Made by a program: the position numbers and the translations under genes. The notes beneath the pieces are model-generated. The model ran no database searches. It was not told where the DNA came from and saw only the letters and a list, made by a program, of their open reading frames with translations. Positions 1 to 64,000 of a stretch of DNA of 64,000 nt are shown piece after piece (positions within the stretch are counted from its first letter, which is position 1; the number at the start of each line of letters is the position of its first letter). The stretch covers positions 1-64,000 of the forward strand of contig NZ_KE384303.1 in the NCBI RefSeq assembly GCF_000425105.1, written 5' to 3'. This DNA is from Agrococcus lahaulensis DSM 17612. Lineage in GTDB: Bacteria; Actinomycetota; Actinomycetes; Actinomycetales; Microbacteriaceae.

Positions 1-268
1 CGTCGCGCAGGATCGCGTTCGCCTCACGCAGCTCACGGTTCTCCCGCTCAAGCCGCCGCACCCGCTCCGACTCGCTCGTCGAGGCGCCCTGCCGTTCGCC
101 GGCGTCGATCTGAGCCTGCCGCACCCATCGGCGCAGCGACTCGGCCCCGAAGCCGAGCCGTTTCGAGACCGTCTCGCACGCGGTCGTCAGGTTCGGGTAC
201 TCATCGAGGTGGTCGAGCACGAGCCGGATCGCTCGCTGCTTCGTCTCCTCCGGGATCTGCTTCGGCAT
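1..268 (-). mobile_element. IS3-family transposase OrfA, N-terminal part (runs off the window)
   Basis: The first 89 codons of a small basic protein are visible and the rest lies beyond base 1. It begins MPKQIPEETKQRAIRLVLDH, has a helix-turn-helix (about residues 12-60, with FGAESLRRWVRQAQIDAGE), and then a leucine-zipper-like stretch rich in ERxxRxLERENRELREAN. This order is the classic layout of OrfA of IS3-family elements, which binds the terminal repeats and is fused to the DDE-containing OrfB by programmed frameshifting. OrfB is not visible. The ATG at 266-268 follows the terminal repeat directly. Recognition is from motif pattern; the subgroup was not determined. Confidence 0.85.
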
Positions 269-298
269 GATGACTATCTTCCTTCCAGACTCGAAAGG

Positions 299-325
299 AA
301 CCGGCATCAAACCGGGGACGGTTCA
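299..325. repeat. Probable terminal inverted repeat of the IS3-family element
   Basis: Read on the minus strand, the sequence starting at 325 begins TGAACCGTCCCCGGTTTG, about 57 nt upstream of the OrfA start. A TG terminus and a GC-rich block at this distance from orfA fit an IS3-family left end. The partner end lies outside the window, so neither the repeat pair nor a target duplication could be checked. Confidence 0.5.
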
Positions 326-644
326 TCGACTGCCGGATCGTCCCCGCTTCGCGGGCGCGAGGCGCGTGAGGATGCTCGGCGAGCTGCTTCGGAGGCGGCG
401 CGATGCCGCGCCGCATCCTCGTGCGGAACGAATGTCAGTATGCCGTCCTGACGCCCGACGCGGAGCGACCGCCGCCGCAGCTTGAGGCGTGCTATGTCCG
501 ACGCCTGGTGACAGCGTCATCGCGCTCGGGAACGAGGAACGCGCGACTCCCACACCCGGCCGGCGAGCGACGAATCCTCAAGAGCGGCCGAGGAGTGTGC
601 GCAGAAGCGGTTCCGGCGCGCGGATCCGTCCTAGTGTCCGGAGC
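326..644. other. Gene-free stretch next to the IS end
   Basis: About 320 bases with no convincing gene. It holds a nested inverted repeat: GAGGATGC at 368-375 pairs with GCATCCTC at 413-420, and inside it GCGGCGCG at 395-402 pairs with CGCGCCGC at 407-414 across a 4-nt loop. The open frames on both strands look like by-products of high GC. Confidence 0.4.
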
Positions 645-860
645 ATGTCGTTCGCCGCCCGGCACCGGCCCGCCGCCCCCGCGAGGAGCCATGAGCTCCG
701 CGCCGTCGACCGCGAGGCGGCGCCGTCCTCGCCCGGCGGCGAGGCGACCGGATTCGTCGACGAGCTCGATCCCGACACCCTCACGCCCGCGCAGTCGCGG
801 TGCCTCCGCCGCGCGCTCGACGACCTCGCGGCGCAGCGTGAGTCGCGCCGCGGCCACTGA
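645..860 (+). CDS. Small hypothetical protein (71 aa)
   Basis: A 71-residue protein of unknown function starting MSFAARHRPAAPARSHELRA. The N-terminal half is Ala/Pro/Arg-rich and probably disordered. The C-terminal half (LTPAQSRCLRRALDDLAAQ) can form one amphipathic helix. No membrane segment or signal peptide is visible. The ATG at 645 was chosen because the protein-like composition begins there; longer in-frame starts exist upstream. It converges on the EEP-family gene at 870, only 9 nt away. No family was recognised. Confidence 0.45.
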   Translation: MSFAARHRPAAPARSHELRAVDREAAPSSPGGEATGFVDELDPDTLTPAQSRCLRRALDDLAAQRESRRGH

Positions 861-869
861 TCGCGCGGC

Positions 870-1685
870 TCAGACCTTCAGGTCCGCGACGACCGCGAAG
901 TGATCGGAGGGGTGTAGCCCGTCGACCCTGTCGGTGTCGACGGATGCGCTCCGCACCTCGGGCGCGCGGCCCCCGGCCGAAGGGCGCACGAGCACGTAGT
1001 CGATGCGGCGATCGAGCTGCTTGGCCGCGCCGAGCGGTGCGTCGGGGTGCTCGCTCGAGAGGGTGACGCCCTCGTCGGGTGCGTGCCCGGCCGCCGTCCA
1101 CGCATCCGTCATCACTTCGAGCAGCGGCGCGAGCTCCGGCCCGTCGGGCGGCGCGTTGAGGTCGCCGATGAGCAGCACCGGGAGCGGCGACTCGAGCGCC
1201 GCGAGCTCGAGCACGAGCTCGGCGAGCTCGCGCGTCTGGGCGACGTGGTCGTCGCCGAAGTGCGCGTGGTGCTCGGCGCACGTGCACACGACGCGCAGCG
1301 GCCCGCGCGGGTGCTCGATGACGGCGACGAGCGCGACGGGGGCGACGTCGCGGCTCGAGGGGAGCGTGCGCGTCCACGAGTCGAGGATGGGCCAGCGGCT
1401 GAGCACCGCGAGCCCGAGATCGACGCCCGCGTGGTCGGGCGACTCGGGCTCGTCGGGCAGCTCGGGCAGCGACGGGCCGGCCCACTGGCTCTGCATCCCG
1501 AGCCGCTCGGCGAGCACGGCGGCTTGTGACTCCTCGCGCGTCGCCCACGACTCCTGCAGGCCGATGATGTCGGCGTCGAGGCGCTCGAGCGTCGCGGCGA
1601 TGCCCTCCTGCCGCTCCTCCCAGCGCTCTCCGAAGCGCCACCAGACGTTCCAGGTCACGACCCGCAGCTCCGCTGGCGCGCGCAT
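870..1685 (-). CDS. Endonuclease/exonuclease/phosphatase (EEP) family protein
   Basis: A 271-residue protein with one EEP domain over its whole length, the fold shared by DNase I, AP endonucleases and phosphodiesterases that use a divalent metal. Visible motifs in order are VVTWNVWW (about residues 8-15), the metal-binding Glu in GLQESW, the catalytic His region near CAEHH, LIGDLNAPPDGPE with the conserved Asp and Asn, DYVLVR, and the terminal SDHFAVVADL. No signal peptide is seen, so it is probably cytoplasmic. The substrate cannot be told from sequence; nucleic acid, phosphoinositide-like or other phosphodiesters are possible. It stands alone, convergent with the small gene at 645. Confidence 0.85.
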   Translation of the reverse strand: MRAPAELRVVTWNVWWRFGERWEERQEGIAATLERLDADIIGLQESWATREESQAAVLAERLGMQSQWAGPSLPELPDEPESPDHAGVDLGLAVLSRWPILDSWTRTLPSSRDVAPVALVAVIEHPRGPLRVVCTCAEHHAHFGDDHVAQTRELAELVLELAALESPLPVLLIGDLNAPPDGPELAPLLEVMTDAWTAAGHAPDEGVTLSSEHPDAPLGAAKQLDRRIDYVLVRPSAGGRAPEVRSASVDTDRVDGLHPSDHFAVVADLKV

Positions 1686-1824
1686 GCCGTCAGCCCGCGC
1701 GACGAAGGGGACGGCACTGCATGCGTGGACGCTATCCCGCGCGCGGGCAGTGCCGACGGGGCCTGAGCCGATCCTGACGCTGTTCGGTGCTTCGGCGATC
1801 GGCGCCTCGGCCGGAGGCAGCGAT

Positions 1825-2436
1825 TCAGCCTGCCGCGGTCGACCCGTCGGGCTTCGGCACCACCGTCAGCACCCGCCGCACGAAGTCGTCGAGCGCGCGC
1901 ATGTACGTCGAGAGGAACTCCTTCGTCGACTCGACCGTGACGTTGTCGTCGTCGTCGACGAGCCCCTCCTGGTACTGCACGTACGCCTCGATCTCGTTCA
2001 TGAGCGGCGCGTTGCAGAACGACATGATCGTCTTGAGGTGCTGCTGCCCGACGGCCGTGCCGATCGCGCCGGGGGAGGTGCCGATGATGCCGACGGGCTT
2101 CCGCGACAGCGCGTTCTCGCCGTAGGGGCGCGATGCCCAGTCGATCGCGTTCTTCAGCGCGCCGGGCACCGAGCGGTTGTACTCGGGCGTGACGATGAGG
2201 ATGCCGTCCGCCTCGCGGATCTGCCGCTTGAGCTCGAGCGCCTCGGGCGGGTAGTCGCCGTCGCGGTCGTGGTCGTAGAGGTCGAGCTGGTCGATCTCGA
2301 TGAACGAGCACTGCAGGTCGTCGGGCGCGAGCTTGATGAGCGCCCGCGCGAGCCGGCGGTTGATCGACGATGCGGAGATGCTGCCGCAGATGACGCCGAT
2401 CGTGTACGGGGGTTCGTGGTGGTACGTCTCAGCCAT
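1825..2436 (-). CDS. NADPH-dependent FMN reductase / quinone reductase family
   Basis: A 203-residue flavodoxin-like reductase of the NADPH-dependent FMN reductase family (ChrR, YieF and ArsH relatives). The phosphate-binding start IGVICGSISASSINRRLA (from about residue 13) matches the family motif that holds FMN phosphate, and TPEYNRSVPGALKNAIDW is the hallmark middle motif. The length is typical. Such enzymes reduce quinones, chromate or free FMN using NAD(P)H in the cytoplasm; the physiological substrate is unknown. The ATG at 2436 (MAETYHHEPP) is preferred over a start 7 codons upstream because the family fold begins just after it. It lies 39 nt after galE on the opposite reading order of the same strand. 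Confidence 0.85.
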   Translation of the reverse strand: MAETYHHEPPYTIGVICGSISASSINRRLARALIKLAPDDLQCSFIEIDQLDLYDHDRDGDYPPEALELKRQIREADGILIVTPEYNRSVPGALKNAIDWASRPYGENALSRKPVGIIGTSPGAIGTAVGQQHLKTIMSFCNAPLMNEIEAYVQYQEGLVDDDDNVTVESTKEFLSTYMRALDDFVRRVLTVVPKPDGSTAAG

Positions 2437-2475
2437 GCCGCCAGCATGGCCCCGCATCCTGGGAGTGTCGAGGGT

Positions 2476-3486
2476 TCAGGCGCGGTAGCCGCGCGGGTTG
2501 CGCTCCTGCCACCGCCACGCATCCGTCACCGCGTCGTCGAGCGAGCGGGTCGCTCGCCAGCCGAGCCGCTCGTGCGCGAGCGTCGGGTCGGCGGTCGAGA
2601 CGGCCGCGTCGCCGACGCGCCGCTCGACGACCTCGAAGGGCAGCTCACGGCCGACAGCGCGCTCGAACGCGCGCAGCACCTCGAGCACCGAGGCGCCCCG
2701 CCCGGTGCCGAGGTTGACGGTGAGCACCCCCGGCTCGAGCGCCTCGAGCGCGGCGACGTGCCCCTCCGCGAGGTCGAGCACGTGGATGTAGTCGCGCACG
2801 CCGGTGCCGTCGACGGTGGGGTAGTCGTCGCCGAAGACGCGCAGCCGCTCGCGCTCGCCGGCCGCGACCTGGGCGATGAACGGCATGAGGTTGTTGGGGA
2901 TGCCCTTCGGGTCCTCGCCGATCTCGCCCGAGGGATGCGCGCCGACCGGGTTGAAGTAGCGCAGCACCGCCGCCTCGAGGGCGGGGTCGGCGGCGGCCGT
3001 GTCGGCGATGATCGCCTCGATCATCGCCTTCGTGCGGCCGTAGGGGTTCGGCAGGTCGATGCCGACCGGCGCGTCCTCGCGCAGCAGCTCGCCGGGCTGC
3101 TCGTAGACGGTCGCCGACGACGAGAAGACGAAGCGGCGGATGCCGTGGGTCGCCATGGCCTCGAGGGTCGCGATCGCGGTGCCGAGGTTGACCCGGTAGT
3201 AGCGCAGGGGCTGCTCGACCGACTCGCCGACCGCCTTGAGCCCGGCGAAGTGGATGACCGCCTCGATGCGGTGCTCGGCGAGCACCCGGCCGACGAGCTC
3301 GGCGTCGCCCGCGTCGCCGACGATGAGCGGCATGGCGGCGCCGGCGATCCGCTCGGCGCGGCGCACCGCCTCTTCGCTCGCGTTCGAGAGGTCGTCGAGG
3401 ATGACGACCGCGTGCCCGTGCTCGACGAGCGCGATGGCGGTGTGGGAGCCGATGAAGCCGGCTCCGCCGGTGAGCAGCACGCGCAT
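2476..3486 (-). CDS. galE: UDP-glucose 4-epimerase
   Basis: A 336-residue extended short-chain dehydrogenase that interconverts UDP-glucose and UDP-galactose with tightly bound NAD. The NAD motif GGAGFIGSHTAIALVEHGH is at residues 7-25. The catalytic Ser is in SSSATVYEQ and the YxxxK pair in NPYGRTKAMIE. The GalE-specific segments HFAGLKAVGES, RYFNPVGAHPSG and DYIHVLDLAEGHVAAL are all present. The length matches bacterial GalE. It sits about 1.1 kb from the polysaccharide locus and probably supplies UDP-Gal to it, although it is transcribed away from that locus. Confidence 0.95.
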   Translation of the reverse strand: MRVLLTGGAGFIGSHTAIALVEHGHAVVILDDLSNASEEAVRRAERIAGAAMPLIVGDAGDAELVGRVLAEHRIEAVIHFAGLKAVGESVEQPLRYYRVNLGTAIATLEAMATHGIRRFVFSSSATVYEQPGELLREDAPVGIDLPNPYGRTKAMIEAIIADTAAADPALEAAVLRYFNPVGAHPSGEIGEDPKGIPNNLMPFIAQVAAGERERLRVFGDDYPTVDGTGVRDYIHVLDLAEGHVAALEALEPGVLTVNLGTGRGASVLEVLRAFERAVGRELPFEVVERRVGDAAVSTADPTLAHERLGWRATRSLDDAVTDAWRWQERNPRGYRA

Positions 3487-3549
3487 GGGCTTCCTAGAGA
3501 TCGAGGGTCGAATCGCGCCCGAACCGCCTGGTCACGATCGAGTGAGCGC

Positions 3550-4512
3550 TCAAGGCTCCTCAGGATCGACGGGTGCGTCGCCGCCGTTCCCTGGCTCGAC
3601 CGGCCGGGTCGGCTGGGGCTCAGGATCGGCGGTTGGAGCGGGCGTCGGGTTCACCGGCACAGGGTTGACCGGGCGGGGTCGAGGTGCGGGTGCGGGCGCC
3701 GGATCCGGCTGCGGAGCCGGCTCGACGCTCCGGTTCGCGGCGTCGATTGCCGCGCGCGCGTGCGCGGTGAGCGCTTCGAGCAGCTCGACCGTCGCAGCGC
3801 CCGTGGGGGCGGTGCGCACAGCGTCGGCGGCGGCCGCGAGGGCCGCGTCGGTCTCATCGATCCCGGTGACCGCGACGCGCGCGTCGGTCACGGCGAGCGT
3901 CGGCTCGCCGAAGGACATGATGGCCTGCTCGAGCGCTTGGAGCCGCTCGGCGTCGAGCACCGGCTCAGAGCTCGCGGCCGCAGCACGCGCCTCGGCATCT
4001 GCGACTGCCTCTTCGGTGAGCGGGTTCGGCCCGGGCGTCTCCGGCGTAATGCGCTCCGCGAGGCACGCCGCGACGACGTCGGCGACGCCGGCGTAGCGGG
4101 CGGCGAGCTCCGCGTCTGTGTCGGTGGTGAACCCCGTGGCGAAGCTCTCGACTGCGGCGACGCGATCGGGCTCGAAAGCGAGCCGCGCGCTGCGGGGGAT
4201 GATGAGCGCGGCGTTGTCGACGATCTCTGCGGCATCGAGAGCGGAAGCCATGCGCTGCTCGAGCTGCACCGCCTCGACGATCCGCGCCTCGAGCTCGCAT
4301 TCCGCTTGTGCGCGCGCCGATTCCGCCGCGGTGAGCCCGGCGATCGCGGCACGGTAGCGCTCGTCGAGCACGGTCGTCGAGCTGCCGGCTTCGCGCGCCT
4401 CCGCTGCCCGCTGATCGTTCGCGATCGAGACGGCGGTCAGCGACCCAGCCGCGAAGACCGCCGCAGCGGCCAATCCGGCGATGGCCCAGCCCTGCTGCCT
4501 ATCGAGCGGCAT
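3550..4512 (-). CDS. Membrane-anchored coiled-coil protein with Pro-rich tail, unknown function
   Basis: A 320-residue protein starting MPLDRQQGWAIAGLAAAAVF. A short cytoplasmic N-terminus is followed by one membrane segment (about residues 8-31). A long Ala/Glu-rich helical part (about 35-230) contains many hydrophobic heptads, and the tail (about 245-320) is very rich in Pro, Ala and Asp (PAPAPRPRPVNPVPVNP). The tail suggests an extracytoplasmic spacer in the cell wall. The ATG at 4512 is supported by an AGGAGG ribosome site 7 nt upstream; a start 11 codons earlier lacks one. It diverges from the tyrosine phosphatase at 4590, so it may be an envelope factor, but no family was recognised. 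Confidence 0.75.
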   Translation of the reverse strand: MPLDRQQGWAIAGLAAAAVFAAGSLTAVSIANDQRAAEAREAGSSTTVLDERYRAAIAGLTAAESARAQAECELEARIVEAVQLEQRMASALDAAEIVDNAALIIPRSARLAFEPDRVAAVESFATGFTTDTDAELAARYAGVADVVAACLAERITPETPGPNPLTEEAVADAEARAAAASSEPVLDAERLQALEQAIMSFGEPTLAVTDARVAVTGIDETDAALAAAADAVRTAPTGAATVELLEALTAHARAAIDAANRSVEPAPQPDPAPAPAPRPRPVNPVPVNPTPAPTADPEPQPTRPVEPGNGGDAPVDPEEP

Positions 4513-4589
4513 GCTGAGACCTCCTGTTCGCCTCGTGACAGACACTCAACACTAGCCATTCACCAAGCGTCTCCCGGTACTCTGTTCGC

Positions 4590-5276
4590 ATGCCGCTTCC
4601 GAGTCGACAGTCCCGGGAGCCAGTGACGCGGAACGATGGGGTCTTCCGCATCCTGACGGTGTGCTCTGGCAACCTCTGCCGCTCGCCCCAGGCGGAGCAG
4701 CTCCTTCGTGCTCGGATCCCCGCGGCGTTCGGGCGCACCGACATTCCTGCCCTGCAGATCTCGAGTGCCGGGACGAAGGCGTTCGACGACGACCCGATGG
4801 ACAAACTCGCCGTCGCGGAAGCGGTTCGTTTGGGCATCCCGGACACTGCTGCTCACCGTGCGCGACGCATCCGCGAGCCGCACGTCGAAGAGGCCGACCT
4901 CATCGTCGGAATGGCCCGCGAGCACCGCGCGGCAGCGACAAGCTTAGTGCCGCGCGCCAACCGACGTTCCTTCACGCTCGTTGAGTTCGCTCGTATCGTC
5001 GAGGCGCTCGCTAACGGCGAGCTCGAGTCGTCGGTCGCGCCTCTCGGCAGGGACGGATTCGCCGCCTTCATGCGCCGCGTCGTCGACGCGGCGGTGACAG
5101 CGCGAGGTATGATGCCGACCCCGGTGTCGCCGGACGAGCTTGACGTCGAGGATCCCTACCGGCTCGAGCCGGAGGTGTACAAGCGGTCAGCCGACGCGAT
5201 CGAAGTGCACGTCGCCCGCATCGCATCGTGCTTGCGAACACTCGCAGACGGGCGTGGAGCGGAACTCCGGGTGTGA
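4590..5276 (+). CDS. Low-molecular-weight protein-tyrosine phosphatase (Wzb-like)
   Basis: A 228-residue phosphatase of the low-molecular-weight family, longer than the usual 150-200 residues. The catalytic P-loop VCSGNLCRSPQ (CX5R; nucleophile Cys at about residue 27) is near the N-terminus. The general-acid Asp is probably in DVEDPYRL towards the C-terminus, matching the family DP motif. Such enzymes dephosphorylate the tyrosine tail of polysaccharide co-polymerase kinases. The next gene, 60 nt downstream on the same strand, is exactly that kinase, so a Wzb/Wzc-like pair is very likely. A GTG at 4623 is an alternative start. Confidence 0.9.
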   Translation: MPLPSRQSREPVTRNDGVFRILTVCSGNLCRSPQAEQLLRARIPAAFGRTDIPALQISSAGTKAFDDDPMDKLAVAEAVRLGIPDTAAHRARRIREPHVEEADLIVGMAREHRAAATSLVPRANRRSFTLVEFARIVEALANGELESSVAPLGRDGFAAFMRRVVDAAVTARGMMPTPVSPDELDVEDPYRLEPEVYKRSADAIEVHVARIASCLRTLADGRGAELRV

Positions 5277-5336
5277 CAGGATGTTTGCGGCGTGCCGCAT
5301 CTCCTTGGCGTGCCGACATACGCACAGGGAGTCAAG

Positions 5337-6752
5337 TTGCACTTGTCGGATTACATCCGGGTCATCAGGAAGTACTGGGTGCTCCTTATAGCGGCGACCC
5401 TCGTTGGCGTAGGAGCCGGCGCCGTGCTTTCGCTCGTGCAGAAGCCCGTCTACTCCTCGTCGACGCAGGTGTTTGTCTCGCTCCAAGCCGGTGACACCAC
5501 AGCCGAACTGGCACAAGGCAACACCTTCACGCTGTCCCGCGTCGAGACGTACGCAAACCTGGTCGACTCTCAGCGCGTGCTTGACGGAGTGATCGAATCG
5601 CTCTCGCTCGATGAGTCCTACACCTCCCTCGATGCGCGCATCAGTGCCAGGACCGTCCCCGACACAACGATCATCGAGATCTCGTCCACGAGCGACGACC
5701 CGGCAGAGGCCGCTTCTCTCGCCGATGCAGCGGCGGCAAGTCTCTCGGAGACTGTTGCCGCGATCGAGGCTCGTCCCGATCAGGCCAGCCCAGTGCAACT
5801 CGCCGTCGTGGAGCGTGCTTCGGTGCCGACTACGCCGATCAGCCCCCGCACGACCGTCAATATTGTGATCGGCGCGCTCGTCGGCCTGGCGCTGGCGGTC
5901 GGATTCGCTCTCTTGCGCGAGGTGCTTGACACCCGAATCCGCAACGAGCGCGACGTTCGCGCCGTCACTGACGCGCCCATGCTCGGGGCGATCGCGTTCG
6001 ATCCCAAGGCGAAGCAACGCCCGCTCATTGTGCATGTCGATCCGCTGAGCCCGCGTTCCGAGTCCTTCCGCACGTTGCGAACGAACCTGCAGTTCATTGA
6101 GGTCGACGAGGATTCACGCTCGCTTGTGGTCACTTCGGCCACCCCCGGGGAGGGCAAGAGCACTACAACCGCGAACCTCGCAATCGCGATGGCCGACGCC
6201 GGACAGACCGTGATCCTTGTCGATGCAGATCTCCGCAAGCCGAAGGTCGCCGATTATATGAACTTGGACGGTGGAGTCGGGCTGACCGATGTACTCATCG
6301 GCCGGGCCGACTTGGTTGATGCGGTTCAGCAGTGGGGCACGAAGGCGCTGTACGTCCTGCCTGCTGGCCAGATCCCGCCGAATCCGTCTGAGCTACTCGG
6401 GTCTAAGGCGATGGCGACCTTGCTCAAGGAGCTGCAGGAGGAGTTCGACTGGGTTCTCTTCGACGCGCCGCCATTGCTGCCCGTCACTGACGCCGCAGTG
6501 CTCTCCAAGCATGTCGAGAGTGTTGTGCTCGTCGCATCGGCTGGCAAGGCGACGAAGCACCAACTCGAAACCGCGGTGCAGCTGCTGGACACCGTCGATT
6601 CTGCGGTTGGGGGCGTCGTCCTCACGATGGTCCCGACGCGCGGCGCTGATGCGTACGGGTACGGGCATTACGGGTACGGGCACTACGGTTACGTCGAGCG
6701 TAAGCAGCAGGAGCGAAAGGCAAAGCGCCCGGCATTGCCGAAGACACGGTGA
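5337..6752 (+). CDS. Wzz/BY-kinase: polysaccharide co-polymerase with tyrosine autokinase domain
   Basis: A single-chain co-polymerase and bacterial tyrosine kinase of about 471 residues. The N-terminal Wzz part has two membrane segments (YWVLLIAATLVGVGAGAVL and IVIGALVGLALAVGFALL) around an external domain. The C-terminal kinase has a Walker A motif (TPGEGKSTTTANLAIA), a Walker A' motif (VILVDADLRKP) and a Walker B motif (WVLFDAPPLLPVTDAA). The tail is a tyrosine cluster (YGYGHYGYGHYGY), the usual autophosphorylation site. The family controls chain length and export of surface polysaccharides. A TTG start at 5337 is chosen because AGGGAG lies 5 nt upstream and the family begins at the LSDYIR motif. 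A shorter homologue lies at 23014. Confidence 0.92.
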   Translation: MHLSDYIRVIRKYWVLLIAATLVGVGAGAVLSLVQKPVYSSSTQVFVSLQAGDTTAELAQGNTFTLSRVETYANLVDSQRVLDGVIESLSLDESYTSLDARISARTVPDTTIIEISSTSDDPAEAASLADAAAASLSETVAAIEARPDQASPVQLAVVERASVPTTPISPRTTVNIVIGALVGLALAVGFALLREVLDTRIRNERDVRAVTDAPMLGAIAFDPKAKQRPLIVHVDPLSPRSESFRTLRTNLQFIEVDEDSRSLVVTSATPGEGKSTTTANLAIAMADAGQTVILVDADLRKPKVADYMNLDGGVGLTDVLIGRADLVDAVQQWGTKALYVLPAGQIPPNPSELLGSKAMATLLKELQEEFDWVLFDAPPLLPVTDAAVLSKHVESVVLVASAGKATKHQLETAVQLLDTVDSAVGGVVLTMVPTRGADAYGYGHYGYGHYGYVERKQQERKAKRPALPKTR

Positions 6753-6907
6753 TCTCAGTAGAAGTGGACGGCGGGGCCGGTCGCTCAACCGTGGTCACCA
6801 TGGTGCGCGTCGTCAACTCGGTCTTCGCGACGCGGCGCTCCGAGTGCAATGGCGCTGAGGACGGCGGTGATTCTGCGTCCGCCGGGCGCTCGCGTTCGCC
6901 TCAGTGA
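6749..6907 (+). CDS. Possible small coupled ORF after the BY-kinase
   Basis: A 52-codon frame opens with GTG inside the kinase stop codon (GTGA overlap at 6749-6752), the arrangement of translationally coupled genes. The predicted peptide starts with ISVEVDGGAGRSTVVTMVRV after the initiator. It has a short hydrophobic core and a Ser/Arg/Gly-rich tail. There is no recognised family and high GC makes chance frames common, so this is only a candidate. Confidence 0.2.
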   Translation: MISVEVDGGAGRSTVVTMVRVVNSVFATRRSECNGAEDGGDSASAGRSRSPQ

Positions 6908-7207
6908 GCGTACCTGCGCCGTCTGCGTCGGGCAGACTACTCACAGTCTCGGGAAGCCCGACGCTTGCGCAGCGGCCTCCGGCCGCCCTGCTCAATGAGC
7001 GGAGGCGGCGTGCTACGACTACGCGATGCGTCAGTCCGTGCGGATCGAGCGGCCGACCTCGGCGACGGGCGCCTGGCGCCGCAGATCCTGCGGTGCTGGA
7101 CACGGAACGTCACATAGCGCCGAGCGCCGCATAGCGAGCTCGGCGTAGTGCGGCACGGACGGCGGAATCGCCCCCGCAGCGATGAATCGCCGGTGGGTGC
7201 GAGTGCT
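6908..7207. other. Gene-free stretch between the BY-kinase and flippase
   Basis: About 300 bases between convergent genes with no supported gene. A hairpin is possible around 6977-7007, where GCCTCCG pairs with CGGAGGC across a 17-nt loop. It lacks a T-run but could help end transcription from either side. Confidence 0.35.
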
Positions 7208-8668
7208 TCACCCCGCCCGTTGAGTCCCAAGCAGCTTCAGGAGTTTGAAGGCTCCGCGCAGATTCCGGCGAGCGTCAGGTACCAGGCTCAGTAGTAGCAG
7301 GATCATGATAGAGCACGCTGCAGCTCCAGCGGCGATAGCGAGACCCCCCGAAGCAACAGAGGTCAATGCGGTCACGAAGACCGCGGTCAACGCGCCGGCC
7401 GCGCCGGCCGTTATAAGTAGGACGCCGTTAGCGAAGAGGCGTCGTACCGGAACGCCCGTCGCGCGCCCGAGCCAAACAGTGCTGACCGGCCACGCCAACG
7501 CCATGCCGATGGAATACCCGACCGCTATTCCGAGCACACCGAAAGCAGAGCCAATCGCAACGCAAACGATCACGAGCGGCTTACTGATCATGTCGGACCG
7601 AAGCAAGGCACGGCTCCGCCCGGTTACCACGAAACCCCAGTGGTTCACCATGCTCAAGGCGTAGAAGCAACCTCCTACCGCGAGGGCTTGGAAGATGGGT
7701 ATGGTGCGCTCCCACCCACCGCCCAATAGGAAAGGAACGAGTGACTGAGCCGTTCCTGCCGCTATGGCAAGCACGCCGATGACGGCGAGACCGACTACGA
7801 ACTGAATCCGGAGGAGCATGGGCCCCAGTGCGCGCCCCTGAGCGCGTGCTCGATTGAGGGTGGGAACTACAACCTGCATGAGCGGGCCGAGCAGAAGACT
7901 CGAGAACGCGAGGAGTTGTAGCCCTCGATTGTAATAGCCGAGAGTAGTTGACCCGAAACGCCAGCCCACTACAAGCGAGTCAGCGCTTGTCTGCAGGAAA
8001 GCGAGAAGCTGCACGAAGGTGTACTCAGCTCCGACCGCAAGGGCGCGACATGCGCCGTTGCCCCTGCGGAAGCGAATCGGCTTCCAGCGAGTGGCGGCGA
8101 AACGCATAGCTAAGAGCACAACCGCCGCTACCAGGTGTTGAGCGATCAATGCCCAATAACTGGCGCCTGCGGCCGCGAGAGCCACGGCGGAGCCAAGGCC
8201 AGCAACCATCGACACGACTTCGCCAACTACCAGCGCGCGGTAACGCATGTTGCGCGAGAGTTGCACGTGCAATTGCGCCGACAGCCCGCCGAGGAGCAGA
8301 AGCGACGCCATGCTCGGGACGACGACCCAAAGCAGCGGCTCGTTGAACCACGCCGCAAGCAGTGGCGTGGCCAAACACAGGCCAACCGCCGCGGCTGACC
8401 CAAACGCAACGTTGAGCCAGAACATGTTCGATGCTTGCTGGTGGGACAACTCGGGGGCTTGTAACGCGACAGTAGGTAGACCAAAGTCGCGCAGAAGTGA
8501 TCCCAGTGCGATGAAGACGGCCACGAGCGCCACCACGCCAAAGTCCTCGGGCAGCAGCAAGCGAGCAAGAATCGTCACCGATAGAACTTGAACGACGGCC
8601 TTGGTCAGGCTGCCGGCCACAACGAGCGCACCGCCCCGTGCGCCGTCTGCCAGCACGCTCTGCGACAA
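7208..8668 (-). CDS. Polysaccharide flippase of the MOP superfamily (Wzx/WzxC-like)
   Basis: An integral membrane protein of about 486 residues with some 12-14 hydrophobic helices spread along its length. It is typical of lipid-linked oligosaccharide flippases. Characteristic stretches are the N-terminal GARGGALVVAGSLTKAVVQV, ILARLLLPEDFGVVALV and the middle segment ADSLVVGWRFGSTTLGYYNR, which match the WzxC / polysaccharide_synt family. It would move undecaprenyl-PP-linked repeat units to the outer face of the membrane for polymerisation. The TTG at 8668 is preferred because GAGGA lies 8 nt upstream and the MOP domain begins there; a longer in-frame start reaches 8725. The codon composition is less GC-rich than in flanking housekeeping genes, as is common in such loci. 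Confidence 0.88.
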   Translation of the reverse strand: MSQSVLADGARGGALVVAGSLTKAVVQVLSVTILARLLLPEDFGVVALVAVFIALGSLLRDFGLPTVALQAPELSHQQASNMFWLNVAFGSAAAVGLCLATPLLAAWFNEPLLWVVVPSMASLLLLGGLSAQLHVQLSRNMRYRALVVGEVVSMVAGLGSAVALAAAGASYWALIAQHLVAAVVLLAMRFAATRWKPIRFRRGNGACRALAVGAEYTFVQLLAFLQTSADSLVVGWRFGSTTLGYYNRGLQLLAFSSLLLGPLMQVVVPTLNRARAQGRALGPMLLRIQFVVGLAVIGVLAIAAGTAQSLVPFLLGGGWERTIPIFQALAVGGCFYALSMVNHWGFVVTGRSRALLRSDMISKPLVIVCVAIGSAFGVLGIAVGYSIGMALAWPVSTVWLGRATGVPVRRLFANGVLLITAGAAGALTAVFVTALTSVASGGLAIAAGAAACSIMILLLLSLVPDARRNLRGAFKLLKLLGTQRAG

Positions 8669-8925
8669 AGTGTTGTCCTCGAATCTGCAGCTCAAGGATG
8701 CGCGTAGGGCGCTTCCGTGGCCCACCGGACAGGGCCGTCGCTCCGATCAGCCTATCGCCCTGCCGTCTAGCTGTTTCCGGCAATGGCCGTAACACGGCGG
8801 GTCGTAGCGCGGACCCCGCGGGATGAGCGGTATTGTGAAAGCTTCGCCTACCGACGGAGGTCCTCGTGTCTCGCGCGAACGGCCGGGTCACGCCTCAGGG
8901 CGGGGGCCGATCGCGGCGCCGGGTG

Positions 8926-9515
8926 TCAAGGCGCTGCTGACGCTCGCAGGTCGTCGCCACCAAGGACGCTGATGTCCCTGTCGACCGCTGAGTCGAACGC
9001 TTCGGGGGTGGAATGGTCTGCGGCGCAGAGGAGGAATCGGCCCTTCCAGCCCCGTCGCCAACGCCCGCGCCGCGCTTCGAGGTGCGCCTCGGTCGGGACA
9101 GATCACGCACCTCCTCGGAATTCTCGCCCCGCGCGTCGCATAGGTGCTGCACGGCCAGCGCGCGCTGCCGTTCCCCTGACCCGATGACGGGCGAAGTTGT
9201 CCGCGCTTCGAAGCAGGTCTCGATTCGCGACATGCGAGAGCGGCTGCCAGCTTGTAGTGAGAAGCGCCGTCCAATCGCGGCGACCGGTGATCCAGTCGCA
9301 AGAACGATGCGCCTGGCGCAGCGCACCAGCGCAGGCCGAAGCGCGCTACGACCGAGTCCGCTCGCCTGTCGACGACCATTCCCGACTCGCGGCTACCTGC
9401 GTCAGCAGGCCGTTGTCTGCCCTCGAGGCATACCGTTACCCGCTGCACCGCCCGCGTCGTCGCCCTTGCCGCCTGGGCCGAGTTGCAACTCAGAGAAATC
9501 CACGCGCTCGCTCAT
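8926..9515 (-). pseudogene. Decayed gene in the polysaccharide locus
   Basis: No intact gene spans this interval, but the minus strand reads like the remains of one. From an ATG at 9515 it begins MSERVDFSELQLGPGGKGDD and soon meets a stop. Further on, in another frame, a protein-like stretch with DWITGRRDWTALLTTSWQPL and HVANRDLLRSADNFARHRV appears. After one TGA the same frame continues with VPTEAHLEARRGRW, GRFLLCAADHSTPEAFDSAV and DISVLGGDDLRASAAP to a stop at 8926. Third positions in these parts are mostly G or C, as in real genes. The family was not recognised; from context it may have been a sugar transferase or sugar-modifying enzyme. Confidence 0.45.
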
Positions 9516-9771
9516 CGAGCCCATTCGTCACCCACACCGCGCCAGAGTCATGGCGCGGCACATCCACCCGGAGCGGGCAACGGTTCTGGTGTCTGCCCCT
9601 CATCCGGGTCCAGGCACGTCGATTGCAGTCGCGGGCTCGGTGGCGCGGCGAGGCCGGATAGGCTAAGGGGGCGACAGGCTTGATACATCGGCTCGCAGCG
9701 GCCGTGACCCTGCCGGCGTTGGACGAGACTAGGCGTCGCAGTTTAACCGAAACCGAGCGGAGAGTTCACTG

Positions 9772-11073
9772 ATGCGCGAGAACCTACCGAGGGTGCTGAT
9801 CATTGCTGTCAACCCGCTCTCGAAGACTTCGAATAACGGAAAGACATACGCATCCTTCTTCGAAGGCTATCCTTCCGAGCGAATTGCACAGCTGTATTTC
9901 CATCGCGAACTACCGAACTCGAGTATCACAACCCGGTTCTACCGAGTGTCGGACGAAGACGTACTGCGATTCATGACTCGCAGGACGCGGTCGCTGGGAG
10001 CGCCCGTGGAGGCCACGACGATAGCAGATCAGGTTCTGTCGCCCGGAGCGACGCGCGCTCTGGCTTCGTCGCAGACGATCCGCTCAGCGCGCAGTGCCGT
10101 GCTCGGAGGGGTGCTGCGCCTCGGATACCGCGACATCAGGAGTTGGATCGATGATTTCGATCCTGAGGTCATCTTCTTCAGCGGCGGCGACGCAACCCAT
10201 CTCTACCCGTTGGTCGTTCGCATATCGCGCGACTTCGAGGCCAAGATCTTCAGTTATGTCACTGACGACTATGTATTGCCGCTGCCCGCAGGAAACCCGA
10301 TGGCTAAGCTGGCCCGCGCGAGCGTCCGTCGACACTTCCTCGCAATGTGCGCGGCGAGCGAGCGTGTGCTGACCATTGGGGACAAAATGACGAACGTCTA
10401 TCGCGAACAGTTTGGTATCGCGTCCACGCCGCTGATGAATCTTGTAGAAGTGACTAGTGCGACGGTTGCTCATCGCGACTCTTTGCCCGGCCTGATTATT
10501 CTGACATACGCCGGCGGGCTACACCTGAATCGCTGGAAGACGCTTGCTGAACTTGGCGCCGCGCTTGATCGAATTCAGGGCCGGGGGACGAGAGCCGAAC
10601 TCCACATCTACACCTCAACACACATTGATTCAGCAATGGATCAAGCGCTTCGCTCTTCTGAGTCCATTGTGATGCACGAGGCCGTCGACGCGAGCCAACT
10701 GCGGCGAGTCTACGAGAGCGCCGACTTGCTGGTCCACGTCGAGTCGTTCGAACGAAGCGACCAAGTTGCGACGTACCTGTCCGTATCGACGAAGATTCCT
10801 GAGTATCTCGCCGCCGGACGGGCGGTTCTCGCAATAGGACCGGCAGGTGTTGCTTCTATGGAGTATCTAGCCAGCTCGGGTGCAGCCTACGTCGCGTCTT
10901 CGCTCGGCCACGATGAGCTGGACGTGGTGGTGGAGGAGGCGGTTCATGATCGCGAAGCGCGGGCTGATAAGGCGCTTCGCGGTCTTGAGGTGGCCTTGGC
11001 GAATCACGAGGCCGGTCGCTCGCGGGCCAAACTGTGGGAAGCACTCCGTGACGCCGCGCACGTTGGAGCGTGA
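9772..11073 (+). CDS. Glycosyltransferase, GT-B fold (family 4-like)
   Basis: A 433-residue cytoplasmic protein. The N-terminal half starts RVLIIAVNPLSKTSNNGKTY, an acceptor-domain Rossmann start. The C-terminal half begins with LIILTYAGGLHLNRW and contains the donor-site motif KIPEYLAAGRAVLAIG, which is the E-x7-type nucleotide-phosphate site of retaining family 4 enzymes. It would add one sugar to the lipid-linked repeat unit; donor and linkage cannot be predicted. The ATG at 9772 follows GGAGAG by 7 nt. It reads towards the polymerase at 11203. The composition is AT-richer than in flanking core genes. Confidence 0.82.
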   Translation: MRENLPRVLIIAVNPLSKTSNNGKTYASFFEGYPSERIAQLYFHRELPNSSITTRFYRVSDEDVLRFMTRRTRSLGAPVEATTIADQVLSPGATRALASSQTIRSARSAVLGGVLRLGYRDIRSWIDDFDPEVIFFSGGDATHLYPLVVRISRDFEAKIFSYVTDDYVLPLPAGNPMAKLARASVRRHFLAMCAASERVLTIGDKMTNVYREQFGIASTPLMNLVEVTSATVAHRDSLPGLIILTYAGGLHLNRWKTLAELGAALDRIQGRGTRAELHIYTSTHIDSAMDQALRSSESIVMHEAVDASQLRRVYESADLLVHVESFERSDQVATYLSVSTKIPEYLAAGRAVLAIGPAGVASMEYLASSGAAYVASSLGHDELDVVVEEAVHDREARADKALRGLEVALANHEAGRSRAKLWEALRDAAHVGA

Positions 11074-11202
11074 GCGGTTGAGCCAGACGGACGCAGGACC
11101 GAGCTCTCGCCAAGTATCGAGGATACTTCCTCCGGTCATTACCAGAGCGGGCAGGCTCTTCCCCCCAAGTCCGCGTCTCAATCAAAGGATGCGGAGACAC
11201 TC

Positions 11203-12498
11203 ATGAGTTCGTTGCGGGTCCTAAGCTACGCATACGCGGTTCTAGCGCTGTATGTACTCGCGCTGGCGTCGCTGACGAGTATGACCGCGACACAAGTGCT
11301 GCCAGCATTGATGCAACTTCTCATTTGTGTTGTGCTCTTCGCATTTGGATACTCATTCGGTCGGTCTGCGCGGATTCCGCGAGAAGTTTCGGAAATTCCG
11401 CCGAGGCATTGGAACGGCACGATCGCCGTGGGTCTGGGTATGACCGCAATAGTGGCGAGTATCTTGTCTGCTCAGTACAGCACGGGCATGTCACCGGCGC
11501 AAGTGATTAGCGGGCTCGGCGGAGATCAGTCGCTCTACGTGCAGTATCAGGGCTACACCCAAGAACTTGTCGAAGCAGGCGGCGGAGGGGCACTCACCAT
11601 CTGGTTCGCGATGCAAGTCGTTACGTACGCGATCGCGATTTGCGCGGTGATGTCGGTGGTCGCCCGTGGGGGGCGCGTCGCGCCCCAGGAGTGGGTGCTG
11701 CTCTCGTTTTCCCTCGCCGCGATGGCCTACTCGGGTCTCGCGCGGGGCACGGGGCTGGAGTTCTTCCATGTGGGCTCGGCACTGCTGTTCGCACTGTTGA
11801 TTCGGCCAGGGTCGAAGAATTCCCGCGCGCGTCAGTTGTACATCCTCGTTGTCGCGGTCGGTCTGGCGTCGCTTTATGTCGCGATCCTCGCTGCGCGGGG
11901 TGTGGATCCTGCTTTGCTGGACCTTGGTGAAATACATCTCGAGGACTCTTGGCTGCGGGAGATGCTCGGACCGGGCGTCGTCGGCGCGCTGCTGGCCTTC
12001 TACAGCTATTTCGGCTTCGGCTCTTTGTACGTCTCCACTTTCTGGACCGATGTATGGCTGCGAGACTGGCAGAGCTCCCTCCTATGGTTGCTTCCCGGCG
12101 GCTCGGCGCTCAACGGGACCGAGGTCCGTGACGTCATGACGGAAGTCGTAGAGGTAGGTGTCCGGTGGCACCCGGACTCGGTGCTCTTCGCCGCTAATGC
12201 AGGCATGCTCGGGTTCTTTGCGGCTTGCGTAATCCTGGGTAGGCTCGCGAGTCACCTCGAGTCCCGAGGTACCCTGGCGTCGACCATGATGCGGTACTTC
12301 GTGTTCCTTCAGATGCTAGCGTTCCCAGTCGGCAACTTCGTGTGGGTCGATAAGGCACCGTTGGTCGTAGTGATCTGGCTTCTGATGCTCGCCGCGATCC
12401 GCCGGCTCGGATTGCTGCCTCCGACTTTCCGGGAGTTCTTTTTTGGCGGGCAGGACGTCCCGATCAGGCGGCCGATCTCGAAGCATGCTGGCGCATAG
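11203..12498 (+). CDS. O-antigen/EPS polymerase-like membrane protein (Wzy-like)
   Basis: A 431-residue protein with about 10-12 hydrophobic helices, the first from residue 4 (VLSYAYAVLALYVLALASL). Two larger non-membrane loops lie near residues 85-120 and 225-300, the second containing LRDWQSSLLWLLPGGSALNG. Poor sequence conservation with this topology, in a locus that has a flippase, a co-polymerase and glycosyltransferases, is how Wzy polymerases normally appear. It would join repeat units on the outer membrane face. The assignment is from topology and context, not from a conserved motif. Its gene ends 28 nt before a strong hairpin terminator. Confidence 0.7.
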   Translation: MSSLRVLSYAYAVLALYVLALASLTSMTATQVLPALMQLLICVVLFAFGYSFGRSARIPREVSEIPPRHWNGTIAVGLGMTAIVASILSAQYSTGMSPAQVISGLGGDQSLYVQYQGYTQELVEAGGGGALTIWFAMQVVTYAIAICAVMSVVARGGRVAPQEWVLLSFSLAAMAYSGLARGTGLEFFHVGSALLFALLIRPGSKNSRARQLYILVVAVGLASLYVAILAARGVDPALLDLGEIHLEDSWLREMLGPGVVGALLAFYSYFGFGSLYVSTFWTDVWLRDWQSSLLWLLPGGSALNGTEVRDVMTEVVEVGVRWHPDSVLFAANAGMLGFFAACVILGRLASHLESRGTLASTMMRYFVFLQMLAFPVGNFVWVDKAPLVVVIWLLMLAAIRRLGLLPPTFREFFFGGQDVPIRRPISKHAGA

Positions 12499-12526
12499 TT
12501 ACCCAGGCAGACGCGAGAATGACAGC

Positions 12527-12554
12527 GGGCACCGGTTCAAGCGAACCGGTGCCC
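12527..12554. terminator. Bidirectional hairpin terminator between wzy-like and fnlC-like genes
   Basis: A perfect 12-bp stem (GGGCACCGGTTC / GAACCGGTGCCC) with a 4-nt AAGC loop sits in the 65-nt gap between two convergent genes. There is no T-run, as is common in high-GC actinobacteria. It is well placed to stop transcription from both sides. Confidence 0.8.
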
Positions 12555-12563
12555 AGCCACATC

Positions 12564-13706
12564 TCACGCGTTCTGCCGGGTTCTAATGCCGGTTCGGGCG
12601 TGGTGAGTCCGCGCAGTCGACAGGATGAAGGCCACGACGCGACGCGAAGTGTCGGTGATCGAATAGTCCGACGGTACCTGCGGTCGGCCGAGCCGTTCGA
12701 AAGCGCGGAGCGCAAAGCCGACTGCTTCAGATACCGAGGTCGGCTCCACGCCACATGTGATCATTGCGGCCGTGTCTAGCGACTCAGGACGCTCAATTGC
12801 GTCGCGCATTGTGACCGCGGGGAAGCCCAGCATGCTGGACTCCTCGCTAATAGTGCCGCTGTCCGAGAGCACGAGCTTCGCGGACAGTTGAAGCCGGACA
12901 TAATCATTGAACCCGAAGGGACGGTGCAGAATCAGGTTGCCCTTCAAGTCGGCGCTCTGCTCTTCGAGGCGCCGCCTCGTGCGAGGATGTGTCGAGACAA
13001 GCACGGGCACGTCGTACTCTTCGGACAATGAGTTCAACGACCGCAGAGCAAGCTCGAGCCGCACGGGGTTGTCGACGTTCTCCTCCCTGTGCAGACTGAC
13101 GAGGAAGTAGCCACCTTCGGTAAGACCCTGTCGGGCCAGCACGTCGCTCGCATCAATCCGCTCCTTGTTGTGTTGCAAGACCTCCTGGATCGGTGATCCT
13201 GTCACGATGATTCGCGACGGGTGGAGGCCCTCCACCAGCAGATTCCGACGCGCGTGCTCCGTATAGGCCAGGTTGTAGTCTGCGACGTGATCCACCAGAC
13301 GACGATTTGTTTCCTCGGGCACGTTCTCGTCGAACGAGCGGTTCCCTGCCTCCATGTGGTAGACGGGTATCTTCATGCGCTTCGCCATTACGGCCGAAAT
13401 GCAGCTATTCGTGTCGCCCAGTACGAGCATCGCATCTGGACGCTCCACTCGCAGGACTTCCTCCGTCTTGACGAGGATCGAGCCCATCACAGCGCCTAGT
13501 GAGGATGTCTCCGCCTCAAGAAAATGGTCGGGTCGGCGAAGCCCTAGGTCCTCGAAGAAGACTTCATTGAGCTCGTAGTCGTAGTTTTGGCCAGTGTGAG
13601 CCAGTACATGATCGGTATGCTCATCCAAGAGTTTTAGCGTAGGAGCGAGACGAATGATCTCTGGTCGCGTCCCTACAACGGTGAGCACCTTCAGTCGTTT
13701 GTTCAT
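12564..13706 (-). CDS. fnlC: UDP-sugar 2-epimerase, non-hydrolysing; FnlC/WbjD/CapG-type
   Basis: A 380-residue GT-B-like epimerase. Motifs include KVLTVVGTRPEIIRLAPTLK at the N-terminus, HTGQNYDYELNEVFFEDLGL, LVLGDTNSCISA, the acidic/His segment YHMEAGNRSFDENVPEE, LVSLHREENVDN and SDSGTISEES. Alone it would be called WecB-like. The YDYELNEVFF form and its place right after FnlA and FnlB homologues point to the C-2 epimerase that makes UDP-L-FucNAc from UDP-L-PneNAc. It overlaps the fnlB-like gene by 4 nt and is last in the operon. A plain UDP-ManNAc-forming WecB role remains possible. Confidence 0.85.
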   Translation of the reverse strand: MNKRLKVLTVVGTRPEIIRLAPTLKLLDEHTDHVLAHTGQNYDYELNEVFFEDLGLRRPDHFLEAETSSLGAVMGSILVKTEEVLRVERPDAMLVLGDTNSCISAVMAKRMKIPVYHMEAGNRSFDENVPEETNRRLVDHVADYNLAYTEHARRNLLVEGLHPSRIIVTGSPIQEVLQHNKERIDASDVLARQGLTEGGYFLVSLHREENVDNPVRLELALRSLNSLSEEYDVPVLVSTHPRTRRRLEEQSADLKGNLILHRPFGFNDYVRLQLSAKLVLSDSGTISEESSMLGFPAVTMRDAIERPESLDTAAMITCGVEPTSVSEAVGFALRAFERLGRPQVPSDYSITDTSRRVVAFILSTARTHHARTGIRTRQNA

Positions 13707-14797
13707 CGAATTACAGCCTCGTCGATCGTATCTGGAGCGGAAGGGTCAAAGATATCATTCGTCCAGAAGGCCGTGTACAGAAGCTGATGACCAGTGTTCT
13801 GAATCGAATGACTCCACATGGTCGGCATGTCGATAGCCACAGGGCTTTCACCATCGACGTGAAACTCAATTACGTCTTCAGTGAACAGGCGACGCAAACG
13901 AATTACGGCGCGGCCCGAAAGCACCGTAAAGCGCTCAATCTTTCGTCGGTGGAAGTGATCACCCCGGGTCACGCCCGCCACGGTCGTGGAGAAAGAAGAC
14001 TGGCCCGAGCCTCCGCGAGAGCGAACGATCTCGAAGAACGATCCGCGTGCATCTGCGTTCCTGCTAATTCGCACGGGCGCATGGGTCGGGAAGGTGTAGG
14101 AGCGATACGTATTGAATAGGTTGCGGCTGAACGGCGAAGCAATGTCTGGGATCTCCCCTTCCGCGTACACCGCCGACACTCCGCGAAGGCGCCCCAACAA
14201 TCCGCTGACTGTCTCCTGTGCCGAAAGCGACTCCACGGTAGTCGCGGGCGCTGCTCCGATTAGGGCATCTGCAGCGTCCTGTGCATGAAGGAGTGTCAGC
14301 TCCTTGTCGTGCTCGACTGTCGGCTCCTCGCCGTCAGCCAAGAGTTGGCAGAATGTCGATGTGACGGCGTTGTAGAACGGCCTGCCGTGCTCACCGAATA
14401 GATTCGGGAGGTGTAGATCGACAAATTCGGCCCCAACGCGCTCGGCAGCAGAAGCAAGGATGCCGGCGGCGCGGGCTTTGGACTCACCGTACACGGTGCC
14501 ATTGGTCGATTGCGTGGAGTTGGCGAATGACACGACACTGGGCGGGGGCTCGGCGGTGACAATGGCGGAAGCCGCCTGCTCGGCGAAGTGGACGTTTCCT
14601 TCCGCCACATCGACTTCCGAGCCGCGGTTGACGCCCGCGATGTGAATGAAACGATCGCTCGAAGCCGCGCGCGCAGCGGCGTCGGCGTCGAAGTTGTCAC
14701 CGACGGCGACCGATTGGACAGTCGTCGAGGTTTCCTTCAGTGCCGCGCGCGTGTGCCACCCCAGGAAGCCTCGCGCGCCGGTCATCGCCACGCTCAT
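13703..14797 (-). CDS. fnlB: CapF/FnlB-like reductase: SDR domain fused to a cupin
   Basis: A 364-residue two-domain protein. Residues 1-240 form an NADPH-dependent SDR domain starting MSVAMTGARGFLGWHTRAAL, with YGESKARA carrying the catalytic Tyr and Lys. Residues 250-364 form a cupin with DARGSFFEIVRS, the metal-type HFHRRKIERFTVLSG motif and PTMWSHSIQNTG. This fusion is specific to CapF/WbjC/FnlB, which reduces the 4-keto intermediate made by FnlA to UDP-L-PneNAc; in the known enzyme the cupin also acts in a C3 epimerisation step. Four-nt overlaps with both neighbours indicate translational coupling. The length equals that of studied homologues. Confidence 0.9.
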   Translation of the reverse strand: MSVAMTGARGFLGWHTRAALKETSTTVQSVAVGDNFDADAAARAASSDRFIHIAGVNRGSEVDVAEGNVHFAEQAASAIVTAEPPPSVVSFANSTQSTNGTVYGESKARAAGILASAAERVGAEFVDLHLPNLFGEHGRPFYNAVTSTFCQLLADGEEPTVEHDKELTLLHAQDAADALIGAAPATTVESLSAQETVSGLLGRLRGVSAVYAEGEIPDIASPFSRNLFNTYRSYTFPTHAPVRISRNADARGSFFEIVRSRGGSGQSSFSTTVAGVTRGDHFHRRKIERFTVLSGRAVIRLRRLFTEDVIEFHVDGESPVAIDMPTMWSHSIQNTGHQLLYTAFWTNDIFDPSAPDTIDEAVIR

Positions 14798-15837
14798 TTG
14801 GCAGGCCGCTCGATGCCTGCCTCGCGCAGCTCCCGATGGATCTCGGGAAGCGTAAGCAGGAGTTGCTCGACCTCCGGGATCGACATGCGATCGACGGTGT
14901 GTGAGTCGTAGTCGTCGTACTGGTTCTGACGCGGATCGCCCTCGTCCACGTAGACCCCGTAGTTGAGCTCGCGCGCGTCCGCTTTGATCCGGAAATAGTC
15001 TCCCATGTCTTCGGCACGGGACAGTTCTTCGCGGTTGGCCAAGGCCTCGGATCGCTTCTCTGCATGACGCGTGCCGATCACCTCTACGCTCGCGTCAGCC
15101 TCAAACAGGTTGATCACAGCCCTAGCCAGGTCCCCAATCGTGCAGGCTTTGGCCTTCCGAATGAAGAGGTCCCCCTGGACCGCATTGTGGAAGGCGAACT
15201 CGACCAAGCTGACGGAGTCGGCGAGCGACATCATGAAGCGTGTCATGCCCGGATCCGTAACGGTTAAGTTCTTTCCCGCACGCAGCTGGCGCACGAAGAG
15301 CGGGATCACCGAGCCGCGTGAATACATGACGTTGCCGTAGCGGACGCACGACACGGTTGTGGTCGCGTCACGATTGTTGAGGCCGTAAGACTGCGCGACT
15401 TTCTCCATCATGGCCTTGCTCATACCCATGGCATTCACCGGGTACACAGCCTTGTCGGTGCTCAGGCATACGAGGGAGGTCACTCCCGCGTGGTCCGCCG
15501 CCCGAACGACGTGCTCGCTGCCCATCACGTTCGTGCGTACCGCTTCCATCGGGAAGAACTCGCACGATGGCACTTGCTTTAAAGCGGCGGCATGGAAAGC
15601 GAAATCGACACCACGCATTGCACGCTCTACGCTGGTGTAATCCCGGATGTCGCCTACGTAGAACCGAAGTCGTGAATCCGAGATCTCGTGCCGCATCAGA
15701 TCCTGCTTAGCCTCGTCGCGACTAAAGATGCGGATCTGAGAAACATCGGTCTCGAGCAACTTCCTTGCGACTGTGTGGCCGAACGATCCTGTACCCCCAG
15801 TGATGAGTACGGTCGATCCCGAGTAGTCGTGGGTCAC
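14794..15837 (-). CDS. fnlA: CapE/FnlA-like UDP-GlcNAc 4,6-dehydratase/5-epimerase
   Basis: A 347-residue soluble SDR enzyme. It has the NADP motif GGTGSFGHTVARKLL (residues 13-27), FSRDEAKQDLMRHE, the catalytic LSTDKAVYPVNAMGMSK segment in which Thr-Asp-Lys replaces the usual Tyr region, and RYGNVMYSRGSVIPLF. These are hallmarks of the inverting dehydratases CapE, WbjB and FnlA, which take UDP-GlcNAc to a 4-keto-6-deoxy-L-sugar as the first step to UDP-L-FucNAc. It lacks the N-terminal membrane part of PglF, which is encoded upstream in the same operon. It overlaps both neighbours by 4 nt. Confidence 0.92.
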   Translation of the reverse strand: MTHDYSGSTVLITGGTGSFGHTVARKLLETDVSQIRIFSRDEAKQDLMRHEISDSRLRFYVGDIRDYTSVERAMRGVDFAFHAAALKQVPSCEFFPMEAVRTNVMGSEHVVRAADHAGVTSLVCLSTDKAVYPVNAMGMSKAMMEKVAQSYGLNNRDATTTVSCVRYGNVMYSRGSVIPLFVRQLRAGKNLTVTDPGMTRFMMSLADSVSLVEFAFHNAVQGDLFIRKAKACTIGDLARAVINLFEADASVEVIGTRHAEKRSEALANREELSRAEDMGDYFRIKADARELNYGVYVDEGDPRQNQYDDYDSHTVDRMSIPEVEQLLLTLPEIHRELREAGIERPAK

Positions 15838-17060
15838 GGTTTTCCTTCCTGTGCTGCGGTCTCCAGCAGGCGCTCGATCACGTCGACGCCGTGCTCCAAG
15901 GACATGGTGGTCTTGTACGTATGGCGCGCTCGGCGGGCCATCGCCTCTCTGGACGCTCCGTCCAGCGATATCGCCGCCTGAATGGCCTTGGCGAGCGCGC
16001 CCGGGTCCTCAGGAGAGACTGCGAGCCCGAAGCCGAATGCCTCGACGAGGCGCTTGACATCACCGCCGACGGAGGCAATAACCGGAACGCCGTCGCGTAG
16101 GCTTGCTTGAAGCTTCGACGGAATCGTGCCTCGCATAATAGGGAGGTCACGCAACGAGACGAGTTGGAAGTCGCTTTGCCGCGCCACCGCGGCGAGCGCA
16201 GATGGAGGGACGCGCCCGTGGAAAGTGACGTTTCGGCTAGCGAGCGACGCAGCGAGTTCGCGCAGTTGCGGTTCAGCGACCCCGGAGCCGAACAAATGGA
16301 GATGCGCGTGGTTTGGGCGCTCGAGCAGCGCCATCGCCCGGATCGCGGTATCGAGGCCTTGGAGATCACCGAGGTTGCCCGCGTAGACGATCTCGAGACG
16401 CTCACCGCTGCCTCGGATCTGAATTGGGGCGTCACGCGACTGAATGGGACTCTCGTCCGCCCAATTCAGCAGAGTGGTGAGCTTGGCGCGATCCACGCCG
16501 CGGCTCTCGAGCGATGCAGCCATGGTCGGCGCGATCGCGATGACGTGCGAGGCTCGCCGGTACGCGGACCGTAGCCAAGGCTCAAGAACCGCGTCGATCG
16601 TTTGAGCTACGCGGCCCGATACCAGCGAAGAGCCGGTAATGGACTCAGGCCAGAGGTCTTGAACGTGCAGCACGTACGGCGCGCGCCCCAGAGTTCGCCA
16701 CAGCTGGGGGCCAAGTGCGGCGGTCATCTGAGTCGCGTAGACGTATACGGCGTCCGCAGACCGAAGCGCTGCCATAGCGACGGTCGAGGATGCCGCGAAA
16801 GTCGCGTAGTTCGCCATCCTCAATAGCGCACGACCGGAGTGGTCGGGGAAGAGGGGCACCCTCAACACCCGAACTCCGCGCACCGTCTCTACCTGGCGAC
16901 TGCGGAGGCGGTAGCCCGAGTAGACGCGACCATCCGGATAGTTAGGGAAGCCCGTGACGACGGTGACCTGGTGCCCGCGGCGCGCAAGCTCTTCCGCCAG
17001 GGTTGTGGGAATCGCGACAGGTTCGGGGTGGTAGTACTGCGACACGATGGCGATCTTCAT
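15834..17060 (-). CDS. Glycosyltransferase family 4, WbuB-like (probable L-FucNAc transferase)
   Basis: A retaining GT-B glycosyltransferase of 408 residues. The N-terminus MKIAIVSQYYHPEPVAIPTT and GHQVTVVTGFPNYPDG are strongly WbuB-like, as is HVQDLWPESITGSSLVSG. The donor domain holds IVYAGNLGDLQGLDTAIRA and the phosphate-site GTIPSKLQASLRDGVPVIAS. WbuB-type enzymes in E. coli O26 and relatives add L-FucNAc, and here the gene is directly followed by fnlA-B-C, so this donor is likely. The ATG at 17060 overlaps pglD by 4 nt; an in-frame GTG/ATG extension to 17114 only adds residues not seen in the family. Confidence 0.88.
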   Translation of the reverse strand: MKIAIVSQYYHPEPVAIPTTLAEELARRGHQVTVVTGFPNYPDGRVYSGYRLRSRQVETVRGVRVLRVPLFPDHSGRALLRMANYATFAASSTVAMAALRSADAVYVYATQMTAALGPQLWRTLGRAPYVLHVQDLWPESITGSSLVSGRVAQTIDAVLEPWLRSAYRRASHVIAIAPTMAASLESRGVDRAKLTTLLNWADESPIQSRDAPIQIRGSGERLEIVYAGNLGDLQGLDTAIRAMALLERPNHAHLHLFGSGVAEPQLRELAASLASRNVTFHGRVPPSALAAVARQSDFQLVSLRDLPIMRGTIPSKLQASLRDGVPVIASVGGDVKRLVEAFGFGLAVSPEDPGALAKAIQAAISLDGASREAMARRARHTYKTTMSLEHGVDVIERLLETAAQEGKP

Positions 17061-17695
17061 CGTGCCGGGACCCCCTTCACCGTGCGGCCAGGTTCCACCG
17101 AACGCGTGACGCACGCGGCTGCGCCGATCAGTGCTCCCTCACCGACTAAGAGGCCCTGGAGGATGACTGCACCCGCGCCAACAAGCGACGTGGCGCCTAT
17201 TGTCACCTCACCTGAGACGACCGCGGCCGGATTGATCGACACCCAATCGTGAAGCGTTGAGTCGTGCCCGATGGTGGCGTTCGGGTTCACGTGGCCGCCG
17301 ACGCCGATCGTCACGTTCGTCGAGATCTGCGCGCCTCCGCAGATGATCGTGCCGGGAGCCAGCGACACCAAGGATCCGACGTGCGCGGCCGGGTGCACGA
17401 GCGTCGCAGGGCGATGGCCGGCACCCTCAAGGCGTGCGTGCAGGCGTTGCCGAGCCGCCGGGGAGCCGATCGCGACGGTGAACCAAACCGGCTCGCCGCT
17501 CGAGTCGAGGAAGGTGTCCAGGGCACCCAACCAAGGAACGCCGCGCGCCGCGAGGCGGTCGAGCTGCACGGCAGCTGGCGCGTCGTCGATGACACCGACG
17601 ACGTCCCACCGAGGGCTCACACTGTTGATAGCCTCGATGACATCCAGAGCCTCTCGACCGAAGCCGCCGGCTCCCAACACGACGATGCGTTCCAT
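17057..17695 (-). CDS. pglD: PglD/NeuD-like sugar O/N-acetyltransferase
   Basis: A 212-residue acyltransferase with an N-terminal nucleotide-sugar-binding Rossmann part (MERIVVLGAGGFGREALDVI) and a C-terminal left-handed beta helix of hexapeptide repeats (ISTNVTIGVGGHVNPNATIG onward). The catalytic His candidates lie in ATIGHDSTLHDW, matching PglD. PglD transfers acetyl from acetyl-CoA to the 4-amino group of UDP-4-amino-sugars. With PglE and PglF homologues directly upstream, this would complete UDP-N,N'-diacetylbacillosamine or a stereoisomer. It overlaps pglC by 1 nt and the WbuB-like gene by 4 nt. Confidence 0.9.
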   Translation of the reverse strand: MERIVVLGAGGFGREALDVIEAINSVSPRWDVVGVIDDAPAAVQLDRLAARGVPWLGALDTFLDSSGEPVWFTVAIGSPAARQRLHARLEGAGHRPATLVHPAAHVGSLVSLAPGTIICGGAQISTNVTIGVGGHVNPNATIGHDSTLHDWVSINPAAVVSGEVTIGATSLVGAGAVILQGLLVGEGALIGAAACVTRSVEPGRTVKGVPAR

Positions 17696-18318
17696 CAGCG
17701 ATGCACCTGCTCGGCACCCTCGAACGGGCGCATCGTCACGTGTCCCTCGGCGGAGATCCCGGTTCGACGGAAGACAGCGACGATGGTTTCAAGCATGACT
17801 CGAGCGTCGAGAGCCAGGCTACGGGAGTCGACGTACTCGACGTCGAGCGCGAAGCGTTCCTCCCAAGAGAGGGCATTGCGCCCGCGGACCTGCGCAAGGC
17901 CTGTGATGCCGGGCCTGACCTCGTGGCGACGGGCCTGTTCGTGCGTGTAGCGGTCGAGGTACTCGACGAGGAGCGGTCGCGGCCCGACGAAGCTCATTTC
18001 GCCCTTCAGGACGTTCCAGAGGCTGGGGAGTTCGTCGAGACTGGAGGCACGGAGGGCGGCGCCGAAAGGCGTCATCCGATCGGCGTCGCTCACGAGCCCC
18101 TTCGTCGGGTCGGGCGACCGCATCGAGCGGAACTTGAGCAGAGTGAAGATGCGGCCGTTCTGGCCCGGCCGCGGTTGCCGGAAGAGCACGGGTCGTCCCA
18201 ACTTCAGCGCCACGCCGAGGGCGACACCGGCCAGCAGGGGAGAAGCGGCGACCAAGCCGGTAGCGCTGCCGACGACGTCGAGACCTCGCTTCAGTCTGTC
18301 GTATCGGCGCGTCGTCAC
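17695..18318 (-). CDS. pglC: PglC-like initiating phosphoglycosyl transferase
   Basis: A 207-residue monotopic phosphoglycosyl transferase of the minimal PglC type. It has one N-terminal re-entrant hydrophobic helix (about residues 14-36) and the motif FRQPRPGQNGRIFTLLKFRSM. The catalytic Asp-Glu dyad lies in SSLDELPSLWNVLKGEMSFV, followed by GPRPL and RPGITGLAQVRGRNAL. It transfers the phospho-sugar from its UDP form to undecaprenyl phosphate and so starts the repeat unit. The small size, without the four extra helices of WbaP, and its place beside pglF/E/D suggest a diacetamido sugar as substrate. It overlaps pglE by 4 nt. Confidence 0.9.
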   Translation of the reverse strand: MTTRRYDRLKRGLDVVGSATGLVAASPLLAGVALGVALKLGRPVLFRQPRPGQNGRIFTLLKFRSMRSPDPTKGLVSDADRMTPFGAALRASSLDELPSLWNVLKGEMSFVGPRPLLVEYLDRYTHEQARRHEVRPGITGLAQVRGRNALSWEERFALDVEYVDSRSLALDARVMLETIVAVFRRTGISAEGHVTMRPFEGAEQVHR

Positions 18319-19457
18319 GCCGCTACTCGCTCGACCAGCGCACCACGCAGTACTCGGTGCACGCGCTCCAACTCGTCATCACGCAGCGCTGACCCGCTCG
18401 GCAGCGTCAAGCCGCGCGTGAACAGGGCCTCCGACGCTCCGCTCACGAAGGACCTCAGGTGCGCGAAGACCGGTTGCAGGTGCATGGGCTTCCACAACGG
18501 GCGCGCCTCGATCGATTCAGCCGCGAGCGCCGCCTGCACGGCCGCGGGTGAGATGCCGGTCGCCCGGTCGTCGATGATGATGGACGTGAGCCAGCAGTTG
18601 TCTTCGCCGTCGTCTACACCCTGAAACAGCTCGACGCCATCGACGGCGCTGAAGAGCTGTCGATACGATTCGCGGATCCTGCGCCGTCGCGCCATCATCT
18701 CGTCCAGTCGCTGCAGCTGGGCTCTGCCGAGCGCAGCGAGAATGTTCGAGAGTCGGTAGTTGTAGCCGACATCGACATGCTCGTAGTGGGCGACCGGCTG
18801 ACGTGCCTGGGTGGCGAGGTATCGGGCTCGTGACGCGAGGTCCCCGTCATCGGTCAGCAGCATCCCGCCGCCCGACGTCGTCATGATCTTGTTCCCGTTG
18901 AACGAGACGATCGACGCTACGCCGAATGATCCGGCCGCGCGGCCACGGTGCCGCGCTCCCAGCGACTCAGCCGCATCCGCGAGGATCGGTATTTCGCGCT
19001 CAGCGGCGAGCTGCTCGATAGCGGTGTAATCCACCGCCCGACCAAGGAGGTCGACGGGAACGATCGCCTTCGCGGGTGTGCCGTCCTGCTCAAGAGCAGC
19101 AAGTGCTTCTTCCAGCAGGTTGACGTCGATGTTGCCGTCTTCGAGGCGGCTGTCGACGAGAACCGGAGTCGCGCCCGTGTAGGTGATCGCGTTGATCGTC
19201 GCAGCGAACGTCATCGATGATGTGACGACGATGTCACCAGGCCCAATGCCGAGACCCAGCAAACCGAGGTGAAGCGCTGCGGTGCCGCTCGACAGCGCAA
19301 CGCCGTGGGCGACACCGACGCGGCCCGCGAGTTCTCGCTCGAACGCATCGACCTCGGGCCCGAGCGGTGCGATCCAACCCGAGTCCATCGCTCGTCGGAC
19401 AGCGGTCTTCTCGTCGTCCCCGACGTCCGGAGACGACATGTAGATTCGGTCGTTCAT
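18315..19457 (-). CDS. pglE: PglE-like PLP-dependent aminotransferase
   Basis: A 380-residue DegT/DnrJ/EryC1-family aminotransferase. Visible signatures are DSGWIAPLGPEVDAFERELA, the substrate-threading ALSSGTAALHLGLL, LADAAESLGARHRG with the cofactor-binding Asp, and the PLP Lys in SFNGNKIMTTSGGG (about residue 186), followed by GYNYRLSNILAALG. PglE puts an amino group on C4 of the 4-keto sugar made by PglF, using glutamate. The ATG at 19457 is preferred because upstream in-frame sequence is antisense to pglF. It overlaps pglF by 4 nt and pglC by 4 nt. Confidence 0.92.
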   Translation of the reverse strand: MNDRIYMSSPDVGDDEKTAVRRAMDSGWIAPLGPEVDAFERELAGRVGVAHGVALSSGTAALHLGLLGLGIGPGDIVVTSSMTFAATINAITYTGATPVLVDSRLEDGNIDVNLLEEALAALEQDGTPAKAIVPVDLLGRAVDYTAIEQLAAEREIPILADAAESLGARHRGRAAGSFGVASIVSFNGNKIMTTSGGGMLLTDDGDLASRARYLATQARQPVAHYEHVDVGYNYRLSNILAALGRAQLQRLDEMMARRRRIRESYRQLFSAVDGVELFQGVDDGEDNCWLTSIIIDDRATGISPAAVQAALAAESIEARPLWKPMHLQPVFAHLRSFVSGASEALFTRGLTLPSGSALRDDELERVHRVLRGALVERVAA

Positions 19458-21337
19458 CGGGTTCCCCTCAGTCCGAGCTGGCTCGGCACGATGGGAGCCG
19501 TCGCGCCCCCGATGTGTGCTTGCTCTGCATCGTTGTGCGTGTCGTTCGATCGACGCTCCCGATCCCAATGCGAATCCCATACTGCCTTGTCCAGATCGTC
19601 CGGCAGCAGCGGTTCGCCACGCGCGTGCGTGATCTTCTCGTGGAACGGGCGCTCGTCGTGCTCGCCGGCGCCGATCAATTCCTCGTGCAGCTTCTCGTGC
19701 GGTCGAAGGCCGGTGTACACGATCTCGATCGGCTTGCCGGACATGCGGATCATCCGCTTCGCCACATCGAGGATCTTCACGGGCTCGCCCATATCGAGAA
19801 TGAGCACCTCGCCCGGACGGCCGATGCCGCCGGCCTGGACGACCAACTGACACGCCTCCGGGATCGTCATGAAGTAGCGCGTGATGTCGGGGTGAGTTAC
19901 CGTCAAGGGGCCGCCTGCCTCGATCAGCGCAGTGAACGTTGGCAACATCGACCCGCGACTGCCCAGGACATTGCCGAAGCGGACCGAGAGGTAGCGCCCA
20001 ACACCGCGCTCCGCGTACGAAGCGGTCAGGCGCTCAGCTAGCCGCTTCGAGTGGCCCAGCACGCTCGTGGGGTTGGCGGCCTTGTCGGTGGAAATGTTGA
20101 CGAACGTCTCGACCTCGGCAGCATAAGCGCCCTCGAGAACGTTGAGTGTGCCGAGCACATTGGTCTTCCATGCTTCGTCTGGATACTGCTCGAGCATGGG
20201 GAGGTGCTTCAAGGCAGCGGCGTGGAAGACGACGTGCGGGCGTCTCTCCGCCATCAGGTCGCGGATTGCGTCGGCATCGCGGATGTCGGCGAGCACCACA
20301 TCCTTCGTGTGGAGCAGGCCATGGCCGGCGATCGAGATCTGCACCGCCTGTAGCGCCGATTCGTCGCGGTCGAGCATCATCAGCTCGGATGGCCCGAAGC
20401 GGGCGATCTGACGGCAGAGTTCGGCACCGATGGAGCCCCCAGCGCCGGTGACCAGCACACGCTTGCCGGTGAGGTAGCCAGCGACTGTCTCGATGTCGGT
20501 GTCCACAGGGTGGCGGCCGATGATGTCTTCGATCGAGATCTCCCGCAGGTCGCCCATCGCGCTGCGGCCCTCGAGAATGTCGTCGAGCGGCGGCAGAACG
20601 AGCACCCGCAGGTCGGCGGCGGCGGCTCGATCTGAGATTCGTTGCATCAGCGAGGCATCGGCCCGGGCGATAGCGATCACCATGGTGGTCGCTCCGGTCG
20701 CTCGCGCCACTTCCGCGAGCTGCTCGCCCGTGCCAAGCACACGCACCCCAGTCCGCACCGCCTTGGCGAGGTTGGGAGAGTCGTCGATGATGCCGACCGG
20801 GTTGTACCGGGACTGTGGGTCAGTGCGCATGCGCTTGATCAGGCTTGACCCGACAAATCCTGCTCCGTAGACGAGGATCGGCGTCGCAGCGTCCTTCGGC
20901 CGGCTCGCCCGCTCTTGCGCCAGGCGGCGGAAGTAGCGAGTAAGTGCCATCGCCAGGAACGCGAGCGGCGCGGCGATGAACGGCGTGCTCCGCGGGATCC
21001 CGATCTCCGGTCCGGCGATCAGGACAGGGAGGCCGATGACGATCGTCGTCAGCGCCACCGATCCCGTGAGGCTGAGCACCTCGTCGAAACTGCCGACGTG
21101 GTAGCGGCGGCGATACAGGGCGAGCGCACTGCCAGCTGCGAGCTGAGAGAGCGCCGCCAGCACAACGAGCGCGAGCATCGCGAGCCAGTTCGTCTCTCCA
21201 AAACCGAACTCGTACCGCAGCCACACTGCGAGGACGATCGCGCCGATCCATGCGATCGCATCGAAGAGGTACTGGAACACCCGCATGTTGGCGCGCAGCG
21301 ACCTGCTCCTGCCGTCGCCCTGTGCGCTGGGTTCCAC
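19454..21337 (-). CDS. pglF: PglF-like membrane-bound UDP-GlcNAc 4,6-dehydratase
   Basis: A 627-residue protein of the PglF/WbpM/CapD class. Four membrane helices fill about residues 18-140. A CoA-binding-like Rossmann domain follows (GAGFVGSSLIKRM), and a C-terminal SDR catalytic domain starts at LVTGAGGSIGAELCRQIA. The catalytic segment is NISTDKAANPTSVLGHSKR, with Thr-Asp-Lys in place of the usual Tyr. It removes water from UDP-GlcNAc to give UDP-4-keto-6-deoxy-GlcNAc, the first step towards bacillosamine-like sugars. The GTG at 21337 has GGAGG 5 nt upstream. It is first in the eight-gene operon and diverges from galU, with 185 nt between them for both promoters. Confidence 0.93.
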   Translation of the reverse strand: MEPSAQGDGRSRSLRANMRVFQYLFDAIAWIGAIVLAVWLRYEFGFGETNWLAMLALVVLAALSQLAAGSALALYRRRYHVGSFDEVLSLTGSVALTTIVIGLPVLIAGPEIGIPRSTPFIAAPLAFLAMALTRYFRRLAQERASRPKDAATPILVYGAGFVGSSLIKRMRTDPQSRYNPVGIIDDSPNLAKAVRTGVRVLGTGEQLAEVARATGATTMVIAIARADASLMQRISDRAAAADLRVLVLPPLDDILEGRSAMGDLREISIEDIIGRHPVDTDIETVAGYLTGKRVLVTGAGGSIGAELCRQIARFGPSELMMLDRDESALQAVQISIAGHGLLHTKDVVLADIRDADAIRDLMAERRPHVVFHAAALKHLPMLEQYPDEAWKTNVLGTLNVLEGAYAAEVETFVNISTDKAANPTSVLGHSKRLAERLTASYAERGVGRYLSVRFGNVLGSRGSMLPTFTALIEAGGPLTVTHPDITRYFMTIPEACQLVVQAGGIGRPGEVLILDMGEPVKILDVAKRMIRMSGKPIEIVYTGLRPHEKLHEELIGAGEHDERPFHEKITHARGEPLLPDDLDKAVWDSHWDRERRSNDTHNDAEQAHIGGATAPIVPSQLGLRGTR

Positions 21338-21522
21338 CCGTTCCTCCGTGCTTTCCCGGCGCTGCGACGCACAACGAATTCACACGCGCAACCGACTCGA
21401 GTTCCTGGCCGCAAGGGTACAACACCCTCAAGATCTGCTGAGGAGCGCGGACCGCCAGCGCCCGGTAGGGTCTATCCGCTCATTTCAGGCGGGCGACGCC
21501 GCGGGCAGGTACGGTGACCCCC

Positions 21523-22425
21523 ATGCGCCATTCTGTCACCAAGGTCGTCATCCCCGCGGCAGGGCTGGGCACCCGCTTCCTGCCAGCGACGAAGGCGCTC
21601 CCGAAGGAGATGATGCCGGTCGTCGACAAGCCGGCGATCCAGTACGTCGTCGAGGAAGCGGTGCGCGCCGGGCTTCCCGATGTGCTCTTCGTGACCGGGC
21701 GCAACAAGAACGCGCTGGAGAACCACTTCGACCGTGCGACCGAGCTCGAGCAGATCCTCACGCGCAAGGGCGACGCGGACCGACTCGAGAAGGTCGCGGA
21801 GTCGACGGGGCTCGCCAATGTGCACTACGTACGGCAGGGCGACCCGCTCGGGCTCGGCCACGCGGTGCTGCGCTCGCGGGCGCACGTCAACGGCGACTCC
21901 TTCGCGGTGCTGCTCGGCGACGACATCATCGACCCGCGCGACCACTTGCTCGAGCGCATGCTGCAGGTGCACAACGAGCGCGACACGTGCGTCGTGGCGC
22001 TCATGGAGGTCGACCCGGCGCAAGCACACTTGTACGGCATCGCCACCGTCGACGCGACCGAGGAGGACGACGTCGTGCGCGTGCGCGGGCTCGTCGAGAA
22101 GCCGGAGCCGGGCACGGCGCCCTCGAACCTCGCGATCGTCGGCCGCTACGTGCTGAAGCCCGAGATCTACCCGGTGCTCGAGCGGACCGCGCCCGGCCGC
22201 GGGGGAGAGATCCAGCTCACGGATGCGCTCCTCACCATGGCGGAGGACGATGCAGAGGGCGGCGTGCACGGCGTGATCTTCCGCGGTCGTCGCTATGACA
22301 CGGGCGACAAGCTCGACTACATCAAGGCGAACGTGATGCTCGCGTGCGAGCGCGATGATCTCGGGCCGGGTCTGCGCGAATGGCTCCGCGAGTATGTGGA
22401 GCGGTTCTCGGAACAGCCGGCATAG
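21523..22425 (+). CDS. galU: UTP-glucose-1-phosphate uridylyltransferase
   Basis: A 300-residue nucleotidyltransferase that makes UDP-glucose from UTP and glucose-1-phosphate. The nucleotide motif AAGLGTRFLPATKALPKEM is at residues 13-31, followed by VDKPAIQYVVEEAV, FVTGRNKNALENHFD, VRQGDPLGLGHAVL and LLGDDII with the metal-binding Asp. RYDTGDKLDYIKAN near the end is also typical. The ATG at 21523 is chosen over an in-frame GTG three codons earlier. UDP-glucose would feed the adjacent polysaccharide genes and, through GalE at 2476, UDP-galactose. Confidence 0.95.
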   Translation: MRHSVTKVVIPAAGLGTRFLPATKALPKEMMPVVDKPAIQYVVEEAVRAGLPDVLFVTGRNKNALENHFDRATELEQILTRKGDADRLEKVAESTGLANVHYVRQGDPLGLGHAVLRSRAHVNGDSFAVLLGDDIIDPRDHLLERMLQVHNERDTCVVALMEVDPAQAHLYGIATVDATEEDDVVRVRGLVEKPEPGTAPSNLAIVGRYVLKPEIYPVLERTAPGRGGEIQLTDALLTMAEDDAEGGVHGVIFRGRRYDTGDKLDYIKANVMLACERDDLGPGLREWLREYVERFSEQPA

Positions 22426-22442
22426 TCGCTACCAGATTCATC

Positions 22443-22515
22443 GGGGTACATTCGAAGGGGTACATTTCCTCACTTCGCATTCCTGTGTTGCGCTCACGGC
22501 GAATTGGTCTATATT
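22443..22515 (+). promoter_or_regulatory. Predicted lsr2 promoter with a 10-bp direct repeat upstream
   Basis: A TTGCGC box (22488-22493) and a TATATT box (22510-22515) are 16 nt apart, close to the housekeeping sigma consensus. The predicted start of transcription would lie at about 22521-22523, on or next to the lsr2 ATG, so the transcript may be leaderless. No ribosome site is seen before the ATG, which fits. Upstream, GGGGTACATT occurs twice (22443-22452 and 22457-22466), a possible operator. Confidence 0.5.
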
Positions 22516-22522
22516 GCGTTCC

Positions 22523-22867
22523 ATGGCAAAGCAGACTTTCACCAAGCTCGTCGATGACTTCACGGGCGAGCCCATCGAGGATGGCACCGGTCGCACGGTG
22601 CGATTCGGATTCGACGGCGCTGAGTACGAGATCGACCTCAGCAACGACAACATCGAAGAGCTCTCGAGCACGCTCGAGCGCTATGTGCGGGCATCGCGCC
22701 GCGTCTCGGGCCGCAGCCGCGGCCGCAGCTCGGGCAGCAGCCGCCGCAGCAGCGGTGGCAGCGGCGAGACCGCGGCGATCCGTGAGTGGGCCGAGTCGCA
22801 GGGGCTGAAGGTCGCCTCGCGCGGCCGCATCCCCGCCGACATCGTGGAGCGATACAAGAACCGCTGA
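22523..22867 (+). CDS. lsr2: Lsr2-type nucleoid-associated xenogeneic silencer
   Basis: A 114-residue Lsr2 protein that bridges and silences AT-rich DNA in actinobacteria. The N-terminal dimerisation part (residues 1-55: QTFTKLVDDFTGEPIEDGTG, then VRFGFDGAEYEIDLS) and the C-terminal DNA-binding part (about 78-114: IREWAESQGLKVASRGRIPA) are intact. The AT-hook-like RGR is at SRGRIP. The linker is an unusual Ser/Arg/Gly run (SGRSRGRSSGSSRRSSGGSG), longer and more basic than I would expect, which may add non-specific DNA contact. It directly follows the polysaccharide locus, whose central genes are less GC-rich, so they are plausible targets. Confidence 0.95.
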   Translation: MAKQTFTKLVDDFTGEPIEDGTGRTVRFGFDGAEYEIDLSNDNIEELSSTLERYVRASRRVSGRSRGRSSGSSRRSSGGSGETAAIREWAESQGLKVASRGRIPADIVERYKNR

Positions 22868-22885
22868 TCAGATCATGATCCATTC

Positions 22886-22912
22886 GGGCGCCACTGCTGA
22901 GCAGCGGCGCCC
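22886..22912. terminator. Hairpin terminator after lsr2
   Basis: A 12-bp stem with one mismatch (GGGCGCCACTGC against GCAGCGGCGCCC) and a 3-nt loop begins 18 nt after the lsr2 stop. There is no T-run. Its position suits termination of lsr2. Confidence 0.65.
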
Positions 22913-23013
22913 GTCTGCATTGCGCCGGCACTCCTACGATGTGAGCAATCGGCAGCCGAGGCGATGGCGCACTGCGGCACGAATGGCCGCGATGATGCTC
23001 CGGAGGTACGACG

Positions 23014-23901
23014 ATGGGCTTCCTTGAATACGCGCGGCTGCTGCGGAGGCACTGGTTCCTCGTGATCTTCGCCGCCATCCTCGGCGCCGCCGCGGGGCTG
23101 CTCATCTCATTCGTGCAGACGCCGTCGTATCGCGCATCCACCGAGGTCTTCATCTCGACGCAAGCGGCCGATACGAGCTCCGACCTCGTGCAGGGCAATG
23201 CCTTCACGCTCTCGCGCGTGAACACCTATGCCCGGCTCGCCGGCAGCGAGGAGGTGCTCGAGCGCGTCGCCGATCGGCTCGAGCTCGAGGTGCCGGTGCG
23301 CGACCTCATGGAGCAGGTCGAGGCGATGCCGGTGACGAACACCGCCATCCTCGAGATCTCCGCCCTCAGCGACGACCCCGCGCTCGCCGCCGACCTCGCG
23401 AACGCGACCTCCGCGAGCCTCGCCGAGGCCGTCGAGGAGCTCGAGACGACCGGCTCGACGAGCCCGGTGCGGCTCGCGACCATCGTGAGCGCCGACGTGC
23501 CGGCCGAGCCCGAGAGCCCGCGGCCGGTGCTGCAGGGCATCCTCGGGGCGCTGCTGCTCGCGGTCGCAGCGCTCGCGTTCATCGTCGTCCGGGATCTCGT
23601 CGACACGCGCATCCGCACCGAGCGCGACGTGAAGGCCGTCACCTCCGCGCCGCTGCTCGCCGCCGTGCACTTCGACCCGAAGGCCGCCGCGCGACCGCTC
23701 GTCGTGCATGCCGAGCCGCTCAGCCCGCAGTCGGAGGTCTTCCGCACCCTGCGGACGAACCTCAACTTCGTCGAGGTCGACGGCGAGAGCCGGCTCTTCG
23801 TGATGACCTCGTCGATCCCGGGGGAGGGCAAGACCACCACCGCCGTGAACCTCGCGCTCGCGATCGCCGGCTCCGGGACGCGCTGGCGCAGCACGCCGTA
23901 G
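23014..23901 (+). pseudogene. Truncated second Wzz/BY-kinase, cut after Walker A
   Basis: This frame repeats the architecture of the kinase at 5337: an N-terminal membrane segment (RHWFLVIFAAILGAAAGLLI), an external region with VQGNAFTLSRVNTYARL, a second membrane segment (QGILGALLLAVAALAFIVV), and then the kinase start with Walker A IPGEGKTTTAVNLALAIA. At about 23870-23880 the match ends and ten unrelated residues lead to a stop. Walker A', Walker B and the tyrosine tail (about 190 residues) are missing, so kinase activity should be lost. The membrane part may still act as a co-polymerase if expressed. GGAGG lies 7 nt before the ATG. Confidence 0.85.
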
Positions 23902-24098
23902 CGGATGCCCGTGGCCGCGACGAGCGCGAAGACGACGAGCGTGACGCTCACCTTGCCCGGCAGCAGCTCGAGCGGCACGTACGAGAACGGGAGCGCGAGG
24001 ATCGTGAGCGTCAGCAGCACGTGGCGGCGCTCGCGGACCGCGGGGCGCTCGTCGATCGCCGGCGCGGTCAGCCGGCCGCGATCGGAGAGCGTCGCCAC
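23876..24098 (-). pseudogene. Truncated O-antigen-ligase-like membrane gene (N-terminus only)
   Basis: On the minus strand a GTG at 24098 opens a frame with a basic cytoplasmic start and then membrane-type sequence (HVLLTLTILALPFSYVPLEL, LPGKVSVTLVVFALVAATGI). This resembles the first one or two helices of Wzy/O-antigen-ligase family proteins. At about 23876 the sequence runs into the truncated kinase gene on the other strand, and what follows in frame is just its antisense. So only about 74 residues remain of what is normally over 400. Family recognition from so short a piece is tentative. Confidence 0.55.
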
Positions 24099-24263
24099 AG
24101 CTGAGCCTCAGCTCGCCGGACCCGCAGGCCGTGCCGAGTCGCGCGCGAGCGGAGGGCGCGTGACGAGCATCCGTGCCCCTCCTCCCTGGCGCTGCTAGGG
24201 GCACCGTAGCGGACGCTCCGAGCGGCGCGCCTCAGCGCTGCCCGAGGAGCGCCTGCTGCTGGC

Positions 24264-25583
24264 TCAACGAGCGGAGGTCAGCAGCCGACGGACCGCCTCG
24301 AGCGGCACCTGCAGCCAGTCGGGGCGGTTCCGCACCTCGTAGACGACCTCGTAGAGCGCCTTGTCGAGCTGGATGGCGCGGAAGACGGGGTCGTCCTCGT
24401 CGACCGGGCCCGACGCATCCGCGTAGCCCGCAAGGAACTCCTGCTGGCGCTGCCGCACCCACTCGTCGGCGGCCGCCGGGTCGGCGTCGGGCAGCTCCTG
24501 CTGCGCCGAGCCGGCGGCGTAGTCGAACGAGCGGAGCATGCCGACGACGTCGCGCAGGCGCGGTTCGCGGATCGACCGCTCGTGCATGGGGCGCAGCGGC
24601 TCGCCCTCGAAGTCGAGCAGCAGCCAGTCGCCGTCGCTCGAGCGCAGCACCTGACCGAGGTGCAGGTCGCCGTGGATGTGCTGCAGCTCGCCGATCGATC
24701 GGATCTCGCGCAGCTGCTCCTTCGCGCGGCCGAGCTCGTCGTCGAGGTCGGCGAGTGCCTCGGCCGCCTGCTCGCGCGCCCAGCCGAGGCGCTGCTCGAG
24801 GCCGCTGATGAAGCTGTGCGTGTCGGCCGGGCTCGCCTCGGCGGTGCCGAGCGCGGCCGCGAGATCGCGGTGCACCGTCGCGACCGCCGCGCCGAGGGCG
24901 CGGGCGTCGGGCGCCTCGCGCTCCTCGCCGCGGAGCGCCGCGAGCGCGTGCTGCCGGTAGAGCTCCCACGCGTCCTCCGCGCCGCTCACGAACTCGGAGA
25001 CCGCGAGCAGATGCCCGGTGACGGTCGCATCGCCTGCGGGCCACGTGGCGCGGATCGAGGCGAGCAGCGCCGGCACCGGCTCCGAGCCGGCGCGGGTGAG
25101 CGCGCCCGTGACGACGACGTCGGGATTGTCGCCGGGGTGGACGACGCGGAAGACCTTCGCGATCCAGCTGCCGTCGCCGCCGATGATCGACGTGTTCGAC
25201 TGCTCGCCGCCGATGACGCGGATCGCGCCCGCCGGGCCCAGCGGCTTCGTCGCGTCGCCCTCGAGCCCCGGGACCGCCCTCGTGCCGGCGGCGATCTCGA
25301 TGAGCGTCTGCACCGCATCCGGATCAGAGCACGCGTCGACGAGCCAGCGGCCACCGAGCTGCGCGATGGGGGCGGTGCCTGGCTCGGAGCGCCACGCGAC
25401 GGGGACCTGCAGCAGCGCGTCGCCCGCGCGCATGAGCAGGATCGCGGCGTCGCCGAGCTCGTACGAGTGCGCGAGGGTGATGTCGGCCTGCTGGCCCTTG
25501 AGCGGGTACCACCGGGCGTCGGGCATCCAGGCCGCGATGGCTTCGGTGACCTCGGGAGCGTCGAAGGGGAGGGGAGCGCTCAT
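24264..25583 (-). CDS. mak: Maltokinase
   Basis: A 439-residue eukaryotic-kinase-like enzyme that phosphorylates maltose to maltose-1-phosphate for the GlgE alpha-glucan pathway. The N-terminal cap has WMPDARWYPLKGQ, close to Mak/Pep2. The kinase part has GGEQSNTSIIGG, the catalytic HIHGDLHLGQVL (Asp as base) and the metal-binding LLLDFEGEPLRPMHER. Both catalytic segments are intact and the length is normal for Mak (about 440-455). In many actinobacteria mak is next to or fused with treS; here it stands alone. An in-frame extension to 25715 is not supported, and the ATG at 25583 follows a purine-rich stretch. Confidence 0.9.
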   Translation of the reverse strand: MSAPLPFDAPEVTEAIAAWMPDARWYPLKGQQADITLAHSYELGDAAILLMRAGDALLQVPVAWRSEPGTAPIAQLGGRWLVDACSDPDAVQTLIEIAAGTRAVPGLEGDATKPLGPAGAIRVIGGEQSNTSIIGGDGSWIAKVFRVVHPGDNPDVVVTGALTRAGSEPVPALLASIRATWPAGDATVTGHLLAVSEFVSGAEDAWELYRQHALAALRGEEREAPDARALGAAVATVHRDLAAALGTAEASPADTHSFISGLEQRLGWAREQAAEALADLDDELGRAKEQLREIRSIGELQHIHGDLHLGQVLRSSDGDWLLLDFEGEPLRPMHERSIREPRLRDVVGMLRSFDYAAGSAQQELPDADPAAADEWVRQRQQEFLAGYADASGPVDEDDPVFRAIQLDKALYEVVYEVRNRPDWLQVPLEAVRRLLTSAR

Positions 25584-25735
25584 GCGAGTCAGTCTGCCTG
25601 CGCTGGTTGAGCGTTGGCAGAGTGGGGAGGAGCACACGGCCGTCGACGCGTCGCTCGGGCGATCACCCAGTGACGAGGGCCTTCGTCGGCGGTAGAGTCG
25701 GACCGCACAGAACACCGGACTCGAGGGTGCAGATC

Positions 25736-25891
25736 ATGGAACGCCGCGTCGTGAACAAGGCCGCCGTGCGGCGCGCGGTCGCGCGTTCGACGAAGGCGTC
25801 AGCCCAGCTCGAGCGGCGCACCGTTCCCCCGACTCACGTGCGCTCGCCCAGCGTGGCGCGCTTCCTGGCAGAGCGCCGCGAACGCGGCTGA
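25736..25891 (+). CDS. Small basic protein coupled to the Fic gene (possible antitoxin)
   Basis: A 51-residue, Arg-rich protein starting MERRVVNKAAVRRAVARSTK. Its stop codon overlaps the start of the Fic gene (TGATG), so the two are translationally coupled. Many Fic toxins are paired with a small upstream antitoxin such as VbhA. The usual inhibitory motif, [S/T]xxxE[G/N], is only partly matched here by SAQLER, and its last position is wrong. It could instead be a DNA-binding or stability partner. The function is inferred from position only. Confidence 0.5.
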   Translation: MERRVVNKAAVRRAVARSTKASAQLERRTVPPTHVRSPSVARFLAERRERG

Positions 25892-26517
25892 TGGCGCTCG
25901 CGCCGGATTACGGCGAGACGCCCGTTTCGGACGACGAGTTCGACGCGCTGACTGACGAAGCGAAGCACGTCCTCGGCGAGCCGATCTCGAAGGTGGCGGT
26001 CTACGACCTCGAGCAAGCGCTGCAGGAAGCCGTTGCCGAGGAGCTGTTGCTCAGCGCCTACAACGGTGCCTTGACGCTCGACGCGGTGCTTGACGACTTG
26101 TTCGTCCGCGAGTTGCATCGGCGGTTGTACGGCGATGTCTGGTCATGGGCTGGCGTCTATCGGAAGCGCGAGATCAACATCGGCGTTCCGCCGGAGCTGA
26201 TTGCAGTGGAGGTGCGATCCGCGCTCGGCACGATCCAGCATCGTTGGAAGCACACCGCGGACTGGACAGCTCACCAACTCGGGATCGCGGTTCACGCCGA
26301 GATCGTCAGAGTCCATCCCTTCACGGACGGCAATGGCCGGACGACGCGATTGCTCGCGGATCTCGTGTTCGCCGTCGCGCAGGAGGGAGTGGAACCGGAC
26401 GTGTACGACTGGGAGGTCGACAAGCGGCAGTACATCGATCTGCTGCGCGAATACGACCGCTCTCGCGACCCTGCAGCACTCGCCGCCTTCATCAAGACCC
26501 GGCCGCTCGCGGACTGA
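25891..26517 (+). CDS. Fic/DOC family protein (predicted AMP transferase)
   Basis: A 208-residue Fic-domain protein. The active-site motif HPFTDGNGRTTR (about residues 142-153) has every key residue of HPFx[D/E]GN[G/K]R, including the catalytic His and the Asn and Arg that hold nucleotide phosphates, so it should transfer AMP or a similar group to a protein target. The flap region lies around YRKREINIGVPPELI. The N-terminus (YGETPVSDDEFDALTDEA) carries no clear inhibitory helix motif, which supports a separate inhibitor, perhaps the 51-residue protein just upstream. The target is unknown. It converges on the secreted protease gene at 26596. Confidence 0.85.
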   Translation: MALAPDYGETPVSDDEFDALTDEAKHVLGEPISKVAVYDLEQALQEAVAEELLLSAYNGALTLDAVLDDLFVRELHRRLYGDVWSWAGVYRKREINIGVPPELIAVEVRSALGTIQHRWKHTADWTAHQLGIAVHAEIVRVHPFTDGNGRTTRLLADLVFAVAQEGVEPDVYDWEVDKRQYIDLLREYDRSRDPAALAAFIKTRPLAD

Positions 26518-26595
26518 GTCCGTGCAGCTGTCGCGACCATCGCGGCACTCCTGCCGGTGCGCTTCGGCCGGCCGTCGGCCCGCTGACAGGCCGTG

Positions 26596-28287
26596 TCAGC
26601 GGCGGCCGAAGTCGAGCACGTAGTACCAGTAGCCGTTCGCGCCCCGCTCGACGCCGATGCCGACGTGCGTGAAGGACGTGCTCAGCAGGTTGGCGCGGTG
26701 GGCGGAGGAGGCCATCCAGGCGTCCATGATCCCGCCCGGCGAGACGGCCGAGCCGGACGTGCGGCCGACGTTCTCGCCCCAGCCGAGCATGGCGCAGCCG
26801 CGGGCCTGCGCGTTGAGGTTCGGGTTGTGCGCGCTGCCGGTCGCCGAGGTCGCGGCCATCGTGGTCGACCAGCCCTGCGCCATGCTGCTGAGGCAGCCGT
26901 CCTGCGAGAGCGGACCGAGGCCGGCGGCGCTGCGCTCGGCGTTGATGCGGTCGAGGATGGCGATGGGCGCGTCGCCCGCAGCGCTGCCGCTCACCGTGTG
27001 CAGCTGCAGGCCGGGGATCGTCGCCATGAGCTGCGACATGGGCGCGATGAGCCCGCGATCGGAGCACGTGACGTTCGTGCCGCGAAGGCCCGAGACGACG
27101 CCGACGGCGATCGCGCCGCCCGAGCTCGGCGTGCTGACGACCGGGCCGCCGGAGTCGCCGCGACAGAACGCGTTCCCGCTGCTCGCCCGCACCTCCTGCA
27201 CGTTCATGCACTCGGAGCCGTAGCAGGCGACGTAGGCGGCGCCCGTCGTCATGTTGCACTTCCAGCCCGTCACCTGACCCGATGAGCACAGCTGATAGCC
27301 GGCGGGCGGGAAGGAGAGCTGGGTGCCGGTGATGCTGACGGTCGACGTCTCGCTGGTGTAGATGCGCGGCAGCGTGCGGGTGTCGTACGACAGCGCGATC
27401 GCGCCGAGGTCGTAGGGGCGAGCGCCGTCGTTGAGCTCGGCGACGAGGTCGGACGTGCCGATGCGCGTGCCGGCCGCGTTCCGCACCGCGCGGCCGTCGC
27501 GGAAGTCGCTGCAGTGCGCCGCAGTGACGATCACCGGCTGGTGGCCGTAGAAGCCGGTGAAGCCCGACGTGCAGCCCACCCACGAGCCGCTCGCGAACTG
27601 CGTCTGCACGCGCACCCCGCCCGAGACCTCGGTCGAGTCGTTCGAGCGGCCGGCGAAGAGGGCGGCGGATGCGTCGACCGGCTGACCCTGCGCGAGCTCG
27701 GTCACGGCGGTGGTCGTCGGCACGGTGTCGGTCGCCTCGACCGTGACCGTCGCGCCGAGCTGCTCGGCGGCCTGCTCGGTCTCGTCGATGACCTCGAGCA
27801 CCTCGCCCTCGAGCGCGATCGGCTCCGTGCCGGCCGCCTCGGCGGCCTCGGGCGTCGGCACCTCGACCGAGAGCGAGTCGGCGCCGATGCCGATGGCGAA
27901 CGCGCCGTCGGCGGGCATGGATGCCGCGAGCGCGTGGGCGAGCTCGACCAGCTCGGCCTCGCTCGCCTCCTGCGCCACGAAGGTGATGTCGATGCCGCGG
28001 GTCGCCGCGTCGTCGGCGATCGCCCGGACCTCGGACGGCACGGAACCCGCCCAGCCGATCTCGATCGTGCCGGCGACCGGGTCGCCCGAGACCGTGCCGA
28101 TGCGCGGGTGCGGGGAGCGCGCATCCCACATCGAGATCTCGTCGATCACCGCGAGGTGCGCCTCCTGCGTCTGCGCGAGCTGCTCGGACGAGACGGCCGT
28201 GGGCGCGCCGGTCGGGGCGACGATGAGGGCGGTGCTGAGCCCGAGGGTGGCCAGGGCGGCATAGAGCAGGGAGCGGCGGCGGGACAA
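26596..28287 (-). CDS. Secreted trypsin-like serine protease fused to a C-terminal CAP/SCP domain
   Basis: A 563-residue protein with an N-terminal signal segment (SRRRSLLYAALATLGLSTAL). A pro-region of about 180 residues follows, then an S1-type protease with the complete triad: His in VIVTAAHCSD, Asp in YDLGAIAL and Ser in CRGDSGGPVV. Paired cysteines fit secretion. The last 130 or so residues are a CAP domain (ILDRINAERSAAGLGPLSQD, GWGENVG, SSAHRANLLS, HVGIGVERG). S1 and CAP domains are each common, but I do not know this order as a described architecture. The TTG start at 28287 follows GAGG by about 6 nt and places the signal peptide at the terminus. An envelope or secreted role is inferred. 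Confidence 0.88.
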   Translation of the reverse strand: MSRRRSLLYAALATLGLSTALIVAPTGAPTAVSSEQLAQTQEAHLAVIDEISMWDARSPHPRIGTVSGDPVAGTIEIGWAGSVPSEVRAIADDAATRGIDITFVAQEASEAELVELAHALAASMPADGAFAIGIGADSLSVEVPTPEAAEAAGTEPIALEGEVLEVIDETEQAAEQLGATVTVEATDTVPTTTAVTELAQGQPVDASAALFAGRSNDSTEVSGGVRVQTQFASGSWVGCTSGFTGFYGHQPVIVTAAHCSDFRDGRAVRNAAGTRIGTSDLVAELNDGARPYDLGAIALSYDTRTLPRIYTSETSTVSITGTQLSFPPAGYQLCSSGQVTGWKCNMTTGAAYVACYGSECMNVQEVRASSGNAFCRGDSGGPVVSTPSSGGAIAVGVVSGLRGTNVTCSDRGLIAPMSQLMATIPGLQLHTVSGSAAGDAPIAILDRINAERSAAGLGPLSQDGCLSSMAQGWSTTMAATSATGSAHNPNLNAQARGCAMLGWGENVGRTSGSAVSPGGIMDAWMASSAHRANLLSTSFTHVGIGVERGANGYWYYVLDFGRR

Positions 28288-28383
28288 AGCGGACCTCGTG
28301 ACGGTCGGAGTATCAGAACAGGCTGGGGCCACGATGAGCGTAGCGGAGGGGTTCAACCTCGGCTAGAGCTTCCGGGCACGGCC

Positions 28384-28496
28384 GCTGGTCGAGTAGCGCC
28401 GCAGGTGCGTATCGAGACCGGTCGCTCCCGTCTCGATACGGCCCTAAGGGCCTACTCGACGAGCGGGTGGTCGGGCCTACTCGACGAGCGGGGGAG
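28384..28496. repeat. GTCGAGTAG-type palindromic repeat, also supplying a stop codon
   Basis: An imperfect inverted repeat: GGTCGAGTAG and GTATCGAGACC at the left, with GTCTCGATAC and CTACTCGACGAGCGGG at the right, followed by a second copy of the right end. The last part overlaps the DUF4349 gene, so the repeat encodes that protein's final residues and TAG stop. Related copies lie at 36091, 38346 and 53636. Confidence 0.85.
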
Positions 28497-29376
28497 CAGG
28501 GGCCTTGCGGGACGGCATCCGCTTGATGACGCGTCGAACGACGAGGAACGCGACGAGGGCGAGCAGCGCGAGGACCACGAGCGTGGGCACCGCCTGGCCG
28601 AGGCCGAACAGGAACGCTGCGCCCCAGGCGAGGAACGCACCCCAGCCGGCGACGAGGCCGTCCCAGAAGCTCGGCGTGCCCGCCGGCCCCTCGACCGTCG
28701 TCGCGCGGATGCTGACGTCGATCGTCGACATCGCCACCTGGTCGGCGAGCGTGCGCTGCTGCGAGAGGAGCTGCTCGAGCTCGGAGGTGCGCTGCGTCAG
28801 CTGCGCCTCGACGTCGAGCAGGATGTCGGTGTTCGCGGCGGTGCCGAGCAGCTCGGTGAGGCGCTCGACCGAGGCGCGCGCCGCGTTGACGCGCACCTCG
28901 AGATCGCGCACCTGCGCGCCGACGCGCTGCTCCTTCGTGTCGACGGCGGTCACGTCGCCGAGGCCGCGGATCGCGGTGAGCAGGTCCTCGACCTGCGGAG
29001 CCGGCACTCGCACGGTGAGCGTCGCCCACGCGGGCTCGAAGTCGGTCGAGGCGCCCTCGGAGCGCGCGTCGATCGAGCCGTCACGGGCCTCGACGGCGTC
29101 GGCCACCGCATCCGCCGTCGTGATCGGATCCTCGGCGCGCATCGACACGTCGCCGGTGATGATGACGTCGCGGTCGTTCTCGGCGTCCTGCTCGGGGAGG
29201 CCGCCGCTGTCGCCGCCGGCCGACTCCTCGAAGTCGGGCGCGGATTCCGGGAAGCCGCCCTGGTCGGTCGTCGGCATGATCGGCGAGCCGGTCGAGGCGC
29301 CGCTCGCGCCGCAGCCGGTGAGGAGGACGGCGCCGGCGATCAGGATGCCGGCCATCGGGGCGAGTCTGCGGGTCAT
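28477..29376 (-). CDS. DUF4349 lipoprotein
   Basis: A 299-residue lipoprotein. The signal MTRRLAPMAGILIAGAVLLT ends in the lipobox LTGC, with Cys at about residue 22. An acidic linker leads to a DUF4349 domain with ITGDVSMRAEDP, TLTVRVPAPQVEDLLTAI, LGDVTAVDTKEQRVGAQVRD and a coiled-coil RTSELEQLLSQQRTL. A C-terminal membrane helix follows (VPTLVVLALLALVAFLVV) with a basic tail, so the chain is anchored at both ends outside the membrane. The function of DUF4349 is unknown. The last residues, PPLVE, and the stop come from the palindromic repeat, so the ancestral C-terminus has been replaced or extended. Confidence 0.88.
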   Translation of the reverse strand: MTRRLAPMAGILIAGAVLLTGCGASGASTGSPIMPTTDQGGFPESAPDFEESAGGDSGGLPEQDAENDRDVIITGDVSMRAEDPITTADAVADAVEARDGSIDARSEGASTDFEPAWATLTVRVPAPQVEDLLTAIRGLGDVTAVDTKEQRVGAQVRDLEVRVNAARASVERLTELLGTAANTDILLDVEAQLTQRTSELEQLLSQQRTLADQVAMSTIDVSIRATTVEGPAGTPSFWDGLVAGWGAFLAWGAAFLFGLGQAVPTLVVLALLALVAFLVVRRVIKRMPSRKAPAPPLVE

Positions 29377-29456
29377 GGTTCCAGCGTGCTTCGCTGGCGC
29401 GAGAATCACAGCCCAACCTTTCGCATGAGTCGAGCGTCTTGATTCTCGATTCGCGA

Positions 29457-29837
29457 CTACGCGCCGAGTGCCCTCAGTGCGGCCTCGGCCGCGCGCTTCA
29501 CCTCGTCGAGGCCGTGCAGTCCGCGCCACAGCATGTCGGGGTCCATCGCGACGTACGAGTGCGCCGCGATCGACCGCTGCTTCCTCAGCCCGTCCCGTGC
29601 GAGCGTGGGCAAGCCGTCCTCGATCCCGGCCTCGGCGACATCGTTCGCGATCCTGACGACGTCGAGCTCGCAGGCCTTGCGCCGAGTGCGCGCATCGAAG
29701 TCCTCCGCGAAGAAGTCCGCTTGCGTCTGGCCTCGGATCACGGTCTCGATGTCGTCGATGGCAGCGATGATTCGCTCGCATGCAGCGGCCCGCACCGCGG
29801 CGCTTCGTCGGCCTCGCTCGCGCGCCTCTCTATTCAC
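29457..29837 (-). CDS. hepT: HEPN-domain toxin (HepT-like)
   Basis: A 126-residue all-helical HEPN protein of the DUF86/HepT family. The ribonuclease motif Rx4-6H appears as RSIAAHSY near residue 98 and is followed by the Tyr that MntA-type antitoxins are known to AMPylate, giving the full Rx4HxY signature. Family members cleave RNA and are silenced by the partner nucleotidyltransferase. The GTG at 29837 overlaps the stop of the antitoxin gene by 4 nt, so antitoxin is made first. The length is normal. It could act in plasmid or prophage maintenance or in phage defence. Confidence 0.87.
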   Translation of the reverse strand: MNREARERGRRSAAVRAAACERIIAAIDDIETVIRGQTQADFFAEDFDARTRRKACELDVVRIANDVAEAGIEDGLPTLARDGLRKQRSIAAHSYVAMDPDMLWRGLHGLDEVKRAAEAALRALGA

Positions 29838-30322
29838 AGCGGTACCGCCGACGCGCGGATCTCGTCGTACTTGGCGCCCGCGAGCTTGTCGGACAGCACG
29901 TCGACGTCGAACCCGGTCAGACGCTCGATCTCGGCCTCGAACGCGGCGAGCTCGCCCGGGTGCATGTCGTCGGGGGTGTGGACGAGGAGGTCGATGTCGC
30001 TCTCGCGATCGTCGTCGCCGCGCGCCGTGGACCCGAAGACGCGTACATGGCTGATGCGGTGCGCGGCTGCGGCCCGCAGGATGTCTTGCTTCCGCTCCGC
30101 GAGGATTTCGGACGGACGCACATCCGAGACGAGATCGACGTCGTGGCGGAGCGCGTTCAGCGCCGCGATGAGCGTGCGGAGCTCGAGCGTCTGCTTGCCC
30201 TGCTCGAGATCGATGATGCTCGAGCGAGCGATGCCGGCGCGCCGTGCAAGCTCGCGCTGGGAGAGGCCTCGACTGGTTCGCAGAGCGCGGAGACGCCTGC
30301 CCAGGCTCTCGCTGTCGAGCAT
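29834..30322 (-). CDS. mntA: XRE-HTH fused to MNT nucleotidyltransferase (MntA-like antitoxin)
   Basis: A 162-residue fusion. Residues 1-65 are an XRE helix-turn-helix (LGRRLRALRTSRGLSQRELA, ARRAGIARSSIIDLEQGKQ) and residues 85-162 are a minimal nucleotidyltransferase with VFGSTARGDDDRESDIDLLV, which holds the GSx10DxD active site with both metal Asp residues. MntA enzymes put AMP on a HEPN Tyr and so neutralise HepT. The extra HTH would give self-regulation, and a palindrome lies just upstream. The ATG at 30322 is preferred to an in-frame GTG 13 codons earlier because the latter lies inside that palindrome. Confidence 0.87.
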   Translation of the reverse strand: MLDSESLGRRLRALRTSRGLSQRELARRAGIARSSIIDLEQGKQTLELRTLIAALNALRHDVDLVSDVRPSEILAERKQDILRAAAAHRISHVRVFGSTARGDDDRESDIDLLVHTPDDMHPGELAAFEAEIERLTGFDVDVLSDKLAGAKYDEIRASAVPL

Positions 30323-30334
30323 TCGACCCTCCAG

Positions 30335-30352
30335 TGTCGGCGTACTCCGACA
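30335..30352. promoter_or_regulatory. Candidate XRE operator before mntA
   Basis: The arms TGTCGG and CCGACA flank a 6-nt centre with an inner GTAC, about 13-30 nt before the mntA start. An imperfect palindrome here suits binding by the HTH domain of the MntA fusion and autorepression. This is inferred from position and symmetry only. Confidence 0.45.
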
Positions 30353-30414
30353 TTGTGGCACGGTGCGCTGGCAGGCTCCAGGCTGCGCTTCCGATGCGCG
30401 GGACGAGCGACGGG

Positions 30415-31386
30415 TCAGTCGCGCTTCGAGCGCTTCGCCTCGGCCTTCGCCGCCTTCGCCCCGGCCTTCGCGGCCGCCTTCGCCTCGGCGGCCTCGGCCT
30501 TGGCCTCGGCGGCCAGGAGCCGCTCGGTCGCCTTCGCCACCGCATCCGCGGCCTTCGACTCCGCGCGCCGCAGCTGCTCGCGCGCCTCGGCGACGGCCTT
30601 CGCCGCCTCGCGCACCTGCTTGTCGGCGACGATCGCCGCCGGCATGCGCTCGACGTCGTCGTCGGGCTCGCCCCGCTCGAGCCAGCGCGCGATGCCGTCG
30701 AGCAGGCGAGAGAGGCCGAAGCCGAAGCCGCGGCCGTCATCGGGCTGCTGCGGCTCGAACATGCCCTCGCGCACGGCGGGCGCCAGCAGCGGGAACCGCT
30801 CGTCGGTGACGAGCTCGGGCAGTGCGCGCCGCACCTCGTCGTCGACGTCCGCATCGCTCGACGCGCGCGCGTAGAGGGCGATGTAGCCGAGCAGCAGCAG
30901 CAGCGTCGGCACCTTCATGCGATCGGGCGCGTCGACCTCCTCGAGGGCGACGAGGCCCGCCTCGAGGATCGCGAGCCGGTTGGGGGTCGTGGGCGTCGCG
31001 CTCGGCGGCAGGTCGGCGAGCCACGGGTGCGCGTCGTAGGTCGCGCGCACGAACAGCGCCCACTGCTTCACGCGCTCGCGCCACGAGCCGCCCGTGCTCG
31101 GCACCGTCACCTCGCTCGCCGCGTCGAACATGAGCAGCAGCAGGTCGTCCTTGCCGGTGACGTAGCGGTAGAGCGACATCGGCGCGACGCCGACCGCGGC
31201 CGCGACCCTGCCCATGCTGACCGCCTCGAGCCCGTCGGCGTCGGCGATCTCGATCGCCGCTTCGACGATGCGCTCGGTGCTGAGCTCGCGCTTGGGGCCG
31301 CGGTGCGGCAGCGCGGCGACGCCCCACGTGAGGGCGTGCGCGTGCGGCAGGGGCGGGGAGTCGTCGTGCGGCTCGATGCTCGTCAT
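30415..31386 (-). CDS. TetR-family regulator with a long Ala/Lys-rich tail
   Basis: A 323-residue regulator, well over the usual 190-240. The HTH (residues about 33-80: RELSTERIVEAAIEIADADG, VAAAVGVAPMSLYRYVTGKD) and a TetR_C-type ligand domain (to about 215) are normal. From about residue 250 it continues with REAAKAVAEAREQLRRAESK and a repeat-like tail of AEAKA and AKAGAKAAKAE units ending KRSKRD. This is a basic helix resembling histone-H1-like or HU-type C-terminal tails in actinobacteria. The tail may add non-specific DNA binding. It is 36 nt after the aldo/keto reductase gene on the same strand, so the two may share a transcript. Confidence 0.85.
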   Translation of the reverse strand: MTSIEPHDDSPPLPHAHALTWGVAALPHRGPKRELSTERIVEAAIEIADADGLEAVSMGRVAAAVGVAPMSLYRYVTGKDDLLLLMFDAASEVTVPSTGGSWRERVKQWALFVRATYDAHPWLADLPPSATPTTPNRLAILEAGLVALEEVDAPDRMKVPTLLLLLGYIALYARASSDADVDDEVRRALPELVTDERFPLLAPAVREGMFEPQQPDDGRGFGFGLSRLLDGIARWLERGEPDDDVERMPAAIVADKQVREAAKAVAEAREQLRRAESKAADAVAKATERLLAAEAKAEAAEAKAAAKAGAKAAKAEAKRSKRD

Positions 31387-31422
31387 GGGTGTCTCGTGTC
31401 GTCGTGTCGTGTCGTAGCGTCG

Positions 31423-32247
31423 CTAGTTGCGGTCGTCGGGGTGCGTGCCGGTGCGCTCGCCGGTCTCGAGTGCCGCGATCGCGGCCATGTCGTCGTCGCC
31501 GAGGGTGAAGCCGTCGACGTCGAGGTTCTCGCGCAAGCGGTGCGGATGCGTCGACTTCGGCACGAGCGCGCCACCCTTCTGCAGGTGCCAGCGGATGATC
31601 GCCTGCGCGGGCGTCACGCCGTGCTCGGCCGCGATGCGGCGGATGGCCGGATCTGCCAGCACCCGCGAGCGGCCGAGCGGACTCCACGCCTGCGTGACGA
31701 TGCCGAGCTCGTCGTGCACGCGGCGCAGCTCGTGCTGCGGCAGCCACGGGTGCGACTCGACCTGATTGATCGCCGGCGTCACGCCCGTCTCGCCGATGAT
31801 GCGGCGCAAGTGCTCCGCGGTGAAGTTGCTGACGCCGATCGTGCGCACGCGGCCCTCGGCCTGCAGCTCGACGAGCGTGCGCCAGACGTCGACGTAGCGG
31901 TCGCGGGCGGGTCGGGGCCAGTGGATCATGTAGACGTCGATGCGGCCGAGCGCCCGCTCGCTCGCCTCGAACGCGGCCCGCACTGCGGCGGGCTCTTGCG
32001 AGGCCTCGCCCCAGAACTTGCTCGTGACCGTGAGGTCGTCGCGGTCGTGACCCGACGCATCCGCTCGCTTGAGTGCCTCTCCGAGCTCGCGCTCGTTGCC
32101 GTAGAGCTCGGCACCGTCGATCAGCCGGTAGCCGGCCTCGAGGCCCGCGGCGACGACGTCGGCGGTCTCGGCGGGCGGCACCTTGTAGAGCCCGAAGCCG
32201 AGCGCGGGCAGGCTGCTGCCGTCGTTGAGCGCGAGGGAGTGGGGCAC
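31423..32247 (-). CDS. Aldo/keto reductase
   Basis: A 274-residue NADPH-dependent (beta/alpha)8 reductase. The catalytic tetrad can be placed: Asp in LIDGAELYGNE, Tyr in the same segment, Lys in TSKFWGEA and His in MIHWPRP. Cofactor-binding motifs IGVSNFTAEHL and VPKSTHPHRLRENL are present. The length is typical of the AKR5 2,5-diketogluconate-reductase-like group. The substrate is unknown; small aldehydes or keto sugars are possible. The GTG at 32247 (PHSLALNDG follows) starts the family domain, and a longer frame to 32469 has no support. The TetR gene follows directly. Confidence 0.88.
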   Translation of the reverse strand: MPHSLALNDGSSLPALGFGLYKVPPAETADVVAAGLEAGYRLIDGAELYGNERELGEALKRADASGHDRDDLTVTSKFWGEASQEPAAVRAAFEASERALGRIDVYMIHWPRPARDRYVDVWRTLVELQAEGRVRTIGVSNFTAEHLRRIIGETGVTPAINQVESHPWLPQHELRRVHDELGIVTQAWSPLGRSRVLADPAIRRIAAEHGVTPAQAIIRWHLQKGGALVPKSTHPHRLRENLDVDGFTLGDDDMAAIAALETGERTGTHPDDRN

Positions 32248-32369
32248 GCGTCGATCATCGCAGGCGGTGTCGTCCGAGGCGTCCGTCGCGCGAGGGACAA
32301 GGCGCGAGCTCGATCGGGCCGAGCGGGGTGCCGGCCCGCAGCTGTGCCCGATCGGGCTCGCGGCTCGGC

Positions 32370-32519
32370 TCAGCTCCATGGGTGCCAGCCGGGGAGGCGG
32401 GGCAGGACATCCTGGCGATCGCCAGCTGCGATGACGACTGGAATCCGAGGTGCAGAGCGAGCCGCCCACATGGTGGCGATCGAGCTGGCCTCGGTTTCTT
32501 CCACGGCGTACAGCCGCAC
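32370..32519 (-). CDS. Short ORF or gene remnant, unknown
   Basis: A 49-codon frame from a GTG at 32519 reads RLYAVEETEASSIATMWAAR and ends GDRQDVLPRLPGWHPWS. The composition looks protein-like, with a hydrophobic core IPVVIAA, but no ribosome site is visible and no family was recognised. It might be the surviving 3' end of a larger gene lost upstream of the DUF3800 gene. The rest of the 32248-32660 gap holds only the hairpin at 32598. Confidence 0.25.
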   Translation of the reverse strand: MRLYAVEETEASSIATMWAARSAPRIPVVIAAGDRQDVLPRLPGWHPWS

Positions 32520-32597
32520 CGTTGCTGCTGCGGCTGCGCGTCGACTATCGTGGAGAGCGGTAGCGAGGAGTGGAACAGTCTTCGGCGCGCCGATTCG

Positions 32598-32626
32598 AGA
32601 AACCCACGCCTCGTGCGTGGGTTTCT
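32598..32626 (+). ncRNA. Strong RNA hairpin before a DUF3800 gene (candidate DUF3800-type RNA motif)
   Basis: A perfect 12-bp stem (AGAAACCCACGC / GCGTGGGTTTCT) with a 5-nt loop ends 34 nt before the DUF3800 start codon. Structured RNA motifs found upstream of DUF3800 genes have been described as a group, and this position fits. No open frame before it would use it as a terminator on this strand. It could still act as a terminator or attenuator. Membership in a particular motif class was not tested. Confidence 0.5.
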
Positions 32627-32660
32627 GCGTTGGGTCACATGTTGAAGGCACAATCGGCAT

Positions 32661-33576
32661 GTGCTGCTCGCCTACATCGATGAGATCGGCGAACCCGGCG
32701 CGTTCGTCGCGAAGGATCACCCGCGCTTCCATACGAGCCCCGCATTCGGGTACGCGGGCTTCGTCATACCTGAGGTGCACGCACGCCGATTCGGGACCGT
32801 CTTCACCGAGGAGAAGCGTCGGGTCTTCCGGACCGAGATCGAGCGAGCTTCCAATCCTGGTCAGTGGGAGCGCAAGGGGTCATCGATCTTCCGACCCGAC
32901 ACGCTCGCGAAGTTCCCTCAGCAGGTTCGCGTGTTCAACGGGCTCGTGAGGAAGCTGCGCTCGTTCGGCGGCAATCTCTTCTACTACGCGCACGAGAAGC
33001 CGCTGGGCACACCGGCTCAGACACGCTTGGACACCGCGCAGCGCGAGACCAGCGCGATGCAGGAGACGCTCAACCGACTCGCGCGGCATGCCGACTCGCA
33101 GGACGGATCAAATCTCATGGTGATGATCGACCAGATCAACGAGAACCAGCGGTCCGAGCGCGTGCCGAACATGTACGCGCACATCCTCGGGCGTGCGAGC
33201 AGCCACCCCGAGATGCGGCGCATCATCGAGCCGCCGATGCATGTCGACAGTGTGCCTGAGCGCAAACATCCAGTTCGCAGATTGGATCTCCGCCTGCGTC
33301 ACCCGCGCGATCGAGTTTCAGACCATTCGCGATTCGCCCTACCGCTGGGTTACCGGACCGCGGGCTGTCGACGCGGTGCGAGGCTCCTTCACTCACGAGT
33401 CGAAACTGCGCCTGTGGAACCGAGGCGTGCCTGACCTCAATCACTCCGACATCTTCCGCCCCGAGCGTCCACTGCATCCGACCCCGGGCGGGCAGCTGCT
33501 GGGGGCGAGCATCCCGGATGATGCGCTGCGAAAGCTCCGGGCGAGCGCCGAGAGGCACAGATCGACTGAAGAGTGA
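32661..33576 (+). pseudogene. DUF3800 protein, interrupted by a frameshift
   Basis: The GTG at 32661 opens a DUF3800 protein (LLAYIDEIGEPGAFVAKDHP, with the family's N-terminal acidic YIDE motif). It continues well to IIEPPMHVDS at about 33255. There the homology moves to the next frame, LSANIQFADWISACVTRAIE, and runs to a stop at 33576. The D-S and FADW elements would join smoothly if one base were restored. In the sequence as given, the first frame runs on into unrelated residues to 33434. DUF3800 proteins have an RNase H-like fold and are often linked with mobile or defence genes. The shift may be genuine decay or a sequencing error. The 3' end abuts the MFS stop codon. Confidence 0.8.
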
Positions 33577-34779
33577 TCAGCGCGGCAGCTCGACCGGCGC
33601 GGTGTCGGGCGGCTCGCCGATGCCCTGCCGCAGGTCGGGCTGGTGGCGGCGGAAGATCGCGGCGATCGCCGCCGCGATGGCCACCATGACGACCGCGACC
33701 CAGATGCCGCCGACGCCGCCGCTCGCGTCGATCGCGACGCCCGCGATCGCGGAGCCGAGGGCGGCGCCGAGCAGCTGGCCGGTGCCGATCCAGGCGTAGG
33801 CCTCGGGGGTGTCGGCGAACTTCACCGTGCCGGCGACGATCGCCGAGAAGGCCGCGAGCGCCGGCGCCGTGCCGATGCCGGCGATGAAGAGGGCGATCGA
33901 GAGGCCCACGACGTCGCTGAGCGGCAGCGCGATCACCATGCCGAGCAGCACGATGGTCAGGCGGATCGCGACCGACCACGGCGTGATGCCGCGGCCGCCG
34001 AGCGCGAAGCCGCCCGCGAGCGAGCCGAGCGCCGAGACGCCGAGCACGATGCCCGCCTCGAGCGCGCCCTCGCCGAAGGTCGCGACGACGCCCGCCTCGA
34101 CGGCCGCGAAGCCGCCGATGAACATCGACGAGACGATGACCGACAGCAGCACCGGGGGCTTGCGCAGCACCCGGCCGAGCTTGCGCGTCGTCGGCGGGAT
34201 GCGGAGGCGCCGCACCTCGGGCGCGAGGATGAAGAAGAGGGCGCCGATCGCCTGGATCGCGATCGTGACGAGCAGCGTCGGCCCGGTGCCGAGCAGCGAG
34301 ACGAGCAGCGTCAGCAGCACGGGCCCGAAGACCCAGATGATCTCCTGCAGCGCGGCGTCGAAGGAGAACAGCGGCGCGAGCAGGCGCTGCTGCACCATGC
34401 GGGGGTAGAGGGTGCGCACGGTCGGCACGACCGGAGGCATCGCGGCGCCCGCGATCGCGCCGGCGAGCACGTCGCCCCAGAGCGGGATCTCGAAGCTCGC
34501 GATCGACAGGAGCGCGAGGATCGAGATCACCGCCGTCGTGACGAGCACGGTCACGGTTCCGAAGCGGCTCATCAGCCGCGAGACGAAGGGCCCGGCGATC
34601 GCCATGCCGACCGAGAAGGCGGCGAGCACGAGGCCGGCCGCGGTGTAGGAGCCGTGCTGCTGCTCCATGTGCATGAGGATGCCGAGCGAGTACATGCCGG
34701 CGGGGAAGCGCGCGATGAGCTGCGCGAGCATGATGCGCGCGAGCCCAGGGACCCTCAGCACCTCACCGTATGCGCGCAC
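33577..34779 (-). CDS. MFS transporter
   Basis: A 400-residue major facilitator with about 12 membrane helices in two halves. The loop between helices 2 and 3 has SRLMSRFGTVTVL, a version of the G-x3-D/R-R-x-G motif. The middle loop is basic (RRLRIPPTTRKLGRVLRKPP) and cytoplasmic. The protein resembles drug/sugar efflux permeases such as the YfcJ and AraJ groups, but no substrate can be named. The ATG at 34779 gives a short cytoplasmic N-terminus (MRAYGEVLRVPGLAR). It ends exactly where the opposing DUF3800 gene ends, with no gap. Confidence 0.87.
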   Translation of the reverse strand: MRAYGEVLRVPGLARIMLAQLIARFPAGMYSLGILMHMEQQHGSYTAAGLVLAAFSVGMAIAGPFVSRLMSRFGTVTVLVTTAVISILALLSIASFEIPLWGDVLAGAIAGAAMPPVVPTVRTLYPRMVQQRLLAPLFSFDAALQEIIWVFGPVLLTLLVSLLGTGPTLLVTIAIQAIGALFFILAPEVRRLRIPPTTRKLGRVLRKPPVLLSVIVSSMFIGGFAAVEAGVVATFGEGALEAGIVLGVSALGSLAGGFALGGRGITPWSVAIRLTIVLLGMVIALPLSDVVGLSIALFIAGIGTAPALAAFSAIVAGTVKFADTPEAYAWIGTGQLLGAALGSAIAGVAIDASGGVGGIWVAVVMVAIAAAIAAIFRRHQPDLRQGIGEPPDTAPVELPR

Positions 34780-34933
34780 CAGGAGAGCCTACGACGGGTT
34801 GCATCCTGCGGACGTGCATGCCGGATGCGGTGTCTGCGCGGCCGGTGACAGAGCGGATGCGGGTGCACGCGTTCCTCCACAGGAGTGCGATCTCCCGTGG
34901 TGCGGCTCGGTGCTCGCCGCGTACGATCCGCGC

Positions 34934-35497
34934 ATGGCCAGGAGGGTGGACGAGCTCGGCGCTCGGCGGGCGCTCGCCGTGCTTTCGGCGGCGCTCGGCG
35001 TCGTGGTCGGGCTCATCGTGGGCGCGCTCTCGGTCGCGCTGCTCGGCGACGCGCTCGCCTGGTCGACCTTCCTCACGTCGGCCGGGTTCGGCGGCGCCGC
35101 GGCGGTCGCCGCCGCGCTCATCGCGTTCGCCGCAGCCGCGTACGGCGCGCGCTCGACCCGGCGGCAGGCGGAGGAGGATCGCCGGCAGCTCGAGCGGCAG
35201 CGGCGGAAGGAGCAGTGGTGGGCCCGGGCGGAGTGGGCACTCACGGAGGTCGCTCGGGGCGGGAGCTCTGCGGTCATCGGGCTCGGCGTGCTCGAGGCGC
35301 TGGGCCGCAGCGAGTGGGCGGACCAGCACGAGGCCGACATCATCGCCGCCGCGACGGAGTTCGCGCTCACAGCCGAGGCGCACGACGCGGTCAGCGGCTC
35401 GCCGCTGTCGGGAGCAGGGCTTTCCGACGAGGGCGATGCACACTCGACCGCAGAGCACGACCGCGGCACAATGGGTCGAGGAGGCGACCATGGCTGA
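34934..35497 (+). CDS. Membrane protein with two helices and a cytoplasmic helical domain, unknown
   Basis: A 187-residue protein. Two membrane segments (about residues 13-38, VLSAALGVVVGLIVGALSVA; and 47-70) form a hairpin. A highly charged helix follows (RSTRRQAEEDRRQLERQRRK), and then a small cytoplasmic domain with ARAEWALTEVARGGSSAVIG and an acidic C-terminus. Such short membrane-plus-coil proteins are common unknowns in Microbacteriaceae. It overlaps the next gene by 8 nt, so they are coupled. No family was recognised. Confidence 0.75.
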   Translation: MARRVDELGARRALAVLSAALGVVVGLIVGALSVALLGDALAWSTFLTSAGFGGAAAVAAALIAFAAAAYGARSTRRQAEEDRRQLERQRRKEQWWARAEWALTEVARGGSSAVIGLGVLEALGRSEWADQHEADIIAAATEFALTAEAHDAVSGSPLSGAGLSDEGDAHSTAEHDRGTMGRGGDHG

Positions 35498-35690
35498 CGA
35501 GCAGCGTGACGACACGGGCACCGGCGGGCAGGAGCCAGAGCGGCAGACGGTCTACCGCTCCCGCATCACCGGGCGGATCGTGACGCAGGCGGAGCGCATC
35601 GCAGCGGCGCGAGCGCGCATCGTGGCCGATGAGATCCGCGGCATCGAGACCGAGCCGTGGATCGTCGAGCTCGCCAAGCAGCGCGCGTGA
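35490..35690 (+). CDS. Small cytoplasmic protein coupled to the membrane gene before it
   Basis: A 66-residue protein starting MADEQRDDTGTGGQEPERQT. The disordered acidic N-terminus leads to VYRSRITGRIVTQAERIAAA and an Arg/Ala helix. The segment SRITGRIVTQAE resembles a multiprotein-type short motif seen in small actinobacterial proteins, but its function is unknown. The ATG at 35490 overlaps the end of the upstream gene and has GAGGAG 4-9 nt before it. The pair probably forms a membrane protein and its cytoplasmic partner. Confidence 0.6.
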   Translation: MADEQRDDTGTGGQEPERQTVYRSRITGRIVTQAERIAAARARIVADEIRGIETEPWIVELAKQRA

Positions 35691-35720
35691 TTCCTCCAGC
35701 AGCGCTGGCCGGTGGAACGC

Positions 35721-36065
35721 CTAGCGCCGGTCGTCGACGCGCGGGCTCTTGATGAGCACGCCGGCGACGAGCGAGACGAGCGCCGCGGCCATGTGGGCGA
35801 GCGCCCAGCCCTGGCCGGCGAAGTCGAAGGGCAGCACGGGGTTCCACGCGATGGCGATCGCGGCGAACACCGGGACCCACCACCAATGCCGCGCCTGCAG
35901 CGCGAACCAGCCGATGATGATCGCGAGCACCGCGATGACGAAGCGGAGCGTGCCGTACCACTCGCTCTCGAGCAGCAGCAGCGCGACGACGAGCAGGACG
36001 GCGAGCAGGATGCCGGGCGCGAGGGCGTTGCGCTGGAAGGTGGGGCCGTAGCGGTCGGAGGACAT
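35721..36065 (-). CDS. Small membrane protein (DUF6804-like)
   Basis: A 114-residue integral membrane protein with four hydrophobic segments: ALAPGILLAVLLVVALLLLE, LRFVIAVLAIIIGWFALQA, WWWVPVFAAIAIAWNPVLPF and WALAHMAAALVSLVAGVLI. The aromatic ARHWWWVP turn and NPVLPFDF are distinctive and recall, from memory, the DUF6804 family; this was not verified. The role is unknown. The ATG at 36065 (MSSDRYG) is preferred to a start three codons earlier. It lies between a small operon and a palindromic repeat that precedes the hrpA stop. Confidence 0.72.
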   Translation of the reverse strand: MSSDRYGPTFQRNALAPGILLAVLLVVALLLLESEWYGTLRFVIAVLAIIIGWFALQARHWWWVPVFAAIAIAWNPVLPFDFAGQGWALAHMAAALVSLVAGVLIKSPRVDDRR

Positions 36066-36090
36066 CGCCTCCAAACCTACGCCCGTGCAG

Positions 36091-36134
36091 CGTCTCGATA
36101 CGCGCGCTGCGCGCGCTACTCGACGAGCGGGGGA
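36091..36134. repeat. Half copy of the GTCGAGTAG palindromic repeat
   Basis: Only the right arm is present: CGTCTCGATACGCGCGCTGC, then the turn GCGCGCTACTCGACGAGCGG. It lies between the small membrane gene and the end of hrpA. The self-complementary GCGCGC centre makes a small hairpin. Confidence 0.75.
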
Positions 36135-36149
36135 GCGGCGGGGAGCGCG

Positions 36150-39100
36150 CTACGCCGCGAGCGCCTTCCTGATGCGCTGCAGGCTCACGGGGCCCGCGGT
36201 GCCGAGCGGCTGCGCGAAGAGGCTCACGCGCAGCTCTTCCAGCAGCCAGCGGGCGGTGACCAGCCGCTCGGCCTTGCCGGTCTCGTCGGCGCTCGCCACC
36301 GCATCCGTCACCGAGGGCGCCAGCGGCAGCGTGCCGCCCGCCGCGGTGTAGAGCACCGTCGCCTGCTCGACCTCGCTCATCCATGCGCGGTCGCGGTTCG
36401 CGGTCTCGGGCAGCCGCTTCACGCGGTGCTCGATCGCTCGCACGTAGACCTCGAGCCGGCCGAGCCGATCGAGCCCCGTGCGGCTCACGAAGCCGTCGAA
36501 GACGAGCTGCTCGAGGTTGGCGCGCGCGTCGGCGAGCGCCGCCATGTGGGCGAGGCTCGCGCCGTCGCGGATCGCGCGGTCGGCGAGCCGCGCGCTCGTC
36601 AGGATGCGCGCGACCTGGCTCGCGAGCGCGAACATGCGGTCGACGAGGCCGTCGGCGACGCGCGCCCGGAGCGCCTCGAACTCCGCGACCGTCGCAGGCG
36701 GACGCGCGCCGAGCTCGGCGTCGATGATCGCGAGCATGAGGTCGTCGAAGAGGCGGTCGGTCGACGCGTAGGGCGAGGCGCCGAGCGCGAGCTTCTCGGC
36801 GCTCGTGAGGTTGGCCTGCACGTAGGGCGCGGGGCTCGGCACCTGCCGGAGCAGCAGCTGCCGCACCGCCGCGCGCTGGTCGCGCTGCTGCGCCTCGCGG
36901 GTCGATGCGAGCCGGATGCCGACCGTGCCCTTCCCCGTCACCGCGTAGCCCGGGTAGGCGCGCACCGTGTTGCCGCCCTGCCGCACGTCGATGTGCTCGG
37001 GGAGGTCGGTGTCGAATCCCGCGACCTCGTCGCGCTCGAGGTCGCTCGTCACCTTGACGGCCGCCTTCGCCACCTGCGTGCGCGCCTGCCCGGCGAAGCG
37101 CCGCTTGAGCGCCTCGAGGTCCTTGTCCTGGCCGAGGCGGCGGCCGCGGGCGTCCTCCACCGCGAAGGTCGGCTTCAAGTGGTCGGGGATGCGTCCCCAG
37201 TCGACGTCGCTCGCGGCCGCCTGCACGTAGGCGGTGCGGGAGATGCGCGCCGCGAGCACCTCCGAGAGCGACCGCGCGCGCTCGCCGCCCGCCGGCTCGT
37301 CGGGGAGCTCGGCGAGCATGCCGCGCGCCCAGTCGCCGGCCGGCACGACGTGCTTGCGCACGTGCTTCGGCAGGCTCTTGATCATCGCGGTGAGCAGCTC
37401 CTCGCGCATGCCGGGCACGAGCCAGTCGAACCCCTCGGGGCTGAGCCTCGGCAGCACCGCGAGCGGCACGTGCACCGTGAGGCCGTCGTCGGCGGCGCCC
37501 GGCTCGAAGCGGTAGCTCAGCCGCAGCCGCTGCTCGCCCTGCTGCCACTTCGTCGGGAACGCGCGCGAGTCGACCTGCGGCTCCTCGCCCGTGAGGTCGC
37601 GGCGCGTCATCGTCAGCAGGTCGGGCGTCTCCTCGCGAGCCTTGCGCCACCAGCCCTCGAAGCTGCGGGTCGAGACGACGTCGGCGGGGATGCGCGCGTC
37701 GAAGAACTCGAAGACCGCCTCGTCGCCGACGAGCAGGTCGCGGCGCCGCTGGCGCTCCTCGAGCCGCTCGATCTCGCGCCGCAGCTCGCGGTTCTTGCGG
37801 TCGAACTCCTGCGGGCTGTCCCACTCGCCCTCGACGAGCGCGTGGCGGATGAAGAGCTCGCGCGCGTGCTCCGGGTCGAAGCGCGCGTACTGCACGCGCC
37901 GGCGCTCGACGATCGGGACGCCGAAGAGCGTCACCTTCTCGTAGGCGACCGCCGCGCCCTGCTTGCGCTCCCAGTGCGGCTCGCTCACCTGCCGCTTCGC
38001 GAGGTCGCCCGCGAGCGGCTCGGCCCAGGCGAGGTCGACGGATGCGACGGTGCGGGCGAAGAGGCGGCTCGTCTCGACGAGCTCGGCGGCCATGACGGCG
38101 CGAGGCGGGTTCTTCGCGAGGCCCGAGCCGGGGAAGATCTGGAACCGCGCGCCCCGTGCGCCGACGTACTCGGCGCGGGGACGCATCCGTCGCTTCGAAC
38201 CCGGCTCGCCGGGCCGCGGGTGCTGCGCCTTCTGCGCCTCGTCGAGGCGGCCGATGCGGCCGAGGAGGCCCGAGAGGAGCGCCTTGTGGACGGCGTCGGC
38301 GTCGACGCTCACCGTCATGCGGGCGGGCGGCCAGTCGCCGTCCCCACCCGCTGGACGAGCAGCCGACGCTCCCTCCGCTGGTCGAGCAGCCGGCGAAGTC
38401 GGCGTATCGAGACCGGAGCGCTGCGCGCCTCGATACGCGCCTTCGGCGCTACTCGACGAGCGGGGACGACGACCGGAGGGGTCCGGCTTGAGCCCCATCG
38501 AGCGCGTGAGCTGCCGCACGACGTCCTGCCACTCGCGCACGCGCAGGAAGCTGAGGTGCTCCGCCTTGCAGAGCTTGCGGAACTGGTTGCCCGAGAGCGT
38601 CGCCTGCTGCTCCTGAAGGTAGCGCCACAGGGCGAGCAGCGTGATGAAGTCGCTCTTCGGGTCGACGAACCGCGTGTGCATGCGGTCCGCCTCCTCGCGG
38701 CGCTCGAGCGGGCGCTCGCGCGGGTCCTGGATCGTGAGCCCCGCGACGATCGCGATGACCTCGTGCGCGACGTCCGCATCCCGGCCGGCCAGGGCCATCC
38801 GCCCGAACCTCGGGTCGACGGGGAGCCGCGCGAGCTCGCGGCCGATGCGCGTGATGTCGCCCTTGGGGCTGATGGCGCCGAGCTCGCGCAGCAGGTCGCG
38901 GCCGTCCTTGATGCCGCGCGGGTCGGGCGGCTGGAGGAAGGGGAACTCCTCGAGCGGGCCGAGCCCGAGCGACGCGGCCTGCAGGATGACCGCCGCGAGG
39001 TTGGTGCGGAGGATCTCGGGGTCGGTGAACTCGGGGCGGCGGTCGAAGTCCTCCTCGGAGTAGAGGCGGATCGCGATGCCGGGCGCGACGCGGCCGGCGC

Positions 39101-40142
39101 GGCCCGAGCGCTGGTTGGCGCTCGCCTGGCTGATCGCCTCGATCGGCAGCCGCTGCACCTTGCTGCGCGCCGAGTAGCGCGAGATGCGGGCCGTGCCGGT
39201 GTCGATGACGTGCCGGATGCCGGGCACCGTGAGGCTCGTCTCGGCCACGTTGGTGGCGAGCACGACCCGGCGACGGATGCCCGCGCGGGTCGAGCGCTCG
39301 AAGACGCGGTGCTGCTCGGCGGCGCTCAAGCGGCCGTAGAGCGGCAGGATCTCGGTGGTCGGGCCGAGCCGGCCCTGCAGCTGGTCCTGCGCGTCGCGGA
39401 TGTCAGCCTCGCTCGGGAAGAACACGAGCACGTCGCCGGAGTCGTCGCGCGCGATCTCCTGCAGCGCCGCCTCGATGCCCTCGATGGGGTCGAGGTCGAC
39501 GGCCGGCTCGTCGGGCTCGCCGTCGTCGTCGGCGTCCTGCGGGCCGACGCGCTGCGCCTCCGCGACGAGCGGGCGGTAGCGGATGTCGACCGGGAAGGTG
39601 CGGCCGGAGACCTCGATGATCGGCGCGCCGCCGAAGTGGCGGCTGAACGACTCCGGGTCGATCGTCGCGCTCGTGACGATGACCTTGAGGTCGGGTCGCC
39701 GGGGGAGGAGCCGCTGCAGGTAGCCGATGAGGAAGTCGATCGTGAGGCTGCGCTCGTGGGCCTCGTCGATGATGATCGTGTCGTAGGCTTCGAGGTCCTT
39801 GTCGCGGTGCATCTCGGCGAGCAGGATGCCGTCGGTCATGACCTTGACGCGGGTGTCGGCGCTCACCTGATCGGTGAAGCGCACCTTGTAGCCGACTTCC
39901 TGCCCGAGCTCGGTGCCGAGCTCCTCCGCGATGCGCTCGGCGATCGTGCGAGCGGCGAGCCGGCGCGGCTGCGTGTGGCCGATCCTCGATCGGCCGAGCT
40001 CGAGGCACATCTTCGGCAGCTGGGTCGTCTTGCCGGAGCCCGTCGCGCCCGCGACGACGACCACCTGGTGGTCGCGGATCGCCGCCATGATCTCGTCGCG
40101 CGCGTCGCTGACGGGCAGCTCGGCCGGGTACTCGATGCGCAC
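36150..40142 (-). CDS. hrpA: ATP-dependent RNA helicase HrpA, with an in-frame repeat insertion
   Basis: A 1330-residue DEAH-box helicase. Walker A is VVVAGATGSGKTTQLPK (about residues 22-38), with DEAHERS for motif II, TSATIDPESFSRHF for motif III and QRSGRAGRVAPG for motif VI. The helicase-associated, OB-like and HrpA-specific C-terminal domains follow, and the length is close to E. coli HrpA (1300). The protein unwinds RNA and is linked to mRNA processing and collided-ribosome rescue. Near residues 559-599 the sequence is replaced by SSSSAEGAYRGAQRSGLD and following Ala/Pro/Arg-rich residues, encoded by a palindromic DNA repeat at 38346-38467; the frame stays open. The GTG at 40142 opens the domain. 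Confidence 0.93.
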   Translation of the reverse strand: MRIEYPAELPVSDARDEIMAAIRDHQVVVVAGATGSGKTTQLPKMCLELGRSRIGHTQPRRLAARTIAERIAEELGTELGQEVGYKVRFTDQVSADTRVKVMTDGILLAEMHRDKDLEAYDTIIIDEAHERSLTIDFLIGYLQRLLPRRPDLKVIVTSATIDPESFSRHFGGAPIIEVSGRTFPVDIRYRPLVAEAQRVGPQDADDDGEPDEPAVDLDPIEGIEAALQEIARDDSGDVLVFFPSEADIRDAQDQLQGRLGPTTEILPLYGRLSAAEQHRVFERSTRAGIRRRVVLATNVAETSLTVPGIRHVIDTGTARISRYSARSKVQRLPIEAISQASANQRSGRAGRVAPGIAIRLYSEEDFDRRPEFTDPEILRTNLAAVILQAASLGLGPLEEFPFLQPPDPRGIKDGRDLLRELGAISPKGDITRIGRELARLPVDPRFGRMALAGRDADVAHEVIAIVAGLTIQDPRERPLERREEADRMHTRFVDPKSDFITLLALWRYLQEQQATLSGNQFRKLCKAEHLSFLRVREWQDVVRQLTRSMGLKPDPSGRRPRSSSSAEGAYRGAQRSGLDTPTSPAARPAEGASAARPAGGDGDWPPARMTVSVDADAVHKALLSGLLGRIGRLDEAQKAQHPRPGEPGSKRRMRPRAEYVGARGARFQIFPGSGLAKNPPRAVMAAELVETSRLFARTVASVDLAWAEPLAGDLAKRQVSEPHWERKQGAAVAYEKVTLFGVPIVERRRVQYARFDPEHARELFIRHALVEGEWDSPQEFDRKNRELRREIERLEERQRRRDLLVGDEAVFEFFDARIPADVVSTRSFEGWWRKAREETPDLLTMTRRDLTGEEPQVDSRAFPTKWQQGEQRLRLSYRFEPGAADDGLTVHVPLAVLPRLSPEGFDWLVPGMREELLTAMIKSLPKHVRKHVVPAGDWARGMLAELPDEPAGGERARSLSEVLAARISRTAYVQAAASDVDWGRIPDHLKPTFAVEDARGRRLGQDKDLEALKRRFAGQARTQVAKAAVKVTSDLERDEVAGFDTDLPEHIDVRQGGNTVRAYPGYAVTGKGTVGIRLASTREAQQRDQRAAVRQLLLRQVPSPAPYVQANLTSAEKLALGASPYASTDRLFDDLMLAIIDAELGARPPATVAEFEALRARVADGLVDRMFALASQVARILTSARLADRAIRDGASLAHMAALADARANLEQLVFDGFVSRTGLDRLGRLEVYVRAIEHRVKRLPETANRDRAWMSEVEQATVLYTAAGGTLPLAPSVTDAVASADETGKAERLVTARWLLEELRVSLFAQPLGTAGPVSLQRIRKALAA
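38346..38467. repeat. GTCGAG-type palindromic repeat inside hrpA
   Basis: Left arms CTGGACGAGCAG and CTGGTCGAGCAGC, then GCGTATCGAGACCGG; right arms CGCCTCGATACG and CTACTCGACGAGCGGGG. It is clearly the same family as the intergenic copies at 28384 and 53636. The left arms read GAGCAG rather than GAGTAG, and the coding frame reads the right arm's GAGTAG out of phase, so hrpA stays open. Confidence 0.85.
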
Positions 40143-40215
40143 CCGACCATTCTCCCGTGTCGAGCAGCGTGTCAGCGGCAGGGCCGATACTGTGCTTCGA
40201 ACCGGGGAGGCGGCC

Positions 40216-40410
40216 ATGGTCACAATGCACATGCTCAAGCGCGAGGACGCGGAACTTGAGCGCCAGGAACTCGAGGCTGAGATCCGATCTGTGCTCGGGA
40301 CGACCGAGCGCGTGGAACTTCGGCGCCGAAGCATGACAAGCGGCACGACGTCCGAGATGGTCCGCGCGATTCAGCGACTTGCTGAGCTGGATTTCCTCCT
40401 GGCTCCTTGA
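40216..40410 (+). CDS. Small helical protein, unknown
   Basis: A 64-residue protein starting MVTMHMLKREDAELERQELE. It is charged and probably one or two helices, with a C-terminal VRAIQRLAELDFLLAP that could pack against a partner. The ATG has GGGAGG 6 nt upstream. Its stop overlaps the ATG of the next gene (TGATG), so both are made together. It has the size and layout of a small regulator or antitoxin-like partner, but no family was recognised. Confidence 0.6.
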   Translation: MVTMHMLKREDAELERQELEAEIRSVLGTTERVELRRRSMTSGTTSEMVRAIQRLAELDFLLAP

Positions 40411-41135
40411 TGGACGATTCCGCGCTCGAGGCTGAGGCGCGTTCGTTCGCGGCCGACCTCGCAGCGACTCTCGAGGGCGCGCTCGGGTCCGCACACGAGG
40501 TGTCGGTGACGGTGCTCGAGGGGCGCATCTCTGTTCGCCCAGCGGATCCGGCGGGTGTTCCGCTCGCGGCGGACTCTGACGGCGAGACGTTCATGCGTCT
40601 GAACTTCAGGTACTCGTGCACTTGGGACGGTCATGGTCAGTTCTTGGCAGTCCAGGACTCCGAGGTGCACGTGCTGAGCGCATGGGACGCTGATCCGTTG
40701 TTCAGGTACGAATTCGTCAAGCGACCGGACGGTGGGATCCCGGCAGCCCACCTTCAGATTCACGCGCACCGAGACGCGATCGCTTACGCGATGGGCTATC
40801 CAGGATCCGGTTCGCGGCGAGCGAGGCGGCGACTGAAGACTGCCGACGCGGTCCCTCACTTGAGCGCTCTGCACTTTCCACTCGGCGGGACGCGCTTCCG
40901 GCCTTCGATCGAGGATGTGTTGCAGATGCTCATCGAAGAGTTCGGCGTGCGCGCGTCGCATCAGTGGAGGGTCGCCCTGCAGGCGGGACGAGCTCGCTGG
41001 CGGAAGCTGCAGCTCCAGTCAGCTGTGCGCGACGACCTAGAGGTGGCCGCCGACGTGCTCCGTCTCCACGGCTATCGCGTCGATCGCGAGCGTTCCGACC
41101 TGCCAGCGACAGGAGCGCAACTCCTCCAATACTGA
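40410..41135 (+). CDS. Unknown protein coupled to a small upstream gene
   Basis: A 241-residue cytoplasmic protein. The first half is beta-rich and acidic (VSVTVLEGRISVRPADPAG, FRYSCTWDGHGQFLAVQDSE). A middle part has AHLQIHAHRDAIAYAMGYPG with several His, then LSALHFPLGGTRFRPSIEDV and a C-terminal helical part with LIEEFGVRASHQWRVALQAG. The HLQIHAH and HFPLGG segments look conserved-domain-like and might hold a metal or active site. No family was recognised and no membrane segment is seen. It is coupled to the 64-residue gene before it, which suggests a two-protein module. A TTG one codon earlier is an alternative start. Confidence 0.65.
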   Translation: MDDSALEAEARSFAADLAATLEGALGSAHEVSVTVLEGRISVRPADPAGVPLAADSDGETFMRLNFRYSCTWDGHGQFLAVQDSEVHVLSAWDADPLFRYEFVKRPDGGIPAAHLQIHAHRDAIAYAMGYPGSGSRRARRRLKTADAVPHLSALHFPLGGTRFRPSIEDVLQMLIEEFGVRASHQWRVALQAGRARWRKLQLQSAVRDDLEVAADVLRLHGYRVDRERSDLPATGAQLLQY

Positions 41136-41193
41136 ACGCGACCGGTGGCCACCGCCCCGCTTCCTCCCAGCCTCCGCAGGCAGGATGCGGAGC

Positions 41194-41664
41194 ATGAACA
41201 TCAAGGACAACGGACCCAAGCCGAACGTCTTCGACATCGAGACCGCCACGGTCGAGAACGACGCCTACCGCCGCGTCGCCTGGACGGGCAAGCACCTCCA
41301 GGTCACCCTCATGTCGATCGAGCCGGGCGCCTCGATCGGCCTCGAGGTGCACAAGGGCACCGACCAGTTCCTGCGCATCGACCAGGGCAGCGGCGTCGTC
41401 AAGATGGGCCCCTCGAAGGATGACCTGACCGAGACCGAGGTCGGCGACGGCTGGAGCATCCAGGTGCCCGAGGGCACGTGGCACGACGTCGAGAACACCG
41501 GTGACGAGCCGCTGCGCCTCTACACGATCTACGCGCCGACGCACCACGCGCAGGGCATCGTGCAGGAGACGGCCGAGAAGGCCGAGGAGGACGAGGAGGC
41601 AGGCCGCGACGAGCCGCCGTCGTGGGTCGAGGAGGTCGACGAGAAGGGCGAGGAGACGGCCTAG
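41194..41664 (+). CDS. Cupin-domain protein
   Basis: A 156-residue protein with one small cupin barrel (about residues 20-115). Motif 1 is SIGLEVHKGTDQFLRIDQGS and motif 2 is IQVPEGTWHDVENTGDEPLR, which together supply His and Glu metal ligands. Close relatives are annotated as cupin or mannose-6-phosphate-isomerase-like proteins. No enzyme activity can be assigned. The C-terminal 40 residues are acidic and probably disordered (EKAEEDEEAGRDEPPSWVEE). The ATG at 41194 begins MNIKDNG, and a start three codons upstream is possible. A strong hairpin follows the stop by 17 nt. Confidence 0.87.
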   Translation: MNIKDNGPKPNVFDIETATVENDAYRRVAWTGKHLQVTLMSIEPGASIGLEVHKGTDQFLRIDQGSGVVKMGPSKDDLTETEVGDGWSIQVPEGTWHDVENTGDEPLRLYTIYAPTHHAQGIVQETAEKAEEDEEAGRDEPPSWVEEVDEKGEETA

Positions 41665-41680
41665 CCTTCCCTCGACGCGA

Positions 41681-41710
41681 CGACGCCCGCCGGTCGACCG
41701 GCGGGCGTCG
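41681..41710. terminator. Bidirectional hairpin terminator after the cupin gene
   Basis: A perfect 13-bp stem (CGACGCCCGCCGG / CCGGCGGGCGTCG) with a TCGA loop lies between two convergent genes (cupin, ending at 41664, and the membrane gene ending at 41740). Confidence 0.85.
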
Positions 41711-41739
41711 TGCTGTCTCGAGAGGACGAGCGGATGCGT

Positions 41740-42630
41740 TCAGTCGCGACCGGGCGCGTCACTCCGGTCTCCGTCGTCGGCGCGTCCCTCGGGCGCTGCC
41801 TCGACGTCGGTCTCGTCAGCGGGCGTGTGGATGTCGGGGTCGGCGCCGATGACCGCGGTGCCGTCCTGCGCCTCCTCGCTCGGCCCGGGCCGGTAGCCGG
41901 CGCCCTCGGCGTCGGCGTCCTCGTCGCGTCCCTGGTGGCCCTCCTCGGGAGCGGGGGAGTAGCCGCGCGGCGTCTCGGTGTCGCCGGGGTGCACCTCGGG
42001 GATCGTGCCGCCGCGCGTGCCCGCCTCGGGCTGCGCGGCGCCAGCGCCGGTCGACGCACCCGCGACCGCGTCGCTCGCGAGGGTGCCGCCGCGGTTCGCG
42101 GCCGGGTCGGAGCCGAGCTCGTCGGCCGTCGGCACGATCCCGTCGCCGAAGGCGGCGGCCGTCGCGGCGGCCGCACCCGCGCCGCCGGCGAGCCCGGCCG
42201 AGAGGCCCGCGGAGCCGCGAGCCTCGGCGCGGCTGCGGGCACCAGCCTGGTTGCGCGCGCGCTCGGCCGCGGCGTCGGCGAAGTCGGGGTGCGGCTGTCC
42301 GGGCGGCAGGTCGTCGCTGTCGTCGGTGTCGCCGTCGAGCGGGTTGTCGCCGATGAGCGGCGGCAGCTCCTCGCCGAACTCGCCGCGCCGCTCGAGCACG
42401 AACACCGCCGAGAGCATCGTGATGATCGAGAGGCCGACGTACGTCCAGCCGAGCACATTGTTGGCGACGAGGCCGAGCGAGTCGGTGACGCGCGCGTAGC
42501 TCAGCACGGCGAGCAGCGCGCCGATGCCGATGAGCACGGCGGTGAGCACGACGAACCACGTGGGCCGCGTGCGGCGGGTCGCGATCACGACGCCGATCAG
42601 GAGGGCAGCCAGGCCGAGCAGGTAGTGCAT
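41740..42630 (-). CDS. Membrane protein with a long acidic Gly/Ala-rich tail, unknown
   Basis: A 296-residue protein. Three membrane segments fill the first 80 residues (LLGLAALLIGVVIATR, WFVVLTAVLIGIGALLAVL, GWTYVGLSIITMLSAVFVL). The rest is low-complexity: acidic DGDTDDSDDLPPGQP, then Ala/Gly-rich SAGLSAGLAGGAGAAAATAA, and many Asp, Glu and Pro up to the end. The tail is probably disordered and its side of the membrane is unclear. No family was recognised. Confidence 0.75.
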   Translation of the reverse strand: MHYLLGLAALLIGVVIATRRTRPTWFVVLTAVLIGIGALLAVLSYARVTDSLGLVANNVLGWTYVGLSIITMLSAVFVLERRGEFGEELPPLIGDNPLDGDTDDSDDLPPGQPHPDFADAAAERARNQAGARSRAEARGSAGLSAGLAGGAGAAAATAAAFGDGIVPTADELGSDPAANRGGTLASDAVAGASTGAGAAQPEAGTRGGTIPEVHPGDTETPRGYSPAPEEGHQGRDEDADAEGAGYRPGPSEEAQDGTAVIGADPDIHTPADETDVEAAPEGRADDGDRSDAPGRD

Positions 42631-42735
42631 GCGGTCAGCCTAGGCGCGCCCGCCTGAGATGGCACGGGGTGCGATCGTCGAGCGCGATCGGCGGATGCGC
42701 GGCTACCGTCGAGGGGGACGAGGGGAGCGCCGACG

Positions 42736-43362
42736 ATGCTGACGAGCCGTGGCCGCATGACGATCGCGACGACGCTGGGGGCAGGGCTGCTGCTGACGGG
42801 CTGCATGCAGTCGCCGCCGGAGCCGTCGACGAGCCCGGCGCCGAGCACCGCGGCGACGCCGGCGGCGACCGGCGGCGCCGCGGAGCCCAGCGCCTCGCCC
42901 TCGGCCGCCCCCGCCGAGCCGAGCGAGCGCGGCGTGCTGGGCCGCGCATCCGTCGACGTGCCGGAGGAGTGGGAGCAGACCGGCGGCGACCAGACGTTCA
43001 CCCTCCGCTACGCGGCGACCGACAGCCCGAGCTATGAGGCGATCGCGATCGCCGACGGCTTCGGCAGCTTCCAGGGCGCGAGGGCGGGCGTCTCGGTCTT
43101 CATCGCGCAGGCGCAGACGGAGATCGAGCGCTTCCGCATCCTCTCGCAGGAGGACATCGAGGTGCCCGGCGCATCGAGCGCCGTGCGCGTCGACTTCACG
43201 TTCGGCAGCGCCGACGACCCCTCCGACGGCATGTGGGTCGTCGCGGTCGACGACCGCGACGGGCACGCCATCGCGATCGCCTACTCCGGCGGCGAGGCGG
43301 AGGTCGACGACGCCGAGCTCGACGCGGTCGCCGGGTCGGTCGAGCTGCTCCCAGCGCCCTGA
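42736..43362 (+). CDS. Secreted lipoprotein, LpqN-like size, unknown
   Basis: A 208-residue lipoprotein. The signal segment MTIATTLGAGLLLTGCMQ holds the lipobox LTGC. A Pro/Ser/Ala linker of about 40 residues is followed by one globular domain (VDVPEEWEQTGGDQTFTLRY, GVSVFIAQAQTEIERFRILS, VRVDFTFGSADDPSDGMWVV). This arrangement resembles PsbP-like or LpqN-like actinobacterial lipoproteins, but the match was not tested. The ATG at 42736 follows GGGAG by 8 nt. The helicase gene begins 43 nt downstream. Confidence 0.8.
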   Translation: MLTSRGRMTIATTLGAGLLLTGCMQSPPEPSTSPAPSTAATPAATGGAAEPSASPSAAPAEPSERGVLGRASVDVPEEWEQTGGDQTFTLRYAATDSPSYEAIAIADGFGSFQGARAGVSVFIAQAQTEIERFRILSQEDIEVPGASSAVRVDFTFGSADDPSDGMWVVAVDDRDGHAIAIAYSGGEAEVDDAELDAVAGSVELLPAP

Positions 43363-43405
43363 TGCGACACGCGCGAGGGCACCCGCGTCGGCGGTCGCGC
43401 CTACG

Positions 43406-45211
43406 ATGGAGCGAGTGACCAGCCAGCCGATCGCGCGCCCCGAGGGCCCCGCAGACGGCGGCCACTACGGCTCGTGGGCGGCCGACAACCTGCCGCCGCT
43501 CTACCCGGATCGCGCCCCGTGGGGCACGGCGCAGCCGCTGCGCGCGTGGCAGCAGGAGGCGCTCACCCAGTACTTCGAGACCGAGCCGCGCGACTTCCTC
43601 GCGGCCGCGACGCCCGGCGCCGGCAAGACGACCTTCGCGCTCCGGCTCGCCTCGGAGCTGCTGCGGCGCGGCACGGTGCGCCGCATCACGGTCGTCGCCC
43701 CGACCGAGCACCTCAAGCAGCAGTGGGCCGACGCCGCGCACAAGGCGGGCATCCGCCTCGACCCCGACTTCGCGAACGCCGACGGCGACTACCCCCGGCA
43801 GTACCACGGGGTCGTCGTGACGTACGCGCAGGTCGCGGCCCGCGCATCCGTGCACGAGCGCATCACCCGCTCGGCGCCGAGCCTCATCATCCTCGACGAG
43901 GTGCACCACGCGGGCGACGCGCTCAGCTGGGGCGACGCGGTGCTCGAGGCGTTCGGGCCGGCGACCCGCCGCCTCTCGCTCACGGGCACGCCGTTCCGCA
44001 GCGACACCTCGCCCATCCCGTTCGTCGAGTACGTGCGCGACGAGCGCGGCGTGCGCCTGAGCCGGACCGACTACGCCTACGGCTACGAGCACGCGCTGCG
44101 CGACGGCGTCGTGCGCCCCGTGCTCTTCATGGCCTACGCCGGCACGATGCAGTGGCGCACGTCGATGGGCGACGAGATGAAGGCGACGCTCGGCCACGGC
44201 GACACGAAGGACATCACGAACGGCGCGTGGCGCACCGCGCTCGACCCGGGCGGCGAGTGGATCCAGCAGGTGCTGCGCTCGGCCGACGTGCGGCTCACGC
44301 ACGTGCGCCAGGCGGTGCCGGATGCGGGCGGTCTCGTGATCGCGACCGACCAGGCCCAGGCGAGGCAGTACGCGCAGCTGCTGCGCGGCATCTCGGGCGA
44401 GGAGCCGACCGTCGTGCTCTCGGACGACCCGGGCGGCTCGGATCGGATCGAGGCGTTCTCGAAGGGCACGCAGCGGTGGATGGTCGCCGTGCGGATGGTC
44501 TCGGAGGGCGTCGACGTGCCGCGGCTCGCGGTGGGCGTCTACGCGACGAGCTCGGCGACGCCGCTGTTCTTCGCGCAGGTGATCGGCCGCTTCGTGCGCT
44601 CGCGCCACCGCGGGGAGGTCGCGACCGTCTTCCTGCCGTCCGTGCCGCCGCTGCTGACGCTCGCGGCGGAGCTCGAGCGGCAGCGCGACCACGCGCTCGA
44701 CCGCGAGCAGCCCGACGACCAGCTGCTCGAGGACGACCTCATGGCCGCCGCAGAGAAGGGCGACAAGGACGACCGGGAGCCGGCGCCCTTCACGTGGGAG
44801 CCGCTCGAGTCGAGCGCGACGTTCGACCGCGTGCTCTTCGGCGACGCCGAGTTCGGGCAGCTCGTCGAGCCGGCGACCGAGGAGGAGATGGACTTCATCG
44901 GCATCCCCGGCATCCTCGACGCCGAGGAGATCTCCGACCTGCTCAAGCGCCGGCACGCGCGGCAGGCGGCGCGCATCCGCGAGCGGCCGCCGTCGCAGGA
45001 GGCGCCCGAGCCGCTCTACCGCAACATGCGCGAGGAGCGGCAGCTGCTCAACTCGCTCGTCGCGATCGTCGCGAAGCGGCGCGGCGAGGCGCACGCACTC
45101 GTGCACGCCGAGGCCCGGCGGGTGTGCGGCGGCCCGCCGGTGGCGCAGGCCTCGATGCAGCAGCTGCGCGACCGCATCCACTACCTGCGCCGGCTCGTCG
45201 ACCGGCGCTGA
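43406..45211 (+). CDS. DEAD/DEAH-box helicase of superfamily 2
   Basis: A 601-residue helicase. Walker A is AATPGAGKTTFALRLASELL (about residues 58-77), with the motif II LIILDEVHHAGD, motif III SLTGTPFRSDTSP and motif VI AQVIGRFVRSRHRGEV. The family resembles the ATPase part of type III restriction enzymes and UvrB-like helicases but has no visible nuclease or methylase partner. Relatives occur as stand-alone genes in most actinobacteria, so a general DNA or RNA role is more likely than restriction. A GTG three codons downstream is an alternative start. The C-terminal 150 residues are family-specific. Confidence 0.88.
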   Translation: MERVTSQPIARPEGPADGGHYGSWAADNLPPLYPDRAPWGTAQPLRAWQQEALTQYFETEPRDFLAAATPGAGKTTFALRLASELLRRGTVRRITVVAPTEHLKQQWADAAHKAGIRLDPDFANADGDYPRQYHGVVVTYAQVAARASVHERITRSAPSLIILDEVHHAGDALSWGDAVLEAFGPATRRLSLTGTPFRSDTSPIPFVEYVRDERGVRLSRTDYAYGYEHALRDGVVRPVLFMAYAGTMQWRTSMGDEMKATLGHGDTKDITNGAWRTALDPGGEWIQQVLRSADVRLTHVRQAVPDAGGLVIATDQAQARQYAQLLRGISGEEPTVVLSDDPGGSDRIEAFSKGTQRWMVAVRMVSEGVDVPRLAVGVYATSSATPLFFAQVIGRFVRSRHRGEVATVFLPSVPPLLTLAAELERQRDHALDREQPDDQLLEDDLMAAAEKGDKDDREPAPFTWEPLESSATFDRVLFGDAEFGQLVEPATEEEMDFIGIPGILDAEEISDLLKRRHARQAARIRERPPSQEAPEPLYRNMREERQLLNSLVAIVAKRRGEAHALVHAEARRVCGGPPVAQASMQQLRDRIHYLRRLVDRR

Positions 45212-45220
45212 CCGCCGCGG

Positions 45221-45886
45221 TCAGCCCTGCGGCACGATCGTGCGGTGCAGCACCTGGTGGTCGCCCGGCTGCAGGTCGACGCCCGTGACGCGGCGGGCGC
45301 GCTCGAGGTCGGCCGCCGCCTCGAGCCGCACCACGCGCACGTCGCGGAGCCCGTCGGCCGTGATGCCGACGACCTCCTCGCCGATCGACTGCGGGTCGGA
45401 CGGGGGCGCGTAGCCGTTCGCCGCCGCCCACTCGGCGACCCGCGTCGGGACGCTCGCGTCGCGCACGTAGGCGACGGAGAAGTCGCCGGTGCTCGGCTCG
45501 CCGTCGAGCGGCAGGCGGTAGCTGAGCGAGCAGAGGATGCCGTCGGCCGCGAGCATGCCGGTCGGCTCGAACCCGGTGCGCAGCTCGGCCTGAGCCAGCT
45601 GCTCCTCGTAGGTGCCGCCCCAACTGATGGTCGTGACGCTCTCGGGATCGATCGCCGTCGCGTCGGCGCACGGGGTGCCGTCGGCGAAGTCGAGCTGCGA
45701 CCCGCTCGGCGCGGCGGTCGAGGTCGCCGAGGGCGTGGGCGTCGGCGTCGAGGTTGGCGTCGCGGTCGGCGTCGCGGCGGGGGTCGACGTCGGCGCCGCC
45801 GTCTGCGCCGGGGTCGCCTCGGCGCAACCGGTCAGCAGGGCGAGCGCCGCGGCGGCGACGAGCAGCGAGCGAGTGGTGGAGCGCAC
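45221..45886 (-). CDS. Lipoprotein with Pro/Thr linker, paralogue of the gene at 46570
   Basis: A 221-residue lipoprotein. The signal MRSTTRSLLVAAAALALLTG ends in LTGC. A linker made of TP and AT repeats (about residues 28-62) follows, and then a globular domain with WGGTYEEQLAQAELRTGFEP, DGILCSLSYRLPLDGEPSTG and [16 protein letters not shown]. The last features recur in the gene at 46570 (AWAAANGYA, the paired Cys and FEP), so the two are duplicates. The function is unknown; substrate-binding or wall-associated roles are possible. It converges on the helicase gene, 9 nt away. Confidence 0.83.
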   Translation of the reverse strand: MRSTTRSLLVAAAALALLTGCAEATPAQTAAPTSTPAATPTATPTSTPTPTPSATSTAAPSGSQLDFADGTPCADATAIDPESVTTISWGGTYEEQLAQAELRTGFEPTGMLAADGILCSLSYRLPLDGEPSTGDFSVAYVRDASVPTRVAEWAAANGYAPPSDPQSIGEEVVGITADGLRDVRVVRLEAAADLERARRVTGVDLQPGDHQVLHRTIVPQG

Positions 45887-46011
45887 GTGCGGCCTCTCGT
45901 GACGGGCGCGGACCCGCCGCGCGCTGGTCCTCCCAGTGTGCGGTCGCGAGGTGCCCGCCGGGAGCGCCGCCCGTAACGATCGCGCAACGGCGCGCTGGGC
46001 TCATCCGTCGC

Positions 46012-46302
46012 TCACAGGTGCAGCGTCGGATCCATCCGCTGGTGGAGGATGCGGACCACGTCGATGCCGTCGCCGCGCGCGACGTAGAAGAGCAGATGGC
46101 TGCCGATGCCGTAGCGGCGATATCCCTTGCGGATCTCGTCGCATGCCCGGCCGCGGCCTGGGTCGCCAGCGACTCGCTCGATCGCGGCCCAGATCTCGCC
46201 GACGTATCGCTCAGCTTGCGCGGCATCCCAGCGCTCCTCGGTGAAGTCCCAGATCTGTGAGAGATCGCCCTGCGCGGCGGGGGTGAGGCGGATGCGCGTC
46301 AC
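46012..46302 (-). CDS. parE: ParE/RelE-type toxin
   Basis: A 96-residue protein of the RelE/ParE superfamily: RLTPAAQGDLSQIWDFTEER, YVGEIWAAIERVAGDPGRGR and the C-terminal RYGIGSHLLFYVARGDGIDV with ILHQRMD. The ParE form (D-L-x-x-I-W-x-F-T and the terminal R-I-L-H-x-R-M-D) suggests a gyrase-directed toxin rather than an mRNA interferase. Its start overlaps the parD stop by 4 nt. The length is typical. It lies between two paralogous lipoprotein genes. Confidence 0.92.
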   Translation of the reverse strand: MTRIRLTPAAQGDLSQIWDFTEERWDAAQAERYVGEIWAAIERVAGDPGRGRACDEIRKGYRRYGIGSHLLFYVARGDGIDVVRILHQRMDPTLHL

Positions 46303-46532
46303 GGCTTCTTCGACGCCACGAACGCGTCGAAGTCGAACGGCTCGGGCGCGCCGCTCCGCTCACCCTCGATGAGCGCGGCTCGCATCGCGGCGACGCGCGT
46401 CTCCTGGTCCTCCAGCAGCCGGAGGCCGGCGCGGATCACCTCGCTCGCGGAGCGGTACCGGCCGGACGCCACCTCTCGAGCCAGAAAGGCCGCGAAGTGA
46501 TCGTCGAGGCTGACTGAGGTGTTCTGAGCCAC
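46299..46532 (-). CDS. parD: ParD-type antitoxin
   Basis: A 77-residue antitoxin of the ParD/CopG type. The N-terminal ribbon-helix-helix (NTSVSLDDHFAAFLAREVAS, GRYRSASEVIRAGLRLLEDQ) binds DNA, and the C-terminal part (EGERSGAPEPFDFDAFVAS) should wrap around ParE. The start is GTG at 46532. A perfect inverted repeat 11-25 nt upstream is the likely operator. It is the first gene of the module, as expected. Confidence 0.92.
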   Translation of the reverse strand: MAQNTSVSLDDHFAAFLAREVASGRYRSASEVIRAGLRLLEDQETRVAAMRAALIEGERSGAPEPFDFDAFVASKKP

Positions 46533-46542
46533 GCGTCCACGG

Positions 46543-46557
46543 TACCAAGAATTGGTA
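46543..46557. promoter_or_regulatory. Candidate ParD operator
   Basis: TACCAA and TTGGTA form a perfect inverted repeat around a 3-nt centre, 11-25 nt before parD. It is AT-rich against the high-GC background and well placed for autorepression by ParD or ParDE. Confidence 0.6.
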
Positions 46558-46569
46558 TGTCCGGCACGC

Positions 46570-47289
46570 TCAGTGCGGCATCGTCACCGAGTGCGTCACG
46601 TAGATGTCGTCGATGTCGGCCCCGGTGTAGCGCATGATCGTCTCGGCGTTCCCGAGCGAGGGCTGCGTGCTGTCGAGCGGCGCCCAGAAGAGGCTCCGCT
46701 GCGACCCGTCGGCATCGGCGGGCGGCGCGTACTGGAGGTAGCCCGGGCCCTCGGAGACGGCGGCGTAGCCGTTCGCCGCGGCCCACGCCTCGAGCCGATC
46801 GAACGCGGCGTCGTCGCGCTCGACGAGCGCCTCGGCGATGCGCACGACACCGCCGGCCGGGTCGTCGAGCGGGTTCGAGAAGGTCGAGACGCAGATGACG
46901 TCGAGGCCCTCGAGCACCGCCGGCGGCTCGAAGACGGGCTGCGCGTCGGCGGCCGCGAGCTGCTCGGCCTCGGTGCCCTCCCACCACACGAGGTGCGGGC
47001 GGTCGAGGATGAACTCGTCGCCGCAGTACGCCGCCGCGGGCTCGGGCTCGGGCTCGGGCGCGGCGCTCGGCGTGACGCTCGGCCGAGGGGTCACCGTGGG
47101 GGTTGGCGGCTCGCCGGTCTCGGTCGGCGGCGGGGTGGCGGATGGGCTCGGTGACGCCGATGGCGTCGGCGGCGCGGAGTCGCCGGGGGCGGGGCCGCTG
47201 CACGCGGCGAGCGCGAGCGCGAGCGCGACGAGCGCGAGCGCCGCGCGGTCGCGCAGGCGGGCGGCGGAGGCCGGATTCGACCGAGGCAT
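46570..47289 (-). CDS. Lipoprotein with Pro-rich linker, paralogue of the gene at 45221
   Basis: A 239-residue lipoprotein. The signal part [20 protein letters not shown] has the lipobox LAAC. The linker (about residues 30-75) is full of Pro, Thr and Ser. The globular domain has [60 protein letters not shown] and a terminal segment. AWAAANGY, the two Cys and the layout match the gene at 45221. The ATG at 47289 is chosen because AAGGAG lies 6 nt before it, although the ATG just before it is also possible. The function is unknown. Confidence 0.8.
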
Positions 47290-47436
47290 CATGCGCTCCT
47301 TCGGCATGCGCACCGACTGCCGCTCGGCCGTGACGCGGTGGCATCCAGTGTGCTCCCGAGCTCGCCCCGCGGCGGTCACGATCCGGCGTCGATTCGCGCA
47401 GTCGCGGCTCAAGCGCACCCCAGCGGATGCGCTGGC

Positions 47437-48099
47437 TCACTTGGCGGCGTCGCGCTCCAGCATGACGGCGATCGCGACCGCCTTCGCGGCGTCGATGTGC
47501 TCGCGCATGACGGCCTCGGCGCGATCGGGGTCGCGCGCCGCGACGGCCTCGAAGATCGCGCGGTGCTCGTCGGCCGCGTCGGAGGAGCGGCCCGGGCGCC
47601 GCGAGGTGAGCGAGCGGTACCGGTCGGCGTGCGCGCGCACGATCCGCAGCAGGTTCTCGGCGAGCTGGTTGCCGCTGATGCGCTGGAGCTCGTCGTGGAA
47701 CTCGGCGCCGAAGCGCACGACCTCGACGTGGTCGTCGCGCAAGCGCTCCATGAGCACGATGAGCCGCTCGAGCGCCTCGACGTCGGCCGCCGTGAGCCGG
47801 CGTGCGGCGTCCGCCGCGATGAGGCCCTCGAGCCGCGCGCGCACGTCGAAGACGTGCTCGAGCTCCGCGACCGACACGGGCGCGACCATCGTGCGGTTGG
47901 AGCCGCGCCGCACGGCGAGCCCCTCCAGCACGAGCGAGCCGATCGCCTCGCGGACGGGGGTGCGGGAGACGCCGAGCTGCTCGGCGAGCTCCGGCGCCGA
48001 GAGCGGCGCGCCGGGCTCGAGCCCGCCCTCGACGATGAGCGCGCGGAGCTGCTCGTACGTCGAGGAGCCCGCGCTCCGGCGGCGCCAGCGATCGTCCAT
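47437..48099 (-). CDS. GntR-family regulator, FadR/FCD type
   Basis: A 220-residue regulator. The winged HTH (about residues 13-75: [40 protein letters not shown]) is followed by an all-helical FCD ligand domain with [31 protein letters not shown] and a final HIDAAKAVA; the His and Asp residues suit metal-linked binding of small organic acids. It diverges from prpD, with a cluster of TTGTGCA half-sites in the 114-nt gap, so it probably controls the prpD-prpB-OYE operon, perhaps in response to a 2-methylcitrate-type acid. In other bacteria the prp genes are more often run by PrpR. Confidence 0.85.
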
Positions 48100-48119
48100 G
48101 GCGTCATGATGCCACGGAA

Positions 48120-48159
48120 TGCACATCTGCGTACTTGTGCATCTGCATGCAGTTGTGCA
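48120..48159. promoter_or_regulatory. Candidate GntR operator between regulator and prpD
   Basis: TGCACA at 48120-48125 and TTGTGCA at 48135-48141 form an inverted pair, and TTGTGCA recurs at 48153-48159, 18 nt further on. Between the last two lies the palindrome CTGCATGCAG (48143-48152). This layout in a divergent gap is typical of GntR control regions. Confidence 0.5.
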
Positions 48160-48213
48160 GACTCGCAGGAGGGCGGTCGCGCATCCGCCCGTGAGCCAGA
48201 GCGAGGAGACGCC

Positions 48214-49719
48214 ATGATCACGCACGAGGTGCGAGCCCGGAAGTCCGCCGAGAACCTGCCCCGCGAGGAGCAGCTCGCGTGGAAGATCGCCCAGGTCGCC
48301 GTCGACCCCGTCGAGGTCGAGGGCGACGTCGTCGAGATGATCGCGAACCGCATCATCGACAACGCGGCCGTCGCGGTCGCGAGCCTCAACCGCGCGCCGG
48401 TCGTCTCGGCCCGCGAGCAGGCGCAGCGCCACCCGTACGCGCCCGGCGCCGCGATCTTCGGCATCGACGACCGCGTGAGCCCCGAGTGGGCGGCGTGGGC
48501 GAACGGCGTCGCCGTGCGCGAGCTCGACTTCCACGACACCTTCCTCGCGGCCGACTACTCGCACCCGGGAGACAACATCCCGCCGATCCTCGCGGTCGCG
48601 CAGCACCTCGGCTGCGACGGCGCCGCGCTCGTGCGCGGCCTCGCGACCGGCTACGAGATCCAGGTCGACCTCGTGCGCGCCATCAGCCTGCACAAGCACA
48701 AGATCGACCACGTCGCGCACCTCGGGCCGTCGGCCGCGGCGGGCATCGGCTCGATGCTCGGCCTCGAGGCCGAGACGATCTTCCAGGCCATCGGGCAGGC
48801 GCTCCACACGACGACCGCGACGCGCCAGTCGCGCAAGGGCGAGATCTCCACCTGGAAGGCGCACGCGCCCGCGTTCGCCGGCAAGATGGCGGTCGAGTCG
48901 GTCGACCGCGCGATGCGCGGCCAGACGAGCCCCGTGCCGATCTACGAGGGCGAGGACGGCTTCATCGCCTGGCTGCTCGACGGCTGGGAGGGCGTCTACC
49001 ACGTGCCGCTGCCCGCGCCGGGCGAGCCGAAGCGCGCGATCCTCGACACCTACACGAAGGAGCACTCGGCCGAGTACCAGGCGCAGGCGTGGATCGACCT
49101 CGCCCGCCGCCTCGGCACCGAGCGCCCCGAGCTGCGCGACCCCGCGAACATCGCCTCGATCGTCCTGCACACGAGCCACCACACGCACTACGTGATCGGC
49201 TCGGGCGCGAACGACCCGCAGAAGTACGACCCGACCGCGAGCCGCGAGACGCTCGACCACTCGATCCCGTACATCGTCGCGGTCGCGCTGCAGGACGGCG
49301 GCTGGCACCACGTCGACTCCTACGCGCCCGAGCGCACCTCGCGCCCCGACACCGTCGAGCTCTGGAACAAGATCTCGACGCTCGAGGATGCGGTGTGGAC
49401 GGAGCGCTATCACGACCCGGACCCCGACAAGAAGGCGTTCGGCGGCCGCATCGTCATCACGCTCACGTCCGGCGAGACGATCGAGGACGAGATCTCGGTG
49501 GCGGATGCGCACCCGGCCGGGGCGCGCCCGTTCGGCCGTGCGGAGTACGTGCAGAAGCTGCGCACGCTCGCGCAGGGCATCATCGACGACGCCGAGCTCG
49601 ACCGCTTCCTCGGCCTCGTCGAGCGCCTGCCGGAGCTGACGCCTGCGGAGGTGCGCGAGCTCAACCTCCGCGCCCCCGCCGGCACCGTCGACGCCGGCAC
49701 GACGCAGGGCATCTTCTAG
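48214..49719 (+). CDS. prpD: 2-methylcitrate dehydratase
   Basis: A 501-residue MmgE/PrpD-family enzyme that dehydrates 2-methylcitrate in propionate breakdown. Family motifs are [40 protein letters not shown] with the acidic/His active-site cluster, [39 protein letters not shown] and [19 protein letters not shown]. The length equals that of PrpD. The ATG at 48214 has GAGGAG 6 nt upstream. The next gene (prpB) overlaps its stop by 1 nt, and the methylcitrate synthase lies at 54859. Confidence 0.93.
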
Positions 49720-50630
49720 TGCTCTCGAGCTCCGTCACCCCGAACGAGAAGCGCAAGGCGTTCCGGGCGGGGCTCGCCTCCGGGCGCATCCAGCGCTTCC
49801 CGGGGGCGTTCACGCCGCTCACCGCGCCGCTCATCCAGCGGCTCGGCTTCGAGGGCGCCTACATCTCGGGCGCCGTCATGTCGGCCGAGCTCGGGCTGCC
49901 CGACATCGGCCTTACGACGCTCTCGGAGGTCGCCGAGCGCGGCCGGCAGATCTCGCGCATGACCGATCTGCCGACGCTCATCGACGCCGACACCGGCTTC
50001 GGCGAGGCCATGAACGTCGCGCGCGCGGTGCACGAGCTCGAGGACGCGGGCGTCGCGGGCCTCCACCTCGAGGACCAGGTCAACCCCAAGCGGTGCGGCC
50101 ACCTCGACGGCAAGGAGGTCGTCGCGCTCGACAAGGCCGTGCAGCGCATCGCCGCTGCCGTGAGCGCCCGCCGCGACAGCGACCTCGTCATCATGGCGCG
50201 CACCGACATCCGCGGGGTCGCGGGCCTCGAGGCTGCGAAGGACCGCGCGAAGGCACTCGAGGCCGCCGGCGCCGACGCGATCTTCCCCGAGGCGATGGCG
50301 ACGCTCGAGGAGTTCGCCGCCATCCGCGAGGCCGTCGACGTGCCGATCCTCGCCAACATGACGGAGTTCGGGAAGAGCGCGCTCTTCACGCACCAGCAGC
50401 TCGAGGACGTCGGTGTCAACATCGCCATCCATCCCGTGTCGCTGCTGCGCATCGCGATGGGCGCGATCGAGCGCGAGCTCGGCCTCCTCAAGGAGACCGG
50501 CACGCTCGACGGCGCCGTCGAGCGCATGCAGACGCGCGCGCGGCTCTACGAGCTCAACGACTACGCCGCCTACAACGCGTTCGACGAGGGCGTGTTCAAC
50601 TTCGACGTGCCGTCGGGGGAGCGCGCGTGA
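49719..50630 (+). CDS. prpB: 2-methylisocitrate lyase
   Basis: A 303-residue member of the isocitrate lyase/PEP mutase family, splitting 2-methylisocitrate into pyruvate and succinate. Visible motifs: FPGAFTPLTAPLIQRLGFEG, SGAVMSAELGLPDIGL, LIDADTGFGEAMNVARAV with metal ligands, HLEDQVNPKRCGHLDGKEVV, whose KRCGH loop carries the catalytic Cys, and IMARTDIRGV. The GTG start overlaps the prpD stop (TAGTG). The end overlaps the OYE gene by 4 nt, making one coupled operon. Confidence 0.94.
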   Translation: MLSSSVTPNEKRKAFRAGLASGRIQRFPGAFTPLTAPLIQRLGFEGAYISGAVMSAELGLPDIGLTTLSEVAERGRQISRMTDLPTLIDADTGFGEAMNVARAVHELEDAGVAGLHLEDQVNPKRCGHLDGKEVVALDKAVQRIAAAVSARRDSDLVIMARTDIRGVAGLEAAKDRAKALEAAGADAIFPEAMATLEEFAAIREAVDVPILANMTEFGKSALFTHQQLEDVGVNIAIHPVSLLRIAMGAIERELGLLKETGTLDGAVERMQTRARLYELNDYAAYNAFDEGVFNFDVPSGERA

Positions 50631-51706
50631 GCCTGCTCTTCTCGCCCGTCGCGGTCGGCCCGCTCGAGGCGCGCAACCGCGCGTGGGTCTCGCCGATGTG
50701 CCAGTACTCCTGCGAGGAGCAGGACGGCATGCCGAACGACTGGCACCGCGAGCACCTGGCGTCCTTCGCGCGCGGCGGCGCGGGCCTCGTGATGACCGAG
50801 GCCGCGGCCGTCGTGCCGGAGGGCCGCATCTCGCCGCAGGACGCGGGCATCTGGGACGACGCGCAAGCGGAGGCGTGGGCGCCGATCGCCGCCCGCATCC
50901 GCGCCCACGGCGCCGTGCCCGCGATGCAGCTCGCGCACGCGGGCCGCAAGGCCTCGACCTATCGCGAGTGGAGCGGGCGCGGCACCGTGCCCGAGTCGGA
51001 GGGCGGCTGGCAGACGGTGGGCGCCGGCTCGGAGCCGTTCGGCCGCTACGCGCCGCCGCGCGCCCTCGCCTCCGACGAGGTCGCGCAGCTGCCGCAGGCG
51101 TTCGCGGATGCCGCGCGCCGCGCCGTCGCCGCCGGCTTCGAGGCGCTCGAGGTGCACGCCGCGCACGGCTACCTCCTGCATCAGTTCCTCTCGCCGATCA
51201 CGAACTCGCGCTCCGACGAGTGGGGGCCGGATGCGTCGGGCCTGTCGACGAGGCTCCTGCGGCTCGTCGTCGAGGCCGTCCGCGAGGCCGCGCCCGAGGT
51301 CGCGCTCATGGTGCGGCTCAGCGCCACCGACTGGGTCGAGGGCGGCATCGACACGGCGCGCACGATCGAGCACGTGCGGGTCGCAGCCGCAGCGGGCGCC
51401 GACTGGTTCGACCTCTCCTCCGGCGGGCTCGACCCGCGGCAGGAGATCCCGCTCGGGCCCGGCTACCAGGTGCACTTCGCGCGCGACGTGCGCGCCGCGA
51501 CCGGCGCGAAGGTCAACGCCGTCGGGCTCATCGACGAGCCGACGCACGCCGAGCAGCTGCTCGCCGACGGCGACGCCGACGCGGTCATGCTCGCGCGCGC
51601 GTGGCTGCGCAACCCGCACTGGGCCCTCGCGGCCGAGGCAGCCCTCGACGGCGTGCCCGACGCATCCGTCTGGCCTCCGCAGTATCGGCGGGCGCGCCAG
51701 GCCTGA
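50627..51706 (+). CDS. NADH:flavin oxidoreductase / Old Yellow Enzyme (YqjM-like)
   Basis: A 359-residue FMN-dependent ene-reductase. It has NRAWVSPMCQYSCEEQDGMP (the Cys and start of the YqjM subgroup), MQLAHAGRKAS with active-site His, WSGRGTVPESEGGWQTVG, EVHAAHGYLLHQFLSPITNS with the FMN-binding His-x-x-H region and RSDEWGPD, and GLIDEPTHAEQLLADG near the end. It reduces activated C=C bonds using NAD(P)H. It starts at a GTG inside the prpB stop region (4-nt overlap), which is an unusual partner for the methylcitrate genes. It might act on an unsaturated acid such as an acrylate or aconitate-type compound, but this is speculative. Confidence 0.9.
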   Translation: MSLLFSPVAVGPLEARNRAWVSPMCQYSCEEQDGMPNDWHREHLASFARGGAGLVMTEAAAVVPEGRISPQDAGIWDDAQAEAWAPIAARIRAHGAVPAMQLAHAGRKASTYREWSGRGTVPESEGGWQTVGAGSEPFGRYAPPRALASDEVAQLPQAFADAARRAVAAGFEALEVHAAHGYLLHQFLSPITNSRSDEWGPDASGLSTRLLRLVVEAVREAAPEVALMVRLSATDWVEGGIDTARTIEHVRVAAAAGADWFDLSSGGLDPRQEIPLGPGYQVHFARDVRAATGAKVNAVGLIDEPTHAEQLLADGDADAVMLARAWLRNPHWALAAEAALDGVPDASVWPPQYRRARQA

Positions 51707-51713
51707 CGCGGGT

Positions 51714-52058
51714 TCAGGTGCCGGTGACGAGGCGGACGCCGTCGGCGATCTTCGAGAGCACGTAGGCCGGCACGCGACCGACGGGGAAGGGATCGACGAA
51801 CTCGCGGCTCACCGGTCCGAGCTGCGAGACGACGGCGACGGAGTCGCGATCGAGCCCCGAGGCATCAACCGGGACGAGCACGTTCCCGGGGAAGGCTTCG
51901 AGCGCGACGTTCGAGGTGAGCGGCACGACGAGCACGGTCGCGATGGCGGTCGCGAGCAGCCAGTCCTCCTGCAGCACCACGGCGGGGCGCCGCTTCGCCG
52001 GCTCCGAGCCCTGAGGCGAGCCGAAGTCGACCCATACGACGTCCCCGTGAGCGATCAC
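51714..52058 (-). CDS. MazF/PemK-type toxin
   Basis: A 114-residue PemK/MazF-fold protein: HGDVVWVDFGSPQGSEPAKR with the conserved Gly and Arg, RPAVVLQEDWLL, TVLVVPLTSN and VSQLGPVSREF in the right order. MazF toxins cut mRNA at short sequences. The usual catalytic Arg and Thr positions (KRRP and PLT) appear present. It overlaps the antitoxin gene by 4 nt and converges on the OYE gene, 7 nt away. The length is normal. Confidence 0.9.
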   Translation of the reverse strand: MIAHGDVVWVDFGSPQGSEPAKRRPAVVLQEDWLLATAIATVLVVPLTSNVALEAFPGNVLVPVDASGLDRDSVAVVSQLGPVSREFVDPFPVGRVPAYVLSKIADGVRLVTGT

Positions 52059-52300
52059 CAGTCGGTGCCCTCGCTGATGATGCGCTCCGACTCCCGGAGC
52101 ATCGGGCTGTCGGCGGACGGCTGACCGACGCGGGCGATGACTGCGTCTGCCAGCGCGGTGAGCTCTGCCTCGCCCTCGAGCTCGTCGGCGAGCTTCCGGC
52201 CGGCGCGTCGGTAGAACTCCGAGCGATTCATGCCATGCCGCGCAGCGATCCGCTCGAAGCGCTCGAAGTCGTCGTTCGGGATCGAGATCGCCGTCTTCAT
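52055..52300 (-). CDS. Ribbon-helix-helix antitoxin of the MazF-like pair
   Basis: An 81-residue protein starting MKTAISIPNDDFERFERIAA with the CopG/Arc-type ribbon-helix-helix (to HGMNRSEFYRRAGRKLADEL). An acidic tail ending RESERIISEGTDW should bind and block the toxin. This is the MazE-like RHH form seen in actinobacteria and not the AbrB-type MazE. The ATG at 52300 lies 1-2 nt after the predicted start of transcription, so the mRNA may be leaderless. A palindrome covers the promoter. Confidence 0.88.
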   Translation of the reverse strand: MKTAISIPNDDFERFERIAARHGMNRSEFYRRAGRKLADELEGEAELTALADAVIARVGQPSADSPMLRESERIISEGTDW

Positions 52301-52307
52301 GGGGTCA

Positions 52308-52325
52308 AGTATAACCAGTCATACT
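52308..52325 (-). promoter_or_regulatory. Operator and -10 box of the MazF-like module
   Basis: AGTAT and ATACT flank AACCAGTC, an AT-rich imperfect palindrome. On the minus strand its end reads TATACT, a good -10 box, placing transcription start at about 52301-52302, next to the ATG at 52300. Binding of the antitoxin here would block transcription directly. Confidence 0.5.
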
Positions 52326-52454
52326 CGGAAGTTCCAGCGGTGCATGCCGTACAGTGCTGGCGACTGCTCAGCGCGGAGCGCAGCCGAGCGGGTCGCGATC
52401 CGACCCACGGCTCTCGCGCACGGAGGGCGGTCCCTTCCAGAACGAGGAGCCGGC

Positions 52455-53618
52455 ATGACGATCGACCTGACCACCTACGCCCTGAGCGACGAGGAGCTCG
52501 ACCTCGCCCGGGCGGTGCGCGACTTCGCCGACAAGGTCGTCGCGCCCGCCTCCTACGAGGCCGACCGCACGAAGACGCTCCCGATGGACGTCGTCGCGCA
52601 GATGGGCGAGCTCGGCCTGTTCGGCATCCCGTTCCCCGAGGAGCACGGCGGCCAGGGCGGCGACTACTTCACGCTCGGGCTCGCGATCGAGGCCCTCGCG
52701 CGCGTCGACCAGTCGATCGCGATCACGCTCGAGGCGGGGGTGAGCCTCGGCGCGATGCCCATCCACCTCTTCGGCACCGAGGAGCAGAAGGCCGAGCTGC
52801 TGCCCGACCTGCTCGAGGGGCGCGCGCTCGCCGGCTTCGGCCTCACCGAGCCCGAGGCGGGCTCCGACGCCGGCGCGACGCGCACGACCGCGCGGCTCGA
52901 GGGCGACGAGTGGGTCGTCAACGGCGCGAAGCAGTTCATCACGAACTCCGGCACGCCCATCACGCGCTTCGTGACCGTGACCGCCGTGACGGGGGAGCGG
53001 GACGGCCGCAAGGAGATCTCGACGATCATCGTGCCGAACGGCACGCCGGGCTTCACGGTCGAGGCGCCCTACGACAAGGTCGGCTGGCACGCCTCCGACA
53101 CGCACCCGCTGACGTTCCGCGACGCGCGCGTGCCCGCGGGGAACCTGCTCGGGCAGCGCGGGCGCGGCTTCGCCGGCTTCCTGCACATCCTCGACGAGGG
53201 GCGCATCGCGATCGCGGCGCTCGCGACGGGCGCTGCGGAGGGCTGCCTCGAGGCGGCGATCGACTACGCGAAGCAGCGCACCGTCTTCGGCGAGCCGCTC
53301 GCGACCCGGCAGAACGTGCAGTTCGTCATCGCGCGCATGCAGTCGCGCGTGCACGGCGCGCGGCTCGCGTGGCACCACGCGGCGCGGCTGCGGGATGCGG
53401 GGAAGCCCTTCAAGACCGAGGCCGCGATCGCGAAGCTCGTCTCGAGCGAGGCGGCGATGGACAACGCGCGCGACGCGACCCAGATCTTCGGCGGCAACGG
53501 CTTCATGAACGAGTACCCCGTCGCGCGGCACTACCGCGACTCGAAGATCCTCGAGATCGGCGAGGGCACGAGCGAGGTGCAGCTGCTCGTCGTGGCGAGG
53601 GCGCTCGGTCTGGCCTGA
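52455..53618 (+). CDS. Acyl-CoA dehydrogenase
   Basis: A 387-residue FAD enzyme that forms trans-2-enoyl-CoA. Family signatures are FGLTEPEAGSDAGATRTTAR (FAD/substrate site), WVVNGAKQFITNSGTP, FLHILDEGRIAIAALATGAA, QIFGGNGFMNEYPVARHYRD and the terminal IGEGTSEVQLLV, which carries the expected catalytic Glu region. The chain length of the substrate is not predictable; short-chain or branched acyl-CoA is usual in this family. The ATG at 52455 has GAGGAG 7 nt upstream. It may belong functionally with the propionate genes on both sides, since branched-chain breakdown yields propionyl-CoA. Confidence 0.92.
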   Translation: MTIDLTTYALSDEELDLARAVRDFADKVVAPASYEADRTKTLPMDVVAQMGELGLFGIPFPEEHGGQGGDYFTLGLAIEALARVDQSIAITLEAGVSLGAMPIHLFGTEEQKAELLPDLLEGRALAGFGLTEPEAGSDAGATRTTARLEGDEWVVNGAKQFITNSGTPITRFVTVTAVTGERDGRKEISTIIVPNGTPGFTVEAPYDKVGWHASDTHPLTFRDARVPAGNLLGQRGRGFAGFLHILDEGRIAIAALATGAAEGCLEAAIDYAKQRTVFGEPLATRQNVQFVIARMQSRVHGARLAWHHAARLRDAGKPFKTEAAIAKLVSSEAAMDNARDATQIFGGNGFMNEYPVARHYRDSKILEIGEGTSEVQLLVVARALGLA

Positions 53619-53635
53619 GCGCTCCCGTCCGCCGT

Positions 53636-53818
53636 TCGTCGAGTAGCCGCCCCTCCGTTCGTCGAGTAGCCGCCCGCTCCGTCGGTCGAGTAGCCCGCGC
53701 CCTCCGTTGGTCGAGTAGCCCGCGCCCTCCGTTGGTCGAGTAGCCCGCGCAGCGGGCGTATCGAGACCGAATCGCTCTCGTCTCGATACGCCGCTGCGCG
53801 GCTGCTCGACGAACGGGG
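53636..53818. repeat. Palindromic repeat with five tandem GTCGAGTAG units
   Basis: The nonamer GTCGAGTAG occurs five times from about 53638 to 53748, spaced 20-26 nt, in short units (CGTTCGTCGAGTAGCC or TTGGTCGAGTAGCCCGCG). Then comes GCGTATCGAGACCG, and after 10 nt the inverse GTCTCGATACG and CTGCTCGACGAACGGGGG. The unit is therefore a palindrome whose left arm has been multiplied. It lies between two convergent genes. Confidence 0.88.
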
Positions 53819-53833
53819 GGGTGAACCGGGCGG

Positions 53834-54682
53834 CTACACCGACGGTGCGAACTCGAACGCCGGCTCCGCGTTCGCGCCCGTCGTGCCGTGCTCGGCGCCG
53901 TCCTCGACGAACGCCTTGAGCCGCGCGTTGAGGTCTGCCCAGCCGTAGTCGTAGCCCGACGCCGCCTCCCGGGTGTCGCCCTCGCCCCACAGCCGCATCG
54001 CGTCGTGGACGACGGTCACGCGCGTGCCGGCATCCGTCGCCTCGAGCTCGTAGCGCGCCTCGCCCGTCCACGCCGGGCCCATGCCCATCTGCCCGGTCCA
54101 GGCGTAGGCGCGGCCCGGCTCGCACGCGGTCACGATGCCCCAGAGGGCGGTCGCCTCGCCCTGCCGCTCGAGCACGGCCTCGCCCGCGCGCTGCGGGAAC
54201 TCGAGCGACTGGTCGCCGCCCTCGAGCAGCAGGTAGGGCGAGCCCCACCAGCGGTGCGGCTCGTCGACGAGCGCCTGCCAGACGTGCTCGACGGGGGCGG
54301 CCATCTCGATCGCCTGGCGGACGTGGAACTCGTTCATGTCGGTCTCCTCCTGCGGTGGCGCCTCCGCGAGGCGCCGCAAGCTGTCGAGCGAGTGCGCGGT
54401 GCGCGCGCTCGCCGGGTCGAGCCACCCGATGGTGGCCTGGTAGAGGGCGGATGCGTTGAGGGCGTTCTCGCGCTCGCGGCCGCGGTCGGTCACGAGCACG
54501 AGATCGGCGTCGCGCAGCACCTGCAGGTGCCGCTGCGTCGCGAATCGGCTGGGGGAGAGGCCGGCCGCGGCGATCGCCTCGTGGAGGCGACCGGTCGACG
54601 CGGGCCGCTCGCGCAGCGCATCGAGGATGCGCCGGCGCGCGGGGTGCGAGAGGGCCGACCACACGGCGTCGTGCTGGGTCAT
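53834..54682 (-). CDS. ArsR-type HTH fused to an SRPBCC (AHSA1) domain
   Basis: A 282-residue fusion. Residues 1-95 are an ArsR-like winged HTH (WSALSHPARRRILDALRERP, LSPSRFATQRHLQVLRDADL) without visible metal Cys motifs. Residues 120-260 are an SRPBCC/AHSA1 domain (FHVRQAIEMAAPVEHVWQAL, WWGSPYLLLEGGDQSLEFPQ, YAWTGQMGMGPAWTGEARYE). Separate ArsR and SRPBCC genes are often paired; here they are one chain, so the SRPBCC cavity may sense the ligand for the HTH. A perfect 11-bp inverted repeat just upstream of the start is the likely self-operator. Confidence 0.88.
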   Translation of the reverse strand: MTQHDAVWSALSHPARRRILDALRERPASTGRLHEAIAAAGLSPSRFATQRHLQVLRDADLVLVTDRGRERENALNASALYQATIGWLDPASARTAHSLDSLRRLAEAPPQEETDMNEFHVRQAIEMAAPVEHVWQALVDEPHRWWGSPYLLLEGGDQSLEFPQRAGEAVLERQGEATALWGIVTACEPGRAYAWTGQMGMGPAWTGEARYELEATDAGTRVTVVHDAMRLWGEGDTREAASGYDYGWADLNARLKAFVEDGAEHGTTGANAEPAFEFAPSV

Positions 54683-54696
54683 CTCGCTCCTCGGAA

Positions 54697-54722
54697 GACG
54701 TGTGCGGAAAACCGCACACGTC
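54697..54722. promoter_or_regulatory. ArsR-type operator, perfect inverted repeat
   Basis: GACGTGTGCGG and CCGCACACGTC form a perfect 11-bp inverted repeat around AAAA, 15-40 nt before the ArsR-SRPBCC start and 137 nt before prpC on the other strand. Symmetry, spacing and a divergent gap support binding by the fusion protein and possible control of prpC as well. Confidence 0.65.
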
Positions 54723-54851
54723 GATGGTGCCGCCGCGCGGAGCGGCCGTCAAGGGCGGCCCTCGGACCGACCGGCACCTCGTTCGCCCGGCGAACGAGTT
54801 CCGAGCCAGGGTGGCCTAGAGTCAGAGGCGGTTCCCCGCCTCTCGACCTAG

Positions 54852-56843
<1,992 letters not shown>

Positions 56844-56887
56844 CGCTCGGCGCTTCTCCGCGACCGGCGCGCTTGGTCGCCTTCCGC

Positions 56888-56953
56888 GACTCGACCCCTT
56901 CTCGCTCGCTCGACCCGTTGCAACGGGTCGAGTCGGCGAGGAGGGGTCGACTC
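56888..56953. terminator. Large nested hairpin between convergent genes
   Basis: A perfect 24-nt palindrome, CTCGACCCGTTG and its mirror (56909-56932), is flanked by outer arms GACTCGACCCCTTCTCGC and GCGAGGAGGGGTCGACTC with two mismatches. It lies between the aldo/keto reductase (+) and the hydrolase (-). GGTCGAGTCG-like words are repeated further to 57010. Confidence 0.75.
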
Positions 56954-57017
56954 GTTCGCCGGCAGGGGTCGGGTCGGCGCGAAGCGGTCGAGTCGCTCGG
57001 AACGGGTCGCGCCGCGG

Positions 57018-57689
57018 TCAGCGCAGCAGCGCCGCGATGCGCGGGCCGAGCGCCTCGGCGACCCGCTCCTGGTCGCGGTCGCCCTTCGCCACGAGGAAGG
57101 AGTGGTCGCCGCCGGCGACCCAGTCGACGCGCGCATCGGGCAGCCGCTCGACGAGCCGGTCGAGCAGGTCGCCCGACTGGAACGGGTCGTTCGTGCCCTG
57201 CAGGAACCGCTGCGGCAGCGCGATCGCGTCGAGGTGCGCGTCTTTGAGCCGCTCGGGCTTGCCGGGCGAGTGCAGCGGGTAGCCGAGGTAGAGGAGCCCC
57301 GCGGCGGGCATGCCGCTCGCGACCGCGGCGGCCGCCATGCGCCCGCCGAACGACTTGCCGCCCGCCCACGGTGCGTGCGGCAGGAGCGGTGCCACCGCAT
57401 CCATCACCGCGAGCCACGTCGCGATCGCGCTCGGCTCCCGCTCGGGCTGGCGCTTGCCGGCCTGCGCGTTGGGGAAGCTCGCGCGAGCGACCGCGACGCC
57501 CGCGCGCACGAGCCCGCGCGCGGCGCCGACCATCCAGGGGCTCGTCGCCGAGCCGCCCGCGCCGTGCATGAGCACGAGGCTCGCCCACGCGTGACGCGGC
57601 ACCTCGACGATCGCGTCGACGTGCGGCACGGTCGGGTGCTCGATCGCGACGGGCACGATGCTGGTCTCGTCGAGCGCGTGGGTGTCCAT
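57018..57689 (-). CDS. Alpha/beta hydrolase of the KANL3/TEX30-like group
   Basis: A 223-residue alpha/beta hydrolase. LVLMHGAGGSATSPWMVGAA carries the oxyanion-hole HGAGG, the nucleophile elbow reads WAGGKSFGGRMAAAA with Ser in GKSFGG, QRFLQGTNDPFQSGDL holds the Asp, and GGDHSFLV the final His, so the triad is complete. The GKSFGGRM form is typical of the KANL3/TEX30-like hydrolases, whose bacterial role is unknown. No signal peptide is visible. The ATG at 57689 (MDTHALDETS) is chosen; upstream in-frame sequence is antisense to the neighbour. Confidence 0.85.
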   Translation of the reverse strand: MDTHALDETSIVPVAIEHPTVPHVDAIVEVPRHAWASLVLMHGAGGSATSPWMVGAARGLVRAGVAVARASFPNAQAGKRQPEREPSAIATWLAVMDAVAPLLPHAPWAGGKSFGGRMAAAAVASGMPAAGLLYLGYPLHSPGKPERLKDAHLDAIALPQRFLQGTNDPFQSGDLLDRLVERLPDARVDWVAGGDHSFLVAKGDRDQERVAEALGPRIAALLR

Positions 57690-57773
57690 GCCTCGAGCCT
57701 CGCATGCCTCGCTCTCCACAGGCGGGCGGATGCGTCGCACGCGCCCGGCGCGGATCCTGCGACCCTGCGCGGC

Positions 57774-58193
57774 ATGGAGCCATCGATCGCCGACGAGGCG
57801 GAGTCCTACCTGCACGGCTTGCTCGAGGAGTGGGCGGTGCCGCAGCCCGGCGAGTGCATCGCCTGCTACCTCGACCGCGCGCTCGAGGCCGGCGGCTGCG
57901 ACGGCGACCTGCGCTTCGCCGAGCGCTACCGCGACCTCGTCGCGCCTCGCGCGACGGCGCTGCTCGCGCGGCTCGAGTCGGCCGGCGGCTACTGCGACTG
58001 CGAGGTGCTCGTCAACGCGATGCAGCCCGCGTGGCACCTGTGGTCGACGAGCCGCGAGATCGAGGTCGACGGCAGCACGATCGTGCTCGAGGCCGAGCCG
58101 CCCGAGTCGATGCCGCCGTGCCTCGGCGTGCGGCGCGGGTCGACGCAGCCGTGCCGCAACTGGCACCGGATGATCCGGCGCGGTCGGTGGTGA
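57774..58193 (+). CDS. DUF2695 protein
   Basis: A 139-residue protein with the DUF2695 pattern: GECIACYLDRALEAGGCDGD, RFAERYRDL, LLARLESAGGYCDCEVLVNA. Cys at CIAC and CDC may bind a metal. The C-terminal part (PPCLGVRRGSTQPCRNWHRM) adds two more Cys, which is unusual for the short form. The function is unknown. The ATG at 57774 lies 84 nt from the divergent hydrolase start. Confidence 0.75.
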   Translation: MEPSIADEAESYLHGLLEEWAVPQPGECIACYLDRALEAGGCDGDLRFAERYRDLVAPRATALLARLESAGGYCDCEVLVNAMQPAWHLWSTSREIEVDGSTIVLEAEPPESMPPCLGVRRGSTQPCRNWHRMIRRGRW

Positions 58194-58283
58194 GCCGCGT
58201 GGCGCCGTGCTCGCGCGGGCCGCCGTGCTCGCGCGGGCCGAGCGAGCACGCGGCGCCCAGCCTCGCGGAGTAGCGTCCCGCGC

Positions 58284-60050
58284 ATGGAGCGACCCGTCGA
58301 CAACCGGCTCGCGCACGCGACGAGCGAGTACTTGCGGCTGCACGCCGACAACCCGGTCGACTGGCGCGAGTGGGGCGAGGAGGCCTTCGCCGAGGCGCGC
58401 GAGCGCGGCGTGCCGGTGTTCGCGTCGGTCGGCTACGCGACGTGCCACTGGTGCCACGTCATGGCGCGCGAGTCCTTCGCCGATCCCGAGATCGGGCAGC
58501 GGCTGCGCGAGGGCTTCGTCGCCATCAAGGTCGACCGGGAGGAGCGGCCCGACGTCGACGACGCGCTCATGAGCGCCGCGAGCGCCTTCACCCGCAACCT
58601 CGGCTGGCCGCTGAGCGTCTTCCTCACGCCCGACGGGCTGCCGTTCTTCGCCGGCACCTACTTCCCGCCCACGAGCCGGCAGGGCGTGCCGGGGTTCGGC
58701 GAGCTGCTCACCGCGATCGGGCAGGCGTACCGGGAGCAGTCGGATGCGGTCCTCGCGACCGCGGCGCGCGTGCAGGAGGCGCTGCGCGACGCAGCGCGGG
58801 GGAGCGGCGGCGACGCGCCGACCGCCGTGGAGGCGCGCGCGGCGATCGCCTCGGTCGAGTCGGTCGAGGACACGTGGCACGGCGGCCTCGGCGAGGGGCA
58901 GAAGTTCCCGCAGCCGGGCCTCATCGTCGCGCTCGCGGAGCCGCGCACGGCCGCGCTCGCGTCGGGCCTCGCCGAGCGGCTGCTCGATGCGGCCGCCGGC
59001 GACGACGAGGTGGTCGCGGCAGGCGGCTACTCGAGCCTGCGCGGCCGCGACGGCGGCTTCTTCCGCTACGCGACGCAGCGCGACTGGACGGTGCCGCACT
59101 TCGAGCGGATGCTCGTCGACAACGCGCAGCTGCTGCACGCCGCGACGCTGCTCGGCCGCGAGACCGTCGCCGCCGGCACCGTCGGCTTCCTCGGCGACGT
59201 GCTACGACTGCCGGGCGGCGCGTTCGCGATCGCCGAGGACGCCGAGTCGACCGTCGACGGCGAGCGCGTCGAGGGCGGCTGGCACCTCGCCGCCGATCCG
59301 GACGCGCCGGGCGTCGAGCGGCCACCGCTCGACCGGCTCGTCGTCACCGCCGCGAACGGGCTCGCGATCGAGGCGCTCGCGATCCGAGCGCTCCGCGACG
59401 CCGACGAGCGCGCGCTCGCGCTCGCCCGGGGCGCCGCCGAGTTCCTGCTCGAGCACCACGCCGCCGACCCCGCCGCGCTCGTGCACGCGAGCCTCGAGGA
59501 CCGCCCCTCGAGCGCCGCGGCGACGGCCGCCGACGCCGGCTGCCTTGCCTCGGGGCTGCTCGCGCTCACCGCCGCGACCGGCGAAGCCCGCTGGGCGATC
59601 GCGGCGCGCGCGCTCCTCGCGGCAGCGCCCGACCCCGCGGCGCCCACCGCGCAGGGCCCGGCCCTGGAGCGCGGTCCCGACTCCGACGGCGACGCGCCCT
59701 CGGGGCGCTCCGCGCTAGCGGGCGCGCTGCAGCAGCTCTACGCCCTCACAGGCGACGCCGCCCACCTGGAGCAGGCGCAGCGCGTGCTCGACGCGAGCCT
59801 CGCGATGCGGAACCCGCTCGCGGGCGCCGCGACGCTGCGCGTCGCCGCGCTGCTCGCCGAGCCGCCGCGCACGACCGTGCTCATCGGCGACCCGCCGATC
59901 GAGCACCGGCGCGAGCCGGGCGCGGTCATCGCATCGCCCGCGCAGGCGGCAGAGCTCGCGGCAGCGGGCTTCTCGCTCTTCGAGGGCAAGACCGCTCCCG
60001 GCGCCTACCGCTGCGAGGCCTTCGTCTGCGAGCTCCCCGAGCGCTACTGA
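58284..60050 (+). CDS. DUF255 thioredoxin-domain protein (YyaL/SSP411-like)
   Basis: A 588-residue protein of the DUF255 family. The N-terminal thioredoxin-like domain has RLAHATSEYLRLHADNPVDW, the redox YATCHWCHVMARESFADPEI with CxxC, and VDREERPDVDDALMSAA. The rest is an alpha/alpha-toroid like N-acylglucosamine 2-epimerases (KFPQPGLIVAL, YSSLRGRDGGFFRYATQRDW, VPHFERMLVDNAQLLHAATL). Bacterial members are usually about 650-690 residues, so this one is short in its middle and end. The cellular role is not settled. It converges on pmt. Confidence 0.87.
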   Translation: MERPVDNRLAHATSEYLRLHADNPVDWREWGEEAFAEARERGVPVFASVGYATCHWCHVMARESFADPEIGQRLREGFVAIKVDREERPDVDDALMSAASAFTRNLGWPLSVFLTPDGLPFFAGTYFPPTSRQGVPGFGELLTAIGQAYREQSDAVLATAARVQEALRDAARGSGGDAPTAVEARAAIASVESVEDTWHGGLGEGQKFPQPGLIVALAEPRTAALASGLAERLLDAAAGDDEVVAAGGYSSLRGRDGGFFRYATQRDWTVPHFERMLVDNAQLLHAATLLGRETVAAGTVGFLGDVLRLPGGAFAIAEDAESTVDGERVEGGWHLAADPDAPGVERPPLDRLVVTAANGLAIEALAIRALRDADERALALARGAAEFLLEHHAADPAALVHASLEDRPSSAAATAADAGCLASGLLALTAATGEARWAIAARALLAAAPDPAAPTAQGPALERGPDSDGDAPSGRSALAGALQQLYALTGDAAHLEQAQRVLDASLAMRNPLAGAATLRVAALLAEPPRTTVLIGDPPIEHRREPGAVIASPAQAAELAAAGFSLFEGKTAPGAYRCEAFVCELPERY

Positions 60051-60085
60051 CCGGCCGCCGAGGCGCTATCCACCCGCTCGGCGCT

Positions 60086-60154
60086 CGTTCTGCAGGCGAT
60101 CCGGGCTGCTCGAGGGGAATGCTCTCTCCGCAGACCCGGATCACCTGCAGAACG
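60086..60154. terminator. Hairpin between the DUF255 gene and pmt
   Basis: Arms of 20 nt, CGTTCTGCAGGCGATCCGGG and CCCGGATCACCTGCAGAACG, match at 19 of 20 positions with a 29-nt loop. It lies in the 119-nt gap between convergent genes and can act in both directions. Confidence 0.7.
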
Positions 60155-60169
60155 AATGAAGCGGGTTTG

Positions 60170-61903
60170 TCAGCGGCCCGGCCACATCGGCGGCCAGTAG
60201 CGCAGCCGGATGAGGTCCGACTCGAGCTGGATGCCGTACCAGACGGGCATGAACCACAGCGAGACCGCGATGGCGACCACGACGACCACGGCGATGACCG
60301 ACCAGCCCGCCGCGCGCCGCTCGGCGCCGTCGTCGACGTCGGCGGGCGACGGGACGGCGGCGGCGACGTCGGTCTCGAGCCGGGTCGACGCATCCGCCCT
60401 CAGCCTCGCCGGCCCGACGAGCAGCTGCAGCGCGAAGGCGAGGCCGATCACCATGAACGGCAGCATCACGATCGCGTAGAAGAAGAAGATCGTGCGCTCG
60501 GGCACGAGCAGCCACGGCACGTAGCCGGCCGCGACGGCGACGAGCAGGAAGCCCGCGCGGCGGTCGAGCGAGCGGCCGAAGTGGAACAGCAGCACGCCGA
60601 GCGCCACCACGGAGCCGTACCAGATGAGCAGGTTGGGCAGCGCCGTCACCCACCACGTGCCCTCCGAGCCCGAGACCATCTCGAAGCCCGTCGGGCGGCC
60701 CAGGTAGAACCACTCGAAGGCCGGCGACTGGTAGCTGTGGTCGTTCGTGAGCCCGACGTGGAAGCCGAACTGCTGCACGTGGTACTGCCACAGCGACTGC
60801 AGGCCGAGCGGCACCCACGCGAGCAGGCCGCCCCAGCGCAGGTCGGCGCGCTCGAGCATGAGCTGCGAGCCCCAGCCGCCGTCGAACCAGCCGGCGTAGC
60901 TCGCGACGTAGACGACGAGCGCCGGCCCGCACAGCAGCACGAAGCTCGCGGGCGCTTGCGAGAGCAGCGTGCCGAGCCACGCGGAGCGATAGCCCGCGCG
61001 GCGCCGATCGAGCACGTCCATCAGCACGGTCCACAGGCCGAACGCGGCGAGGAACGCGGCGCCCGACCACTTCGTCGCGCACGCGGCGCCGAGCAGCACG
61101 CCCGCGACGATGATCCACGGCCGGTTCCAGAAGGCGGCGAGGATGCGCCGAGGCCGGTCGGCGAGGGCGCGCACGGTGCGCGCGGGCGAGCCGCGCCGGT
61201 CGATGAGCAGCGCGCCCGCCCCGGCGAGCACGAACATCGCGAGCACCCCGTCGAGCAGCGCCGTGCGGCTCATGACGATCGCGAGCCCGTCGATCGCCAT
61301 GAGGAAGCCCGCGAGGCTCGCGAACGCGACCGACCGCAGCAGGCCGCGCGCGACCGCGTACGTCAGGCCGACGACCGCGATGCCGGCGAGCGCGCTCGGC
61401 AGCCGCCACCAGAACGGGTCGGCCACGCCGAACACGGCCATCGCCATGCCGATGATCCACTTCCCGAGCGGCGGGTGCACGACGTAGTCGGGCTCGTCGG
61501 TGAGGCCACCGGGGTCGCCGGCCTCGAAGCGCTCGTCGCTGCCCTCGACCCACTCGCCCTCGTAGCCGAGCTGCCACGTCGACCAGCCCTCCTTGACGTA
61601 GTAGGTCTCGTCGAAGACGAGCACGCCAGGGTGGCCGAGGTTCGCGAGCCGCACGATCGCGGCGAGCGCGAGGATGGCGACCGGTGCGCCGACCTCGATG
61701 CGGCGGCGGATGCGCGGCTCGTGCAGGCGCCGCTCGACGGCGGTGTACGCGGAGGTGAGGCGCCCGCGCGCGCGGCCGGATCGGCGCGCGCGAGCCGACT
61801 CGGCTGCCGCCTCGTCGCTCGGCTCGGCGGGTGCCGACTCGACCACCGCGTCGTCGCGGTCGTCGACGCCGTCGGCGTCGTCGGCAGTGCGGGGCAGGGT
61901 CAC
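60170..61903 (-). CDS. pmt: Protein O-mannosyltransferase (Pmt, GT39)
   Basis: A 577-residue polytopic glycosyltransferase that moves mannose from polyprenyl-phosphate-mannose to secreted proteins. An acidic, disordered N-terminus (about 65 residues) precedes about 11 membrane helices. The first external loop has GVLVFDETYYVKEGWS with the conserved Asp-Glu pair, and the next has VVHPPLGKWIIGMAMA. PTGFEMVSGSEGTWWVTALP and HSYQSPAFEWFYLG are also typical. In actinobacteria pmt is often next to rsmI in divergent order, as here. Pro/Thr-rich linkers of the lipoproteins at 45221 and 46570 are the kind of region it modifies. Confidence 0.93.
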   Translation of the reverse strand: MTLPRTADDADGVDDRDDAVVESAPAEPSDEAAAESARARRSGRARGRLTSAYTAVERRLHEPRIRRRIEVGAPVAILALAAIVRLANLGHPGVLVFDETYYVKEGWSTWQLGYEGEWVEGSDERFEAGDPGGLTDEPDYVVHPPLGKWIIGMAMAVFGVADPFWWRLPSALAGIAVVGLTYAVARGLLRSVAFASLAGFLMAIDGLAIVMSRTALLDGVLAMFVLAGAGALLIDRRGSPARTVRALADRPRRILAAFWNRPWIIVAGVLLGAACATKWSGAAFLAAFGLWTVLMDVLDRRRAGYRSAWLGTLLSQAPASFVLLCGPALVVYVASYAGWFDGGWGSQLMLERADLRWGGLLAWVPLGLQSLWQYHVQQFGFHVGLTNDHSYQSPAFEWFYLGRPTGFEMVSGSEGTWWVTALPNLLIWYGSVVALGVLLFHFGRSLDRRAGFLLVAVAAGYVPWLLVPERTIFFFYAIVMLPFMVIGLAFALQLLVGPARLRADASTRLETDVAAAVPSPADVDDGAERRAAGWSVIAVVVVVAIAVSLWFMPVWYGIQLESDLIRLRYWPPMWPGR

Positions 61904-61929
61904 ACGCCCGATTGTCGCATCGCTCCTCG

Positions 61930-62076
61930 TCGGCTGAGCCGCTCCGCGCGTCCGCCCCTCCGCCGGCTGAGCCGCTCCGCGCGCGCGAGCGCGCTGAGCG
62001 TGTCGAAGCCGATCGGCTGCCGCGTGCGCTTCGACTCGGTCTGCGCCCTGCGGGCGCGGACCGGCTCAGCGACCGG
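61930..62076. repeat. GGCTGAGCCGCTCCGCG-type repeat between pmt and rsmI
   Basis: CGGCTGAGCCGCTCCGCGCG occurs twice (near 61930 and 61963), followed by GCTGAGCGTGTCGAAGCC and, after a spacer, its inverse (GCTTCGACTCGG, GACCGGCTCAGCGACC). It fills most of the promoter region of both genes. It is a different repeat family from the GTCGAGTAG copies. Confidence 0.7.
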
Positions 62077-62115
62077 AAAGGTCGGTGCGGCGGCGCCGCG
62101 GGCTAGCCTGGCCGG

Positions 62116-62934
62116 GTGATCATCCTCGGGGCGACGCCCATCGGCAACCTCGGCGATGCGAGCGGGCGGCTCCGCGAGGCGCTCGCCTCGGCGCCGGTCA
62201 TCGCCGCGGAGGACACCCGCACGGCCCGCCAGCTGCTCCGCGCGCTCGGCATCGAGGCGCAGCCGCAGCTCGTCGCCCTGCACGAGCACAACGAGGAGGC
62301 GGCCTCGCCCGCGCTCGTCGACCGGGCTCGCGAGAGCGACGTGCTCGTGCTCACCGACGCCGGCATGCCCACCGTGAGCGACCCCGGCTTCCGGCTCGTG
62401 CAGGCGGCCGTCGCCGCGGGCGTCGAGGTGACGTGCCTGCCGGGCCCTTCCGCCGTGCTCACGGCGCTCGCGCTCTCGGGCCTGCCGACCGACCGCTTCG
62501 CGTTCGACGGCTTCCTGCCGCGCAAGGCGGGGGAGCGCGACCGCATGCTCGCCGCGATCGCCCGCGAGGAGCGCACCGTCGTGCTCTTCGAGGCGCCGCA
62601 CCGGCTCGCCGAGTCGATCGAGGCGATCGACCGCGAGATGCCCGGCCGACGCATCGCCGTCGCGCGCGAGCTCACGAAGCGCTTCGAGGAGGTGCGCCGC
62701 GGCACGGCCGCCGAGCTGCTCGACTGGGCGCGCGCGGGCGTCAAGGGCGAGATCGTCATCGTCGTCGAGGGCGCAGCGCCCGTGCTCGCCGACCTCGACG
62801 CCGCCGTCGAGCAGGTGCTGCGGCTCAAGGAGGGCGGGATGCGCCTCAAGGACGCCGCGGCCGAGGTCGCGGAGGCGACCGGGCACCCGCGGAACGCGCT
62901 CTACCAGGCCGCGCTGACGAATCCGCCCGCCTGA
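62116..62934 (+). CDS. rsmI: 16S rRNA (cytidine-1402 2'-O)-methyltransferase
   Basis: A 272-residue tetrapyrrole-methylase-fold enzyme that methylates C1402 of 16S rRNA with SAM. Signatures are IILGATPIGNLGDASGRLRE, AAEDTRTARQLLRALGIEA, LTDAGMPTVSDPGFRLVQAA and CLPGPSAVLTALALSGLPTD. VVLFEAPHRLAESIEAI and ARELTKRFEEVRRGTAAEL are also present. The GTG at 62116 starts the domain directly; no long leader is available because of the repeat upstream. The length is typical and it is followed by metG. Confidence 0.95.
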   Translation: MIILGATPIGNLGDASGRLREALASAPVIAAEDTRTARQLLRALGIEAQPQLVALHEHNEEAASPALVDRARESDVLVLTDAGMPTVSDPGFRLVQAAVAAGVEVTCLPGPSAVLTALALSGLPTDRFAFDGFLPRKAGERDRMLAAIAREERTVVLFEAPHRLAESIEAIDREMPGRRIAVARELTKRFEEVRRGTAAELLDWARAGVKGEIVIVVEGAAPVLADLDAAVEQVLRLKEGGMRLKDAAAEVAEATGHPRNALYQAALTNPPA

Positions 62935-62984
62935 GCCCCGGCGACCGGCGGCCGGAGGAGCCGGCGGCTCCTAGACTTGAGCCC

Positions 62985-64000
62985 ATGTCTGAGCGCTTCA
63001 CGGTGACGACGCCGATCTACTACGTCAACGACGTGCCCCACATCGGCCACGCCTACAACGAGGTCGCCACCGACGTCCTCGCCCGCTGGCACCGCATGCG
63101 CGGCGACGACACGTGGATGCTCACGGGCACCGACGAGCACGGGCAGAAGATCATGCGCACCGCGGCCGCGAACGGCGTGAGCCCGCAGGAGTGGACGGAC
63201 CGGCTCGTCGAGACCGCCTGGAAGCCGCAGCTCGAGCTGCTCAACATCGCGAACGACGACTTCATCCGCACGACCGAGGAGCGCCACAAGGCGGGCGTGC
63301 GCATCTTCCTCGAGCGCCTCAAGGACGCCGGCTACATCTACCACGGCGAGTTCGAGGGGCAGTACTGCGTCGGGTGCGAGGAGTACAAGACCGCGAACGA
63401 CCTGGTGCCGGGCACGGGCGAGTTCGAGGGCCAGCTCGTGTGCGCCATCCACTCCCGCCCGATCGAGGTCGTGCGCGAGGCGAACTACTTCTTCAAGCTG
63501 AGCGAGTTCGGCGACCGGCTGCTCGCGCTCTACGACGAGCGCCCCGACTACGTGCAGCCCGAGCACGTGCGCAACGAGGTGCGGCAGTTCGTCAAGCAGG
63601 GCCTCACGGATCTCTCGATCAGCCGCAACACCTTCGACTGGGGCATCAAGGTGCCGTGGGACGAGAGCCACGTCGTCTACGTGTGGTTCGAGGCGCTGCT
63701 CAACTACATCACCGCGAACGGCTACGGCGTCGACGACGAGCTCTTCGCGCGCCGCTGGCCGGCCGTGCACATCGTCGGCAAGGACATCGCGCGGTTCCAC
63801 GCCGTCATCTGGCCCGCGATGCAGATGGCCGCGGGCCTGCCGATCTCGGAGCACGTCTTCGGCCACGGCTGGCTGCTGGTCGGCGGCGAGAAGATGTCGA
63901 AGTCGAAGGCGACCGGCATCGAGCCGCGGCAGATCACCGACGTCTTCGGCGTCGACGCCTTCCGCTACTACTTCTCGTCGGCGATCGCGTTCGGCTCCGA
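62985..64000 (+). CDS. metG: Methionyl-tRNA synthetase, N-terminal part (runs off the window)
   Basis: The first 338 residues of a class I synthetase that charges tRNA-Met. PIYYVNDVPHIGHAYNEVAT contains the HIGH motif, MLTGTDEHGQKIMRTAA follows, and the connective insert has YCVGCEEYKTANDLV and a later single Cys. VWFEALLNYITANGYG and the GGEKMSKSKATG loop (KMSKS) are visible. The insert looks like the single-zinc form, with Cys-x2-Cys and CAIHSRP. The anticodon-binding domain lies beyond base 64000. The ATG at 62985 is the only start that fits. Confidence 0.95.
   Translation, partial: MSERFTVTTPIYYVNDVPHIGHAYNEVATDVLARWHRMRGDDTWMLTGTDEHGQKIMRTAAANGVSPQEWTDRLVETAWKPQLELLNIANDDFIRTTEERHKAGVRIFLERLKDAGYIYHGEFEGQYCVGCEEYKTANDLVPGTGEFEGQLVCAIHSRPIEVVREANYFFKLSEFGDRLLALYDERPDYVQPEHVRNEVRQFVKQGLTDLSISRNTFDWGIKVPWDESHVVYVWFEALLNYITANGYGVDDELFARRWPAVHIVGKDIARFHAVIWPAMQMAAGLPISEHVFGHGWLLVGGEKMSKSKATGIEPRQITDVFGVDAFRYYFSSAIAFGS

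Follow-up and report, generated by a model that had tools for sequence, protein, structure and literature searches.

In the available sections of its published description, the O-polysaccharide of Flavobacterium psychrophilum carries L-FucNAc on Qui2NAc4NR (PMC6519341). In Bacillus subtilis, EpsC/N/M/L of the eps operon make UDP-diNAcBac and load it on Und-P as the first sugar of the exopolysaccharide (EPS), which the authors, in the available part of their paper, present as the first demonstration, in 2023, of bacillosamine in a Gram-positive EPS (PMC10653937). QuiNAc4NAc is a known first sugar in capsules of Acinetobacter baumannii, according to excerpts of two sources (PMC9676051, PMC10320297). 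The window analysed here, a stretch of 64,000 nucleotides from Agrococcus lahaulensis DSM 17612, contains eight overlapping genes that very probably supply the first two sugars, both somewhat uncommon ones, of a cell-surface polysaccharide. All lie head to tail on the minus strand at 12564-21337 (ORF coordinates), with these predicted products:

19454..21337, minus strand: PglF, membrane-bound long UDP-GlcNAc 4,6-dehydratase, 627 aa (5bju; Polysacc_synt_2 and CoA_binding_3)
18315..19457, minus strand: PglE, PLP 4-aminotransferase (solved relatives 1o61/4ztc)
17695..18318, minus strand: PglC, small phosphoglycosyl transferase (PGT), predicted to attach the first sugar to the lipid carrier (8e37)
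17057..17695, minus strand: PglD-family hexapeptide N-acyltransferase (TIGR03570 over cut-off)
15834..17060, minus strand: WcaI/WbuB-type GT4 glycosyltransferase, likely adding L-FucNAc to the first sugar (Pfam GT4 domains, context)
14794..15837, minus strand: FnlA (CapE-type), UDP-GlcNAc 4,6-dehydratase/5-epimerase (CapE, 4j2o)
13703..14797, minus strand: FnlB (CapF-type), epimerase/reductase with a C-terminal PF14667 domain (Cap5F, PF14667)
12564..13706, minus strand: FnlC (CapG-type), 2-epimerase (CapG)
12527..12554, no strand: 12-bp perfect inverted repeat in the gap where the polymerase-like gene and fnlC converge (sequence)

From PglF to FnlC the seven junctions are overlaps of 4, 4, 1, 4, 4, 4 and 4 nt, exactly the row of 1- or 4-nt overlaps (six of 4 nt, one of 1 nt) that the initial annotation had described. 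The glycosyltransferase start is the ATG at 17060; the listed ORF, extending to 17114, begins at an upstream in-frame GTG. The eight genes show the coding pattern of G+C by codon position (second low, third high), the set has strong homologues and its order is seen again in other genomes, and the cluster therefore lies beyond chance. Because the inverted repeat has no T-run, we suggest a terminator role for it only tentatively; a search for a consensus promoter found none.

The eight genes are embedded among further candidates for polysaccharide export and assembly:

4590..5276, plus strand: low-molecular-weight protein tyrosine phosphatase, Wzb type (PF01451, E 2.6e-19)
5292..6752, plus strand: BY-kinase with Wzz domain, polysaccharide co-polymerase (TIGR01007, 186 bits, over cut-off; PF02706)
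7208..8725, minus strand: Wzx-type flippase, MOP family (PF13440, E 3.8e-55)
9772..11073, plus strand: GT-B fold glycosyltransferase, the third (AlphaFold model, Foldseek)
11203..12498, plus strand: polymerase (Wzy)-like membrane protein, 431 aa (8 hydrophobic segments)
21523..22425, plus strand: GalU-type nucleotidyltransferase, locus flank (PF00483)
22523..22867, plus strand: Lsr2, locus flank (PF11774 and PF23359 over cut-off)

Position and hydropathy suggest the polymerase role of 11203..12498, which has no Pfam family over cut-off. A Pfam search of 9772..11073 likewise gave no match; its AlphaFold model (pLDDT 77) has GT-B matches in Foldseek (best E 1.2e-13, TM-score 0.61). Counting its own genome, 23 of the 24 from the genus contain a match to the GalU-type flank gene at E 1e-80. 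An additional transferase considered in 8726-9771 was dropped, as no frame there has a clear coding G+C pattern; neither of the two ORFs scanned has a Pfam family.

Because a flippase, a polymerase-like protein, a GT-B transferase and a BY-kinase adjoin the eight genes, a Wzx/Wzy-type polymer is the best reading; flippase, BY-kinase/Wzz and PGT, as expected in such a locus, are present. We consider, with a probability of about 0.78, that the eight genes form an operon which supplies the sugars and starts the chain in a surface polysaccharide locus of Wzx/Wzy type, with acyl-bacillosamine as the first sugar and L-FucNAc as the second. Family-level gene identities, the gene order, its recurrence and the lack of an STT3 match are observations; the products, with their stereochemistry, acyl group and linkages, the number of sugars and the wall attachment we infer as follows. 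PglF and PglE would convert UDP-GlcNAc to a 4-amino-4,6-dideoxy sugar nucleotide, whose 4-amine the PglD-type enzyme would acylate, most likely with acetyl to give UDP-diNAc-bacillosamine, and PglC would transfer the bacillosamine-type sugar-1-phosphate to undecaprenyl phosphate. FnlA, FnlB and FnlC would make UDP-L-FucNAc, from which the WbuB-type GT4 enzyme would add the second sugar; a third would come from the GT-B enzyme at 9772-11073. Wzx would then flip the unit and the polymerase-like protein polymerise it under control of the BY-kinase, with LCP proteins, three of which are coded elsewhere in the genome, perhaps attaching the polymer to the wall.

How firmly do the first four genes point to bacillosamine? 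Sequence comparison supports the assignments of the initial annotation for seven of the eight genes, PglD at family level, and context supports that of the glycosyltransferase. PglF, with 3 hydrophobic segments, is closest to the long membrane-bound 4,6-dehydratase PglF: its best solved relative is 5bju (E 1.6e-77, 264 bits, against 133 bits for the nearest other one), a structure named as PglF in the available part of PMC7725333. The best solved relatives of PglE are 1o61 (E 1.9e-73) and 4ztc (E 1.3e-72). These two, presumably PglE structures, score 251 and 248 bits against 246 bits for perosamine synthetase, and the LegC NCBIfam equivalog model stays under cut-off (338/420 bits); we count both points against the bacillosamine reading. 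PglC, a single small PGT domain with the DE dyad and an SLDELP stretch aligned to 8e37, scores 200 bits to that N,N'-diacetylbacillosaminyl-1-phosphate transferase versus 110 bits to WbaP. PglD passes the TIGR03570 cut-off (182 bits; cut-off 160.8), but its solved relatives rank VioB (90 bits), 4m9c (78), 4m98 (68) and 3bss (40), so that it is nearer VioB and 4m9c than the UDP-N-acetylbacillosamine N-acetyltransferase 3bss, again to the disadvantage of this reading; its acyl donor may therefore be acetyl-CoA or another.

The same locus logic could yield a first sugar other than diNAc-bacillosamine, either with another N4 acyl group (3-hydroxybutanoyl, acyl-ACP-derived) or with an axial 4-amine (galacto). 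The PglD family varies in substrate, in keeping with the rank of VioB here, and PglE similarity alone does not decide between an equatorial and an axial C4 amine; the obvious reference for a galacto-forming aminotransferase is a gene of a Shigella virulence plasmid. In accessible A. baumannii texts, qhbAB/gdr is assigned QuiNAc4NAc and qhbCB/gdr QuiNAc4NHb, and the F. psychrophilum PglD homologues are predicted, in the portion of that report available, to transfer other acyl groups (PMC6519341). We nevertheless regard such a product as unlikely: PglC is of the diNAcBac-transferase type, C-terminal stretch included; PglE has retained two stretches of 1o61/4ztc, NGNK and HYEH (4ztc itself has A in place of the K of NGNK), both of which perosamine synthetase lacks in the same comparison; and no acyl-carrier or ketoacyl family occurs among the proteins scanned from 4.6 to 22.9 kb. 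PGT identity is 62-72% across eight actinobacterial loci with the same order and 35-53% in most loci lacking PglD; exceptions without PglD (L012, L110 and L024, at 61, 59 and 56%) and with it (L080, L082 and L064, at 53, 50 and 48%) weigh against the bacillosamine assignment.

For the second sugar, CapE-, CapF- and CapG-type enzymes are all present together, with CapE, Cap5F and CapG as best solved relatives. FnlA scores 414 bits to CapE and 402 to 4j2o, versus 201 to 2gn4; FnlB matches Cap5F over nearly its full length (E 2.7e-53) and contains PF14667; and FnlC scores 400 bits to CapG, 355 to 4hwg, 239 to 4neq and 119 to 1f6d. Against L-FucNAc we count that FnlA and the FnlB-type reductase remain under their NCBIfam equivalog cut-offs (434/730 and 172/500 bits), that 4hwg, like 4neq, is labelled UDP-GlcNAc 2-epimerase, and that FnlC exceeds the cut-off of the WecB model (240 vs 210 bits). 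FnlC as WecB is disfavoured by the scores to CapG and 1f6d, though 4hwg stands near the former. FnlA-type enzymes are common to several pathways. So are FnlC-type 2-epimerases, in the available part of PMC7725333, and together with the label of 4hwg this would allow another 6-deoxy-L-HexNAc, such as L-QuiNAc or L-PneNAc; a middle gene that is CapF-type almost end to end, and a FnlC nearest CapG, make this improbable. L-FucNAc stays the favoured second sugar, and the order of the two sugars given in the initial annotation is supported, but its exact product names should be taken as predictions, PglD being placed at family level and FnlA and FnlB under cut-offs.

The transferase that would join the two sugars has GT4 domains by Pfam, a match to NF007640 under cut-off and, to the detriment of our reading, no solved relative at E 1e-5; its context makes addition of L-FucNAc the likely role. 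Of the 31 fnl loci compared from near relatives (L012-L024 and L109-L126, L022 and L115 being identical DNA), 26 have a WbuB-like transferase, 35-53% identical, on the same strand whatever the first-sugar module. In the sister locus L134, which keeps PglF-E-C-D and has no fnl match, the transferase at the corresponding place is 28% identical. We also considered a link between the transferase and the first-sugar type and rejected it: a tree of 41 proteins leaves the modules unseparated, a further point against our reading, and proteins from L015 and L012, loci without PglD, are among the most similar to that of the window.

It is conceivable that the lipid-linked glycan serves O-linked protein glycosylation through a PglL-type ligase instead of being polymerised. 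PglL ligases belong to the Wzy_C-domain group, and two Wzy_C-domain proteins over cut-off are coded elsewhere in the genome; one of them lies near the genome's other PGT gene (C2:219-223 kb), and a BY-kinase with Wzz domain, Wzx and a polymerase-like protein are all coded in the window locus itself, so we give this alternative little weight. The surface polymer that the initial annotation derived from Wzx, Wzy and the BY-kinase is supported, with Wzy best termed polymerase-like. Campylobacter-type protein N-glycosylation, which the pglF, E, C and D genes recall, is rejected as exceedingly improbable because STT3 (PglB family) oligosaccharyltransferase has no match in the whole assembly, extending the earlier statement for the window (among 14 control genomes this search detected STT3 in four, each of them archaeal).

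The database search proposed in the initial annotation, in which a tblastn match required E 1e-8 and 30% of the query length, with a single query retained at each place, found the eight-gene order elsewhere. Of 587 confirmed places the best 80 were kept as named loci, and 6 of these have all eight genes in the same order and on corresponding strands: four of Microbacterium (L016, L018, L019, L020), Cellulomonas humilata (L023) and, more weakly, Sporosarcina quadrami (L080), with protein identities to the window of 45-78% in the actinobacterial loci and 25-55% in Sporosarcina. Among the 398 genomes of the family at least four, counting that of the window, have this order, further inspection being confined to those with FnlA at E 1e-120; several loci end at contig ends, where absence is weak evidence. 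Since the order recurs and precedents from F. psychrophilum and B. subtilis are published, there is less reason to call this sugar pair noteworthy for a Gram-positive actinobacterium, as the initial annotation did. A limited literature search recognised no published actinobacterial case, but the tables of PMC7725333, a source available in part, may hold actinobacterial pathway predictions.

The gene set is known from other bacteria and seems to be built here of swappable blocks; this modularity is the new point, and the set itself is not unique. Many relatives keep the FucNAc block with a changed first-sugar module, and the sister species carries PglF-E-C-D at the same chromosomal site without the FucNAc block. 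We tentatively propose, at somewhat less than even odds, that Microbacteriaceae have a modular, serotype-like locus whose first- and second-sugar modules are exchanged independently, giving bacillosamine-type sugars with varied N4 groups, possibly amino acids. In this proposal the first-sugar module would be PglE-PglC-PglD; PglE together with an ATP-grasp and a HAD protein; PglE together with acyl or aminoacyl transferases of FemAB/GNAT-like type; or a WecA-like PGT. The second-sugar module would be WbuB-fnlABC or, alternatively, a glycosyltransferase accompanied by genes for a hexapeptide transferase, an aminotransferase and a UDP-sugar dehydrogenase. Together with its relatives, the cluster suggests that bacillosamine followed by L-FucNAc begins polymers in actinobacteria as well, and that the two halves are swapped. 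Such loci form a ready-made natural series for working out which substrates small PGTs and WbuB-type transferases accept, and the variants with ATP-grasp or FemAB proteins (L012 and L112 types) point to N4 substituents worth testing.

Among known systems, CapE/F/G, the solved structures to which the three fnl proteins come closest, belong to a Gram-positive capsule, that of Staphylococcus aureus, which is not known to include a bacillosamine module. The A. baumannii K loci have fnlABC and qhb/gdr modules within one capsule gene repertoire, but the organism is Gram-negative, the available sections name no single locus with both modules, and no explicit unit with both sugars was found in the accessible part of the review (PMC9676051, PMC10320297). 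B. subtilis shares a bacillosamine-type first sugar in a Gram-positive, but its second sugar is GlcNAc (EpsD), and fnlABC is not mentioned in the available part of the paper (PMC10653937). F. psychrophilum differs in its Gram-negative LPS, its dihydroxyhexanoyl acyl group and L-Rha as third sugar, but in the sections available it shares pglF, pglE, a pglD homologue and the fnl genes, as well as a flippase and a polymerase; there too the chain begins with D-Qui2NAc4NR through a PglC homologue, a WbuB homologue then attaches L-FucNAc, and the unit is a trisaccharide, such as we propose for the window cluster (PMC6519341).

Eight minus-strand open reading frames run from 21337 to 12564 and encode, in order, PglF, PglE, PglC, a PglD-family acyltransferase, a GT4 glycosyltransferase of the WcaI/WbuB type (15834-17060; hereafter the GT), FnlA, FnlB and FnlC. 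The initial annotation had described eight genes in this order, each overlapping the next by 1 or 4 nt, and this was confirmed, the seven junctions measuring 4, 4, 1, 4, 4, 4 and 4 nt in gene order. At 59-68%, the G+C content of the eight genes is lower than that of the 26-64 kb part of the window (72.5%), and at third positions they have 68-82% where the adjacent galU, lsr2 and maltokinase-like genes have 87-93%, a pattern that suggests acquired DNA. The GalU and Lsr2 genes are upstream of the operon and divergent from it, and a plus-strand pair of genes is convergent with it:

4.6-8.7 kb, Wzx-type flippase, BY-kinase with Wzz domain, low-molecular-weight phosphatase
9772-11073 (+), GT-B transferase gene; no Pfam family; AlphaFold model with pLDDT 77 and a four-row alignment
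11203-12498 (+), polymerase-like gene; eight hydrophobic segments; no family over cut-off
12527-12554, perfect 12-bp inverted repeat between the ends of the operon and of the convergent polymerase-like gene
22523-22867 (+), lsr2, of the xenogeneic silencer family, adjoining the low-G+C, probably acquired polysaccharide locus

Proteins were assigned with Pfam, NCBIfam models and PDB sequences. Against the PDB sequences, PglF reaches 264 bits to 5bju, identified as PglF in PMC7725333. The window protein has L at an aligned position where 5bjy has Y and 5bju has M. PglE scores 251 and 248 bits to 1o61 and 4ztc, which we take to be PglE structures, versus 246 bits to perosamine synthetase, and PglC is closer to the diNAcBac-1-phosphate transferase (200 bits) than to WbaP (110 bits). 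The PglD-type protein matches VioB (90 bits), 4m9c (78) and the pilin glycosylation protein 4m98 (68) ahead of the UDP-N-acetylbacillosamine N-acetyltransferase 3bss (40). FnlA matches CapE (414 bits), FnlB matches Cap5F over nearly its whole length (184 bits), and FnlC matches CapG (400 bits), followed by 4hwg (355) and 4neq (239), both labelled UDP-GlcNAc 2-epimerase, and by 1f6d (119). Counting against these assignments, the window proteins fall under the NCBIfam FnlA, FnlB and LegC cut-offs, and FnlC exceeds that of the WecB model. The GT carries GT4 domains in Pfam; no solved relative was found at E 1e-5. The AlphaFold model of the 9772-11073 protein matches GT-B enzymes (best E 1.2e-13).

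We propose the following pathway. PglF and PglE would yield a 4-amino sugar nucleotide, which the PglD-type enzyme would acylate, both the N4 group and the gluco C4 being putative, and PglC would load the product. FnlA, FnlB and FnlC would make L-FucNAc, to be added next by the GT; the GT-B enzyme would add a third sugar, after which the finished unit would be flipped and polymerised. We infer a trisaccharide repeat unit, provided that each of the three transferases in the locus acts once; all linkages are likewise inferred.

The whole assembly contains no STT3 match, three LCP proteins, two phosphoglycosyl transferase (PGT) genes including the window's PglC, and two Wzy_C proteins over cut-off. 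A second polysaccharide-type region of this genome (C2:219030-233278; L003, L095, L129) has a PGT, a Wzy_C protein and an FnlA/PglE-like pair. Within the otherwise dense locus, about 1.05 kb between flippase and GT-B gene (8726-9771) has a clear coding G+C pattern in no frame, and is possibly a regulatory stretch or a decayed gene.

What occupies the same chromosomal site in relatives? Among 12 galU regions from the genus, three (L132, L134, L139) are sites bounded by galU and, at the opposite end, by the phosphatase, and two of them (L132, L134) have lsr2 and the maltokinase-like gene as well; the remaining nine share galU, and three of these lsr2. In L134 the phosphatase and BY-kinase are followed by PglF, PglE, PglC and PglD at 82, 73, 75 and 61% identity to the window proteins, and no fnl gene is matched; in place of fnl stand a GT with 28% identity to that of the window and genes for a hexapeptide protein, a DegT aminotransferase and a UDP-sugar dehydrogenase, presumably resembling a GlcNAc3NAcA set. 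Thus the GT follows the fnl rather than the pgl genes, in support of L-FucNAc as its donor. Between phosphatase and galU, L132 has a single 1533-aa ORF with Big_8 and DUF5979 domains and no BY-kinase match, and L139 a BY-kinase and a PGT (45%) with no PglF, PglE or fnl match.

The exact eight-gene order on one strand occurs in six loci among the best 80 of 587 confirmed in an FnlA genome scan (6/80: four Microbacterium, Cellulomonas humilata and Sporosarcina quadrami, where the GT match covers part of the protein and reaches just 25% identity); two more of these 80, from Micromonospora (L027) and Dechloromonas (L090), have all eight genes in another order. At E 1e-120, FnlA was found in 18 of 398 family genomes, own included. 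The other 17, plus one region from the same-genus search, gave 18 regions, three of which (L114, L116, L120) have the exact order; all three are among the 398, so that it occurs in at least four of these, own included. L120 has a second PglD-like gene (6472-7107) just beyond fnlC. At E 1e-60, FnlA was present in 3 of 23 other genomes of the genus, and none of these three loci (L121, L122, L126) has the exact order.

The exchange of modules among relatives is more interesting than the eight-gene set itself. We charted the gene content of 42 loci with additional query proteins, 31 of them L012-L024 and L109-L126. L022 (Leifsonia flava) and L115, the latter from a genome of the window's family, represent the same DNA, with no difference in 1000 compared bases; on this ground we regard the family as Microbacteriaceae, to which Leifsonia belongs. 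A WbuB-like GT of about 35% identity or more lies on the same strand in 26 of the 31, and FnlB matches are absent in L123, L124 and L125. The first-sugar genes vary as follows.

Modules among the 31 loci
PglE, PglC, PglD in the window's order: 8 (L016, L018, L019, L020, L023, L114, L116, L120)
ATP-grasp and HAD protein, without PglD: 3 (L012, L110, L013)
PglE and FemAB-like proteins, some with GNAT too: 9 (L022, L115, L112, L113, L117, L119, L121, L122, L126)
WecA-like PGT, without PglE: 6 (L015, L021, L109, L111, L118, L123)
Outside these types: 5 (L014, L017, L024, L124, L125)

The ATP-grasp and HAD genes occupy the expected pglD place (L012 7050-8767, L110, L013), and the pair could encode an amide ligase with the 4-amino sugar as substrate. 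A FemAB-like gene precedes PglF in L121, L122 and L126. A reductase can be clearly recognised in just L015 and L113. In L113 a WecA-like/reductase/GT set shares one row with a PglE/GT/PGT/FemAB set, which looks like a joining of two modules. Identity between the window PglC and the PGT is 62-72% in the eight actinobacterial loci of the same order and 35-53% in the majority of rows lacking PglD; exceptions are L012, L110 and L024 without PglD (61, 59 and 56%) and, outside actinobacteria, L080, L082 and L064 with it (53, 50 and 48%). A tree of 41 GTs showed no sorting by module.

The initial annotation's interpretation, a PglC-loaded bacillosamine-type sugar followed by L-FucNAc in a surface polymer, proved largely right, but the noteworthiness suggested for this pair is weakened: polysaccharide operons of this kind are already known, with several relatives in actinobacteria and a direct precedent in a Gram-negative bacterium. 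Our literature search, which covered few subscription journals and some sources only in part, found no actinobacterial case. In B. subtilis, diNAcBac is made by EpsC/N/M and loaded with EpsL (PMC10653937), presented there as the first evidence that a Gram-positive EPS contains bacillosamine. A. baumannii K loci include fnlABC and qhb/gdr modules (PMC9676051, PMC10320297). In the F. psychrophilum O-polysaccharide unit, as described in PMC6519341, D-Qui2NAc4NR comes first, through a PglC homologue, and L-FucNAc next, through a WbuB homologue, and the locus likewise has pglE/F, a pglD homologue and fnl genes.
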